Source: Lactarius indigo
Taxonomy: Eukaryota > Basidiomycota > Agaricomycetes > Russulales > Russulaceae
Length of the DNA: 64,000 bases
NCBI GenBank assembly: GCA_025766275.1
Contig: JAFKAC010000002.1
Coordinates: 62,001-126,000 of the forward strand
Direction of reading: 5' to 3'
The notes under the pieces were generated by a model. The model worked only from the letters and a program-made list of their open reading frames with translations, was not told the origin of the DNA and ran no database searches. Made by a program: the position numbers and the translations under genes. Of this stretch, positions 1 through 64,000 are shown one piece after another. The stretch's first letter is position 1; each line of letters opens with the position of its first letter.

Positions 1-3000
1 ACGCACTCCCTGATCCAATGGTATCGGACGTCGAGGTGTTTGACTCGGTCATGGAATGCCTGGTCACCACTGAGGATTATGGCTGCTGAGTTGTCGCAGA
101 GGAGTTTGGAAGGGGTTTTCAGCTCATGGCCCAGTTCAGTCAGAAGGTTGCGCAGCCAGATCAGTTCTCTGCTTGCCTCAGATACCGCTATGTATTCGGC
201 TGCGCATGTTGATGTGGCGATGGTCTTTTGTTTCTTTGACGACCAGGATACCATGCCGCTGCCAAGTGAGAAGCAGTATCCCCCAACCGATCGCCGACCT
301 TGCGGGCCGGGGTCGTTGGCGTAGTCCAAGTCGCTGTATCCCAGAAGGTTTGGTGAGCTGTCGGTGCCGCCAAGACGCAGTGCCAAGTTTCTCGTGCCCT
401 TTAGATAGCGCACCACTCGTACTGCAGCTTGCCAGTGGGTTTCACAGTAACAATTGACGAAGCGTGACAGTTTACTGACAGCGAAGGCGATGTCAAGCCG
501 TGAGCTGCTGGCAACGTACATGAGGGATCCTACTAGGGAGTGGTACGGGAGTGAGTCTAGGCGTTCTTGCTCCCCCTCATCCAGTGGCGTCTGGGGGTCA
601 GGTGGGACAAGCTGAGCGCCATGCACCATTGGCATGTTTGCGGGCTTGGCATCGGTCTGATGGTAAGTGGTGATGATCTTGTCGATCAAGGCTTTCTGAC
701 TGAGTAGGATGGTACCAGCGATAGCGTCACGTTCAAGGGCAATTCCGACGACCAGTTTGGCTGCACCAAGTGCAGTAATTTGCCAGGTGGACTCAAGCTC
801 GGACTGGAACAGCTGAGTCTCAGCATCACTGGATGAAACAGCCAGCATGTTGTCAACATGTACCGCAACAAAAGTCGTCGCCGCGCCAGACTGTTGTACA
901 TAGACGCACCACTCACAGTTGATGTGGCGGAAGCCCCACCTCAGGAAGGACACGTGCAGCGTCTTGTTCCAGATATGAGAGGACTGCTTCATGCCATAGA
1001 GCCCACGTCGAAGTTTCCATACATGGTCGCTGCCAGCGGTTGCGAAGCCAGGCAGCTGCTCCATGTACTGCACTTCATTGTTGGGCAGAACACCATTCAG
1101 GAATGCCGTTTTCACGTCATACTGTTCGATGCACCAACCATTGCAGGCTGCAAGATGGAGTATGGTGCGTAGAGATTCGAGGCGTGCAGTGGGCGAGGTG
1201 GTGTCAGTGTAGTCCCTCCCCCAAACCTGCTGGAAACCCTTCGCAACCCAACGAACCTTGTGCCTGACAGGTACACCGTGTTCGTTGCGCTTCAGGTGGC
1301 AGACGAACTTGCCCCGAAGTATTTTGCAGTCAGGAGGCACGGCAGATTGGGGAATGACCTGGAAGACATCCATTTCTTCCAGGCTGCGAATTTCCGACCG
1401 AGCACCTTCCATCCACTTGTCAACGTCCTCCGAAGCGATCGCCTCATGCCACGTTGGTGAGTCAGGGTCTTCGACATCGACGAGGTATGCAGTGTCGATC
1501 GGATCACTGATCTCGCCTTTGTGTGCCGGACTGTCAGCCTGCGATGGCCTTGGCTCCAAGCCATCGCTGGTTTCCTGTCTGGTGGGCGCAGGTACGTGGA
1601 TGCGTGTGGATCTGTGGGGAGGAGGATCATCGGTTTGTGGTACACATAGGGGCGCCGAAGAGGACGCGTCAGCATCCGTCGCGGCAGGCTGTGGTGTGTT
1701 CAGGGGCTCATCGGCGTTAGTGTGATCCAGGGGGTTCAGAGTCACCCCCGGACGGAAAGGGCGAGAGGTGTCGTTGAGATGTTCAATGAACTTGATGTGG
1801 TGCGTGTCCACAATGCGGCTGGTTGCCCTATTCCAGCATCAATATGCCTTGGAATTGGGTGTGTAACCGATCAGCACACATTCAGTGGAACGGGTGGCGA
1901 TCTTCAGGTTTGGGCCGAAGATCAGCACATATGCATGACATCTGATCTCACGCAGGTGGGAGAGGTTTGGTTTCGCGCTGAACCACAGTTCGAATGGCAA
2001 TTGTCCCACAAGTGCGCACGAGGCCATTAGGGTGGTTAGATAGGAGGCAGTCACAATGAATTCGTCCCACAGTTGTAAGGGGGCACCACAGGCCAAGCGC
2101 ATGGTGCACGCCTTATCTATCAGTGTTCAATGGAGATGCTCCACGCAACCGTTCTGCGTGGACTTGTGGGGAGCGGTGAACTGGTGCGTGACCCCCCGAT
2201 CAGCACACCAGCGTGCCATATCCGCGGAGCGGAGCTCCCCATTGTCCATCAGAACATATTGCACCTTCTCACCGGTCTGCGTTTCAACAGCAGCCAACCA
2301 GTCATGGAACGCTGGAAGAGTGTCAGACCTAGCCTTAAGTAGGCAGGTCCAGTTGTAACCGGAGTAGTCGTCAATGAAGTTCATTATGTATCTGAAGCTG
2401 GAGCGAGACATGACCGAGTGCAGCCCCGACAGGTCAATATGTACGCGCTCCAATTGGCTCGTTGCTCGCACACCCTCCCACTCTTTTGGTACATGGCTGC
2501 GCGCCTGTTTGCCACGAAAACAATAATCACAAGCTGATGGTGCAAGCGACATGTCAACAGGCATACCTGCGGCAGTTCCATCACGGGCCATGCTTAGGAT
2601 GGTTTGATGGTTTGCATGACCGAGGCATCTGTGCCACGTTTCCAAATTGGGAATGGTATGGAGGCTATGCAGTGCGTGTTGCGGGCCGTCTGAGGTCAGG
2701 GTGGTTTGGACAACTGAGCTTGGGAGAGCGTATAGGTTTGAGGGGCCGGGTGCGCAATCCACGATGACCTGCCCATTCGCGCTCATAAGTTGGCAGTGGC
2801 CAGATTGGAAGAGTGTCGTGTAGCTGGCCTGGTTGAGTTGGTGGATGGAGACAAGGCGCACGGTGGCATCAGGGACATAGAGGGCGTTCCGGAGCTGCAG
2901 CCACACATTGGATTCTGGAAGGAAGACGTCAATGCTGCTGATCCCCATGGCATGCACCACGGTGCTTCCTACGCCAGCGATCTTGCGTGGCTCACGGAGG

Positions 3001-4763
3001 TGGGTGATGGTGCTGAAATCACTGTGCAGGCAGCTGATGTGACTGGACACTCCGGAGTCCAGAAAGAAAGGCATCTCGGACGGGCGGCTGATCAGTGCAG
3101 TATCATGCTCAACAGAGGCGATCAGCATCATGTCTGTGTCCAGCAGTGTCTCCCCGGAGTTGCTGGGGGCCCAGTCGGGGAACTCCCCCTGATCGGGTGT
3201 GCTCGGCACAGTGTCTGGTGTAAGTGTAACGGCGATGGCGGCGGTTGTTTTGTTGTCAGGGTGATATCGGATGCCACCGATCCATAGGTTGCCGTCGTCA
3301 TTGACACGCAGGGAGGAGCCAGGAGTCTGCGTACTTGGCCCTTGGTCTCCGGGGGTTCTGCTGCGGAGACAGGATGCGTCTCGAGCGGTGTGTTGCCATG
3401 TGATGGCCTCAAACATGGAGAGGCCTTCCATCTTGCCTCCCGGAGCAACACAGAATTCAATGGTGTGGCTGGTTCGCTTGCAATTAGGGCAAATGATGGT
3501 CCGCGGCAGCATATGTGCTGGTAGGGCAAGCGAGGAGGAGGGCATGGAAGCTTGAACGTGGGCGAGTTCTGCGGCTCACATCTCGAAGTGGTGCAACATA
3601 CGGGCTTCGAGTAGCTCCACTGAAATGGAGCCATCTATAAGGGCAGGGGTTAGCCTGTCGTGAACTGCAGGATGCGACGTCTTCACATTCAGTAAGAGGA
3701 AAAGTAGGCCCAAGCGATGGATGTCGACGTGGCCGATGCTTTCGATGCGATATATGAGATCGCAGTAAGTTGTCATAGCCGCCTCAAATTTTATGGGGTC
3801 GTCGTCAAACGTGATGCTCATCAGTTTCTGGATGAGCTGTAGCTGCGTCATGCCGCTGCGCTTCTCGTGCCGTGCACGCAGGGAGCGGAAGGCTTCGGCT
3901 GAGGTTGCACAGGTTGCAATGTGCAGTATGTCCACAGAGTACATGTGGGTCTGCATGTAGCCCAGGATCATGTGGTCATTGCCATTCCAGTATCGATGGT
4001 TCAGGGGTTCAGTTGTCTCATCGGGGCAAGGTAACAGCCCGAGTGGGTACTCATTGAGCTGGGACATCGCTAGTGCGTGGAGCAAGAAACACGACCACTC
4101 CAGCCAGTTTCCAGTGGATAGGGAAAGCTTGAGCTCTGACAGCCATGTGGGCAGGCCTGCCAACGATTCGCGTCTGATCATGCCAGATGCCGTGGACATG
4201 GCAGGGTTCGCTGGTGTGCGTGTCATCTGGACAGTCGGTTGGGGAACTGCGGGAGCTGCCATGCGCTGGGGGGTGGCAGATGTGCGATGGCTGCGATGGC
4301 TGCGGGAGCTCCTGGGGCCAGACCGACACGGAGGAGATGACTGCATACTTTCAGATGAGGAGGGTGATTCAGAGTCCAGGCTGTGGGATCAATGAGGTCG
4401 GTGGTGTGAGTGGACAGCCCACAGTTGTGGGGGTACATATGGGCGCGTAAGTCCATCAGATGACTCGTGCGTGCGTGCCCGGCAGTACTCATGAGGAGGA
4501 GTGTCTCGGGATATTGTGATGAAGTGTCATCTGGAAGGTAGTGGAGCCAATGGGGCAGCCGGCGGTGTTAGGGACATCGACGAGTCATGGTGGTCTCTGG
4601 GGATTGAGTTGGGGACAGTGTGCCTCAAATGTGATGTGGAGTCGATGTTGATGTGCCGGGAGTTATTATTATCGTTATCGGTGTTTGATTCTTCAATTGG
4701 GGGGAGTTTGGAGAGACTCGTCAAGGAGCTTGGGACAGACCAGGGGTTTGTTTTGACAGACAT
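1..4763 (-). pseudogene. Ty1/copia Gag-Pol polyprotein, decayed, runs off the left edge
   Basis: One minus-strand reading frame runs from an ATG at 4763 to the window edge. It is broken only by five TGA codons (4527-4529, 4389-4391, 3576-3578, 2127-2129, 1839-1841), with no TAA or TAG. Order of domains: Gag; a CX2CX4HX4C zinc knuckle near 3450-3490; a retropepsin LDSG motif near 3055; the GAG-pre-integrase HRCLGH motif; integrase with HIDLSG, DNGE and the NGxVE glutamate; then reverse transcriptase and the start of RNase H at the edge. The domain order PR-IN-RT-RH is diagnostic for Ty1/copia. The polymerase motif reads HVDN instead of YVDD, so one catalytic Asp is lost. The stops fit CGA (Arg) to TGA transitions; for example the second integrase stop falls in the usual VERLHRTL context. 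The element cannot make an active polymerase. The 3' end and 3' LTR lie outside the window. Confidence 0.93.
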
Positions 4764-5005
4764 GATGAGGCAAATGGTATTCTGACTGATTCTAAGAGCG
4801 AAGACAGGAGACGAGATGATTGCGAGACGACGACGATAATGGTGCGATTCTGTAAGACAATATGATCATGAGACGACTTTGGTGCTGATTATGAGACAAC
4901 TTTGAGAGAAGACGAATGTAACAGGGGGATTAACAAGCGGCAGATGGGCAAAACACCAGTCTGAGGGGTCCAGGAAAGTCGGCGGGTCGCAGCTAGAGAC
5001 CCGCA
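4764..5005 (-). other. 5' leader of the left copia element
   Basis: About 240 bases lie between the primer binding site and the Gag ATG on the minus strand. I see no ORF worth calling. Near 4981-5004 there is a short inverted repeat (GCGGGTC / GACCCGC) just inside the primer binding site. Confidence 0.5.
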
Positions 5006-5017
5006 GGGCCCATAACC
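5006..5017 (-). other. Copia primer binding site, half-tRNA-iMet type
   Basis: The minus strand reads GGTTATGGGCCC. The same 12-mer follows the 5' LTRs of copia-F (30948) and copia-H (38743). Drosophila copia is known to be primed by a fragment of initiator tRNA-Met through a very similar site. Its position upstream of gag fixes the element's orientation and marks the inner edge of its 5' LTR. Confidence 0.8.
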
Positions 5018-5187
5018 TTTTGAGATCCTAATACAACCCTCAGTACGCGGAAGCGGGCAAACTGCAATTATTGATTACAAACCTAATACAACTGAGGTGG
5101 GTTATTAATACAAACTTTACAGTAATGCGGACGATATCAAAACTTACCCCTCAGTATGTGGAAGCGGGTGAACTGAGGGGTTGAAAC
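5018..5187 (-). repeat. Probable 5' LTR fragment of the left copia element
   Basis: This stretch abuts the primer binding site, where the 5' LTR must end (a TG at 5021 may be the terminus). It is cut by gypsy-A at 5187, and the rest may continue after 21090. No second copy is in the window, so the outer end cannot be set. It holds two 27-bp imperfect direct repeats (5038-5064 and 5149-5175) that differ mainly at CpG/TpG positions. Confidence 0.6.
5183..5187. repeat. Target-site duplication of gypsy-A (left copy)
   Basis: GAAAC directly precedes the 5' LTR and is repeated at 21086-21090 directly after the 3' LTR. A 5-bp duplication is the normal length for Ty3/gypsy integrases. Confidence 0.92.
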
Positions 5188-5760
5188 TGTTACAATTTTC
5201 TTTGGACTCGTTCTTTCGCATATCGCTGTTCCCTTCCCCACACTATACGAGCCCTGTACGATTACGCAGACCTTATGACTATCCGGTTCCTATCGTGCGT
5301 CTTACTTATCGATGTTCCTTTCTGATAAAGTTCGACATGTGCTAGTTTCCGTCATGTTCCCAATCACGCGCGATCCCGCGTGATTTACCCTTATTCCTAG
5401 TACGATATCCCTTTGTTCTCTTTATGTCCTGTCCATTGTTCCGAGACTGACAATGGCGCCATCTGTTTGTAGTCACCACATTGGCCATTATCTATTTAAA
5501 CCTAGTCCTATCTAGCTTGTATGGTAGACTAGACTTCTTGTGTAATACTACACTCGAATGCCTCTGTGCCCTCATCGTCTTGCGAACCCCCCTTGCCTTT
5601 GCCAGACCTTCGAGTCTTGGCCTTCCTCTACGATCCAAGTGACCGCCGTCCTTGTGATCCTTGTGCATCATCTCGCTGAAGCCAAGCCTTGGAGCTTGCA
5701 CTACCATTATTCGACTGACTCAGTACAGGTCGTACGCAACGCCCCTGTAGTGGCGTTACA
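5188..5760 (+). repeat. Gypsy-A 5' LTR
   Basis: The LTR begins TGTTAC and ends GTTACA. It holds a TATTTAA box at 5493-5499 and the inferred transcript start at 5526. U3 contains a 9-bp-arm inverted repeat (AATCACGCG / CGCGTGATT, 5362-5385). Related copies are the 3' LTR at 20513-21085, the gypsy-E1 and -E2 3' LTRs, and the solo LTR at 54865-55429. Confidence 0.95.
5493..5536 (+). promoter_or_regulatory. Gypsy-A TATA box and inferred transcript start / self-primer 11-mer
   Basis: TATTTAA lies at 5493-5499. AGACTAGACTT at 5526-5536 begins 33 bp downstream and is exactly complementary to the 11-mer at 5763-5773 next to the LTR. In Tf1-type self-priming the first 11 nt of the mRNA are the primer, so the transcript start is inferred to be 5526. 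Confidence 0.7.
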
Positions 5761-5764
5761 TTAA
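5558..5764 (+). other. Leader uORF across R/U5 of gypsy-A
   Basis: An ATG at 5558 opens 68 codons that end in a TAA at the primer binding site, 17 nt before the Gag GTG start. The ATGCC-TTC/CT-GTGC context around the start recurs in the E1, E2 and D LTRs, but the uORF closes early in E1, so its peptide is not conserved. It may matter for reinitiation at the Gag start; this is inference. Confidence 0.35.
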
Positions 5765-5773
5765 GTCTAGTCT
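5763..5773 (+). other. Gypsy-A self-primer binding site
   Basis: AAGTCTAGTCT starts two bases after the 5' LTR. It is the exact reverse complement of the 11-mer at the inferred transcript start in the LTR (5526-5536). Gypsy-B has a matching pair with a different sequence. Confidence 0.72.
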
Positions 5774-5781
5774 CTTACACC

Positions 5782-6221
5782 GTGGCTCTCACCAGCCAAA
5801 GCCGAACCAAGTTTGTCCAGGAATACCTGGAACGACACACCAACGACGACCTCCGATCTTCAATCAAAGGAACGGCCACTTGGAGGAACACTCCCCATGA
5901 CACAGGCTACTACATCTTCGACCCTGACAAAAACACCTACGAACCCATCGAATATATCAAAGATCAACACGTCTGGGCCTACGTCGCCTATTCAGACAAA
6001 AAGAACTCTTGGTATTCAATCAAACCAGTACCCGCATCTCTTGGGCTCAGACCAGGAAAAACCCGAATACAAGGCATCGACGTCGACTCTGACGTTGCAG
6101 AACCCAACTCAGACAGTGAAAACCCAGACCCCACTCTCACACCTACTATCACCAGAACAGTCGACTTCGCATCATATGCCAACATGTCCACCACCCAATC
6201 CCAACTCGCAACCACCCTCAC
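5782..6221 (+). pseudogene. Gypsy-A Gag, 5' part (split by gypsy-B)
   Basis: The frame opens with GTG in the context ACC-GTG-G and contains no ATG until codon 133. The first 110 or so codons hold the conserved N-terminal domain (GYY, then PIEYI, then W..V, then KPVP) shared with gypsy-B and, more distantly, with gypsy-C and -D. The last codon is interrupted at 6221; the frame resumes at 14204 after gypsy-B and its duplicated CTCAC, and the phase is exact (two bases before, one after). This shows that gypsy-B inserted into an open gag frame. Confidence 0.82.
6217..6221. repeat. Target-site duplication of gypsy-B (left copy)
   Basis: CTCAC precedes the 5' LTR and recurs at 14199-14203 right after the 3' LTR. 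Confidence 0.93.
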
Positions 6222-6504
6222 TGTTACAGACTGGACTTGTTTTCAACTTTACTTTAATTTCTTACTTACACTTGCGTTCGCGGGAAAGTCTTTCCTTTCT
6301 TGGTTTTCCCTTTTTCGGACTTGCGGCGCACTAGGAGCCTTAAGATTCTCTCCTAGTGCAAAGTGAGACAATGAGACACTCATTGTCCTTATTAGTCTTT
6401 ATTACTACTATACTTGGGCTAAATGCACCCTTTTATGGCAGGTGTCTCATTTCTATTTTTAACTTTGAGACATGTCTCACTTGCCTTTTATATCCTCGCT
6501 TCTT

Positions 6505-6633
6505 CTCACACTTACTGCGGATAGCTGTGCACACTTTCTTCTTTTTCCCGTGCCTGCTGCGGATTGCTGTACTTTCTTCTCACGCTTGCTGCGGATTGCT
6601 GTGTTACTTCTCACGCTTGCTGCGGATTGCGCC
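6505..6633 (+). repeat. Four imperfect direct repeats in gypsy-B U3
   Basis: Units of about 23 bp built on TTGCTGCGGATTGCTGT start near 6505, 6547, 6579 and 6611, ending 33 bp before the TATA box. The 3' LTR carries the same cluster at 13763-13891. Repeated U3 units often bind transcription factors in LTR elements; that role here is inference. Confidence 0.75.
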
Positions 6634-6665
6634 ATTTGTTTGTTCCGCACAAACAAACCCTTTTC

Positions 6666-6711
6666 TATATAAGTCGTGGCCCTAGGTAGCTTGTATCCTT
6701 AGACTCGACTT
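6666..6711 (+). promoter_or_regulatory. Gypsy-B TATA box and inferred transcript start / self-primer 11-mer
   Basis: TATATAA is at 6666-6672. AGACTCGACTT at 6701-6711 starts 35 bp downstream and pairs exactly with 6943-6953. Compared with gypsy-A, the change from CTAG to CTCG in the centre is matched in the binding site. Confidence 0.72.
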
Positions 6712-6942
6712 CTTTACCATCACAGTATACATTGTTTTCCCATTCCCTTGGGGTAACTCTCTACTGAACCGTCGAACCTCTTGAACCCCTGAACTCCTCT
6801 CACATCTTGAGTATTGTGTCATACTCTGAGATCCTTGTTAACCACTTAAACCTTGCCATTATCGGCTGAACCCTCGCTCATTGACATAGAAAGACCAGAC
6901 TTGCTCACGCCGAGCTGAACGTTCCTACTGTAACGTTACATT

Positions 6943-6953
6943 AAGTCGAGTCT
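6943..6953 (+). other. Gypsy-B self-primer binding site
   Basis: AAGTCGAGTCT begins two bases after the 5' LTR and is the exact complement of 6701-6711. Its distance from the LTR is the same as in gypsy-A, -C and -D. Confidence 0.74.
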
Positions 6954-6960
6954 CTCCACC

Positions 6961-8523
6961 CTGGCTTCAAAACTAGGAAGCAGGAGCCGTTCCCAGTTCA
7001 AACCAGAATTCATCACCAGAAGAACAGAAGACGATCTCTCTGACAACATCAAGGGAGTAGCCATCTGGAAAACCTACGACGAAACTGAAGGATATTACGT
7101 TTGGAGCAAAGAAGACAACGGATATATTCCTATTGAATACATAGAAGACAAACGACTTTGGGTAGTCATCGCACAATCAACCAAAGACCACAAGTGGTTC
7201 TCTGTCAAACCAGTACCACTAGAATTCGGACTTGGTCCATATAGAAACAACCCAGTTGGCATAGTTGTCGACTCAGATACAGAAGAACCTGCTCAGGATT
7301 CGGATCAACATCAATCCCCTGTTGCATCAGTGGAAGCTACGTCAGGTGTCCCCTCTTTAGCCCCACAAGAACCCATAGATTCAGGTGCTCGCACACCAAC
7401 AAACTCAAGCATTAGAATGACAAGCACAGCCACACAAATCAACACCTCAATCACCCACACCCCTAGTGGAGGTGGCAGTAGCAAAGGCGGAGGTGGAGGT
7501 GGAGGTGGAGGTGGAGGTGGAGGCGGTGGAGGAATCCCTGCTGGAAGAGCCCCACCTTTAGCCCCCCCTCCTGCCGGAGATAAATTAACAGGCCTACCAC
7601 CAAAAGAATTCACTGGAGACCGAGCCCACAGCAAGAAATTCCTAAAAGAGTTCACCTTCTACCGGGCCCTCAATGGATCAATCGAGCAAATGAGAAACCC
7701 CTATCTCAGATGCATTGTCTTCCTCTCCCTAATACGAGGAGACTTGGTTGATGACTGGGTTATGGAACAAAGTGACTGGCTTACTGATGAACTTGCTGGA
7801 GGACGGGCCACAACAGAAGAAGACCTGTGGATCACCATCCTAGATCGCTTCCAGGCTGCTTACACAGACGTTGCAGAGAAACAGAAGGCACAGAAGGCAC
7901 TCCAAGCAGTCAAAATGGAGAATGGAGACCTTGACACCTATATTGCTCAGTTCGCCGCCCTTGCAAAGAAGGCAGGATATGGTGCAGATGAAGAAGGAAC
8001 CCTGGATATTTTCTCACGGGGTCTACCTGAAAAACTGGTCAGGAACATCATACAGTTCGACCACCCAGATGACTGGAAAGAATGGACCCAATCAGCCAGA
8101 AAGCACCATCAAGACTTCATCAATCTCCAAAATCGCTTTGGGATCAAAAAGGAAACTAAAGCCGGATTCACAAAAGGGCAATGGAACAATGCCTTTAAAG
8201 TCAAACCACGTGACCCAAATGCAATGGACATAGGAAGAACTCAAAGAGGAGCTGCAGGAAGAGCAGCCCTCACTGAAACCGAAAAACAGAAGCTCCAAGC
8301 AGAAGGGCGCTGTTTCCGTTGCAAGAAACAGGGGCACATATCGCGAAACTGCCCTGACAAACCAGCCAAACTTGCAGAAGCATCAACTACACCCTCTGCA
8401 CCATCCACCACAAAGACCAAAGAGGAACTAGCAAATGAGATGTGGGGGACTCTGATGGCACAGAGTGAGGAAGTGCGAGCACTGCTCGTAGAGAAAGCCT
8501 TTGCTGAGAAGGATTTTTCGTAG
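6961..8523 (+). CDS. Gypsy-B Gag, probable non-AUG (CTG) start
   Basis: This is the capsid/nucleocapsid protein of the element. The frame opens at 6934, and a CTG at 6961 sits in an excellent context (CCACC-CTG-G). No ATG occurs in any frame from the inferred transcript start (6701) until 7417, where an in-frame ATG lies at codon 153. The segment before that ATG encodes a domain conserved in gypsy-A (GYY, PIEYI, W, KPVP), so it is evidently translated. Then come a glycine run (about 7480-7535), a retrotransposon capsid region, and a CX2CX4HX4C zinc knuckle (CFRCKKQGHISRNC, 8311-8352). The frame ends with TAG at 8521-8523, just after the slippery site. The choice of CTG over a spliced leader is inference; a short form from 7417 is also likely. 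Confidence 0.85.
   Translation: MASKLGSRSRSQFKPEFITRRTEDDLSDNIKGVAIWKTYDETEGYYVWSKEDNGYIPIEYIEDKRLWVVIAQSTKDHKWFSVKPVPLEFGLGPYRNNPVGIVVDSDTEEPAQDSDQHQSPVASVEATSGVPSLAPQEPIDSGARTPTNSSIRMTSTATQINTSITHTPSGGGSSKGGGGGGGGGGGGGGGGIPAGRAPPLAPPPAGDKLTGLPPKEFTGDRAHSKKFLKEFTFYRALNGSIEQMRNPYLRCIVFLSLIRGDLVDDWVMEQSDWLTDELAGGRATTEEDLWITILDRFQAAYTDVAEKQKAQKALQAVKMENGDLDTYIAQFAALAKKAGYGADEEGTLDIFSRGLPEKLVRNIIQFDHPDDWKEWTQSARKHHQDFINLQNRFGIKKETKAGFTKGQWNNAFKVKPRDPNAMDIGRTQRGAAGRAALTETEKQKLQAEGRCFRCKKQGHISRNCPDKPAKLAEASTTPSAPSTTKTKEELANEMWGTLMAQSEEVRALLVEKAFAEKDFS
8511..8517 (+). other. Probable -1 ribosomal frameshift site, gypsy-B
   Basis: G-GAT-TTT is in the Gag frame four nucleotides before the Gag stop. 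A -1 slip continues as F-V-G-S-N-P-A-A-W in the Pol frame, matching the Pol start of the other families. It resembles the GGATTTA site of MMTV. A GC-rich stretch with possible pairing (GGCTC / GAGC) follows. Confidence 0.65.
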
Positions 8524-11500
8524 GCTCGAACCCGGCGGCCTGGGCTAGAGCTTTAAACATTTCCAGTGTACAATATAGCCAATATAGATCCTTGAAAGTC
8601 CCTGTACACCTGGAAACTGCACACAAAACGGCCGATCAAGACGTCCTAGTAGACTCTGGAGCTACGGACAATTTCATAGACCCCAGACTCCTGAAACAAA
8701 TGGGGATAGGGACGATACCCCTGTCAAACCCAAAAAAGATCTGGAATATCGACGGAACCCTTAATAAAGCAGGAGAACTAACGGCATACTCCATGCTAGA
8801 TGTCCAATCAGGATCCAAGAAACTACCCATGAGATTCCTGGTGACAAATCTAGGGGAAGAACGAATGATCCTGGGATACCCCTGGCTCGCTGCCTTTGAA
8901 CCCCAATGCAACTGGAAGGACTCCACCATCGACACCAGTCACCTCCCTGTCATCATCACTACCCAAGGACTCCAAAAACAAGACACCCCCAAACCAAAGA
9001 TCCACATCCGGAAAATGTGGAGCACATTCCTGGAAGAATGTGGGTATGAGGAAGGAGATGAACTCTATCTCAGATTTACCCAAGATGAGGTCATTGGCAA
9101 AACCACGGTGGCCTCAGAATTGGCGCAAAAGGCACGAGATCAAACTGAAAGAACGCTAGAGGAAATGGTCCCCAAGGAGTACCTACAACATCAGAAGGTC
9201 TTCAGTGAAGAGAACTCCCACCGATTCCCACCAACCAGGTCATGGGATCACGCCATTGACCTCACTCCAAATGCCCCAGCCACTATTGATTGCAAAATAT
9301 ACCCTCTAACACGTGATGAAAATGAAGCCCTTACCAAATTCCTCAATGAACACCTTGAAAAGGGATATATCCAGCCCTCTAAATCCCCATACTCGTCTCC
9401 CTTCTTCTTCATCAAAAAGAAAGATGGAAAGCTTCGCCCTGTCCAAGACTACCGACGGATCAACCAGTACACTGTCAAGAATCGATACCCACTCCCCTTA
9501 ATCCCAGAATTGATTGACAAGGTCCGGGATGCGGCGTTGTTTACCAAATTTGATATCCGATGGGGTTATAACAACATCCGGATCAAAGAAGGAGATGAAT
9601 GGAAGGCGGCCTTCAAAACCAATCAGGGGCTGTTTGAGCCACGTGTCATGTTCTTTGGACTCACCAACTCGCCAAGCACATTTCAGACCATGATGAACGT
9701 AATATTCCGTGACATGCTCCTAACCGGAGAAGTCATAATCTACATGGATGACATCCTTATTGCCACTATTGATGACCTGGAAAGACACCGCAAGGTGGTC
9801 CATCAAGTTCTAGAACGCCTAGAGGAACATGATCTCTACCTAAAACCGGAGAAATGTGCCTTTGAGGTTAGGTCTATAGAGTACCTGGGCGTCATATTGG
9901 AAAAAGGGAGGGTCCGAATGGACCCGATTAAGGTTCAGGGTGTACGTGACTGGCCCACTCCAACAACAACCAAAGAAGTCCGTGCCTTTCAAGGATTTGC
10001 AAATTTCTATCGCCGCTTCATCCGAGGGTTCTCCATGATTGCCCGTCCCCTTAACAACCTACTCAAAAAGGACACCAAATGGGAATGGACGGAAGACTGT
10101 CAAAAGGCATTTGACACACTCAAGACCCTGCTTGGAAAGGAACCTGTGCTCATTCAACCGGATTTGGAAAAACAATTTGAATTGGAAGTGGATGCATCCC
10201 GATTTGCCAATGGAGGGGTGCTTTACCAAAAGGATAACCAAGGAATTCGCCACCCAGTGGCCTACTACTCCCAGACATTTGGACCAGCAGAACGAAATTA
10301 TGACATCTACGATCAAGAATTGCTAGCCATTGTGCGAGCTCTACGACACTGGCGGGCATATCTAGCAGGCTCCCCTCACAAGGTAGTGGTGTACACAGAC
10401 CATGCAAACCTCCAATATTGGAAAGAACCACACAAGATCAGCCGACGGGTAGCACGAGAAGTCCTGGAACTCTCCGAATTTGATATAGAGCTCCACCACA
10501 TTGCCGGCTCCAAGAATGCCCGGGCAGATGCCCTGTCAAGAAGACCAGACTATGATGATGGTTCCCATGACAACTCGGATGTAACAGTCCTTCCGGAAGA
10601 ACTATTTGTCAACGCTACAAGGGAACTGCCACAGGAACAAGAACTATGGGCTTATGTCACACAGAACCTAGACCAGGAACGTATCAAAACCTGGATAGAT
10701 ACCCACAACCTAAAAGAACACTCAGGGCTCCACTGGAAAGATGAGCGCTTGGTTGTTGCAGGGAACAACGACCTTAAGAGGGGGGTAATTCACGCTTTTC
10801 ATGACCTTCCAAGCGCTGGACACCCTGGAATTTCAAACACAATGGCTCTGATAACACGAGACTACTGGTGGCCTGGCATGAAGAAAGATGTGGAAGAATA
10901 TGTCAAAGGATGCGCAGCATGCCAAGCCAATAAAGTCAACACCCACCCAAAGAAGCCAAGCCTCTCACCCATTTTTGGACAGATGACAGAACCATTTGAA
11001 ACTGTCAGCATGGACTTCATCGTCAAATTACCCAAGTCAAAAGGCTATGACACAATCCTTACAGTCACAGATCACGATTGTTCAAAAGCAGCATTATTCA
11101 TCCCTTGCAACGAAACGATAGATGCAGCCGGAGTCGCACAACTCTATTTACAACACATCTACCGCCACTATGGCCTTCCCAAGAAGGTCATTTCCGATCG
11201 AGACCCACGATTCACATCAATGTTTGCAAGAGCCCTCTGCAAAGCCTTAGACATCAAACAGAACATCTCAACAGCATACCACCCACAAACAGATGGACAG
11301 TCAGAACGAACGAACCAATGGTTAGAACAATACCTAAGGTTTTGGTGTAATGCAAGACAGGATGATTGGGTAACCTGGTTACCAATGGCAGAATTTGCTC
11401 ATAACTCCTGGCCCAACGCTACAACCCGAATTCCCCCATTTGAACTAATCATGGGAAAACTCCCACGCACCACATGGACGCCAAAACCCTCCCCAGTTCC

Positions 11501-13442
11501 AAGTGTAGGACAACGTCTTGAAGAACTGAAGAACAAGAGAAAGGAAGCTCAGGACAACCTAAAGAAAGCACAAGATTCCCTAGCACGACGACCCTCCAAG
11601 TTTGAACCATACAAAGAAGGAGAAATGGTGTGGCTAGAAGGAACAAACATACGGACTAGCCATCCAACTGCCAAACTAGCTCCAAAACGACATGGACCCT
11701 TCAGGATTACCAAAGTCCTGTCACCGGTCAACTATGAACTCGCCCTACCCCTGCAATGGAAGATCCACCCTGTGTTCCATGCCAACCTACTTACACCATA
11801 TAGGGAAACACCGCTCCATGGAGAAAACTTCCCACGACCCCCACCTGACATAATAAATGGAGAAGAAGAATGGGAAGTAGAGAAAGTTCTAGACTCTGCC
11901 AAGAAGGGACGACGACGTAAACTCCATTACCTCATCAAATGGAAGGGCTTCCCTGACAGTGACAACTCGTGGGAACCGGAGGAAAATGTATCGGCCCCTG
12001 AAGCAATTCAAGACTTCTTCCGGCTACACCCAAATGCCGAAGGAGCGCCCTCCTCACATATAAGAAGTACAAGGTTGGAAGGAAAAGACCCCCACTCCCC
12101 TACTCTTACATCTTCTCACACAATGCCTTCTCGCTCCTCCTCTGTTGAAGCCCTCGTTGAACGCTCCATAGAACGAGGGTTCTTCTCTCGACCCCCAACC
12201 CCAGAACAACAGACCACCATGGATGTCAACCCTGCACTGGTTGCGCTGTTGGAAACCTTCAATGGACATCCCAACTTAGTCCCAAGATCCTCCTTGTCTC
12301 CCCCTCCCGAACCAACCGCCACTCCTCCTCCACTCCCTCCTTCCACCCCTCCTCCTGACTCTCCCCCGGTCTCTGTGATTTCCCACTCATCAATGCCTCC
12401 ACTGGAGGATGCCCCTATCAACTATGAGCGGGTAGCTGCCACTGCCAACGATGAACCGGACGAAGATGACGACCACCCAGGCCTCCCCTTCTTCCCAAAC
12501 ATAGAAACCTCAGCTCGCTTCCACCCTCTCTATATCAACCAGCCTGATGGCACTAAAGTCTTAGCAAAGTACATCGCCTACACCAGTAACCGTCAAGATG
12601 TCAAGGGTTGTATGGGCCGAGGTCAACCAGTCTATGGAGAGCCGGTGTACCTGGATAGTCTCCCAGGAGCCATGCCACAAGTCATGTCAGATGATCAGAT
12701 GCAGCAACTCTCACGTGACGACCCGCGGGCATATGCCGTAGATGAGGCCCTGAGGGACCTCAACTCCCCACAGCTAGATGCGGAGGTCTCTCGCCTTCGC
12801 AACTGTTTGGAACAGCGGGCTACGCTCCAGAGGCAGTTCACTGATCTGCAGGCTCAATGCAATCGAGTCCATGGACTACTGTTCAACACCACCTCAGAAC
12901 TGGATGGAGTGCGCAGTCGGCTGGAAGCCGCACATGCCTATACCCGGATTGCAGAACACTATGCTGACACATGGCAGCAACCTCGCCTCTTCCGCCACCA
13001 AGACCTTCCCTTTCCCCCTCGCCCTGGAGGACCTGTAGAGATGCCCCGCCTCCGGGAAAATCGCAACGGAGACCTGTGCTGGCGCTGTGACAGTCGCTTC
13101 CATCGCAGCTTCAACTGTCCTCGGACCAAGCGGTACTGTTACCATTGCCAGAGTGCAGGTCACTGGCCCAACAAGTGCCTATGGCGTCGGCTTGAAGAAC
13201 AACCAGGAGAAGAAGATGCTGCCAACAAGTGGTGTGGCAAGTGTTTTAGGAACGACCCTGGACATGCCGAGATCCGCTGCCCTGTTTATGAGCAGTGCTG
13301 GAAGTGCGGAGTTCGCGGACACTTCCAGTTCCTTCGCACTCATCGCTGCCGGGAGGTCATTGCGGAGAACTATAACTCTGATTGGGTTGACGATGATCTC
13401 GTACAGACTGATGACCCTGAGCCTGGCACAGATCGTTTCTAG
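8517..13442 (+). CDS. Gypsy-B Pol with chromodomain and a C-terminal zinc-finger extension
   Basis: This is the Pol part of a Gag-Pol fusion, in the -1 frame relative to Gag, 1641 codons without a stop. Order: retropepsin DSGATDNF (8652); reverse transcriptase with YMDD (9741-9752); RNase H; integrase with an HHCC zinc domain (GHPG then CAAC near 10820-10925) and catalytic D, D, E (near 11013, 11200 and 11305); the GPY region; and a chromodomain (about 11866-12040, YLIKWKGF and WEPEEN). After it come about 465 further residues: a proline-rich linker, a YGEPVY / LNSPQLDAEVSRL domain, a coiled coil, and four zinc motifs at about 13077-13350 (two CX2CX4HX4C, one CX2CX6HX4C, one CX2CX11HXC). The chromodomain should target integration to modified chromatin; the extension has no known role to me. 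All catalytic residues seem present. Confidence 0.95.
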   Translation, partial: FVGSNPAAWARALNISSVQYSQYRSLKVPVHLETAHKTADQDVLVDSGATDNFIDPRLLKQMGIGTIPLSNPKKIWNIDGTLNKAGELTAYSMLDVQSGSKKLPMRFLVTNLGEERMILGYPWLAAFEPQCNWKDSTIDTSHLPVIITTQGLQKQDTPKPKIHIRKMWSTFLEECGYEEGDELYLRFTQDEVIGKTTVASELAQKARDQTERTLEEMVPKEYLQHQKVFSEENSHRFPPTRSWDHAIDLTPNAPATIDCKIYPLTRDENEALTKFLNEHLEKGYIQPSKSPYSSPFFFIKKKDGKLRPVQDYRRINQYTVKNRYPLPLIPELIDKVRDAALFTKFDIRWGYNNIRIKEGDEWKAAFKTNQGLFEPRVMFFGLTNSPSTFQTMMNVIFRDMLLTGEVIIYMDDILIATIDDLERHRKVVHQVLERLEEHDLYLKPEKCAFEVRSIEYLGVILEKGRVRMDPIKVQGVRDWPTPTTTKEVRAFQGFANFYRRFIRGFSMIARPLNNLLKKDTKWEWTEDCQKAFDTLKTLLGKEPVLIQPDLEKQFELEVDASRFANGGVLYQKDNQGIRHPVAYYSQTFGPAERNYDIYDQELLAIVRALRHWRAYLAGSPHKVVVYTDHANLQYWKEPHKISRRVAREVLELSEFDIELHHIAGSKNARADALSRRPDYDDGSHDNSDVTVLPEELFVNATRELPQEQELWAYVTQNLDQERIKTWIDTHNLKEHSGLHWKDERLVVAGNNDLKRGVIHAFHDLPSAGHPGISNTMALITRDYWWPGMKKDVEEYVKGCAACQANKVNTHPKKPSLSPIFGQMTEPFETVSMDFIVKLPKSKGYDTILTVTDHDCSKAALFIPCNETIDAAGVAQLYLQHIYRHYGLPKKVISDRDPRFTSMFARALCKALDIKQNISTAYHPQTDGQSERTNQWLEQYLRFWCNARQDDWVTWLPMAEFAHNSWPNATTRIPPFELIMGKLPRTTWTPKPSPVPSVGQRLEELKNKRKEAQDNLKKAQDSLARRPSKFEPYKEGEMVWLEGTNIRTSHPTAKLAPKRHGPFRITKVLSPVNYELALPLQWKIHPVFHANLLTPYRETPLHGENFPRPPPDIINGEEEWEVEKVLDSAKKGRRRKLHYLIKWKGFPDSDNSWEPEENVSAPEAIQDFFRLHPNAEGAPSSHIRSTRLEGKDPHSPTLTSSHTMPSRSSSVEALVERSIERGFFSRPPTPEQQTTMDVNPALVALLETFNGHPNLVPRSSLSPPPEPTATPPPLPPSTPPPDSPPVSVISHSSMPPLEDAPINYERVAATANDEPDEDDDHPGLPFFPNIETSARFHPLYINQPDGTKVLAKYIAYTSNRQDVKGCMGRGQPVYGEPVYLDSLPGAMPQVMSDDQMQQLSRDDPRAYAVDEALRDLNSPQLDAEVSRLRNCLEQRATLQRQFTDLQAQCNRVHGLLFNTTSELDGVRSRLEAAHAYTRIAEHYADTWQQPRLFRHQDLPFPPRPGGPVEMPRLRENRNGDLCWRCDSRFHRSFNCPRTKRYCYHCQSAGHWPNKCLWRRLEEQPGEEDAANKWCGKCFRNDPGHAEIRCPVYEQCWKCGVRGHFQFLRTHRCREVIAENYNSDWVDDDLVQTDDPEPGTDRF
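12120..13442 (+). other. Post-chromodomain extension module of gypsy-B Pol
   Basis: This region is homologous to the separate third ORF of gypsy-A and -E and to the tail of gypsy-C Pol. Shared points are an ALxERxI-like start, a Pro-rich linker, a DDDHPGLPFFP / DDPGAPFFP motif, Y-G-x-x-V-Y-L, LNSPxLxAEVxRL and a coiled coil. The zinc array is shared with A and E only. Here it is fused directly to the chromodomain. Confidence 0.8.
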
Positions 13443-13466
13443 GGACGTCGAGGCGACAAGGACTCT

Positions 13467-13479
13467 GAAGGGAGGGTAA
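13467..13479 (+). other. Gypsy-B polypurine tract
   Basis: The purine-rich GAAGGGAGGGTAA directly precedes the 3' LTR, where plus-strand DNA synthesis is primed. A GGGGTAA end is shared with gypsy-A and gypsy-E1. Confidence 0.8.
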
Positions 13480-14198
13480 TGTTACAGACTGGACTTGTTT
13501 TCAACTTTACTTTAATTTCTTACTTACACTTGCGTTCGCGGGAAAGTCTTTCCTTTCTTGGTTTTCCCTTTTTCGGACTTGCGGCGCACTAGGAGCCTTA
13601 AGATTCTCTCCTAGTGCAAAGTGAGACAATGAGACACTCATTGTCCTTATTAGTCTTTATTACTACTATACTTGGGCTAAATGCACCCTTTTATGGCAGG
13701 TGTCTCATTTCTATTTTTAACTTTGAGACATGTCTCACTTGCCTTTTATATCCTCGCTTCTTCTCACACTTACTGCGGATAGCTGTGCACACTTTCTTCT
13801 TTTTCCCGTGCCTGCTGCGGATTGCTGTACTTTCTTCTCACGCTTGCTGCGGATTGCTGTGTTACTTCTCACGCTTGCTGCGGATTGCGCCATTTGTTTG
13901 TTCCGCACAAACAAACCCTTTTCTATATAAGTCGTGGCCCTAGGTAGCTTGTATCCTTAGACTCGACTTCTTTACCATCACAGTATACATTGTTTTCCCA
14001 TTCCCTTGGGGTAACTCTCTACTGAACCGTCGAACCTCTTGAACCCCTGAACTCCTCTCACATCTTGAGTATTGTGTCATACTCTGAGATCCTTGTTAAC
14101 CACTTAAACCTTGCCATTATCGGCTGAACCCTCGCTCATTGACATAGAAAGACCAGACTTGCTCACGCCGAGCTGAACGTTCCTACTGTAACGTTACA
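13480..14198 (+). repeat. Gypsy-B 3' LTR
   Basis: A 719-bp copy of 6222-6940 with no difference that I could see, followed by the CTCAC duplication. Confidence 0.96.
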
Positions 14199-14341
14199 CT
14201 CACCCAGTCAGGAAGCGGCCAACCCAGTGGAGGAACGTCCTCCTCTACGGCTGCTCCAAGTGGTGGAGGACATCCTATGGGAGGAAGTGCGCCAGCAGGC
14301 GGAAGCGGCCCTCTGGGAGGCTCAGGAAGCCATCATGGAGG

Positions 14342-14425
14342 CAGTGCGCCTGGAGGTGGAGGCGGTGCGCCTGGAGGTGGAGGCGGTGCGCCTGGAGGTG
14401 GAGGCAGCGCGCCTGGAGGTGGAGG
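14342..14425 (+). repeat. Four 21-bp tandem repeats in gypsy-A gag
   Basis: Units with the core GTGCGCCTGGAGGTGGAGG encode a Gly/Ala/Pro repeat. The units differ by one or two bases. The glycine-rich stretch occupies the same place as the polyglycine of gypsy-B Gag. Confidence 0.88.
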
Positions 14426-15424
14426 CGCAGCTGCAGGAGGAGGAGCAGCCCCGGGCCTCCTTAACGGGAGACTTGGAGGGAACGCCCCACCGGAGTTTAC
14501 AGGAGATCGGGAATCAAGTCGGGCGTTTCTCAACGCCTTCTCCCTCTATCGAGGAATGAACCCCACCGTACAACAACTGGTGGTCCCGTACTCCCGCGCA
14601 ATGACCCTCCTCTCCTACATCTGAGGCCCCCTCGTGGACAATTGGGTAAAAGAACAAATTCAGTGGCTTGTTGCCCAACTAGTAGCAGGAGTGGCCCTAA
14701 ATGAAGAAAACCTTTGGGACACTATTGAAGCACGATTCATTCAGGCCTACACTGATACCACACAACAACAAAAGGCCCGGCACTCCATCCAAACTCTCAG
14801 AATGGAGAAAGAAGACATTGATACATACATTGCGAAATTCTCAAACCTCGCCAACAAAGCAGGATATAATAAAGACGAAGCCACCACGCTGGAAATTTTC
14901 CAGAAGGGACTCCCTAACACCCTCGTCGTAAACGCAATCAAATTCCATCATCCGATCACATGGGATGACTGGAAAGCAGCCGTAACACTGCAACAAGCCG
15001 AATACCTCCTTCTGAAGGACAAACTCACAAAAGGAGGAAACAATAAACGAGGGGGAGCATCCCGTGACCAGTGGTTGTTGGCGTTAAACAAGAACCGAGA
15101 TCCCAACGTGATGGATGTCAGCCACACAAGAGCTAGAGCCACTTTAACAGACACCGAAAAACTGCAACTGCAGAAAGAAGGAAGATGCTTCCGCTGTCAA
15201 GGCCAAGGGCATATTTCCCGCAACTGCCCTCAGAAGTCTACCACCATCAAGACAACTGAAACCACAACTCCCGCAACCAGCGCCCCTACAACCGCCACTA
15301 TCTCCATGACCGCATCATGCCCCCTTTCTAATGAAGAACAAGCGGATGCCCAGGTAGCAGCGCTATTCGCTCAAACCCCAGAAGTACGAGAATTGATGGT
15401 GGACAAATTATTTGGCCAGAAGAA

Positions 15425-15431
15425 GGATTTT
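15425..15431 (+). other. Probable -1 frameshift site, gypsy-A
   Basis: G-GAT-TTT lies in the Gag frame 12 nt before the Gag stop. The -1 product continues S-E-R-L-N-L-A-A-W-A-R-A-L, collinear with Pol in gypsy-B and -C. The position and sequence match gypsy-B. Confidence 0.62.
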
Positions 15432-18400
15432 CTGAACGCTTGAACCTGGCGGCCTGGGCTAGAGCATTAAAACTTAGCATGTACAATAGCAGATTCCGAT
15501 CCATGCGAATTCCAGTTCTTTTCAAATCTGCTCACGCGACGGCCGAACGAAATGTCCTCATCGATTCCGGTGCAACCGATAATTTTATAAGCGCCAACCT
15601 CCTGAAACGACTAAAGATAGCTTGGCTAGCTACCGAACGCCCCATCAAGATATGGAATGTGGATGGAACCCACAATCAAGGAGGGGAAATCACCTCCTTC
15701 ACCGACCTCACGGTCAAAATGGGAGGGAGGACCCAACATCTCAGGTTTCTTATCACCGACCTAGGAAATGACGAAGTCATACTCGGATACCCCTGGTTCA
15801 CAGCCTTCGAACCAAAGTTCCACTGGCGGGATGCCACCCTCGATGAAGAATTCCAACCAGTAGTAATCACCAGCCTGAATTTGTCAGATGAAGCCATGCC
15901 TACGGAAGCTACCATTAAGGCATTGGAGACGTATCAACTTGACGAACTGGCCTGGGAACAACTGGAAGGAGAAGAAACGCCATCCATCTGATTGCGAAAG
16001 ACGACGACAGCATCGGAATTAGCACAACAAGAAGCCACAAAAAAGCCCCAGAAGACCTTTGAAGAAATGATTCCGGAAGAATATAGACGGCATCAAAAGG
16101 TGTTTAGTGAAGAAGCCTCCCAACGCTTCCCCCCTTCACGAACATGGGACCATGCCATTGACCTAATCCCAAACGCCCCGGAAACCATGGACTGCAAGGT
16201 ATACCCTCTTACAGTTCCAGAAACCGAAAAACTATCCGAATTTATAACGGAACATCTGGACAAGAGGTACATACAACCATCGAAATCCCCCTACGCATCT
16301 CCATTCTTCTTTATCAAAAAGAAGGATGGGAAGTTACGCCCAGTACAAGATTACCGCCGACTCAACGAACTCACAGTAAAAAACCACTACCCACTCCCCC
16401 TAATTCCGGAACTTATCGATCGAATCCGGAAAGCGCGGCTTTACTCTAAGCTCGACATACGATGGGGATATAACAACGTCCGAATCAAACCAGGTGACGA
16501 GTGGAAAGCGGCATTCAAGACCAATCAGGGACTATTCGAGCCGAGAGTCATGTTTTTCAGACTTACCAATTCCCCATAGTACCTTTCAAACCATGATGGA
16601 CACCATATTCCAAGAACTGGTGCTCACGGGAGAAGTCATCGTTTATATGGATGACATTCTCATCACAACTGCAGACAATCACGTCCACCACAGACAGGTA
16701 TTACACCGTGTCCTAGACCTCTGTGATGAACATGATCTGTACATCAAACCGGAAAAATGCGTGTTCGAGGTTTACGAAGTGGAATACCTAGGACTAATCA
16801 TTGGGCATGGCAAACTACGAATGGACCCCGTAAAAGTACAAGGAGTGCGAGATTGGAAGGCACCAAAATCCTTAAAAGAAGTACGAGCCTTTTTGGGGTT
16901 CTGCAATTTCTACCAGCGGTTCATAAGGGGCTTCTCCACAATAGCAAGGCCACTCCACGACCTCACAAAGAAGGACACACCTTGGGAATGGACAAATGCC
17001 AGACAACAAGCCTTCAATACCATCAAAGAACGAATCAGCTCTGAACCAGTACTCCTATTCCCAGATTTAGATCAACCCTTCGAAATAGAAGTGGATGCTT
17101 CCAGCTACGCTCTGGGAGCAGTATTAAACCAAAAGGGACAAGATCGGAGAATGCACCTGGTTGCATTCTACTCCGAATCACTGACGGAAGCAGAACGCAA
17201 CTATGATATCTACGATAGAGAGCTATTAGCCATCGTCAAGGCCCTGCGAACGTGGCGCACATATCTAATTGGTTCCCCTCACCTGATAACTATTCACACC
17301 GACCATGCCAACCTCCAATACTGGAAGGAACCAAGAAAAATCAGTAGGCGCGTGGCACGAGAATTCCAGGAACTCTCTGAATACAATTTCATACTCAAAC
17401 ATATCCCCGGCACCAAGAACACCCAAGCAGACTCCCTATCTAGACGCCCTGACTATGATGATGGAACAACGGATAACGACCATGTTACAGTACTACCAGA
17501 AGAAGTGTTCCTGAAAGTCACCCAATCGTCCATGCACAATATGGACATATGGACCCAAATTACTCAGAACATGGAAGAATCGGCAGTACTTCCATGGGTT
17601 GAACCCCATAACCTAAAAAAGCACGATGGGCTATGGTGGAAGGGAGACGCCCTCGTTGTTGTGGGAAACAACGACCTTAAGCGGGGGGTAATCACCTTTT
17701 TCCACAACACTCCGAGCGCCGGACATCCAGGAATCGCCAATACCCTAGAACTAGTACGACGCGACTTCTGGTGGCCGAATATGCGAAAAGATGTGGAAGC
17801 GTACGTCAAGGGATGTGCCATCTGTCAAAACAACAAGATTAACCCTCATCGACAAAAGCCACACTTGTTCCCCATCACCACAGACCCAACAGCCGAACCC
17901 TTTGAAGTGGTAGCAATGGACTTCATAGTCAAACTCCCCATATCAAACGGATTCAATTCAATTCTCACCATCACTGATCACAATTGCTCAAAGGCATCAA
18001 TATTCATTCCCTGTAATGAGACCATCACATCAGAAGGGGTGGCCAAACTTTATCTCCAACACGTATACCCTCATTATGGCCTACCCAGAAAAATCATATC
18101 CGATTGAGACCCCAGATTTGCATCTACTTTCATGAGACAACTGTGCCACACCCTGGGAATACAACAAAACATATCATCGGCATATCACCCACAGACCGAT
18201 GGTCAGTTGGAACGCACCAACCAATGGCTGGAACAATACTTACGACACTGGTGCAATGTACGGCAAGACAATTGGGCGGAAGTCCTACCAATGGCACAAT
18301 TCGTGCATAACTCATGGGCTAATGCCACAACCAAACACTCACCATTCTCACTCCTTATGGGATGGGAACCGCGGACCACCTGGAACCCCAAACTGTCGAG

Positions 18401-18974
18401 CTGCCCAGCCGTAGATCAACGATTGGAAGAGCTGCTAGTACTCAGGCAACACGCCCAAGACAGCATTAAACATGCGCAATGCCTCATGATGCAACAAGGC
18501 AAAACAGGATTCGCACCCTATCAACAAGGAGACCAAGTATGGCTAGAAGGGACAAACCTCCATACCTTCTACCCCACAAGTAAACTAGCCCCAAAGAGAT
18601 ACGGACCATTCAAAATAACGAAAGTTCTATCAGACATTTCCTACGAACTCGAACTCCCCGCTATGTGGAAGATCCACCCGGTATTCCATGCGAACCTTCT
18701 CACACCGTATAAAGAGACGGAGATACACGGCGTAAACTTTACCCGACCTCCACCTGACCTTATCAATGGAGAAGAGGAGTATGAAGTGGAGCGCATTGAA
18801 GACGCCCAAGCACGAGGACGAGGGCGCAAACTCCACTACCTAGTAAAGTGGAAAGGATTCCCACCGAGTGACAATACATGGGAACCTGCAACTAACATGA
18901 CCCATGCCGCAGACGCCATCAAGGACTACTATAGACAACACCCATCCGCCAAAGGGGCTGGACGAACAACATAA
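15431..18974 (+). pseudogene. Gypsy-A Pol, decayed
   Basis: This is the -1 frame after Gag. It has a retropepsin IDSGATDNF (near 15564), a TGA at 15989-15991 (CGA in relatives), then reverse transcriptase. A one-base insertion near 16575 in the N-S-P-S-T-F motif shifts the frame, and RT continues with YMDD near 16645. RNase H, integrase (TGA at 18105-18107 in S-D-R-D-P, CGA to TGA), the GPY region and a chromodomain (about 18780-18930, [17 protein letters not shown]) follow. Pol stops with TAA at 18972-18974, 40 bp before a separate third ORF. No full polymerase can be made from this copy. Confidence 0.9.
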
Positions 18975-19014
18975 AAGGAGCTCAACCACCCTAAGGAGTT
19001 CCCCCAGCCCCGCA

Positions 19015-20478
19015 ATGTCCAACACGCCAGTCCTCGACACCACCCCCGTTCACGTCCTCAGTAACCCGCAACTTGAAGCCGCCCTTGAACGAGGGATCAT
19101 TACCATTGATCTCTTAGACGTCCCCCGACTATCACCACCACCGTCTCCCCAGCTCACCATGACTATTGACCCCGTCCCCATAATACCCTGAACTCCAGAA
19201 CGAGAACCTGGAGAACTCACCCCGTCGACGCCAGAAGAAGGACAATATTCCCCCACACCTCCTCTGCAACAGTCACACACTCCCCCACCCGAACCACCCG
19301 CACCTTCGCCACCATCTTCCTCACCCTCCACACCACCACCACCACTCGAGCCCTTTACCCCCGTCCGCGTCCACACACCCATTGACTACAACCGACCTGA
19401 CTCCCCTCCTGACGACACTGATGACCCCGGTGCCCCCTTCTTCCCAAACACACTAGGCACCCCAAAGTTTTACCCCCTACAGATCCCACTACCTGATGGT
19501 GGATCCAACACTGCGAAGTATATCTACTATCGCAAAGGATTCACCGAGGTAGTAGGAACAATGGGCGCCAAACAACCACACTATGGGGAAACAGTCTATC
19601 TCTCGTCACTTAGGCCTAACGTCTCGGCACCCCCCTTCACAGCCGAACAACTCCAGTTCTTCAACCCCCATGACATTCGTGCTTGTGCCTTAGATGAAAC
19701 CCTCATCAAACTCAACTCTCCACGTCTCACAGCTGAAGTCACTAGGCTGCACACCAGGCTTCTCGCTCTCAAAGCAATCGATGAAAAGTGCGAGAAACTG
19801 GAGGAAGACGCACGCAAACTATGGTCGGAACGACTCATGGTGGACCTAATGCTGGCGAGTACCAAGAGAAGGCTCCAGTATGCAGGGGCCCTCACCACCA
19901 TCAGCAATGAGTATGCGCAGATGACAGCACTTCCAGCCCCACTCCGGCACTCACGATATGCTATCCCCTTTTCCCCACGACGAGGGGGACCACTAGAGTT
20001 CCCCCACCTCGCTGATAAACCCCACCAACGATGCTGCTATCACTGTGGAAGTTCTCACCACCATGTACGCAACTGTCCCACCAGGCCACGACCAGCCTGC
20101 CGACATTGCCAAAGCCAAGAGCACCAGTCTTATCGGTGTATCTTCCGTCGCGCAGGAATGGTTGAAGAAGTCATCACTACCTCCCAAGCAGACGAACGTA
20201 TCTGGCAGGCAATAAACACAGAAGCCTCTACTTCCTTCACTGTCCCGGAACCGCCAACAATCGCTACCGGAACTCAAGGAAGGTGGTGCGGACGATGCTT
20301 CCGCACTGATGCCAATCATGACGAGATCCGATGCCTGCAATACGAGATGTGCCGCAAATGTGGGAAACGCGGGCCTCTCTTCTTCCTCAAAACCCACTAC
20401 TGTCGACTTGACATTTCCCTGTGGCCGGAGAATGACCTCGACGCCGACATCTACGACCTTGTCGATCCAGAATCCTGA
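19015..20478 (+). pseudogene. Gypsy-A third ORF: proline-rich, coiled-coil, zinc-motif protein (one stop)
   Basis: It starts with an ATG 40 bp after Pol, in another frame, and runs about 487 codons with one TGA at 19189-19191. Features in order: a short helix (QLEAALERGI), a Pro-rich linker, a DDPGAPFFP motif, PHYGETVYL, LNSPRLTAEVTRL, a coiled coil of about 60 residues, and four zinc motifs: CYHCGSSHHHVRNC, CRHCQSQEHQSYRC, CGRCFRTDANHDEIRC and a CX2CX11HXC. An acidic tail ends the protein. It corresponds to the C-terminal extension fused to Pol in gypsy-B. The zinc motifs resemble nucleocapsid knuckles, so nucleic-acid binding is likely; the exact role is unknown to me. Confidence 0.8.
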
Positions 20479-20496
20479 AGTCGAGGCATCTTCAGG

Positions 20497-20512
20497 CCAA
20501 AACGGGGGGTAA
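20497..20512 (+). other. Gypsy-A polypurine tract
   Basis: A purine-rich AAAACGGGGGGTAA segment directly precedes the 3' LTR. Confidence 0.72.
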
Positions 20513-21085
20513 TGTTATGATTTTCTTTGGACTCGTTCTTTCGCATATCGCTGTTCCCTTCCCCACACTATACGAGCCCTGTACGATTACACGGACCTTA
20601 TGACTATCCAGTTCCTATCGCGTGTCTTACTTATCGATGTTCCTTTCTGATAAAGTTCGACATGTGCTAGTTTCCGTCATGTTCCCAATCACACGCGATC
20701 CCGCGTGATTTACCCTTATTCCTAGTACGATATCCCTTTGTTCTCTTTATGTCCTGTCCATTGTTCCGAGACTGACAATGGCGCCATCTGTTTGTAGTCA
20801 CCACATTGGCCATTATCTATTTAAACCTAGTCCTATCTAGCTTGTATGGTAGACTAGACTTCTTGTGTAATACTACACTCGAATGCCTCTGTGCCCTCAT
20901 CGTCTTGCGAACCCCCCTTGCCTTTGCCAGACCTTCGAGTCTTGGCCTTCCTCTACGATCCAAGTGACCGCCGTCCTTGTGATCCTTGTGCATCATCTCG
21001 CTGAAGCCAAGCCTTGGAGCTTGCGCTACCGTTATTCGACTGACTCAGTACAGGTCATACGCAACGCCCCTGTAGTGGCGTTACA
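20513..21085 (+). repeat. Gypsy-A 3' LTR
   Basis: This 573-bp partner of 5188-5760 is followed by the duplicated GAAAC. Differences between the two LTRs fall at ancestral CpG sites. For example ACA versus ATG near the start both derive from ACG, as in the solo LTR at 54865-55429. Confidence 0.95.
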
Positions 21086-21090
21086 GAAAC

Positions 21091-21347
21091 AGTAAACTAC
21101 GAGATATTATAGTGGCTGTTGTTTATGAATTTCTGTAACCAAACACTGTCCAAAAACGTCCAGTAGTCATTCTGGAATTGAGTCATCATGTGACGCATTC
21201 CTCGGCACTCCCTGCAGCACGACAATGTTCATGGCACATATCAAGGTCAACAATCACTAATAGTACACACAATGGTGTTTATGGTACCAGCAGCAACGTG
21301 CATGATACATGCACAGATTAATTCAGTCAAGAGCAGTGCACACCAAG
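21091..21347. other. Unassigned 257-bp stretch between gypsy-A and gypsy-D
   Basis: I see no gene and no recognised repeat. Since gypsy-A sits in the probable 5' LTR of the left copia element, this may hold the rest of that LTR, but no second copy is present to prove it. Confidence 0.4.
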
Positions 21348-21862
21348 TGTCACATTTTGACCTGTTTTCTACATGTGGACCCTTACTGTACCAGTTGTGA
21401 CTACAGCGGTAAGGTAGATTAGTCACGGACTCACGGCCTTAGGCCTTTACAGTGGTGATACGGTAGTATGATAGGCGATTGTGCATGATAGCTGACTGAT
21501 GGCATGACTCAATACTAGTACAGGTACTAGTAGTATTAGGATTGCGCTGTTTTTGCAATACATTGGACACTACTTACTGTGACTCATAGCAGTGCTTGAA
21601 AGCCTGCTCGACTTGTATTTAAGATAATTGGCAAAGACCAAGATACGCCATCTTGGTCTTCTTGAATTGTCACTTGCTTTCTCTTCCTCTTTTTCCATCT
21701 CTTTCACTCACCTTGTGATCTTGCTGTATCAAGAGTCCTAACAGTGTGCCTTTGAGCATTCACCAAGTTGGGAGCACATGCCTTCGTGCAGTTGTGTCTA
21801 TTCGCTAAGTTGGTTGCCGCTTCATTGAGCTCAAGTCGAGCTAACATCGTGACGACGTTACA
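21348..21862 (+). repeat. Gypsy-D 5' LTR
   Basis: A 515-bp LTR beginning TGTCAC and ending GTTACA, related to the gypsy-C LTR. It has TATTTAA at 21616-21622 and an inferred start at 21650. A hairpin-like AAGACCAAGAT-ACGCC-ATCTTGGTCTT spans 21634-21660. The 5 bp before it are CCAAG (21343-21347); no matching right end is in the window. Confidence 0.88.
21616..21660 (+). promoter_or_regulatory. Gypsy-D TATA box and inferred self-primer 11-mer
   Basis: TATTTAA is followed 34 bp downstream by ATCTTGGTCTT (21650-21660), the complement of the binding site at 21865-21875. Confidence 0.65.
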
Positions 21863-21864
21863 TT

Positions 21865-21875
21865 AAGACCAAGAT
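21865..21875 (+). other. Gypsy-D self-primer binding site
   Basis: AAGACCAAGAT starts two bases after the LTR and pairs exactly with 21650-21660. It is the same sequence as in gypsy-C. Confidence 0.68.
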
Positions 21876-21881
21876 ATCACT

Positions 21882-22604
21882 GTGGCCGCAACCACCAGAG
21901 ACCAGTGGATGACCTTTCGTCCTTACTCACTACCTAGAAGAGGAGATCGCAACGTACCAACTCACTTTCTAGGAGCCACTTGTTGGTGGGAAGGTGAAGA
22001 AGAAACAGGATATTTTGTAGAATTTAATGGACCTACAAGGTTCCAACCAGTTGAGTTCAACTTCAATTGATTGTGTTGGACAGAGGTTATGTGGAACCCG
22101 ATAGACTCCCACTGGGACGTAGTACGACCAGCCAGACCAAGGTATCAGTGTGACATCAATGCACGCGAACTGAATAGCAGAGCAGATTGGGGTCCTATTG
22201 ATGGACAACTGCGAGAACACTCTATGGGAGAAGCAATAACAGAAGATACCAAGCAAAGCGAGGAAGAAGAGGGACACCAACAACCAGATCAGACTGAGAG
22301 CAGTGGAGGGGCAATACAAGAACTCCTTATCAAATGAGCTGAGTCCGCCCATATCACAGAACCAGAACCAATTCACATATGATCACCAGCACTCATGGCT
22401 ACAATCACGCAAACAATGGAACAAGTGGCAGTTGAAGAAACACGTGCCATACACCAAGAAGCACAAGAGATCCTCATGCCCACCAACCCAGAAACTGGCG
22501 TACAAATGACCGCCAATGACACCGCAATTTTCAGAGCAATAGGGTCAGATCGAGGAGACCCCCGTCAGGAAATGGGGGGCACCCAGTCCTAGAACTACCC
22601 CCAG
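21882..22604 (+). pseudogene. Gypsy-D Gag N-terminal fragment
   Basis: The frame starts GTG-GCC in the context ACT-GTG-G, as in gypsy-C, and is closely similar to gypsy-C Gag (ETGYFVEFNGPTRF, then RADWGPIDGQ, then DRGDP). TGA codons at 22068-22070, near 22335 and near 22381 replace arginine or acidic codons of gypsy-C. It is cut at 22604 by gypsy-C and continues for a short way at 30475-30546. Confidence 0.85.
22600..22604. repeat. Target-site duplication of gypsy-C (left copy)
   Basis: CCCAG here and at 30470-30474 bracket the element. Confidence 0.92.
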
Positions 22605-22763
22605 TGTAACGTCGTCACGACATTAGCTCGACTTGAGCTCGGTGGAGGCGATAACAACTTAGCAAGTAGCTTGAAGACGCGAAGGTCCAAGTTTATCCGA
22701 GGTGAATACACGAAGGTACACCTAATAGATTTGCTGTCTTGTGTCACGAGTAAAGTCGGACTT

Positions 22764-22798
<35 letters not shown>

Positions 22799-23126
22799 AA
22801 GAGAGAAACAAGTGACGATTCAAGAAGACCAAGATGGCGTATCTTGGTCTTCACAAGACAGATTAAATACAAGTTGAGCAGGCTTTCAAGCGCTGCTATG
22901 AGTCACAGTATGGTAGCGTCCGACGTATCGCGTAAGTAGCTCAAATCCTAATACTACTACTACTAGTATTAGTGGTGTAGTCCTCAGTCAGTGATCAGTG
23001 CGTAATCTCCTATCGTGCTCGTATCGCCTATCGTAAGTCCGCAACTAATCTACCTTACCGCCGTAGTTGCAACCGGTACAGTAAGGGTCCTTAGTCGTAT
23101 ACCGCAGTACAAGTGGAAACGTGACA
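22605..23126 (-). repeat. Gypsy-C 3' LTR
   Basis: A 522-bp LTR, TGTCACG to CGTTACA on the minus strand. It includes a GA dinucleotide run (22765-22793). Confidence 0.95.
22765..22793. repeat. (GA)n microsatellite in the gypsy-C 3' LTR
   Basis: An almost pure GA run inside the LTR, present also in the 5' copy at 30108-30136. Confidence 0.95.
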
Positions 23127-23139
23127 TCACCCCCCTTTT
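23127..23139 (-). other. Gypsy-C polypurine tract
   Basis: On the minus strand AAAAGGGGGGTGA directly precedes the 3' LTR. Confidence 0.75.
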
Positions 23140-23156
23140 AGCGTGAGACCCCAGAC

Positions 23157-26100
23157 TCACCGAAAGTCGCGAGCCGGCCAGTCGCGCTGCTCGTCTGCAA
23201 TGCGCTCTAAGGCGGTAGCACGCTCCAGGCGGTAAATGGCGTCACGCCGGTCGTCCTGCACGCACTCGATCATCGCGCGGAGTTGGCTCACCCTTGCCCG
23301 AAGTTGATCCAGCTCGTAGCTGGCCGCGCGGAAGCACGTGACCTCCGCGGTGAGCGACTCGTCGTTAATGCGATTGAGCGCACAGTTGGTGATCTTGTCC
23401 GCTTCGAAGACGACGAGGTCTTCGTGCGGGTATGTGGGGCGGAGCGCGGCGGACACGTGGGGCTCAGCGTAGAAGGGCTTACCGTAAACGTGTGGTGAGC
23501 CCGGTATAACCCCTAGTATAAGGGGGTCTGCCCCTCCAATGATTTGGACGTGCGACGCGTCCCTCTCTACTCCGTCCGGCCCGGTGATGGGGTATCGAAT
23601 GTAATGGGGTCGTCGGTTCGCCCGGAACCCTTCAGGCGCAATGACATGTGCGGGGTCCTCAGCGGCGGTGAACGGATGGTGATTGGCGGCACCAGGCACG
23701 CGCACACGTCCTCGATACATGGGGGAGCCGTCGGTGTAGACGAGCCAGGGCGTGACGAGGGGATTATCAGGGTCACGTTTCGTTCGAAGGAAGGGGTGTC
23801 TCGCCGGGTAATAATCTTCGTTGTCATGGCCAGCTTCAGCTGCCGCCATTGCTGCCGATGCTCGCGCATCTCCCTCAGTCGGGCCGCTGCTGAGTCCAAC
23901 TGCTCCTTCTGCCACGCTGCCGCTACTCTCTTCCAGCCCTCCAACTCGTACTCCATCAGCGCTTGAACGCTGGTCGTTGCTCGGGAAAACTCCGTGAACG
24001 CCGATGAGGTCGTCGCTTGGGGGGATAGCGGCGATGGGTTCTTGCTCACCGCGATCGTTTCGGAAGACGTGGACGACGGCTTGGTCGTCGTCGGGAGTAG
24101 TTGTTGGGTCTGGGAATCTGGTGATGACGTTGATCCATTCTTGTGCGGTGATGGGCCCCTCTGCTGGTGCAAGAGGCGTCCATGGTGTGAGCTGAGTGTT
24201 TGGAACTTCGGTGTTGTCGTCCTCAGCCAAGAGGGCGCGGGCGTCTTCTGCGAGGGAGTCAAGGAGTTGCGCTTGTGTGACATGTCGCAATGGAGAGGTG
24301 GGCATGTGAGTAGTGGCTGAGCGAAGGAAGAGGGGGTTACTGTCCTCCGTTCGAACGACCCCCACTTTATCCCTTTTGCTGTGAGCCCGCGTTTCCTGAT
24401 ACAGGTGGAGTGCTTCTGGTGCAAAGACGTCATCCTTATTGACCCACTGATTCTCCGAGTCTGGGTATCCCTTCCATTTGATAAGGTATTGGAGGCATCT
24501 TCCTCTGCCGAAGTGCCGAGTGTCTAGAATGGCCTCGACCTCGTATTCCTCTTCTCCATCTATCAATTCGGGCGGTGGTCATGTGAAGTTCTCCCCATGC
24601 AAAGGGGTCTGCTTGTACGGGGTGAGAAGATCGATGTGAAACACTGGGTGGATGCTCCACTGCGTGGGAAGTTCCAATCGATAGTTGTAAGGGGACATCA
24701 CCTGTGTTACCCAAAAGGGTCCATGGCGTCGCGCCGCTAATTTTGCCGTGGGCTGATTGGTCCGAAGATGCTTGCCCTTGAGCCACACGAGGTCATTGAC
24801 GTTGAACTTGGGCGTATCTTTGTTGCGCACCCATGACTCTTGCGCCTTCTTTAGAAGGCGTTGGGCGTTGTTTCTAGCTTCTTTCAGCTGCTTCAGTCTC
24901 GCGGTTATGAGGGGAATCGGGGATGGCTTATCAGTCCAATCCGCTTGAGGGTCATATCCCATCAGAAGTTGAAACGGCGACTGCTTCGTATGCTCGTGGG
25001 GCCAGTTATTATGCACGAATTCGGCGATTGGTAGATACGCAGTCCAGTTATCTTGACGCTCGTTCACCCAGAAGTGTAAGTACTGTTCCAGCCATTGGTT
25101 AGTCCTTTCCGATTGCCCATCGGTGCGTGGGTGGTACGCCGTCGATATGTTTTGCTGGACCCCTAGGATTCGGCATGCCTCCCTCGTGAATTTGGACGTA
25201 AATCGCGGGTCGCGATCGCTGATGATTTTACGTGGTAATCCGAATCATTTGAAAACGTGACTGACATACAATGCAGCAGTTTCCTCCACCGTTATTTCCT
25301 CTCGGCAGGGTATGAACACCGAGGCTTTACTACAATCGTGGTCAGTGACGGTGAGGATGCTGTCGTACCCTTCCGATACTGGTAGTTTGGTGATGAAGTC
25401 TATTGCCACGGTGTGGAAGGGGAATGCGTCGAGCATAGGCGTGATGGGGTATAGAGCCGCACATATGGGGCGCGTGTTGACTTTGTTTCGTTGGCATTCG
25501 GCACATCCTTGAACGTACTCATACACGTCCCTTCGTAATTGTGGCCACCAGTAATGTCTTTCCAGGATCCGTTGCGTCCTCGCGATTCCAGGGTGCCCGT
25601 GTATGGGTAAGTCGTGATGATCGTGAATCAGTACGCGATGCGTCGAGGCTGGTCCCGTTATAATGAACCTGCCATCCTTATACCATTCTCCTTGTATCTT
25701 CTTTAGTCGGTGGGGGTCTGCCCACACCTTGATCACTTCTTCGTCTTGTTGATGTCGCGGTTGCAGTAGGTTCGGGTTGAGGGTCAATGTTTTTGCCGTG
25801 TTGAGGGTTCGGACAAAGATTTCGGGTGGCAGTACCACAACTTCACTGTTGTCCTCTATTCCTTGATCGTAGTCAGGTCGTCGCGACAGTGCGTCGGCCC
25901 TTCCGTTATTTTTCCCTTTGATGTGGTGAATCTCGAAGTCGTATTCGGAGAGTTCGAGTACTTCCCTTGCAACTCGCTTACTGATCTTCTGCGGCGACTT
26001 CCAGTATTGTAGGTTTAGGTGATCTGAATAGATTTTGATTTTGTGTGGGGCTCCCGCTAGCAGCGGCCTCCAGTGTCTTAGGGCCTTGACTATCACGAGT

Positions 26101-27877
26101 AGTTCTAGGTCGTAGATGTCGTAATTTCGTTCTGCTTCCGAAAGTGTTGCCGAGTAATAGCCTATGGGGTGCCGTTTTCCGTCAGACTTTTCTGTAGCAG
26201 TACGGCTCCCACCGCGTAGCCTGAGGCGTCCACCTCCAATTCGAATGGGTCCTGGAGGACAGGGTGTGCCAATACCGGTTCTTCGGTTACGAGGTGTTTG
26301 AGTGTGTTGAATGCCTTGTCCTCCTCTTCTGCCCATCGCCATTCTTCGTCTTTGCGTGTCAACTTTGTGAGCGGTCTGGCATGGGTTGCGAAGCCGCGGA
26401 TGAAAAGCCTGTAAAAGTTACAGAAGCCAAGAAAAGATCGGATGTCTTTGACTTTTGTTGGTGTCGGCCAGTCTTTGATGCCTTGGACTTTTACAGGGTC
26501 CATTCGGGTCACCCCCCTCTCAAGGATTACCCCCAGGTAATCCATACGTGGCTGATGGAACAGGCACTTCTCGAGCTTAAAGTAGAGGTCGTGTTCCTGC
26601 GCAACCCTCAGGACATCGCGGACAGCAGCGATATGGGCCGGTAGATCGTGATCAAAGTGAGTAGCAATCCCAATGTCATCCATGTAAACACGTATCGTGG
26701 TGCCCAAGCGTTCGTGCTTCGCTATCGTGTCGCGATAGATATGGTTCATCATGGCCTGGAAGGTCGCGGGTGAGTTGGTGAGTCCAAAGAACATGACTGT
26801 TGGTTCGAAAAGGCCAAATTTGGTTTTGAATGCCGCTTTTTCTTGATCCCCGTCACAGATTCGGACGTTGTTATAGCCCCATCGGATATCTAATTTTGTG
26901 TAAATATGGGCGTTGCTGAGGTCAAGTATCAGGTCCTGGATGAGTGGCAACGGGTACTGGTTGCGGATGGTGTGAGAATTGATGACCCTATAGTCCTGAA
27001 CGGGTCGCAGCTTTCCGTCCTTCTTTTTGATGAAGAAAAAGGAGGATGCGTACGGGGAGATAGAGGGGCGTAAATACCCCTGCTTCAACTTTTCTTCGAG
27101 GAACTCTTTAAGCTCACTTTCTTCCTTTTGCATCATGGGATACACTTTGCAGTCTATTGCGGCCGGCGCAGATGGTTTGAAGTCTATCGCATGATCCCAT
27201 GGTCTGGCCGGGGGAAAGCAATGCGACGCTTGCTCATTAAATAGCATGTGAAACATGGCATATTCCGCTGGAAGTGTGACCGCGGTTTGCTGCTGTTTCG
27301 CCTGTATGGCCAACTCCGTCGAGGTGGTGGCCCTAGCGAACGTTTCTTCCTCTAGTTCTCGTACGATATCTTCCTTTTCGGTTGTGATTAGAGCTCGAAC
27401 GACCGACGTGGAGAGTAGGTCTTCAGTGATAGCCAGTATCACTGGTTGCATGTTGGGGTGCATGGTTGCCATAGCCCAGCTGATGGTGGGTTCAAAGGCA
27501 CTCAGCCATGGATAGCCAAGCACCATGTCTTCGCTACCGAGGTCGGTGACCAAAAAGGTCATTTTCTTTATCTGTCCTCATGTCTTCACTTCTAGGTTAA
27601 CATAATGAGTGATTAACCCAGCTTTGTTTTCCGTGTTATCGATATTCCATATCTTGCGAGGTGTTTCTAAAGGCTGCACTGGGATGCTGGCTCGTGCTGC
27701 CGTACTTGGTCGGATAAAGTTGTCGGTCGCTCCAGAGTCGACCAACGCATGTGTTTCAGTCGTTTGGTAATTCGTTTTGACAGTCACTGGGATTCGCAGA
27801 GATCGGTAGCGCGTTGTCACAATTACAGAATTACATTGTAAAGCCCTCACCCAGACTGACGGGTTCAGGCGTCCCGA
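23157..27877 (-). pseudogene. Gypsy-C Pol with fused C-terminal extension, four lesions
   Basis: This is the -1 frame after Gag: retropepsin DSGATDNF (near 27735), reverse transcriptase with YMDD (near 26685), RNase H, integrase, the GPY region and a chromodomain (near 24430-24540, YLIKWKGYPDSENQW). Lesions are TGA at 27578-27580, a lost A in the run at 26188-26191 that shifts the frame, TGA at 25245-25247 and TGA at 24579-24581. All three TGAs fit CGA (Arg). After the chromodomain the frame runs on for about 380 codons with a Pro-rich part, VYGKPFY, ESLTAEV and a coiled coil. It is homologous to the gypsy-B extension but ends before any zinc motif. Confidence 0.9.
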
Positions 27878-29928
27878 AAACCCTCTTTTCCCCACAGGTC
27901 TTGGAGTATGAGGTCTTTTACCTCATCCGTGCTATTAGCCACCTGCGTGAGCCACTCTTTCGCCTGTTCTCCAGCTGTTTTTGTGCTTGCCGCGTTAATT
28001 TGAGGCGCAGGTGTTACGCTCGGTGCCGGTGACATGTATCCCGGCAGCGATGGTGCATACTGCGAAGGTGCGTATTGTGATACGGGTCCTTGGGGGTACC
28101 TGGTAGTTTCGGTCATGCGGCTGATGGATGGAGCGGCCGGCCATGGTTGTTGGGCGCGTGGATGTGGACAATTCCATGAGAGGTGTCCTGGAGCGTGACA
28201 ATTATAGCAAAGGACGTTCCTTAAGTCCCTTCGAGATCCTCCTCTTCCTCGTCCCCTGGCTCTGGGTCCTCCTCGTGGTGGAAATGGCGGCGTGGGCCAG
28301 TTGTGATGCAGTAGTTTGTTAAAATCGATGTCTTCAGATCCTGCTAGTCTTACTTTAGCGCGGTCGGCTGAAGTGTCCATTGCCCAGGGGTTAGTTTGTG
28401 GTAGGTTTTGTGGAAGCGTCCATCCTGCATTGCCACCTTGTTTCTTCGGCTGCGTTGTCGTGCTTTTGTACTCGTTGAGCCTTGCTTTGAGGTGTATGTA
28501 ATTCTTCTGCCGCTTGAGGACGGCTCTTTTCCAGTCATCGAACGTGACAGGGTCATTGAATTGGAATGCGTTTTTGAAGAGTTCCTTGGGCAAGCCCGAC
28601 GTAAAGAGGTCGATGGTTTGTGGTTCATTGAGGTGGTAATGAGCCTTCCGCGCGAGCTGCTCGAAATCATTGACGTACTTGTCAATGTCCTCTCCTATCA
28701 TTTTGAATCCCTTTCGTAGTATTGCTTGCGCCTGCTCCCGTTCCAGCGTGTTTTCAAATCGCTGGCTGAAACCGTCGGCTACGGCGTCCCACAAGTTTCG
28801 AGTGTAGGGGCTAATCCCTCGTTGTATTTGTCTGTTGAGCCAGTTTAGGAAGGATAGTACCCATTCGCTGACCGCTCCGCCCTTGATGTAGGAGAGAAAC
28901 AGAAGGCATCTTCTGTAATCATTGCGCATGATAGGGGCGTCCAGGTTCATACCCCAGTAGACATGCCACTGCGTCAGGAATTGGTCTACTTTGAGTCTGT
29001 CTCCATCAAAAATGGAAGGTGGCTCGCTGGTTAGTTTCTCATTATGATGTCCTCCTCCTCCGACGTCCCCGCCACCTCCACCTCCTCCTCCGCCTCCGCC
29101 GGGCAATCCAGCGGGCGGTCCTCTCGGCGGCTCGGTTCTTCGTATGTCAAACGGGATACCTCCGCCCGGTGGTGGCAGCGGGTCTCCGCTTGGTCCTCCC
29201 ACACCTGGAGGGAGTTCCAATACAGGTCGTTGTCCGGATGGAGGGTCTCCTCGATCTGATCCTATTGCTCGGAATATAGCGGCGTCGTCTGCCGTCATTC
29301 GTACGCCAGTTTCGGGGTTGATAGGCATGAGGATTTCCCTTGCCTCAGCTTGTATTGCGCATGCTTCCTCGATCGCGACTTCTTCCATGGCCTGCGTCAA
29401 TGTTGCCATAATAGCTGGCAATCGGATGTGAATTGGTTCGGGTTCTGTGATGTGTGCGGACTCAGCTCGTTCAAGGAGGAGGTCTTGTATGGCTCCTCCG
29501 CTAGTCTCCGTCTGATTCGGTTCTCGTCCTTCGTCTTCTTCTTGGCTTTGCTCTTCTTCGTCTCTTTCTGATACTACTTCTCCGGTAGAGTGTTCTCGTA
29601 CTTGCCCGTCGATAGGGCCCCAATCAGCTCGACTATTGAGCTCTCGTGCGTCGATATCACAGTGATATCTGGGTCCGGTTGGTCGTATAGCGTCCCACTG
29701 TGAATCTATGGGATTCCACGTAACTTCTACCCAACACAAGTGGTCGAAGTTAAACTCAACTGGGCGGAACCTAGTAGGTCCGTTAAACTCGACAAAGTAT
29801 CCGGTTTCTTCCTGTCTTTCCCTCCAACTGGCAGCTTGTAAAAAGCGCGTGGGGACGTTTCGTTCTCCTCTCCTTTGGATCAAATATGGACGGAAGCTCG
29901 TCCACTGGTCTCTTGTTGTTACGGCCAC
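27865..29928 (-). CDS. Gypsy-C Gag, probable non-AUG (GTG) start
   Basis: An open frame of 687 codons starts at GTG in the context ATC-GTG-G, 20 bases after the LTR. No ATG exists in any frame from the inferred transcript start (30178) to 29410; the first, at 29409-29407, is in frame at codon 174. The N-terminal part before it is conserved with gypsy-D and shares the GYF, PVEF, W..V, W..IRP pattern with A and B. Downstream are Pro/Gly-rich segments (polyglycine near 29080), the capsid region, an RG-rich stretch and a CX2CX4HX4C knuckle (CYNCHAPGHLSWNC). It ends with TGA at 27865-27867, after the slippery GGGTTTT. An alternative is a spliced leader supplying an AUG. Confidence 0.85.
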   Translation of the reverse strand: MAVTTRDQWTSFRPYLIQRRGERNVPTRFLQAASWRERQEETGYFVEFNGPTRFRPVEFNFDHLCWVEVTWNPIDSQWDAIRPTGPRYHCDIDARELNSRADWGPIDGQVREHSTGEVVSERDEEEQSQEEDEGREPNQTETSGGAIQDLLLERAESAHITEPEPIHIRLPAIMATLTQAMEEVAIEEACAIQAEAREILMPINPETGVRMTADDAAIFRAIGSDRGDPPSGQRPVLELPPGVGGPSGDPLPPPGGGIPFDIRRTEPPRGPPAGLPGGGGGGGGGGGDVGGGGHHNEKLTSEPPSIFDGDRLKVDQFLTQWHVYWGMNLDAPIMRNDYRRCLLFLSYIKGGAVSEWVLSFLNWLNRQIQRGISPYTRNLWDAVADGFSQRFENTLEREQAQAILRKGFKMIGEDIDKYVNDFEQLARKAHYHLNEPQTIDLFTSGLPKELFKNAFQFNDPVTFDDWKRAVLKRQKNYIHLKARLNEYKSTTTQPKKQGGNAGWTLPQNLPQTNPWAMDTSADRAKVRLAGSEDIDFNKLLHHNWPTPPFPPRGGPRARGRGRGGSRRDLRNVLCYNCHAPGHLSWNCPHPRAQQPWPAAPSISRMTETTRYPQGPVSQYAPSQYAPSLPGYMSPAPSVTPAPQINAASTKTAGEQAKEWLTQVANSTDEVKDLILQDLWGKEGFRDA
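27877..27883 (-). other. Probable -1 frameshift site, gypsy-C
   Basis: On the minus strand G-GGT-TTT is in the Gag frame, a canonical X-XXY-YYZ heptamer, four codons before the Gag stop. The -1 product S-G-R-L-N-P-S-V-W is collinear with Pol of the other families. Gypsy-I has the same heptamer. Confidence 0.7.
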
Positions 29929-29934
29929 GATGGT

Positions 29935-29945
29935 ATCTTGGTCTT
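29935..29945 (-). other. Gypsy-C self-primer binding site
   Basis: On the minus strand AAGACCAAGAT starts two bases after the 5' LTR and pairs exactly with the 11-mer at 30168-30178 in the LTR. Confidence 0.72.
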
Positions 29946-30106
29946 AATGTAACGTCGTCACGATGTTAGCTCGACTTGAGCTCGGTGGAGGCGATAACAA
30001 CTTAGCAAGTAGCTTGAAGACGCGAAGGTCCAAGTTTATCCGAGGTGAATACACGAAGGTACACCTAATAGATTTGCTGTCTTGTGTCACGAGTAAAGTC
30101 GGACTT

Positions 30107-30107
<1 letters not shown>

Positions 30108-30136
<29 letters not shown>
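30108..30136. repeat. (GA)n microsatellite in the gypsy-C 5' LTR
   Basis: Same GA run as in the 3' LTR. It lies in the transcribed leader (CT-rich in the RNA). Confidence 0.95.
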
Positions 30137-30141
<5 letters not shown>

Positions 30142-30167
30142 AAGAGAGAAACAAGTGACGATTCAAG

Positions 30168-30212
30168 AAGACCAAGATGGCGTATCTTGGTCTTCACAAG
30201 ACAGATTAAATA
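30168..30212 (-). promoter_or_regulatory. Gypsy-C TATA box and inferred transcript start / self-primer 11-mer
   Basis: On the minus strand TATTTAA (30212-30206) is followed 34 bp on by ATCTTGGTCTT (30178-30168). Just upstream lies its complement, separated by five bases, so the start site sits in an 11-bp-arm inverted repeat. Confidence 0.7.
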
Positions 30213-30474
30213 CAAGTTGAGCAGGCTTTCAAGCGCTGCTATGAGTCACAGTATGGTAGCGTCCGACGTATCGCGTAAGTAGCTCAAATCCTAATACTAC
30301 TACTACTAGTATTAGTGGTGTAGTCCTCAGTCAGTGATCAGTGCGTAATCTCCTATCGTGCTCGTATCGCCTATCGTAAGTCCGCAACTAATCTACCTTA
30401 CTGCCGTAGTTGCAACCAGTACAGTAAGGGTCCTTAGTCGTATACCGCAGTACAAGTGGAAACGTGACACCCAG

Positions 30475-30546
30475 GAATAGGGGGACCAGGAGAAGACCCA
30501 CCACCACCACCAGGATGAGGAGTCCCATTTGACATACCAAGGGGAC
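30475..30546 (+). pseudogene. Gypsy-D Gag continuation
   Basis: After gypsy-C the gypsy-D frame resumes with PGIGGPGEDPPPPPG, a TGA, then GVPFDIPRG, matching the Pro/Gly region of gypsy-C Gag. It is cut at 30546 by copia-F. The rest of gypsy-D is absent from the window. Confidence 0.75.
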
Positions 30547-30947
30547 TGTTGGAACGTGATAAGTATGTAAGGACCTTATCTATAGCAGTTACGACATTAC
30601 AGTACTATGTTTACCATATTAGGCAAGTCAGGATATGTACGGTAGTGGGCGTATCATGTCTGGTGATGAGGAGAAGTCTCATGACTGTCTCAGAAGTGCA
30701 AAACACATCAGGTGTGTGTAAAAACGCGATATTGTGGACACCTTTACTCATCACTTTTGCGCAAATGGACATGGTGGGGCCATAGAGCATAAATATCCTC
30801 CTATGGGGAGGGAGGCGAATACAGAACTTCACCCCTCTTCACTTGTGCACACTCTCCCCTCTGAAACAGTCTCTCAACCTACTGCAAAGGTGAGAACGTC
30901 CCTCCTGCGTGCTGCACTTTAGCCTGTAAGGCTTTTGCCGCGCAACA
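30547..30947 (+). repeat. Copia-F 5' LTR
   Basis: It starts TGTTGGAACG and ends GCAACA. The copia-G LTR (34765-35163) is a clearly related copy in the opposite orientation. An AT-rich CATAAATA near 30787 may act as the TATA box. Confidence 0.88.
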
Positions 30948-30959
30948 GGTTATGGGCCC
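30948..30959 (+). other. Copia-F primer binding site, half-tRNA-iMet type
   Basis: GGTTATGGGCCC directly follows the LTR, identical to the sites of copia-H and the left copia element. Confidence 0.82.
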
Positions 30960-31324
30960 TGTTACAGGGCTTGCCATTGCACTTCTTGACGAAGTAGCAT
31001 CCAGTGGTGGTGCACTCATACTATCTGTATCTCCTATGGAAGAGCAGATTTGTTATGAGACACAGCGAACAGACCCTGGAAGGTGCCCTGGTTCATAACA
31101 GACCCAGTATTGTACTCTAGAGGAGTACACAGACTTGGCCCACTGTCTAACATTGACATGGTCAAGCAGTTCTTTTGGCATAGACTATGGTAGTCTCCAA
31201 AGACCAAAGTCTGCAGAGTTTGCTCTGTAGTCGAACAGATTAATGCTGGCTTTATTATCTCACTCAGTATTCTGATGAAACTCTGATACTGACGTTCTCA
31301 AAGCCAACAGATTTATCACCAACT
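30960..31324 (+). other. Copia-F leader
   Basis: 365 bases between primer binding site and gag ATG, without a convincing ORF. Confidence 0.5.
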
Positions 31325-32209
31325 ATGTCCTCACAACTTACTGCTCTTGTCCCTGTATTTGATGGCTCTAACTGGGCCATCTGGTCGAATGCCATGCAAG
31401 CCTTCTTCATGTCCCAAGGACTCTGGGGTTATGTCGATGGATCTATCCCTCTTGACACAACCACCACTGCCGACGTTCAAGCTGCTTGGCGTTGTAGTGA
31501 TGAAATGGCTAGGGGTAATCTTACCCTTTGTCTTTCTCTTGCGATCCAACAAGCTGTTACTGGTACCTCTGCCCAGATTCTCTGGAATGCGGTTAAAGAC
31601 CGCTATGGAGTGGTCTCTTTACCCCACATCTACAAGGACTTTAAAGAAGCGATTTCTATTCGCTTCAATCCTAACCAGAACCCTGTCGCAACATTTGAGA
31701 AGATGGCAGCAGCCTTTTCTTGTCTCAGTGCAATAACTGTCAGCACTGGTGCTAATGCTACAATGCTCACAATAAAGCCCCCCCTTCAGCCATTAATCGC
31801 CATGTCTGCTCTTCCTCAGAAATGGGAGAATCTCATTCCCATTATCTGTAATGCCACTGCCACTACAGATCTCAAACTCGACTCAGTTGCTGCTGTAGTC
31901 ATTGGGCAGTTTGAGACCAAAACTAATTGCAGACAGCATAAGGGTGCTCATAACGCGCAGAAGCTTTCTGCCATTAAGCGCAAGCATGATAACCCTTGCT
32001 TTTCTAAGCAGGGTAGTCAGCAGCAGCTGCAGCCTTCTACTTCTAATGCCCCTGGCCTGTCTTCCCAGCAGCAGCCTAACCAGCAGCGCAGAGGACGTGG
32101 ATCCAGCCGTGGCAGAGGAAAAGGGAAAGGCAAAGTGCGTGGCGGCGCTCCCCAGTATTCCCACATAGCTTCCATTGCCGCACTATCTCCACCTACTTCT
32201 CACAAGGTG
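31325..32209 (+). pseudogene. Copia-F Gag, 3'-truncated
   Basis: An ATG opens a frame typical of Ty1/copia Gag: FDGSNWAIWSNAMQAFF at the start, then WNAVKDRYG and FEKMAAAF. The C-terminus is rich in Gln, Arg and Gly. It reads into foreign LINE sequence near 32210 and stops at 32302. I see no zinc knuckle before the break. It would act as the capsid protein of the particle, but this copy lacks protease and everything downstream. Confidence 0.82.
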
Positions 32210-34755
32210 ATCCATATCGGACCGCTAGGCGTGCTTCAACGCTGTCAATCCCGACAAAATTTCCGTCGCCTTTACCTCCCCACTGTTTGTCGAGGGCATT
32301 GAGGGCGGCCATTTCCTGTTCCGGTTCCATGGGAGGAACAAGCTTACAGAAGGCAGTCTGGGTTTCTTTGATAGTGGCAAGGTGGTGGTCAAAAAAGATC
32401 GGGATGTGTTTCCAGTTGGGCAGGGTACCCGTGGGAACTGGGATATCTCCATATGATCCTCCCACTGTGTGGGCCACAGCCGGTGGCGATGACTTGGTGA
32501 CTGGGCAGGCCGGGACTTTGGACGTTAATTTCCCTCCGGTGGTGGCTGGTTGGGCTGTCGCGCTGCTGTAACCTGGGGCACCAGGGACCAACCGATTGTT
32601 ATTAGCATGGTTGGCGCGTTTTCTTTGTGACCTTGACCAATGTGTGACCATAGTGAAGCCGGCAGAGTCGTCATCCACCCGTGCCTGGGGCACTTCTCCT
32701 GCAGTCGCTTCTGGTGCTGGTGCACTGGTCACTGGGGGAGTGAGAACCTTCTCCTTTCCCTTGGCAGAGGGTTGGGAGGGGGCAGCGGGGGTGGCAGACG
32801 ATACTGTTGCGAGTGAGGGGGGTGCAAAAGTCTTCTTCATGGGGCAGTTTGGGGAGCAGGCGTTGTGGTTCCCTTTACAGTTAATACACAGGAACCGACA
32901 GCGGCATGTCCCAGCCACCTGGTGTTGTGTGGACGTGGGGCAGTGGAAGGCGTGCATCAAAGGGTGGTGTGAACCTGCACAGATGTGACAGATGATGGAG
33001 TTGCACAGGACTTGACATGCTGGGGAGTCGGTAGTGTGTCTGATCCTATGGCATCGTCCACACATTTGGATGGTAGGGTTGTCGCCAGTGATGATGAAGT
33101 TGATGGGTTCGTTGAACATGAAGATGCCGTCACGTTTGATTTGGAGGGCGATTTGCCCGTCCTCATCTACATATGTGACTTTGACCATTCTGTGAGGGTT
33201 CCGGCTGATGTTCTGGGGGTTGCCTTGCCAAAAGGGGGCGATGCAGAGAATAGCGTCCTTGAACGCAACGTTACGTCTGAGTTCTGTTGTGAGGTCATCG
33301 CTGTCAAAGACGACCCCATCTGGGCTGGTTGTCGGTGTTTTGCGGATTTGCACATACATCCAACCATCATTTGGGATGAGGTTCCCAACTTTGAGTGGCG
33401 ATACCAGTGCATTGTGGAAAGCATAGATTGATCTGAAGGGGACAGAGCCTGCGATGCAGTAAACAAAATTATGGGATGCAGCATTGGTGGACCATCTCCC
33501 ATCGAGGAGGACAATAGGGGACGACATCAACTGTTCAATTTCCGACCTTGCTAGGCCGACTATGGTGGAAGGGGGAGTAGAGTACAACGCAGCTTCGAGC
33601 TCCGCGTTATCGGTACCTTGTCCTCAGATGACAGTGACCTCGGTGATATTTGCTTTGTTTCGGCGAGACATGGCATCGCCACCACTTTTGCCGTTATTTC
33701 CATGGCCCGTGGAGGCCATGGTGTTCTTGGCTAGGGTAGCATTGGTGGATTGCTGTTTGACACCCTTCTGGGTTACTATGGACGACCATGAGGGGGGGAG
33801 GTTGGCTAAGGGTGTTGGTCGTGTAGCTTGGTTGACAGGAGGAGGTTGTTGGCGTGTGGAGGTGCTCGCGGTGGGCTGGGCGTCTGCAGGGTCATCAGCT
33901 CGGGCATTGCTGCTCAGAGCCTCGTCCATTGCGGTGGCTGGTCTACTCCCGGTATTGGCGGGAAGAGGGGCTGCCACCGCCTCTTTCCATTTAGCCGGTT
34001 TCGATCCTGCTGTTGGTTTGTTGGAAAGAATGTTCTCAATGCGCAAGTCTTGCGCCGAGACTTTCTCTTCCAACTGTGAGATGGTGCCTTGGATGAGGCG
34101 TAACATTTGGATGAGTTCACTGTTGCTGCTATGGGGAGCAGGTGCAACAGGATGCTCAAGTCCAGCATTAGCTACAGGCAAGGACACCGGGACAGGAGCC
34201 AGTCGCGGAGCAGCCGGTGGAGGCTTGTGGTCAGCCCCTGGGAGAGATGATTGGTTGGGTGCCAGCAGGGTTTCAGTATTGCGTGTTACCGCGTGCATTG
34301 ATGCCCTTACACCACCGTTGGCATCCAGTCGGTCTGCCAACACATCAATGGGATGGTCCTCGGCCATAGGAGATGGCGACATGGGAGAGCTATTGGGGAG
34401 CGGGGAAGGTGGAATTGGTATGGGGAAGGGGATTGGTGACATGGCTTTGATGGTAACATCCGTGTCAGGTTCCCTAATGTCGTTATCACCAGTATGGACG
34501 TGTTTGACTCGTACTGGTTTCGGGGTCATATTGGTATCAACCTGCAGAGGGGGGTTCGGTGGAGTAGATGGGTACTGTGCAGGAAATGGTGCCCGAGATG
34601 GTGCCTGAGAGGAGGCGCGTGAGGTTGGCAGCCAGTCCAACTCAGCTTCCACGGGGTCAGAGTTGATCCTGAAAGCATCTGCCGAGTTAGCGACTAGACT
34701 GTACCCTAACTTAGCTGCTTCGGTGCATAGGAATTCAAGGTTGCAGGAGTTGCGG
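32193..34755 (-). pseudogene. LINE ORF1 (Gag-like) fragment with three CCHC motifs
   Basis: One minus-strand frame runs from about 34755 to 32193, broken only by a TGA at 33624-33626 (I-stop-G, again fitting CGA). It has a Pro/Ser-rich N-terminal half with a short coiled coil (ISQLEEKVSAQDLRI). A globular segment follows, then a cysteine-rich region with CGRCHRIRHTTDSPAC, CHICAGSHH...HC and CINCKGNHNACSPNC near 32830-33060. Such an arrangement is typical of non-LTR retrotransposon ORF1 proteins, which bind their own RNA. Both ends are lost: the left abuts copia-F and has no poly(A), the right abuts the copia-G LTR. It may be the same LINE family as the one at 59814-62497, but the parts do not overlap. 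Confidence 0.7.
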
Positions 34756-34764
34756 TGTCAAATC

Positions 34765-35163
34765 TGTTGCGCAGCAAAAGCCTTATAGGCCAAAGCGCAG
34801 CACGCAGGAAGGACATTCTCACCTTTGAGTAGGTTGAGAGACTAATGAGAGAGGAGAATGTGCACAAGCAAAGTGGGTGATGTTCTGTATTCGCCTCTCT
34901 CCCCACATAGGAGGGTATTTATGCTCTATGGCCCCACCATGTCCATTTGCGGTTAAGTGATGAGTAAGGGCGTCCACAATATCGCGTTTTTACACACACC
35001 TAATGTGTTTTGCCCTTCTGAGATAGTCATAGGACTTCTCCTCATCACAGGACATGATACGCCCACTATTGTACGTATCGTAATTGCCTAATATGGTAAA
35101 CATAGTAGAGTAATGTCGTAACTGCTATAGATAAGGTCCTTATGTACTTATCACGTTTCAACA
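34765..35163 (-). repeat. Copia-G 3' LTR
   Basis: A 399-bp LTR, TGTTGAAACG to GCAACA on the minus strand. The polypurine tract on its right shows it is a 3' LTR. The outer flank is AAATC (34760-34764); its partner is not in the window. Confidence 0.88.
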
Positions 35164-35172
35164 CTCCCCCTT
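35164..35172 (-). other. Copia-G polypurine tract
   Basis: On the minus strand AAGGGGGAG directly precedes the LTR. Confidence 0.8.
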
Positions 35173-35745
35173 GCTTAGTGCAGCTAGTAAAGCGCATCTA
35201 AGCAATGACCTTACATTAAAGACATTGTATAGAAGGATTGGTAATAAACATCGACCAAGGATGCTTCGATCCTCAAATGTCAGAGGGATGTATAGGGGAT
35301 TAGGTGTGGGATTATAGCAACATCCCTTCATAGAATCAAAGGGACGCTTAACCCCAACAATGGTCGTCGATCCTCAGTTTAATGAGCAGTTATACTATGC
35401 TGGTGATGGAACAGGATGTGTGAGCTTCCTGCTGGTAAGAATACCAGGGTTGTTTGACACAAAACCATAGAAGGCTTAGAGTCGGATGACTCAATAAACT
35501 TTTATGATTTGTGAAAAAACAACTCTCATGGGACAGTCTTCTCAGAAATTATAAAAGCTTAGGGTCATCAGACTCAATAAGCTTGTACGGTTCTGAGAAG
35601 AAGAAGTCGTTTGTGACTCATTTCTTATGTATTCCCTATTTCTTATGTATTCCCTATTACTGGGAAAGAAGAAACAATGTACATGGAGAAGCTACAAAAG
35701 ACCCTTTTTATTCTACCTCCAACCATAGTGTTGAGCTGCTCAAGC
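35173..35745 (-). other. Copia-G 3' untranslated region
   Basis: About 570 bases between the Pol stop and the polypurine tract. No ORF is supported. It contains an 18-bp tandem duplication (TTTCTTATGTATTCCCTA twice, 35621-35656). Confidence 0.6.
35621..35656. repeat. Two 18-bp tandem repeats
   Basis: The unit TTTCTTATGTATTCCCTA occurs twice without a gap in the copia-G 3' region. Confidence 0.9.
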
Positions 35746-38172
35746 TCATGTGGGCGAGTGAAACTCCAGCCCAAGTTGTTCCCTGAATTTTAGGAACTTA
35801 ATGTGACCCAGATTCTTAGTAAAAAGATCTGCAGGGTTCTCAGCTCCTTCTATAAAGAATAGTTCTATCTTCTTATCTCGAATTACTTCACATATGTAGT
35901 GGTGACGCAAATCGATATGTTTAATCTGCTTTTCTTGAACTGGATTAGAAGATAGAAATATGGAGCCTTGATTATCTCCGCATAATGGAATTGGTTCTAG
36001 ATTTATTCCTAGCTCAAGAAAGAGCGAACGTATCCAGACCAGTTGTCTGCTTGTATCACACAGCGACATATATTCTGCTTCAGTGGATGAAAGCGCAATT
36101 GATTTTTGTGCTCTTGAATTCCAGCAGAATATTCCATTAGCCATTTTTACTAAATAGCCCGTAGTGGACTTTCTAGTGACTGGATCTGAAGCCCAATCAG
36201 AATCCGCGTATGCTATTATACCACCATCACTTTTGCCGTCATAGACTAAAGTATAATTAGAGGTACCAAGTAAATAGTGGCATATATAAAGTGCACGCTT
36301 TAAGTGGTCCTCAGATGGATTGGCAGCAAACTGCGCCATTTTGGTAACAGCATAGGCAATATCTGGTCGCGTTCCAATCATTATGTATAGGAGTGATCCT
36401 ATCACTTGTTGGTATGAAGCGCAAAGTTCTGGAGATGCAGATTCCTTATTAGGGGTAGGATGATACCCTTCTGGTAATGGAGTTGGTACTGATTTGGCGT
36501 TAATCAGTTTGAAGCGCTGTAGTACTTTCTGAAGGTAGTCCCATTGATCGATGAGGATTCTACCCTTAGAACGTAGTATGCGCATTCGAAGAAACTCCTT
36601 GGTATCTCCAAGATCTCTGCACTCCCAGATCTTCATAAAGCGCTGCTTCAGGGAATCAATGTGTTTTTTGTTTTTTCTGAGGAAGAGGACATCATCAACA
36701 TAGACAATTATGACAATTGTCTTTTCCTCATTTACAAAGAGACCTGAGTCTGATTGTAGACGTGTACAGCTTAGAGTACCCATAGACTTATCTAGCGCTC
36801 TCCACCAAGCGAGAGCAGCTTGTTTAAGTCCATAAATGGCTTTTCTAAGGCGCATCACTTTATGTTGTTGGCCAGGGATTTTAAACCCTTCAGGTTGTTC
36901 CATGTAGAGTTCCTCATCGAGGTCCCCATACAGGAATGCTGTTTTGACGTCTAGTCCAGAGATGTGCCAATCTTTTAGTGCTGCAAGTGCAAGCATCATC
37001 CGGACGGTCTCAAACCGTACCACAGGCGAGAATATTTCGTCATAATCAATGCCTTCAACCTGAGAAAAGCCTTTGGCAACTAGCCTGGCTTTCTTTCGAC
37101 CATCTGACTTTAAGTCAAATACCCATCGATTCTTGATAACCTTTCTGCCTTTTGGCGGGTTAACAAGTTCATAGACATTGTGATTGTGAAGGGAAGCTAG
37201 TTCCTCTTTACACACATTACGCCACTCCTCCTGAGAGTCGCTTGGCATCTTTAGAATGTCCCAATAAGTCCATTCTCGAATATTAGAGGTATCAGGTGCG
37301 TCTAGATCTGTTGGTGAAACTGCTTTGGCAAGCAGAAGATCTAGAAATTTGACTCCCCCTTCCTGAGCAAGGCGGGTGAGCAATTGCTGCTCTACTTCAT
37401 CGTCCGAAAGGTGCGGATTATCACCCGATGCACAAGGAGGACCAGACTCGGGTTGCTCAGGAAAATCTCCTGGTACCGTCTGATCTTGACGTGAACATAA
37501 CCGAGAGCTACTCGGCTGGTCACCAGTCAACTGTCGCCATGTGCGAGTCCGCTCAATGTCACGAATTATCGTAGTAGGAGGCCTATCTCCATAGACATTA
37601 TCTGGACGAGAAGTTTGTTTCCTTGTACGCGCCAACCTCCTAGGCTGACTAGGACCTGGTACGGGTTGCGGTGGTAAAGGCGGAGGTAGCTGCGGTCCAC
37701 TTCCTCCAGTAGACGTACTAGGAGGAGGTGCCACAGGGGCTTGTGGAGCACTTCTCACTTTAGGAGGCTCAGGTGGAGGGTCGTCATCAACATCAGGAGT
37801 GGTATCATCATTTAACAGCTCATCATCAGAGGCTGTGTCATCTAACTGAGTAACACCTTTAGGTTTACTCCTAACACTGTCCAATGGACACCTGGGAAAC
37901 AATGCTTCATCAAAGAGAGCTTTGTCCGAGTAAAACAAAGTATTTGGAGTGCGCATGAAGACATCAGCCTTCATTCCAGATCCCCTACCAAGGTAGATCA
38001 TTAGTTCGCTTTTAGGGGAAAGTTTATTCACCTGGCGAGCTTCAGGGATATGGATATAAGCACCCGATCCAAAGACTTGAAGATGAGCAATATCAGGTTT
38101 CTCATTGTATAATAGTCCATAGGGAGTCTGCCATTGAAGGCGACTAATTGGAGTTCTATTATAACAATGTGT
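35746..38172 (-). pseudogene. Copia-G Pol, 5'-truncated but open
   Basis: About 809 codons are open from the copia-H junction to a stop at 35746-35748. They begin in integrase (CYNRTPI, then TPYGLLYNEKP), pass a Pro-rich linker, and contain a complete reverse transcriptase (KNRWVFDLKSDG, LDVKTAFLYGDL, YVDDVLFL) and RNase H (STEAEYMSLCDTSRQLVW, then LCGDNQGS). No stop or frameshift is seen, so the remnant decayed little; it lacks protease and the integrase catalytic core. The first residues of the longest open frame come from the neighbouring copia-H LTR and are not part of the gene. Confidence 0.88.
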
Positions 38173-38742
38173 TGTTGATAAGTGACCCTTGCGCACTTAG
38201 CGGCTCGTACGGACCGGACTTGCAGCATGGACTGCTTTAGATTAGATATACAGGACTTGTAGATTAGATACTATTTGATCTGTACAATCTGGACTTACCA
38301 TTGCGTCATCTATGACATCACTGTACTTCCATGACATCATACATCCGGACTCTGCGTTGTATAACGCTTTTGTACTTCTCATTGTTCTTTATTTAGTATT
38401 ATCTTTATTATGATGTCAGTATGATATCATCTAGTTCTGGACTCTCCTTGTTCTCCTTTCCCTTGTTCTCAAAGCGTCCACTCTTTTGTCTCTTTGTAGA
38501 ACAATAGCACCCTTGTATTCTGTGACTAGCGTTACTTACCTTGTACTACTGTCACCCTCTGTAGGAGTATAAGTAGAGTACCATGTACACTCCTGGTCCA
38601 CATCAGTTCTCACTGTTTGTGTGCCAGACACCTTCTGCTTCACTGCTTGACATTCCCCTCTGCTGCTAACCAGCTTGCCACTAGTATCTCACCACAGACT
38701 CTTTGCCTCTGTGAGTACTGGTTCTGTCTATGCTGTTCATCA
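38173..38742 (+). repeat. Copia-H 5' LTR
   Basis: It starts TGTTGATAAG and ends TTCATCA. A TATAA lies at 38568-38572. A shorter solo copy of the family is at 57519-57954. Confidence 0.94.
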
Positions 38743-38754
38743 GGTTATGGGCCC
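38743..38754 (+). other. Copia-H primer binding site, half-tRNA-iMet type
   Basis: GGTTATGGGCCC directly after the LTR, as in copia-F. Confidence 0.83.
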
Positions 38755-39523
38755 TGGTGCCCTAGCCACTCCACTTGGCTGGTCACTGTCTTCCTAGGAG
38801 GACACACCAGGCTAAGGTCTGTCTGGGGCCTTACCAGCCTTGCCCAAGGCAGAGAGCAGTGGGGCGCCACTTGTCTCTGCTAAGGAACCTCCTGTGTATG
38901 TACTGCCCAGTAGTCCTACTTTCACCCCTACTGTTTTCCTAGCCCCTGCGCTATGCGCAAGGAGACTGGGTCTGGTAGCCCCTTAACTTCAAAATATCCA
39001 GGCGTGCATGGCCCACTGGGCTGTGTATTGTGGAGCTTAGCGCCAGCTGTCTCTGGTGCTCCACACTGGGCGCAGGATCTCCTCACCATGGGAGTGTAAA
39101 ACCTGGTTCAGGCTCTGGGGGGTGTTCACCTTATGGTGTTCTGCAACCAGATACCTGCCTTGTAGCGGCAATGGGAAAGGATTCAGTAAAGCCACTTGTG
39201 GCGATGAGGCAACCAATAGGCCAAGGAGGCTGAGGTAGACAGCCTTGGGCTCTGAAAGCATTCCCTCCACTTTCCCCCTGACGCAAACCATTTGAGCTGT
39301 GTCCTAGACACATCCTGGCTGGCAGCTAGCTCATGGTATGGCAAAGGGATTCCTTCAACCTGGGCCTAGCCCTTGTATCACTGGCATACTATCAGGAGGC
39401 AGGACGCGTTAGCGTTCTGGCCTTACAGATTCACAGACAGGAGTGGTATCCCCTCTATCTTTGTCTTGCAAACTATGAAGCACTATCGCTGACTGCTCCT
39501 CGGCGATAGATTAAATCATCCCA
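38755..39523 (+). other. Copia-H leader
   Basis: 769 bases before the Gag ATG. Several short ORFs exist, but none looks like a gene. The length is large for a copia leader. Confidence 0.5.
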
Positions 39524-42500
39524 ATGTCTTCTCGCGCACCATCTCCCACTGGCGCTGCTGCTGGTGCTACTGCTACTGCGGGGGGCTCTACGCTTCCCCC
39601 CACTGGATCCTCACCCTCTGCTCGTATCTCTGCCGCCTATGGCGCAACGTTCGGCATGCCCTCTGGCATTCGCCTTGAACAGTTCGATGGCACTCACTGG
39701 AATGAGTGGTCTGGGACGATTGAAGCCATCCTCACGCTGCATGAAGCAGAGGATGTGTTCACCCTCCACCATGGACCAGTAGACGTCCCTCAAGACGAAT
39801 GGGACTCAGTACAGCGTCGGGCAAAGGCGTATCTCCGCCTTTACCTCAAACCTGACGTCTACTCCCTCGTTGCCGACAATACCGCCTATCCCACCTTCAA
39901 AGCCAAGTGGGACAAGCTCAGAGACGTATACGCTGGTGCTTCGGGCAGCACCACCATCTTCAATTTGTGGATCCAGCTAACTCAAGCCCGCCTCAACGAC
40001 TCCGCACCCATGGCCTCTCAATTGGCCAAGCTCAATGAGCTGCGGGTTGCCCTTTCCAACGCACAAATGGGTGTCACTGACACTCAATTCTGTCTCATTC
40101 TCCTCCACGCGCTGCCGCCCTCTTATGAGGTGTTGGCCTCTACCATCCTTGCCAGTGGGGCCCCCTCCGCACTCAAGCACGCTGAAATAATTGCGCGCAT
40201 AGTGTCGGAAGAAGCTCGCCGCGCCGGGCCCTCTGGCTCTTCCCTCAACAAGGTGGCCCCCGTCAAGTCGACGGGCAAGAAAGGCAAGAAAGACCACTCT
40301 GGTCTAACTTGCCACTATTGCAACAAAAAGGGCCACATCAAGCCTGACTGCAGGAAGAAGAAAAAGGATGAGGCTGACGCAAAGGAGAAGGAGAAGGCAG
40401 GCAACAAGGCCGCAAACAGTCATGTCCTAGTACCTACCACCGCCTCCATTAAGGAGGTCGTAGAGCCCGCCATAGATTGGGCCTCTGAATCAATCTCTGT
40501 TGCCTTGTATGCTGCCTCGCGTGTGCGTTGGATGATGGACAGTGGTGCTACACACCACATTACACCACATCGGTCTGACTTCAAGGACTACACCCCAACT
40601 AAAGGCACTGTACGCCTGGGTGATAAGTCCACTATAGACCAAGTGGGTGTTGGGTCTGTCGTTTTTACAACGAGCCAAGGTATCTCTATCACCCTCAGTA
40701 ATGTGCTACACCTACCACAGGTGAAAACGCGCTTCTTGTCAACGCGCGCCCTAGCACAAAAAGGTGCTGAGATTGCCTTTGATAGTGGCTCATTTAAAAT
40801 ATCTATCAATCAAAAGTGTGTGGCCAAAGGCTACCTTGAGGACAACCTTTACTGGTTGGACGCAGCCAGCGTCGGCCTCAACGCCCACACAAAATCAAGT
40901 GCTGCCACACTTGATATCTGGCATCAACGCATGGGACACATCTCCTCTGCGGCGCTGAAGGCGCATGGTCCCTCTGCCACTACTGGCATGGACATAGATA
41001 GCTCTACCACAGCCCACACAGTCTGCCGTGGATGCGAGATGGGTAAATCCACTCGCCAACCCTTTTCTGCGTCCTCCAACAAAAGGACAACTCGTCAATT
41101 TGAGATCATGCACAGTGACCTTGCCGGTCCTATGCAGACTCAGTCCCTGCAAGGCTCGATCTACACAGCCACCTTCATAGACGACCACACTAAGTTCACT
41201 GTGGTTCATTTCCTTAAGTCAAAGGACCAGTTTGCTAAGTCGCTGCAAATGTATTTGGCCTGGGGTGAAACCCAGTCTGGCCATAAATTGCGCGCTCTGC
41301 ACTCTGACCGCGGTGGCGAGTACATGTCGAGTGTCACGCAGGACATTCTTAAACAGAAAGGGATAGAGCATCACCTCACGATGCCGGGTTCACCACAGTC
41401 TAACGGAAAAGCCGAGCGGTTTAACCGCACCATTATGGATAAGGCAATGTCCATGCTTCACACAGCTGGCATGTCTAAAGGCTTCTGGGAGCATGCAGTG
41501 TGCACAGCTGTGCACATCTATAACCGCTCTCCAGTCCGTGGGCTTAAGTGGCGCACTCCCTATGAGCTCTGGCACTCTGGCAAAGTGCCCGATGTCTCAC
41601 ATCTTCGCGTCTTTGGATGCAAGGGGTACATGCATGTACCCGCTGATAAGCGTCGCAAATTGGATGCGAAGGCCATTGAGGTCACGCTTATCGGGTTTGA
41701 GCCCGAATCTAAGGGCTATAAGCTCTGGGACCGCTCAACCCGCTCCGTCCGAGTGTCCAGGGATGTGACATTCGACGAGAGTAGCTTCCCGTCCCTCCAG
41801 GGTGTTGAGACACACCCCACACCTTCACCACCAGTCGTGCCTAGCACAACAGTGACTGCCGTGCCTCACCCGCCAGCGTTACCACCAATGCGAGCCCCCT
41901 CCCCTGCACACTCCAGTAGTAGTGAGGAGGAGGATGTTGAAAAGCTCCTAGACCCCCCACAAGTCCAACCACGCCCCACCACTCCACCACCTGCTCTGCT
42001 GGCTCCGCCCACCACACCAAAGCGTGAGCAAACCACTCCCACTTCTCCCCCGCCGCGTCCTAGTGCAACGCGCATTATGCGCCATGTCCCTCCTCCCTCA
42101 CCAGAAATGCCTGGGGGATTTGAGGATCGTGCACAGCGTAGTCAGCTGTTGCGCGAGATGGACAATGCACCAAGGCGCACTGCTCGTGTCCCTGTGCCTA
42201 ATCCGCGTTACTTCAATGCGGACAATGCGGCATGGCGTGGCAGGCGTCTGGGGTATGCGGAGTTACTGGCTGCTGCCTTTGTGGGCCGAGACCCTGCAAC
42301 TTATGCAGAGGCCATGCGGTCTGCAGCTGCAGATGAGTGGACTAAGGCGTGTCAGTATGAAATGGACGCCCTAGCTAAGAATGGGACTTGGGAGTTAGTG
42401 GATCTCCCGCCTAATCGCAAGGCAGTAAAATCCAAATGGGTCTTTAAGCTCAAAGCGGATGGCCGCTACAGAGCTCGCTTGGTGGCTAAGGGATTCACGC

Positions 42501-43834
42501 AGATCCCTGGCGTAGATTTTGATGAAACCTTCTCTCCCGTCGCACGATTTGAGTCGCTACGATTACTTCTGGCATTGGCCGCGCTGGAGGACTGGCACAT
42601 CCATCAGATGGATGTTAAGTCTGCTTTTCTCAATGGCGTGCTTGACGAGGAGATATACATGGAGCAGCCACAAGGTTTCACTGTCACTGGCTCTGAGACG
42701 AAGGTGTGTCGCCTGGTTAAGGCGATCTATGGTCTCAAACAGGCCTCCCGCGCATGGAACTTGCAATTCCATGGAGTGCTCACTGCACTCGGCTTTAAGC
42801 GGACGTTTGCTGATGCTGGCATATATGTGATGCCTCAACGGGAGGGGTATGATCCACTCTTCGTTATTGTCTACGTTGACGACATCACTATACTGGGTCC
42901 CTCGCTGAGTGGTATCAAGCGTTTGAAGTCGGACTTGTCTGAACGCTATGAGATGACAGATCTCGGGGAGATAGAGTCTTATCTTGGTATGCGCATTGTG
43001 CGCAACCGCTCCCTTAGACGCATCGAAATAGATCAGTCTGGCTACATCAAGGATGTCCTTGAACGCTTTGGCATGACTGATGCCACACCACACAACACAC
43101 CCTTGCCCGCTGGTGCTGACGAGCACCTGGTTAAATATACGTCGCAGGCAACTGCCTCAGATATCTCTCACTACCAGTCCTTGATTGGGAGTCTGCTTTA
43201 TGTGCAGATTGGCACTAGGCCAGATATCTCTTTCGCTGTGTCACGTTTGGCGCAGTACGCAGCGAACCCTTCACCACAACATCTGCGACTTGCGCAGTAT
43301 GTCCTGTCCTACCTAGTGGGAACTATGGATATGCGTATTGTCTATGATGGCGCCAATGGCGACGGCCTTCATGGCTACACTGATTCCAGTCTGGCTGATC
43401 AGACTGATGACCGCCACTCCACCTCTGGTTATGTGTTCTTATTAGCTAACGGTGCAATAAGCTGGTCTTCGCGCAAGCAAAAGACTGTTGCCCAAAACAC
43501 AACGGAAGCGGAATACATGGCCATGACCGACGCGGCTAACCAGGCTGCGTGGTATCAGAGCTTCCTCACGGAACTCGGGTACGAGGTCGACGACCCCATC
43601 CCACTACATGGTGACAATAAGGGTGCCATTGACTTGGCTTTGAACCCTGTCACTGGGAGACGGTCTAAGCACATTGCCATACGGCATCATGTCATTCGGG
43701 AGTACATCGAAAAGGGGACCATCACCCTCATTAGAACTCCTACTGTGGAAATGGTTGCGGACGGCTTCACAAAGTCACTACCGCGTGTCCTGCTGCAGAA
43801 GCACAATGATGACATGGGACTTGTGTGTACTTAG
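39524..43834 (+). CDS. Copia-H Gag-Pol polyprotein, intact
   Basis: A single frame of 1436 codons starts at ATG. Order by residue: Gag with GIRLEQFDGTHWNEW near 48; a CX2CX4HX4C zinc knuckle (CHYCNKKGHIKPDC, 263-276); retropepsin MMDSGATHH (Asp339); GAG-pre-integrase HQRMGH; integrase with HSDLAG, LHSDRGGEY and GKAERFNR for D, D, E. A long Pro/Ser-rich linker follows, then reverse transcriptase (KSKWVFKLKADG, MDVKSAFLNG, YVDDITIL) and RNase H (TEAEYMAMTDA, then LHGDNKGA). The domain order is that of Ty1/copia. All catalytic residues are present and no stop breaks the frame, so this copy could be autonomous. Gag and Pol are fused with no frameshift, unlike the gypsy elements here. Confidence 0.96.
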   Translation: MSSRAPSPTGAAAGATATAGGSTLPPTGSSPSARISAAYGATFGMPSGIRLEQFDGTHWNEWSGTIEAILTLHEAEDVFTLHHGPVDVPQDEWDSVQRRAKAYLRLYLKPDVYSLVADNTAYPTFKAKWDKLRDVYAGASGSTTIFNLWIQLTQARLNDSAPMASQLAKLNELRVALSNAQMGVTDTQFCLILLHALPPSYEVLASTILASGAPSALKHAEIIARIVSEEARRAGPSGSSLNKVAPVKSTGKKGKKDHSGLTCHYCNKKGHIKPDCRKKKKDEADAKEKEKAGNKAANSHVLVPTTASIKEVVEPAIDWASESISVALYAASRVRWMMDSGATHHITPHRSDFKDYTPTKGTVRLGDKSTIDQVGVGSVVFTTSQGISITLSNVLHLPQVKTRFLSTRALAQKGAEIAFDSGSFKISINQKCVAKGYLEDNLYWLDAASVGLNAHTKSSAATLDIWHQRMGHISSAALKAHGPSATTGMDIDSSTTAHTVCRGCEMGKSTRQPFSASSNKRTTRQFEIMHSDLAGPMQTQSLQGSIYTATFIDDHTKFTVVHFLKSKDQFAKSLQMYLAWGETQSGHKLRALHSDRGGEYMSSVTQDILKQKGIEHHLTMPGSPQSNGKAERFNRTIMDKAMSMLHTAGMSKGFWEHAVCTAVHIYNRSPVRGLKWRTPYELWHSGKVPDVSHLRVFGCKGYMHVPADKRRKLDAKAIEVTLIGFEPESKGYKLWDRSTRSVRVSRDVTFDESSFPSLQGVETHPTPSPPVVPSTTVTAVPHPPALPPMRAPSPAHSSSSEEEDVEKLLDPPQVQPRPTTPPPALLAPPTTPKREQTTPTSPPPRPSATRIMRHVPPPSPEMPGGFEDRAQRSQLLREMDNAPRRTARVPVPNPRYFNADNAAWRGRRLGYAELLAAAFVGRDPATYAEAMRSAAADEWTKACQYEMDALAKNGTWELVDLPPNRKAVKSKWVFKLKADGRYRARLVAKGFTQIPGVDFDETFSPVARFESLRLLLALAALEDWHIHQMDVKSAFLNGVLDEEIYMEQPQGFTVTGSETKVCRLVKAIYGLKQASRAWNLQFHGVLTALGFKRTFADAGIYVMPQREGYDPLFVIVYVDDITILGPSLSGIKRLKSDLSERYEMTDLGEIESYLGMRIVRNRSLRRIEIDQSGYIKDVLERFGMTDATPHNTPLPAGADEHLVKYTSQATASDISHYQSLIGSLLYVQIGTRPDISFAVSRLAQYAANPSPQHLRLAQYVLSYLVGTMDMRIVYDGANGDGLHGYTDSSLADQTDDRHSTSGYVFLLANGAISWSSRKQKTVAQNTTEAEYMAMTDAANQAAWYQSFLTELGYEVDDPIPLHGDNKGAIDLALNPVTGRRSKHIAIRHHVIREYIEKGTITLIRTPTVEMVADGFTKSLPRVLLQKHNDDMGLVCT

Positions 43835-43845
43835 ATTGTAGATCA

Positions 43846-43853
43846 CGGGGAGA
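43846..43853 (+). other. Copia-H polypurine tract
   Basis: ACGGGGAGA-type purine run directly before the 3' LTR. Confidence 0.7.
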
Positions 43854-44423
43854 TGTTGATAAGTGACCCTTGCGCACTTAGTGGCTCGTACGGACCGGAC
43901 TTGCAGCATGGACTGCTTTAGATTAGATATACAGGACTTGTAGATTAGATACTATTTGATCTGTACAATCTGGACTTACCATTGCGTCATCTATGACATC
44001 ACTGTACTTCCATGACATCATACATCCGGACTCTGCGTTGTATAATGCTTTTGTACTTCTCATTGTTCTTTATTTAGTATTATCTTTATTATGATGTCAG
44101 TATGATATCATCTAGTTCTGGACTCTCCTTGTTCTCCTTTCCCTTGTTCTCAAAGCGTCCACTCTTTTGTCTCTTTGTAGAACAATAGCACCCTTGTATT
44201 CTGTGACTAGCGTTACTTACCTTGTACTACTGTCACCCTCTGTAGGAGTATAAGTAGAGTACCATGTACACTCCTGGTCCACATCAGTTCTCACTGTTTG
44301 TGTGCCAGACACCTTCTGCTTCACTGCTTGACATTCCCCTCTGCTGCTAACCAGCTTGCCACTAGTATCTCACCACAGACTCTTTGCCTCTGTGAGTACT
44401 GGTTCTGTCTATGCTGTTCATCA
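43854..44423 (+). repeat. Copia-H 3' LTR
   Basis: A 570-bp partner of 38173-38742. The two visible differences are CG in the 5' copy and TG here. Confidence 0.94.
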
Positions 44424-44429
44424 ATTGCA

Positions 44430-47305
44430 AGGTATTCAGTGAGGAAGCTTCCCAACGTTTCCCTCCATCACGAACTTGGGACCACGCTATCGGCTATCGA
44501 TCTTGTCCCAAATGCCCCCGAAACCATGGATTGCAAAGTGTATCCACTCACAGTCCCTGAAACCAAGGAGTTATCAGAGTTCATAACTGAACACCTGAAC
44601 AAAAGGTACATACAACCGTTGAAATCCCCTTACGCATCTCCCTTTTTCTTCATCAAGAAAAAGGATGGGAAATTACGTCCAGTACAAGATTACCACCGAC
44701 TCAATGAACTCACCATAAAGAACCACTATCCACTTCCCCTGATTCCGGAACTCATTGATTGGATCCGAGAAGCGCAGCTCTATTCTAAGCTTGACATATG
44801 ATGGGGATACAATAACATTTGAATCAAACCAGGTGACGAATGGAAAGCGGCGTTCAAGACTAATCAGGGACTATTCAAACCACGGGTCATGTTCTTTGGC
44901 CTTACCAACTCCCCCAGTACCTTCCAAACCATGATGGACACCATATTCTGGGAACTAGTACTAAATGGAGAAGTCATCGTCTATATGGATGATATCCTAA
45001 TCGCAACTGCAGACAATCGTGCCCACCACAGACAAGTGCTACACTGCGTCCTAGACCTCTGCAATGAACACAGCTTGTACATCAAACCAGAAAAATGTAT
45101 ATTCGAGGTCTATGAAGTGGAATACCTAGGGCTAATCATTGGACATGGCAAGTTGCGAATGGACCCTGTGAAGGAATACGAGACTGGAGGCCACCAAAGT
45201 CCCTGAGGGAAGTACGAGCCTTCCTAGGCTTCTGCAATTTCTATCAACGATTCATAAGAGGATTCTCCATGATAGCAAGACCACTCCACGACCTCACAAA
45301 GAAGGACGTACCTTGGGAATGGATGGATGCCAGACAAAAGGCCTTCAATGTTATCAAGGAACGAATCAGTTCCGAACCGGTACTCCTATTCCCAAAGTTA
45401 GATCAACCCTTCAAAATCGAAGTAGATGCTTCCAGCTACGCCTTAGGAGTGGTGCTAAACCAAAGAGGGGAAGACCAGAAAATGCACCCGGTCGCGTTCT
45501 ACTCTGAATTGTTGACGGAAACAGAACGCAATTACGACATCTATGACAGAGAACTGTTGGCCATCGTCAAAGCCCTACGGACCTGGTGCACATATCTGAT
45601 CAGTTCCCCCCACTTGATAACTATTCACACAGACCATGCCAACCTTCAGTATTGGAAAGAACCAAGGAAGATCAGTCGACGCGTGGCGCGAGAGTTCCAA
45701 GAACTCTCCAAATACAATTTCATGCTTAAACACATCCCCGGCACTAAAAACACCCAGGCGGATTCCCTATCAAGACGCCCTGATTACGACGATGGGACAA
45801 CCGACAATGATCATGTCACGGTATTACCAGAAGAGGTATTCCTAAAAGTCACTCAAACGTCCATGCACGATATGGATATATGGATGCAGATTACCCAAAA
45901 CATGGAAGAACCCACGATACTTCCATGGGTCGAACCCCACAACCTAAAAAAGCACAACGGCTTATGGTGGAAAGGTGACACCCTCGTTGTTGTGGGAAAC
46001 AACGATCTTAAACGGGGGGTAATCACCTTTTTCCACGATACCCCAAGCGCAGGACACCCTGGAATTGCAAACACCTTGGAACTAGTACGACGTGACTTCT
46101 GGTGGCCAAACATGCGAAAGGATGTGGAAGCATACATCAAAGGATGTGCCACATGTCAAAGTAACAAAATCAATCCTCATAGACAAAGGCCACACCTATT
46201 CCCCATCACCACAGACCCATCAGCCAAACCCTTCAAGGTAGTGGCAATGGACTTCATAGTCAAACTCCCTGTATCAAACAGATTTGACTCAATCCTCACT
46301 ATCACCGATCACGACTGCTCGAAGGCAGCTATATTCATCCCTTGTAACGAAACCATAACGTCAGAAGGAGTGGCCAAACTCTATCTCCAACACGTATACC
46401 CCCATTATGGCTTACCCCGAAAAATTATATCTGATCGAGACCCTAGATTTGCATCCACCTTCATGAGGCAACTGTGTAACACCCTAGGGATACAACAAAA
46501 CATATCATCGGCATATCACCCCCAGACTGATGGCCAGTCAGAACGCACCAACCAGTGGCTGGAACAATACTTATGACACTGGTGCAATATAAGGCAAGAC
46601 AATTGGGCAGAAGTTCTGCCTATGGCACAATTCATGCACAATTTGTGGATGAACACCACAATGAAACACTCCCCATTCTCGCTCCTTATGGGATGGGAAC
46701 CGCGTACAACCTGGAGTCCCAAACCATCGAGCTGCCCAGCAGTAGACCAATGATTGGAAGAGCTGCTGGTTCTGAGACAACACGCCCAGGACAGCATTAA
46801 ACACGTGCAACATCTCATGATGCAACGAGGCAAGATGAAATTCACGCCTTATCAACAAGGAGACCAGGTATGGTTAGAAGGAACGAACCTCTGTACCTTC
46901 TATCCCACAAGTAAACTCGCCCCAAAAAGATATGGACTGTTCAAGATAACAAAGGTTCTATCAGATGTTTCCTACAAACTCAAACTCCCCGCAACATGGA
47001 AGATCCACCCAGTATTCCATGCGAACCTTCTTACACCATATAGGGAAATGGAAATACATGGAGCAAACTTCACCCGGCCTCCACCTGACCTTATCAATGG
47101 AGAAGAGGAGTACAAAGTGGAGCGCATTGAAGACGCCCAGGCACGAGGTCGAGGGCATAAACTTCATTTCCTGGTTAAGTGGAAAGGATTCCCCACGAGT
47201 GACAACACATGGGAACCCACGACCAACCTGACACACGCTAGGGATGCAATCAGAGACTACTACCAATTATACCCATCCACTGAAGGGGTAGGGCGAAAGG
47301 TATAA
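44430..47305 (+). pseudogene. Gypsy-E1 Pol, decayed
   Basis: It is closely similar to gypsy-A Pol. Lesions include a 7-bp tandem duplication GCTATCG (44486-44499), TGA at 44799-44801 and shortly after (both at CGA positions), an apparent 7-bp loss near 45173 before the E-Y-E-T shift, TGA at 46574-46576 and another near 46750. Recognisable parts are RT with YMDD near 44985, RNase H with TDHANLQYW, integrase with DFIVKLP and SDRDPRF, and a chromodomain (about 47110-47270, [17 protein letters not shown]). It ends with TAA at 47303-47305, 40 bp before the third ORF, the same spacing as gypsy-A. Confidence 0.88.
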
Positions 47306-47345
47306 GAAAAAGACCCTCTGACCAAGCCCCCTCAGCAACGACACA

Positions 47346-48792
47346 ATGACAGATACCCCAGTATCCGACACCACCCTCGTCAACATCCTCAACAATCCCC
47401 AACTCAAAGCCGCCCTTGAACGAGGGATTGTTACCATTGACCTCTCCGACATCCTGCACCTGTCACCACCACCATCCATTCCCCAATGCCCCTATTGTAC
47501 CTTGTTCTCCAGAGCGAGAACCGGGGGAGCTCACTCCATCGACACCTGAGGAGGGACAATACTCACCGACACCCCCTCCTCATCAACAACCCACACCGCC
47601 ACCCAAACCACAGGTACCATCACCCCCATCATCCCCATCATCCACCCCTCCACCACCCCTAGAACCCTTCACCCCGGTCCACGTCCACACGCCCATCGAC
47701 TATAACCGACCTGACTCTCCCCCTGAAGACACTGATGACCCAGGTGCACCCTTCTTCCCAAACCTCCCAGGAACACCAAAATACTTCCCATTACAGATCC
47801 CACTACCTGATGGTGGATCCAACACTGCAAAGTACATTTACTATCGCAAAGGATTCACCAAGGTAGTGGGGACAATGGGTGCTAGGCAACCACACTACGG
47901 AGAGGAGGTCTACCTCTCGACTCTTAGACCCAATGTCTCGGCCCCCCCTTTCACGGCAGAACAACTCCAGTTCTTCGACCCTCATGACATCCAAGCCTGC
48001 GCCCTAGATGAGACACTCATCGAACTTAACTCCCCATGCATTACGGCAGAGATCACAAGGCTACACACGGGACTCCTGGCACTAAAGGAGCTAGACGAGA
48101 AGTACGAAAAACTGGAGGAGGACACTCATAAACTTCGAGCGGAGCAGCTGACAGTGGATCTGATGCTGGCCAGTACTAAAAGACGCCTGCAGTACGCTGG
48201 AGCCCTTAGCACAATAGCAGATGAGTATGCTTGTATGATGGCACTCCTGGCTCCCCTCTGGCATTCACGATACGCCATCCCATTTGCCCCCTGACGCAGA
48301 GGACCACTCGAGTTCCCCCACCTCACCGACAAACCTCGTCACCGATGCTGTTACCACTGTAACAGTCCTCATCACTTAGTGCGCGACTGTCCCAACAGAC
48401 CCAGGCCAGCATGTCGACACTGCCAAAGCCAGGAGCACCAATCCCATCGCTGCATATTTCGCTGTGCAGAAATGGTCCATGAGGTCATCACCACTCATCA
48501 GGCAGAAGAGTGCATATGCCAATCGATATCTGCTGAGGCCACCACTTCCTTTACTGTACCGAACCTGCCGACCATTGTTGCCAACATGCAAGGAAGATGG
48601 TGCGGGCGGTGTTTCACTACCAACGCCAATCACAACGAAATTCGGTGCCCTCAGTACAAGATGTGTTGCAAGTGTGGCACTCGCGGACCTCTTTTCTTCC
48701 TTAAAACCCATCACTGTTGACTAGACATCTCTCCGTGGCCGGAGAACAACCTTGACGCTGACATTTATGACCTTGTCAACCCGGAGAGCTGA
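47346..48792 (+). pseudogene. Gypsy-E1 third ORF, decayed
   Basis: It begins with ATG in the same place as in gypsy-A and is collinear with it: NPQLKAALERGI, Pro-rich linker, DDPGAPFFP, PHYGEEVYL, LNSPCITAEITRL, coiled coil and four zinc motifs (CYHCNSPHHLVRDC, CRHCQSQEHQSHRC, CGRCFTTNANHNEIRC, and CX2CX11HXC). A small deletion near 47490 shifts the frame, and TGA codons near 48292 and 48718 sit at arginine positions. Its conservation between two separate elements supports a real third gene in this family. Confidence 0.8.
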
Positions 48793-48826
48793 AGTCGAGG
48801 CGTCTTCAGGCCAAGGCGAGGGGTAA

Positions 48827-49407
48827 TGTTACAATTTTCTTTGGACTTGTCCTTTCACATGTCACCATTCCCTTCCCCACACTATACGAGCCCTGTACAA
48901 GTACGCGGACTTTATGATTATTCAGTTCCTATCACGCGCCCTACTTATCGATGTCCCCTTCTGATAAAGTTCAACATGTGCTAGTTTCCAACTTATTCCT
49001 GTTCACGCGTGACCCCGCGTGATTTGCTTTCGTTTTGATATCTATGCCTTGTTCCCATTATGTCTATCCCTTTATTCCTCAACCTGGCGATGGCGCCATC
49101 TATTTGTAACAGCCATACAGCACGATTCCTATTTAACTCTAGTTATATCTAGCTTGTATGGTAGACTAGACTTCTTGTGTAAATACTACACTCATCTAAG
49201 ACGGATGCCTTCGTGCTTTCCCTTGTCTCAAGAACCCCCGCATCTCTGTTAGACCTTCGTGTCTTAACTTTCCCCTATGATCCAAGTGACTATCGTCCTT
49301 GTGATCCTTGTGCATCAACCTACTGAAGCCAGACCTTGGAGTCTGCGCTACCGTAACTCAACTGACTTGGTACAGGTCATACTATACACCCCTGTAGTGG
49401 CGTAACA
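48827..49407 (+). repeat. Gypsy-E1 3' LTR
   Basis: A 581-bp LTR, TGTTAC to GTAACA, related to the gypsy-A LTRs. It keeps the AGACTAGACTT self-primer 11-mer and the ATGCCTTCGTGC leader motif. Confidence 0.92.
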
Positions 49408-49408
49408 C

Positions 49409-52400
49409 AAAACCTTCGATTCCTTATTACAGATTTAGGGAACAATGAAGTGATACTAGGTTACCCTTGGTTCATGGCGTTTGAACCCAAGTTCCATTGG
49501 CGAGACACCACTATTGATGAAGAATTCCAACAGTTGTGATCACCAGCCTTCATTTGTTAGACAAAGCCATGCCTATGGAATCTACCATTAAGGCATTGGA
49601 GATGTATCAACTTGACGAAACGGCTTGGGAACAACTGGAACAAGAAGAGGAACTGTGCATCTGCCTGTGCAAAACAACCACAGCCTCAGAATTGGCACAG
49701 TGAGAGGCGGCGAAGAAACCCCAAAAGACATTCAAAGAGATGGTCCCCAAAGAATACTGGAAACATCAGAAAGTCTTCAGTGAGGAAGCATCACAACGTT
49801 TTCCCCCGTCAAGAACATGGGACCATGTGATTGATTTAATCCCCAAAGCCCCCAGAACCATGGATTGCAAAGTATACCCGCTGACCATCCTGGAAACTGA
49901 GAAACTCTTGGAATTTGTCATGGAACATCTAGAAAAACAGTATATTCAACCATCGAAATTGCCCTACATGTCCCCATTCTTCTTCAAAAAGGATGGAAAA
50001 TTACGCCCAGTACAAGATTAATGACGACTCAATGATGTCACTGTAAAGAACCACTATCCACTTCCCCTTATCCCCAAACTTATCAACCATATTCGAAACA
50101 CCCGATTGTATTCAAAACTAGATATATGATGGGGGTACAACAACATTCACACCAAAGAAGGGGACAAATGGAAAGCGGCATTCAAAACCAACCAGGGATT
50201 ATTCAAACCCAGGGTGATGATGTTCTTCAGTCTAACAAACTCCCCAAGCACCTTCCAGACTATGATGGATACCATCTTTTGGGAATTGGTGCTGACTGGA
50301 GAAGTCATTGTATACATGGACGATATCCTTATAGCGACACCAGACAACTTAGCACATCACAGACACATACTCCACCAAGTACTAGACCTCTGCAACAAAC
50401 ACGACCTCTACATCAAACCAGAGAAATGTGTGTTCAAGGTCCATGAGGTGGAATATCTGGGGCTTATCATTGGACATGGGAAACTGCGCATAGACCCTGT
50501 CAAAGTTCAAGGGGTATGGGATTGGAAAGCACCAACAATGCTTAAAGAAGTATGAGCCTTTTTGGGATTCTGCAACTTCTACAGGCATTTCATAAGGGGA
50601 TTCTCAACCATTGCATGACCCCTGCACGACCTTACCAAGAAGGACATACCCTGGGACTGGACGGAAGCAAGACAAAAGGTGTTTGACACTATCAAAGATC
50701 GCATCAGTAGCGAACCCGTACTCCTATTCCCTCGACTAGACCAACCTTTTGAAATCAAAGTAGATGCCTCCAGCTATGCCTTGGGAGCCATGCTAAACCA
50801 AAAGGGAGAAGATCAGAAACTCCACCCCGTTGTGTTCTACTCGGAATCCCTCATGGAAGCAGAACGAAACTACAATATCTACAACCGTGAACTACTTGCA
50901 ATCGTTAAAGCACTGCAAACATGGCGCACATACCTTATTGGATCCCCCCACCTGATAATCATACACACTGATCACGCCAACCTTCAATATTGGAAGGAAC
51001 CACAAAAGATAAACCAAAGAGTGGCCCGAGAATTCCAAGAACTCTCGGAGTACAACTTCGTACTCAAGCACATCCCCGGCACAAAGAATACCCAAGCCAA
51101 CTTGCTATCTAGATGCCCTGACTACAATGACAGTACCACAGATAATGACCATGTTACCGTCTTACCTGAAAGTGTATTCCTTAGAATCACCCAAACATCG
51201 ATGCACGACACAGACATATGGACTCAAATCGCACAAAATATGGATGAAGCAATGCTCCTCCCATGGATCGAGCCCCATAACCTAAAGAAACATGACGGGC
51301 TGTGGTGGAAGGGTGATGCTCTCGTTGTCATGGGAAACAATGATCTTAAACGGGGGGTGATTACCTTTTTCCACGATACTCTGAGCACCGGACACCCAGG
51401 AATTTCAAACACCCTAGAACTAGTATGACACAATTTTTGGTGGCCAAACATGCAAAAGGATGTGGAAGCCTACGTCAAAGGATGTGCCACATGCCAAAGC
51501 AATAAGATCAACCCCCACTGGCAGAAACCACACTTATTCCCTATTACGACAAACCCATCAGCCAAACCTTTCAAAGTGGTGGCCATGGACTTCATAGCCA
51601 AACTCCCTGTATCAAACAAATTTGATTCGATCCTCACCATCACCAATCACAATTGCTCGAAAGCAGTGATATTTATCCCCTGCAACGAAACCATAATGTC
51701 AGAAGGAGTGGCCAAACTTTATCTCCAGCATGTATATCCTCACTATGGCCTACCCTGAAAAATCATATCTGATTGAGACCCCAGATTCGCATCTACCTTC
51801 ATGAGGCAGCTGTGCAATACTCTGGGGATACAACAAAACATATCATCGGCATACCACCCTCAAACTGATGGCCAGTCAGAATGCACCAACCAGTGGCTGG
51901 AACAATGCTTACGACACTGGTGTAATGTAAGGCAAGACAATTGGGCAGAAGTCTTACCCATGGTGCAATTCACGCACAATTCTTGGATGAACACCATGAC
52001 CAAGCACTCCCTGTTCTCACTCCTTATGGGATGGGAACCTTGAACAACATGGAATCCCAAACAGTCGAAGAGTCCAGCAGTGGACCAACAACTGGAGGAC
52101 TTGTTAATCCTCAGACAGCATGCCCAAGACAGTATCAAACATGCGCAACACCTTATGGCACAACAAGGCAAAACGGGGTTCACACCATATCAACAGGGAG
52201 ACCATGTATGGTTAGAAGGAACAAATCTCCACACCTTCTACCCCACAAGCAAACTTGCCCCCAAAAGATATGGACCATTCAAAATAATGAAGGTTCTATC
52301 AGACATTTCCTACAAACTTGAACTCCCCACATCATGGAAGATCCACCCTGTATTCCATGCGAACCTTCTCACACCGTATAAGGAAATGGAGATGCATGGA

Positions 52401-52643
52401 ACAAACTTCACCCGGCCCCCACCTGACCTTATTGACGGAGAAGAGGAGTATGAAGTGGAGTGAATCAAAGATGCCCAAGCACGAGGCTGAGGGCGCAAAC
52501 TCCACTTCCTGGTAAAGTGGAAAGGATTCCCCACAAGTGACAACACATGGGAACCCGCAGCCAATCTAACACATGCCAAGGACGCAATCAGAGACTATTA
52601 CTGCTTATACCCATCCACTGAAGGGGCTGGACAAAAGGTATAA
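49409..52643 (+). pseudogene. Gypsy-E2 Pol, heavily decayed
   Basis: Collinear with gypsy-A Pol from the protease tail (LRFLITDLG, then ILGYPWF) to the chromodomain (about 52445-52600). It carries over a dozen in-frame stops or shifts. Most stops are TGA where relatives have CGA, for instance in the RT helices near 50030, 50554 and 50617, and in integrase near 51426, 51758 and 51773. A TAC-CGA pair has become TAA-TGA near 50020. YMDD is still readable near 50315. Confidence 0.85.
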
Positions 52644-52691
52644 GAGAAGGACCCCTCTGACCATACCTCCTCAACCTGAACAACAAACGCA

Positions 52692-53671
52692 ATGGCCTTC
52701 ACCCCAGTATCTGACACCACTTTGGTCAATATTCTCAGCAACCCCCAACCAGAAGATGCCCTTGAATGAGGGATTGTCACCATCAACATATCCGACATCC
52801 CACACCTATCACCACCACCGTCAATTCCCCATTCCCCCCAATCCACCATGACCATCAACCCCATCCCGATCATCCCCTGCTCCCCAGAATGAGAACCAGG
52901 GGAGGTCACTCCATCCACACCCAAGGAAGGCCAATACTCACCAACACCCCCTCCTCGCCAAAGCCCTACTCCTCCACCAGAACCAATTGCACCATCATCC
53001 CCATTGTCCACATCTACCACTCCACCACCACCTTTAGAACCCTTCACCCCTATCCGTGTCACACTCCCATTGATGCAGGAGCCCTCACCACAATAGCAGA
53101 TGAGTACGCTCGTATGACCACACTCCCAGCCCCACTATGCCACTCCTGATATGCTATCCCCTTCTCTCCTCGATGCAGGGGACCGGTCGAATTCCCCCAC
53201 CTCACCGACAAACCTCGTCAACAATGTTGTTACCATTGTAATAGCCCCCATCACATTGTGCACAACTGCCCCACCAGACCCTGACCAGTGTGTCAGCACT
53301 GTCAAAGTCAAGAACATCAATCCCACCAATGTATCTTTCACTGAGCAGAGATGGTCAATGAGGTTATTACAACACAACACACGGAGGAGTGCATACATCA
53401 AGAAATGCCACCCAAAGCCACCACCTCCTTCACAGTACCCTCACCACCGACTATTGCGGCCAAAACTCAAGGGAGGTGGTGCGGACAGTGTTTCCATACC
53501 AACACTAATCCCAACAAGATTCGATGCCCGCAGTACAAAATGTGCTGAAAATGCAACGCTTGCAGCCCTCTATTCTTTCTCAAAACCCATCACTGCCATC
53601 TGGACATCTCCCTGTGGTTGGAGGACAACTTGGACGCTGACATCTACAACCTTGTTGATCCCAAGTCCTGA
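52692..53671 (+). pseudogene. Gypsy-E2 third ORF remnant with internal deletion
   Basis: It starts with ATG about 48 bp after Pol and follows gypsy-A to the LEPFTP segment (near 53040). The sequence then jumps to GALTTIADEYARM, losing the YGxxVYL domain and most of the coiled coil. Zinc motifs remain recognisable (CYHCNSPHH, CRHC-like, CGQCFHTNTNPNKIRC). Several TGA codons break it. Confidence 0.72.
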
Positions 53672-53705
53672 AGTCATGGCGACTTCAGATCAGAAGGGGG
53701 GGTAA

Positions 53706-54275
53706 TGTTATGAACTTTCTTTCCAGACTCGTTCTTTCTTTTCTTGCTATCCCCACCTTGATACTACATGAGCCCTGTACAATTACCTGGTTCCTATCGC
53801 GCACCTTCCTTATTGATGGTCTCTTCTGATAAAGCTGGACATGTGTTAGTTTCTGCCCTGTTCCTACCCATGCACAACTCCACATGATTCACCCTTGTTC
53901 CCATTATGTTCATGCTTCATTCCGTTTATGCCTTTCCCTTTATTCTCTGATCAGGTGATGGTGCCATCTGTTTACTATGACCACACAAACCTGATTCGTA
54001 TTTAAGCCTAGTCATACCTAGCTTGTACGGTAGACTAGACTTCTTGTGTAATAACTACACTGGTCTAACACAGATGCCTTTGTGCTTCCCCTTGTCTCAC
54101 AAACCCCCGTTTCTTGCTAGACTTTCACGTCTTAGCCCTCCTCTACGGTCCAAGTGACAAACATCCTTGTGATCCTTGTGCATCATCCTACTGAAGCCAA
54201 GCCTTGGAGCTTGCACTACCACAATTTGACTGACTTGGTACAAGTCATACCTAACACCCCTGTAGTGGCATTACA
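53706..54275 (+). repeat. Gypsy-E2 3' LTR
   Basis: A 570-bp LTR, TGTTATG to ATTACA, of the gypsy-A family and the most diverged copy here. It still has AGACTAGACTT. Confidence 0.9.
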
Positions 54276-56859
54276 CTCTCCTTGGTTGTAATCTGGTCGT
54301 CTGTATAACGCATCTGCTCTACCGTTGTTCTTCCCCTTGATGTGATGGATTTTGAAGTCATATTCCATCAGCTCCAGTACCTCCTGGGTGACCCTTTGAC
54401 TAATTTTCTGTGGTGTCTTCCAGTATTGAAGATTGAGATGGTCTGAAAATATCTTGATTTTGTGAGGAGATCCAGCGAGCAGGGGTCTCCAGTGTTGAAG
54501 GGCTTTGATGATGGCAAGGAGTTCTAGGTCATAGATGTCATAATTGCATTCAGCCTCGCTCAATGTGGCAGAATAGTATCCTATGGGGTGCTTGTGCCCA
54601 TCACTTTTCTTTTGTAGGAGTACAGCACCTACCATGAATCCAGATGCGTCAACCTCTAGTTCAAACTGGTCCTGTAGGTTGGGGTGTGCCAGCACTGGTT
54701 CTTCAGTGACAAGACGTTTGAGCGTCTTGAACGTGCAGTCTTCATCCTCCATCCATCTCCATTCAGTGTCCTTTCTCGTTAGTCAGTTCAGTGGTCATGC
54801 ATGGGTGGCAAAACCTTGGATGAATAGGCGGTAAAAGTTACAGAAGCCCAAAAAGGATCGTATGTGTAACGCCACTACAGGGGCATTGTGTATGACCTGT
54901 ACCAAGTCAGTCGAATCGCGGTAACACAAGCTCCAAGGCTTGGTTTCAGTAGGATGATGCACAAGGATCACAAGGACGTTAGTCACTTGGATCGTAGAGG
55001 AGTGCTAAGACTCGAAGGTCTAGCAAAAGCAAGGGATTTGTGAGACAATGCCGAGACGTTAAAGTGTAGTATTACACAAGAAGTCTAGTCTACCGTACAA
55101 GCTAGATAGGACTAGGTTTAAATAGATAATGGCCAGTATGGCAACTACAAACAGATGGCACCATCGCCAGTTTCGGGACAAAGGAAAAGACATAAAGAGG
55201 ACAAGGGAAAGTCGTACTGGGAATAAAGATAAATCACGCGGGGTCATGCGTGATCGAGAACACAACGGAAACTAGCACATGTCAAACTTTATCAGAAGGG
55301 AGCATCGATAAGTAGGGCACGCAATAGGAACCGGGTAGTCGTAAAGTCCGCGTAATCGTACAGGGCTCGTATAGTATAGGGAAGGGAATAGTAGTATGTG
55401 AAAGGACGAGTCCCAAGAAAATCGTAACAGTATGTCCCTAACTTTGGTTGGTGTTGGCCAGTCTTTGATGCTGCAAACTTTTACCAGGTTCATGCGTGTT
55501 ACCCCTTTTCAAGGATTACCCCCAGGTAATCCATCCAAGGTTGGTGGAAGAGGCATTTTTCGAGCTTGAAGTATAAATCGTGCTCCTGGGCGACGTGGAG
55601 AATGTCCATGACCACAGCAGTGTGATCCGCAGAGTCATGTCCCTTGCACATGGCGATGCCAATGTCGTCCATATAGACCTGGATGACAGTGCCACGAAGC
55701 TCATGCTTGGTGATAGTGTCTCGATATATGTGATTCATCATGGTCTGGAAGGTTGCCAGTGAATTAGTGAGTCCGAAGAACATGACTGTTGGCTTGAAGA
55801 GCCCAAACTTAGTTTGAACGCCGCCTTCTCCTGATTGCCCTCCCGTATGTGAATGTTGTTGTACCCCCAGCGGATGTCGAGTTTGGTGTATATATGCGCA
55901 TTGCTGAGGTCATAAATGAGGTCTTGGATTAAGGGAAGTGGGTATTGGTTGCATATGGTATGTGAGTTGATGATGCGGTAGTCCTGGACGGGGCATAGTT
56001 TTCCGTCCTTCTTTTTGACAAAGAAGAATAATGATGCGTATGGAGAGATGGAGGGGCGCAGATACCCTTGTTGGAGTTTCTCGTCCAGGAACTCCTTTAA
56101 TTTTCCCTCTTCTTCTTGCGTAAGTGGATATATCTTGCAGTCTATGGCTGAAGGGGTATTTGGCTTAAAGTCAATAGCGTGGTCCCACAGTCTTGCAGGG
56201 GGAAAGCGTTGGGATGCTTCTTCGCTGAAGAGTTTTTGGAAGGCTTGGTATACTGTGGGTAATTCTACTGGCTTCTCCTTGGTCTTAGCTTGGATCGCTA
56301 ATTCTGTAGATGTAGTCACACATAGGTATGTACCTTCTTCATCCATCTCATGGATTACGTCTTCCTTTTTGTCATTAGTAAGGGCGCTCACAATGACGGT
56401 GTGATGATGTAGACTGTCCTGCGTGCTAATCACAATAGGCATGACCTCTTCATGTAGGACTGCATCCCACCAGTTGATTGTTGGTTTGTATGTGGCTAGC
56501 CATGGATAACCTAGGACAAGTTCTTTGCTTCTGAGATCCGTTATTAGGAATCTCATGGTCCTGTGATATCCTTTCATGTAGATGTCTAAGTTGGTAAAGT
56601 GCGTGATGGACCCAGCTTTATTTTCTGTATTGTCTATATTCCAGATTTTTTGTGCATGGGGCAACGGTTGGATTCCGATGCCCATCTTCTTTACGAAAGT
56701 CAGGTGTATGAAGTTATCGGTGGCTCCTGAGTCCACCAATGCTTTTATGTCGGCCATTGTGCAAATTGAGACTGGAATTCGAAGAGAACAAAAGTGCGTC
56801 ATGATTACAGAATTACAATTTAGAGCCCTCACCCAGGCGAATGGGTTCAGGCACTCTGA
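54276..56859 (-). pseudogene. Gypsy-I Pol, 3'-truncated
   Basis: It starts after a GGGTTTT slip site and continues S-E-C-L-N-P-F-A-W. It has retropepsin DSGATDNF (near 56720), reverse transcriptase with YMDD (near 55670) and RNase H up to RRPDYNQGE at 54276. A frameshift near 55815 and a few further stops break it, and a solo LTR splits it at 54865-55429. RT resumes exactly across the GTATG duplication (VRDI then RSFLGFCNFYR). Confidence 0.85.
54860..55434 (-). mobile_element. Solo LTR of the gypsy-A family with GTATG duplication
   Basis: The 565-bp LTR at 54865-55429 reads TGTTACGATTTTC on the minus strand. It is flanked by GTATG on both sides (54860-54864 and 55430-55434), the product of LTR-LTR recombination after insertion into gypsy-I. 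It keeps ACG at the start, where the gypsy-A pair have ACA and ATG. Confidence 0.93.
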
Positions 56860-56865
56860 AAACCC
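56859..56865 (-). other. Probable -1 frameshift site, gypsy-I
   Basis: GGGTTTT on the minus strand, identical to gypsy-C and in the same place relative to the Gag end (G-K-E-G-F) and the Pol start. Confidence 0.6.
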
Positions 56866-57513
56866 TCTTTTCCCCACAGGTCCTGCAGTATCAGATCCTT
56901 CACATTGTCTGGGGCATTTGCCACTCCAGTGAGCCATTCCTTAGCCCTTTCCTCTGCTGTTTTGTTTGTTGACGTGGCTTGTATTTGTGCTGGTGGTGGT
57001 TCTTGCATATAATAGTCGGTCTCCCTGGCTCAGATGGTGGAAGGTCCAGGATTGGACTGCCACTGCTGTGGTTGCCTAGGATGGGGGCAGTTTCGTGAGA
57101 GGTGTCCTGGCACGTTACAGTTATAACACAACACTGTCCTTAGGTCCCGTCAGAACCCTCCCCAACCTCGCCCCCTTGCTCCTGGCCCCCCCCTTGGTGG
57201 AAATGGAGGTAGGCCCATATATGGTGGTTTGTTGTAGTCGATCTCTTCTGAGCCAGCCAATTGGGCTTTGGCCCTAGTTTGGTTGGCTGAAGTGTCCATG
57301 GCCCAAGGGTTCGCCAAATTTTGGGGAATGGTCCATCCGGCGTTACCAGTTTTGTTTTTGTTTTTCGGGGTTTCCTTGTAGTTGTCAAGCCTTGCTCGCA
57401 TGTGGATATAATTCTTCTGCCTGTGGAGCACGGCCACCTTCCATTTATCAAACGTTTCCGGCTCATCAAGGTCATATGTTTGTTCATACAATTTTTTGGG
57501 TATTCCTGCAGTG

Positions 57514-57959
57514 AAGAGTGATGAACAGCATAGACATAACCAATACTCACAGTGACAAGGTAGACTGTGGTGAGATACTGGAGGCAGCTGGATAGCAGCA
57601 GAGGGTTGTGTCAAGCAAGTGAAGCAGAAGTGTCTGGCACACAAACAGTGAGAACTGATGTTACATTGGGAGGAAGGGAGCTTACCTGGCACACAAACAG
57701 TGAGAACTGATGTGGACCAGGAGCATACATGCTACTCTACTTATACACTTTCTAGGGGTGACACTATACAAGGTATGTAACACAAGTCACATAGTACAAG
57801 GCAGTTATTGTTCTACAAACAGACAAAGGAGTGGACGTTCTGAGATTGTATAGATCAAATCTAATCTAAAGCGGTTCTAGTTGATCTACAGCAGTCCATA
57901 TCTGTAAGTCTGGTCCATACGAGCCACTAAGTGCGCGTGGGTCACTTATCAACAAAGAG
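57514..57959 (-). mobile_element. Solo LTR of the copia-H family with AAGAG duplication
   Basis: The 436-bp LTR at 57519-57954 reads TGTTGATAAG to TTCATCA on the minus strand and is flanked by AAGAG (57514-57518 and 57955-57959). It is shorter than the 570-bp copia-H LTR and contains a 28-bp direct repeat. Confidence 0.92.
57634..57713. repeat. 28-bp direct repeat inside the solo LTR
   Basis: The CTGGCACACAAACAGTGAGA-starting unit is at 57634-57661 and 57686-57713, separated by 24 bp that copia-H LTRs lack. Confidence 0.85.
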
Positions 57960-58939
57960 ATTGATGGTTTGTGGGTCATTAAGTCGATATCCAGCCTTTC
58001 GCGTGGCCTCTTTGAATTCGTTGATGTATTTGTCAATATCTCCATCCACGATCTTCATCCCCTTCCTTAGAAGCACTTGAGCTTGTTCTTTCTCAAGTGT
58101 GTTTACGAACCTCTGATTAAACCCATCTGCTACTCCATCCCATAGTGCGCGCGTATACTGATCAACCCCTCATTGTATTTGACGGTTGAGCCACTTGAGG
58201 TAGGACAACACCCATTCGCTGACGCTGATCCCCTTGATGTAAGATAGGAAAAGGAGGGATCTTTGGTAATTGTTCCTCATGACAGGGGCGTTGAGGTTCA
58301 TCCCCCAGTATACGTGCCATTGCGTGAGGAATGAGTCTACTTTAGTGCGGTCTCCATTGAATATGGATGGTGGCTCACCTGTCAGTTTTTAATGTCCATG
58401 TCCTCCACCTGGGACTCCTCCTCCTGGCAGTCTGCCTCCTAGGGGTCCTCCTCCCGGTGGTCCTCTTGGTATGTCTGGAGGCATTCCTCCTCCATTCCGT
58501 TGATGTGGGTAGTCACCATCTGGGGGTCCTCCTCTCCCAGGTGGTGGGTCCAGTGGTATTCCTCGTTGTTCTGCTGATGGAGGGTCCCCTTGATCAGGTC
58601 CTATAGCCCTGAAAATTGCTGCATCATCTGTGGTCATTTGTACCCCAGTTTCTGGGTTAATCAGGAGTAGGTGTGTTTGTGATTCTCACCTGATGGCTTC
58701 AGCTGCTTCTTGCGCAGCCTATTCTCTTATGGTGATAATTTCTTCTGCTGCCATAGTGGTGGTTGCCATTTCTGCTGCCAGTGATCATACATGAATGACT
58801 TCTGGCTGGTCAGAGATATGCAAGGACTCAGCTTGTTGGATGGTGTATTGTTCTATGGGCCCAACACTTCAGGATTGGATTTCTTCACTTTCTTCTTCTC
58901 CCATTTCTTCACTTATGGCTTCTCCTGTGGAATGCTCTC

Positions 58940-59439
58940 TGTTACGGTGCAAACCTTGAAGTGTGACTTATGGTCAGTTATGACTACAGCCCAGTATCAG
59001 TATTAGTCATGGACTCTTACATTGCATCAGTCAGCATAGTAGTTCGCATGTGATTGTGACTCATGTATGACTCATTCCTAGGATAGCTGTACTAGGGTTT
59101 GAGCTAGTTGCACTATTGGTTACTTACTATTCTAGCGGCACTTTAAAGCCTGGGTGTATCTGTATAAGTAGTCGTCTCGGAAGACCAAGGATCTCCATCT
59201 TGGTCTTCTTCAATCCACCTTCTTGACTCATCTCTTGCTCGCCTTAGTCTGAGACTAAGTGTACTTCTGCTTCTATCCACCAAGGGATAGTACTCTTCCA
59301 CTTTTGCTGCAGTGTGTGCCAGAAGAGCCCCTGTTCAGCTTGCGTTGGGTTGACATGTGATCCCCATTTGCTCAATATTTGCTAAGTCGATTACACCTAT
59401 CCTGAGTCCAAGTTGGACTAAGGCCAGTGGAGCGTAACA
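58940..59439 (+). repeat. Orphan LTR related to the gypsy-C/D family
   Basis: A 500-bp LTR, TGTTACGG to CGTAACA, with a TATAAG box and an ATCTTGGTCTT 11-mer. The flanks CTCTC (58935-58939) and ATACT (59440-59444) do not match. No primer binding site follows it, so it is not the 5' LTR of a present element. Left is gypsy-I gag, right is unrelated sequence. Confidence 0.82.
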
Positions 59440-59800
59440 ATACTAGGGGTGTAGACTAAGGAAAGAGGGTGCATAGATATGGGGGAACAGGGTAATGCTA
59501 TGAAACACCTATGGAACTGTCCAGAGGGAGTGGGAAGCCGCCAACTCAGAGAGTGTGGGAAAGCGGTGCTTAGAGAGCGCAGAAAAGTGCAGGAAAGTGC
59601 AGATGAGCGCAGAGGGCATGGGAAAGTAACTGGAAACCAGGTTTTCTGAGTTATCAGCCAGGGAGAGCACAGTTGTATCACCATGGTGTTTAACCATGAG
59701 TTGTGATAGGTGTTGAGTTTGGGTGTCAGATATGGTGACAAGTTGGGAAATGATCTACCTACTATATGTGGTAATAATCTGGGTCAGATTGTTTGAAGAA
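59440..59800. other. Unassigned stretch left of the LINE
   Basis: I see no gene or recognised element. It is the pre-insertion flank of the LINE and continues at 62511. Confidence 0.5.
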
Positions 59801-59889
59801 TCTGAACTGAACAAACCCCCCATATACTCGCAAAAATTCACGACATCGCCCCCCTACGCTCATTTACCTACCAGACCCCACCTCCCACT

Positions 59890-61774
59890 CTTATTACCCC
59901 ATTCGAGCATCCGTTACGATACAATACCTCGGTTTCTTCATTAACCAACGCCTAGATTGGGAGCCACACGTGTCCACGATGTGCAATCGGGCACGTGCCT
60001 CCCTGAAGGCCTTACAGCTTCTCGGCAACTCCCAGAGGGGCATATCCATGGCAAACTGGCGTCTGCTGTTTAATGCAGTATGTATGCCGGTGCTGTCCTA
60101 TGGATGCCAACTCTGGATGACGTCAAGAAAGAAGAAGAGCCTTCTTAACAAGATTCAGGTAGTTATGAATGAAGGGGTGCGGGTCATTTCCGGCTCCTTC
60201 CGGATGGCCCCACGAGCACCCCTTCACGAATTCCTACGTATTTTGCCTGCCAGGCACTACATGGAGAAACTAACCACAACCTCTGCCATCAGACTGTTCC
60301 GTATCCCCCGGACGTCACAGTTGATTGCCCGCCTGGGCGTCGACTGGGAACCTCCGGTCCAGAACAGCCCACACTCCAGTAATGGAGGGGTGGTGTGTAA
60401 CAGTGCACTGTACGTCCGGTCTGGAAGATGTACAACCCTTAACCAGCGCCCCACTGCCTTGGAGGCTCTCAGTGCGCGCGTCAACGTCACAGCCATCACC
60501 CCCTGGGAGGTTCACAACTGGGAAGTGCATGTGTCTTGTGAAGGGAAGGCCCATCCCCACCGCCGGAACACCCTGCTCAACAACCTTTATGTGTCAAGGG
60601 CAGAGGCAAGTACGGTACTAATTCGGGTGGCTGGCACTGTGAGCAATTGCAACCAGCCTGATAATCTCAATGTAGGCGGTGCGGCCATATCGGTCTGGCA
60701 AGGAGAGGCGGAGCCATGTGTTCGGACATGGACACTCGGTTCAGGGGTGGAGCAACACGACGTCCACCTCTTCGGCATCTCCAAGGCCGCCAAGTTTATA
60801 TCAGCTGAGTTGTCACGCGCACCACCTTCTCATATCTACATCTTTTCCAACGACGAAGCGGCTCTACGGGGCATTACACATACACATTCCCTCACCCACC
60901 AAACCGACGTCTTACATTTCCACCACGCACTTACTCTCTCTTTTACTCCACGCACAGGGACACGAGGATTCACCTCGTGTGGGCCAGTTCACACAAGAAG
61001 CGAGCAGCAGATCAACAGGCACGGCAGGCAGCGCTCAAGGCATGTACCCAGGCACCGGCGGCCACCCTCCGCAAAATCCAATCACCTGCACATGTTAAGA
61101 AAATGTGCCGGACCAAGGCGTTCCAAGCCTGGGGAGCAGAATGGACCCGCATGATCATCGATACCCCACAACACAAACTCCCCAACGCCTACAGGCACTC
61201 TATCCACTACCACAAACCGCCCGATGGACACAACCACCCATTATGGCTGGCCGCCATACCCCCCAAAAAGCCAGATCTGTCATACACTCCCATCACACGC
61301 CGCACACACACACCACCACTTTTCAACTCGCCACCCTACACTCATTCACCTCTGACTACACCAATACGACACTGGCCCGACCTCCCACCTGAGGTCGCTA
61401 TATGCCCATGTTGCTTCCTGGATAAATCCTACTATCACCTCATGTATGATTGCCCTCATTACAAACCGCAACGTGCACTCCTTTACCCTCATGATGTTGC
61501 CGACAACGACCCCTTTGACGACTCCCCTTATCCCCTGGACCCTCTGGTCCGCACCGACCCCACTGACCTCTTCACTGGGGACCCCACCACCACCGTCTAC
61601 ACCTTCCTCCATTTCCTCCAACTCACCAAACTGGCCACCAAACCAGACCTGGAGGCTCCAGTCGCTGTTCCGTCATCACAAGAACAGCGACTAACGGAGC
61701 TCCAACAATACCTCACTAACCCTGCCCTGCCTAACGAAAACCTGCTCGACTACGATCTGGACCCAGCCTAAAAC
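59890..61774 (+). pseudogene. LINE ORF2 C-terminal part (RT end, RNase H-like, zinc finger)
   Basis: It begins in the thumb of a non-LTR reverse transcriptase (VTIQYLGFFINQRLDWEPHV, near 59910-59970), then NWRLLFNAVCMPVLSYGCQLW. A region with RNase H features follows (IYIFSNDEAALRG, then IHLVWASSHKKRAADQQA near 60970). A frameshift near 60930-60965 separates the two halves of this domain. The C-terminus has a CX2CX7HX4C zinc motif (CPCCFLDKSYYHLMYDC, near 61407-61460), usual for LINE ORF2 tails. It stops with TAA at 61769-61771. The endonuclease and the RT catalytic core are missing through 5' truncation. Confidence 0.85.
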
Positions 61775-61911
61775 AGCTGCCCGATGCGGTGACATTTTCC
61801 TTACCCTCTCATATTACTCCTCTGCCGTTAACTTCACTTCGCGCAGTATGCTACTTTCTTCTGTTTGTACCTGGCCTTCCTTCATGAGGTGGCTCAATTT
61901 TCTACCCTTGC

Positions 61912-62365
61912 TGTAACGCCGTCACAGCGTTAGCTCGACTTGAGCTCGGTAAGGCGACTCTGACGACTTAGCTAATCACGCCCAAGGGTGTATGGCGCGA
62001 AGGCTTCTTCTAGATGCTCGAAGGCACTAGTATAAAGGCGGCACTTTCCTGTTGAGATGGAGACAAGATAGAAATGCGAGAACAAAGAAGTGATGATTGA
62101 AGAAGACCAAGATGGCGTATCTTGGTCTTCCGCAGCTACCTTAAATACAAGAAGAGCAGGCTTTCAAGCGCTGCTATGAGTCACAGTAATGTAGCGTCCA
62201 ACGTATCGCGTAAGTAGCGCAATCCTAATACTACTACTACCTGTACTAGGATCGAGTCATTGTTCAACGCCTATCTCCTATCGTAAACTCCGAGTCCGTG
62301 ACTAATTTTCCTTACTGCCGTAGCCACAACCGGTACAGTAAGGGTCAATATGCGCAACTGTAACA
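61912..62365 (-). repeat. Solo LTR of the gypsy-C/D family in the LINE 3' region
   Basis: A 454-bp LTR in minus orientation with the AAGACCAAGAT-GGCGT-ATCTTGGTCTT inverted repeat near 62103-62129. The flanks are CTTGC (61907-61911) and CTCGC (62366-62370), one transition apart at a CpG, so most likely a decayed duplication. Confidence 0.85.
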
Positions 62366-62475
62366 CTCGCTCTGTTGCACGTGACTTCTCTTACGTTACC
62401 TCTTGCTCAAATTTTGCTCTGTAGGGAGTCGAAGACCGGTCTTGTATTATGTACTGTCCCGGAATAAACATGGTT

Positions 62476-62497
62476 CAAAAAAAAAAAAAAAAAAAAA
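62476..62497 (+). repeat. LINE poly(A) tail
   Basis: A run of about 22 A follows CATGGTTC; AATAAA lies about 12 bp upstream. It marks the 3' end and sense strand of the LINE. Confidence 0.95.
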
Positions 62498-62510
62498 TCT
62501 GAACTGAACA

Positions 62511-63003
62511 GGCTCTTACCTTTTTTGGTCCCAAGGGTATGCGGAATTAAGCCAACTCAGCGTTAGATGGCCAAAAAGCAAATTTTTAGGGACTTTCGGC
62601 CTCCCCCCCCATGTCAGGTCATGGAATGATGGCGTGGCCTGCCTTGGTAAGTGGTTGAAGGTTGGGAAATGTGTGTGTTTAAATTGGAGTTTTGGTTGTG
62701 GGTGAAAAAGGAGAGTTTTTGGGTGATATGTGGGTGGGAAATGAGACGAAGTCACATGGAGTGGTATGAAGGATGAGGAAGAAGCATGTGACTGGAGAGA
62801 TTGGATAAGATCACGTGAGAGAGGCTGGATAAAGATTTGGAGGGAAAGGGAAAGGCGTGAGAGATTAGGATCTGTTTGACCGTCACTCCCCTTGATTGGC
62901 ACAAAGCACAGAAATTGATAAGAATGGTGAACACAGCAAGAGATATATTGAGAGAAGAGACAAGAAGTGAGATGTGGGTAATCTATCTATATAAGCGAGG
63001 AAG
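62511..63003. other. Unassigned stretch right of the LINE
   Basis: No gene is recognised. A TATATAAG at about 62987 lies in front of the next ORF and could be its promoter. A run of eight C occurs near 62605. Confidence 0.45.
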
Positions 63004-63108
63004 GTGGGGAGAAGGAAGCTGAAATTGGACAGATCGTGGGCAGAAGAAGGGATTGAGGTGGGAGGAAAGGAAGGAGGACCTGTGGACATCAGCGAGGTGG
63101 CAGAAGAC

Positions 63109-64000
63109 ATGGAAGTGGAGGGGTGGGAGAAGATGGGGCAGGGAGAAGTGCTAACGGAAATCTTGGCGAACAGGCTTGAAGACTGGGGAGAGGAAGACGG
63201 GTTCAACTTGAAGCAAGCACACAAAGTGAAGCTATCGGAGATGCGAAGGCAGTACATGATGGAGGAGAAGGAGAGGAAGAGGAAAGGACTGAGGATGTTG
63301 ACGGTGCGAAACCAAATTGAGATTGATGCTGATATGAAGTTGCCTGTGGGGAAGGGACAGGTGATCATGACGACGGAGAGAACGATGCTGGACTACGAGC
63401 TGACAGTGGGGAGCGTTGTGGGGCTGGGTGCGGTACTGCCTATGGGAAGGACGGCGAAGCACTTCATGCTTGAGCTAGACCTGCAGCAACCGCTGCGAGA
63501 GTTCCGAGGGAAGCGAGGGATGGTAGGATTTGACACGTGCGGGAAGATGCTGTTCATCGGACGAGCACGGAACGAAGACGTATTCGTGGGGATGGCGCCG
63601 AACGAGTTCATCCGGTGCGAAGTGGAGCCATGCTCAGCGGGGTACAAGACAGGAAGGCCGCAACTATCGCGGCGTCACTACCGACAGGTGGTGATGATGT
63701 TTGCGTACTTCATGGGAAAGATCGGAGAGCTGTCATTCGCGACGCCTGAGGGGAAGAGTGTATACGAGCTGAACCTGGAGAGCGGGAGTGTGAAATGGGA
63801 GGAGGTGACGAACGTACTGTAAGCAGAAAGGGAGAGGTAGGAGATTGAGAAGCTGACGGATGGGATGGACTTGACAGAGAGCATGGAACGATCAAGCTAA
63901 ACCAGAGGAATGCGCGGCAGCTGGACGAGCTGATGTCAGAAGGGTACGAAGAATGGGTGGAGAATGCGCCATTGTCGTGGAAGAAGGACGGGTTCTTGGA
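63109..64000 (+). pseudogene. Unrecognised ORF with in-frame stops, runs towards the right edge
   Basis: The first in-frame ATG is at 63109; the frame itself is open from 62995. It stays open to a TAA at 63820-63822 (238 codons). The protein is rich in Glu, Arg and Met at the start (MRRQYMMEEKERKRKG), then has a mixed, globular-looking part ending in SGSVKWEEVTNVL. I do not recognise the family. Beyond the TAA the same frame still looks coding (EIEKLTDGMDLTESM), broken by TAG at 63838-63840 and TAA near 63898; all three stops could come from CAA or CAG by C-to-T change. Near 63900-64000 another frame looks coding (NARQLDELMSEGYEEW). It could be a decaying host gene, a DNA-transposon gene, or a gene with introns. 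Confidence 0.4.

Follow-up and report, generated by a model that had tools for sequence, protein, structure and literature searches.

In the way they appear to work, the systems closest to the element described here are the glyco-Gag of murine leukemia virus (MLV) and PEG10. The respective reports describe an in-frame CUG upstream of the MLV Gag AUG in the context accCUGg, with a ribosome density on the extension of 6.7% of that on gag; few reads covered the CUG, and additional starts close to it are suggested (PMC5778647); the MLV extension contains a signal peptide (PMC3542737). For PEG10, CUG and downstream in-frame AUG starts are reported from mutagenesis (PMC2800197). In the fungal cpc-1 mRNA the leader exceeds 700 nt and a conserved in-frame extension lacks any in-frame AUG; its near-cognate starts are described as demonstrated in vitro (PMC5487733). 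In Tf1, the first 11 RNA bases are reported to pair with the primer-binding site (PBS; PMC7175516).

The stretch of DNA analyzed here (64,000 nt, hereafter the window) holds the LTR retrotransposon gypsy-B, which carries, as MLV does, a strong-context in-frame near-cognate codon upstream and the Gag AUG downstream, in the same context as in MLV. Since its extension has no signal peptide, gypsy-B does not belong to the MLV kind: neither a membrane segment nor a signal peptide is found in the extensions of six family representatives, where the highest 19-residue mean hydropathy is 0.21 to 0.49. GUG is commoner in the elements here than the CUG of MLV, and the two are likened by proposed mechanism, not by sequence relation. 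PEG10 is likewise Gag-derived (Ty3/gypsy type, in mammals) and has CUG and AUG starts, but it is a host gene with an extension of 34 residues, whereas we describe a family of mobile elements with extensions of 134-174 residues across families. The likeness to cpc-1 lies in the long fungal mRNA leader and the conserved in-frame extension; cpc-1, however, is a regulator of the host, with several near-cognate codons as well as AUG uORFs, whereas gypsy-B has one fixed NTG and no AUG ahead of the Gag AUG. With Tf1/sushi self-priming elements, which belong to the same Ty3/gypsy superfamily, gypsy-B shares 11 bases complementary to the PBS; the available sections of PMC7175516 make no mention of a near-cognate Gag start such as the one proposed here. 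Among the matches listed from the open-licence literature, none names a fungal LTR element whose Gag begins at a near-cognate codon. If true, our reading would add such a case, and the many natural copies with two codons in six families of one genome would lend themselves to studying the upkeep of a near-cognate start.

Organization of gypsy-B and its ATG-free interval

The features of gypsy-B and of the related elements in the window are as follows.

6222-14198, + strand: gypsy-B element, sitting in gag of an older gypsy-A
6222..6940, + strand: gypsy-B 5' LTR, exact direct repeat with the 3' LTR
13480-14198: gypsy-B 3' LTR, identical to the 5' LTR
6666..6673, + strand: TATA-like box TATATAAG, from the sequence
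6701..6711, + strand: putative transcript 5' end and self-primer, reverse complement of the PBS
6701..6960, + strand: ATG-free leader, by ATG count
6943..6953, + strand: primer-binding site (PBS), complementary to 6701-6711
6961..6963, + strand: CTG in ACC-CTG-G, proposed as a near-cognate start from genome copies and the homologous NTG
6961..7416, + strand: 152-codon N-terminal extension of the proposed long Gag, ATG-free in all frames
6988..7236, + strand: part of the extension predicted by AlphaFold2 to form a folded core (about residues 10-92, with five strands)
7417..7419, + strand: first ATG, in frame, proposed short Gag start; matching ATG in 103/103 copies
7417..8523, + strand: short Gag (Pfam)
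8508..13442, + strand: gypsy-B pol with RT, RNase H, integrase and chromodomain (Pfam), in the -1 frame relative to gag
5782..5784, + strand: gypsy-A homologous start codon GTG (ACC-GTG-GCT)
5782..6183, + strand: gypsy-A extension, in-frame ATG at 6184
29410..29928, - strand: gypsy-C extension, first codon GTG 29928-29926, internal ATG 29409-29407
21882..22481, + strand: decayed C-like extension copy (tblastn), also with GTG as first codon

Gypsy-B is a Ty3/gypsy LTR retrotransposon (chromovirus), as seen from its LTRs, the order of reverse transcriptase, RNase H and integrase, and the chromodomain after integrase. Pfam matches in pol comprise RVT_1 (residues 302-464), RNase H (552-658), H2C2 (754-810), rve (827-926, just below cut-off) and Chromo (1122-1171), and protease matches are weak. 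The short Gag carries a Retrotrans_gag match at 7819-8028, just below the Pfam cut-off, and a CCHC knuckle at 8308-8355, just above it. The CTCAC pair at 6217-6221 and 14199-14203, at either end of the element, is the 5-bp target-site duplication from the insertion of gypsy-B into the gypsy-A gag. Gag and pol overlap at 8508-8523, pol being read in the -1 frame; inspection by eye showed no standard slippery heptamer, and the first 64 pol codons contain no Met.

A direct count bears out that gypsy-B has no ATG in any frame over the 716 nt from 6701 to 7416, and that the first ATG, at 7417, lies in the Gag frame at codon 153 counting from CTG 6961. The sequence-only reading had expected about 11 ATGs, a figure that holds for equal base use only; base composition predicts 9.7, and dinucleotide shuffles average 8.1, with 1 shuffle in 5000 free of ATG. 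Taken by itself, the leader (6701-6960) is weak evidence, with a shuffle mean of 2.6 ATGs and P of 0.04, while the extension (6961-7416) is strong, with a mean of 5.4 and P of 0.0006. The longest + strand ATG gap in the window is 6472-7417 (945 nt), followed by gaps of 547 nt (the other LTR copy) and 339 nt. On the - strand, the longest gap (29407-30526, 1119 nt) spans the gypsy-C leader and extension; the second (25684-26334, 650 nt) falls inside the gypsy-C pol region, so a long ATG gap alone is weak evidence. The copia element of the same window (38202-39524, with its ATG start at 39524) has 11 ATGs in the 781 nt from the 5' LTR to the codon preceding the first in-frame ATG, and ATG-free leaders are thus no general habit in this window.

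The stretch directly past the 5' LTR, 6943-6953, has an exact reverse complement in the 11 nt of 6701-6711. This self-primer is present in 7/8 B copies and in 98/103 copies overall, and in those 98 copies, from six families, it lies 230-290 nt upstream of the NTG. TATA-like stretches precede the putative start in one representative from each of the five other families. A transcript start at 6701 is supported, though not proven, by these sequence features, and the self-primer kept upstream of the NTG in so many copies argues against a start further downstream, near 7400.

The proposed start-codon site and ATG avoidance across copies

The window is part of a genome of 90.3 Mb in 291 contigs, in which copies were sampled. 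Of 107 loci, 103 were counted: B 8, A 27, A2 20, A3 3, C 33 and C2 12, the names A2, A3 and C2 being coined in this analysis. Four loci were excluded, namely L100-L102 (P0007-like, decayed) and L009, which contains the gypsy-A copy of the window itself and matched gypsy-B best. Two loci fetched for family A (L035, L036) were counted under C by best match, and their A sites read GTG. Twelve older B copies are reported apart from the 103.

Codon 1, placed by a locator that favors NTGGC close to where tblastn aligns, is NTG in 103/103 sampled copies (CTG 8, GTG 90, ATG 5), with A at -3 in 102/103, G at +4 in 103/103 and Ala as codon 2 in 103/103. CTG is found in 8/8 sampled B copies and is kept in 12/12 older ones, and gypsy-A and gypsy-C have GTG, not CTG, at the homologous site. 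Exact patterns searched genome-wide with this flank give CTG in 44/44 for B, and 110 GTG, 4 ATG and 0 CTG or TTG for the A type; the C and C2 patterns were searched without the first base of the codon, so that their 277 and 188 matches do not distinguish the codon. In the five copies with ATG at the site (L034, L044, L048, L056, L104) a C precedes, as expected if CGTG decayed to CATG. The third base of codon 1 is invariant in every family, whereas fourfold third bases vary at 36/51 codons in A, 42/49 in A2, 34/40 in C (one of the 33 copies being dropped by the identity filter), 27/44 in C2 and 19/44 in A3; in B only 1/48 varies, which is uninformative for the constancy of codon 1.

The spacing from PBS to NTG is 20-29 nt, and the shifts right before the NTG are not multiples of three. 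The earlier statement that the frame opens with CTG needs correcting, in that the open frame already runs from 6934, nine codons ahead of CTG 6961. Because the spacing varies in this way, those nine codons are not frame-conserved. In six representatives, the leader holds zero to three NUG or ACG codons with a purine at -3 and G at +4. None with A at -3 occurs in the A, A2, A3 and B leaders, while the C and C2 leaders have one TTG each with A at -3, near the RNA 5' end; the proposed start is therefore the earliest of these codons to have A at -3 in A, A2, A3 and B, though not in C and C2. At 29-38 nt ahead of the proposed start, the A, A2 and A3 representatives have an out-of-frame GTG (G at -3, G at +4); a similar ACG lies at -30 in the C representative. 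A stem-loop aiding near-cognate initiation, sought 12-72 nt past the start codon in the six representatives, was not found.

ATG avoidance extends beyond the window. In 98 pooled copies, ATGs number 310 in 21094 bases upstream of the start (14.7 per kb), 20 in 24985 in the leader (0.8 per kb), 51 in 43966 in the extension (1.2 per kb) and 265 in 25996 past the internal ATG (10.2 per kb), the last 10 nt ahead of the internal ATG being omitted in A, A2 and A3. In these three families an out-of-frame AUG comes first, 8 nt ahead of the in-frame AUG, and its context is weak (49/50 have C at both -3 and +4). With this ATG disregarded, 56/98 copies with a recognizable start are ATG-free up to the internal AUG (B 7/7, A 9/25, A2 11/19, A3 1/3, C 19/32, C2 9/12). 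The ATG-free interval recurs in many copies and does not hold for all: 42/98 have at least one ATG, many of them with an open extension, and the strays that were classed are mostly of CpG type.

Synonymous shuffles of 91 open copies give 281.8 expected out-of-frame ATGs, against 39 observed (B 0 vs 25.5, A 14 vs 48.2, A2 11 vs 54.3, A3 1 vs 7.8, C 11 vs 104.4, C2 2 vs 41.6). All 91 fall below their own shuffle mean, though as related copies they are not 91 independent tests. Run on one representative per family, this test reaches significance at 0.05 in four of six (A, B, C, C2) but misses it in A2 (0.10) and A3 (0.066). The 12 plus six representatives used for the shuffle, codon and fold tests were chosen after the ATG lists, with ATG-free copies favored; the pooled densities, the 56/98 count and the 91-copy shuffle test take in all copies.

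The stray ATGs are mostly attributable to CpG decay. In the 12 older B copies they occupy nine positions, eight of which are ACG in a young copy and the ninth, +378, ACA. In A, A2, C and C2, 42/46 strays are of CpG type, classed in the extension only and in copies with the family's commonest extension length. The window copy of gypsy-A has an out-of-frame ATG at 5897 where other A copies read ACG. Family representatives retain 9-17 ACG and no ATG, so that mutation would feed ATGs into the interval and selection would remove them.

As a separate observation, ATG gains at CpG sites occur in older A, A2, B, C and C2 copies, which suggests methylated CpG decay there. The out-of-frame ATG of A, A2 and A3 lies at NTG +394 (for example at 6176 in the window), and in family A it opens a frame overlapping Gag, often of 122-139 codons.

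The extension and the proposed two forms of Gag

The extension is under purifying selection. Within five families (A3 was not computed) pN/pS is 0.05-0.11, pairs of unequal length being skipped (94 pairs in C, 16 in C2); between families, five of the six pairs have a dN/dS of 0.05-0.31, and the sixth pair is saturated. An open extension is present in 91/103 copies, 88 of which have no Met after codon 1, and the in-frame internal ATG, at 7417 or in the matching region, is present in 103/103; in two of these, one from C and one from C2, a further in-frame ATG precedes it. The lengths from NTG to internal ATG, multiples of three by way of measuring, cluster at 402, 405/411, 456 and 513-525. Among the elements of the window, the claimed conservation is clear in gypsy-A and gypsy-C; for gypsy-D it is unconfirmed, as only the distal part is detectable (58940-58737, - strand, tblastn).

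In the AlphaFold2 prediction, a small beta domain leads into a linker of low confidence, which is probably disordered. Ten-residue mean pLDDT is 90-96 for residues 11-90 of the B extension, with model strands at 35-39, 42-49, 54-61, 66-73 and 78-84; those of the C model take nearly the same positions (34-38, 41-47, 54-60, 65-72, 77-83). No trusted structure match was found for the extension models in the PDB, nor for the B model, the only one searched, in BFVD (viral structures). Pfam gives no match on the B extension, and the matches shown by a PDB profile search lie mostly on the glycine-rich linker and are uninformative about the extension. The low pN/pS, the homologues and the confident predicted core support the earlier claim that the extension must be translated. 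As a guess, it may serve in particle assembly or in targeting a minority of subunits, if the two forms have separate roles.

We consider it likely that weak CUG/GUG initiation yields a long Gag, and leaky scanning to the AUG a short one. In gypsy-B, a putatively self-priming element, the mRNA would begin at about 6701, and scanning ribosomes would encounter no AUG over 716 nt. A minority would start with Met-tRNAi at CUG 6961 (ACCCUGG) and produce a long Gag of 520 residues, while the remaining ribosomes would scan through the extension and start at AUG 7417, producing a short Gag of 368 residues. Selection would hold the start near-cognate and purge AUGs in all frames from the cap to 7417, by which the ratio would be kept. 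Families A, A2, A3, C and C2 would use the same device with GUG. The two forms of Gag put forward by the sequence-only reading gain support from comparison only, through a homologous CTG/GTG site in six families and through database relatives that have V-A or M-A as their first residues there. A review puts CUG, GUG and similar codons at 2-30% and states that leaky scanning follows from this, with initiation at an AUG further downstream (PMC3542737); for Neurospora cpc-1, the near-cognate starts are put at less than 1% of AUG activity in vivo (PMC5487733), from which the long Gag might be very scarce.

If the long Gag took its AUG from another 5' exon, spliced on or alternative, the NTG would be an ordinary codon. 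In 8/20 A2 copies the site reads CACAG-TGGCT, where a CAG acceptor followed by TG could make A-TG; copies of A, B and C, however, read at the site without AG right before the TG. As there is no ATG in 6472-7417, an AUG exon would sit upstream of the putative transcript start, and since the PBS spacing changes phase between copies, a single upstream exon would not be in frame with all of them. The third base and strong context of codon 1, kept in every family, would also be needless for an internal codon, and we hold such an exon to be very improbable. Translation from AUG 7417 only, with the extension as a relic or a conserved RNA structure, finds some footing in the leader, which in the six representatives folds more stably than block shuffles (z -2.0 to -3.4), and pairing between R and the PBS requires structure. 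Against it stand the pN/pS of the extension, its protein homologues and its confidently predicted core, which make this explanation barely credible.

The opposite case, in which the CUG/GUG-started long Gag is the main or sole product, the internal Met is a mere residue and ATG avoidance has another cause, draws on the strong context and on a frame that is open throughout Gag, and the start of the short form is likewise unproven. Out-of-frame ATGs are avoided as well, however, and the in-frame ATG is kept in every copy although the linker that holds it aligns poorly between families. Both are expected if ribosomes scan through, and we judge a long Gag alone quite unlikely.

Relatives beyond this genome

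Protein relatives share about 43-50% identity over Gag. Eight database Gag proteins have V as their first residue in this place or close to it, six with V-A (P0001, P0012, P0021, P0045, P0053, P0057) and two with V-P (P0027, P0029), and their next Met is at residues 134-194; gene callers accept such starts when no ATG is near. P0046 and P0063 are also V-started, yet further upstream. Five proteins read M-A at the site (P0002, P0003, P0005, P0032, P0070). Their M is ambiguous, because a GTG at the reference start is rendered as M, and it may stand for ATG or for another start written as M. The pattern is fitted less well by P0021, which has Mets at 142, 156 and 162; P0002 has a Met at residue 110, within the extension, and P0004 and P0031 start with M about 12 residues into the extension. 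The DNA of these relatives was sought in the genome contigs and viral contigs collections, with no match.

On balance, we lean toward a fungal Ty3/gypsy lineage, reaching beyond this genome, in which a fixed GUG or CUG past the PBS would set the ratio of two Gag forms and AUGs would be purged in every frame, the minor form carrying a domain of unmatched fold that AUG-only annotation misses. The protein P0011, annotated in Lactarius indigo, has the extension deep in its interior (residues 611-812), and an AUG-less start may explain mis-joined gene models such as this one.
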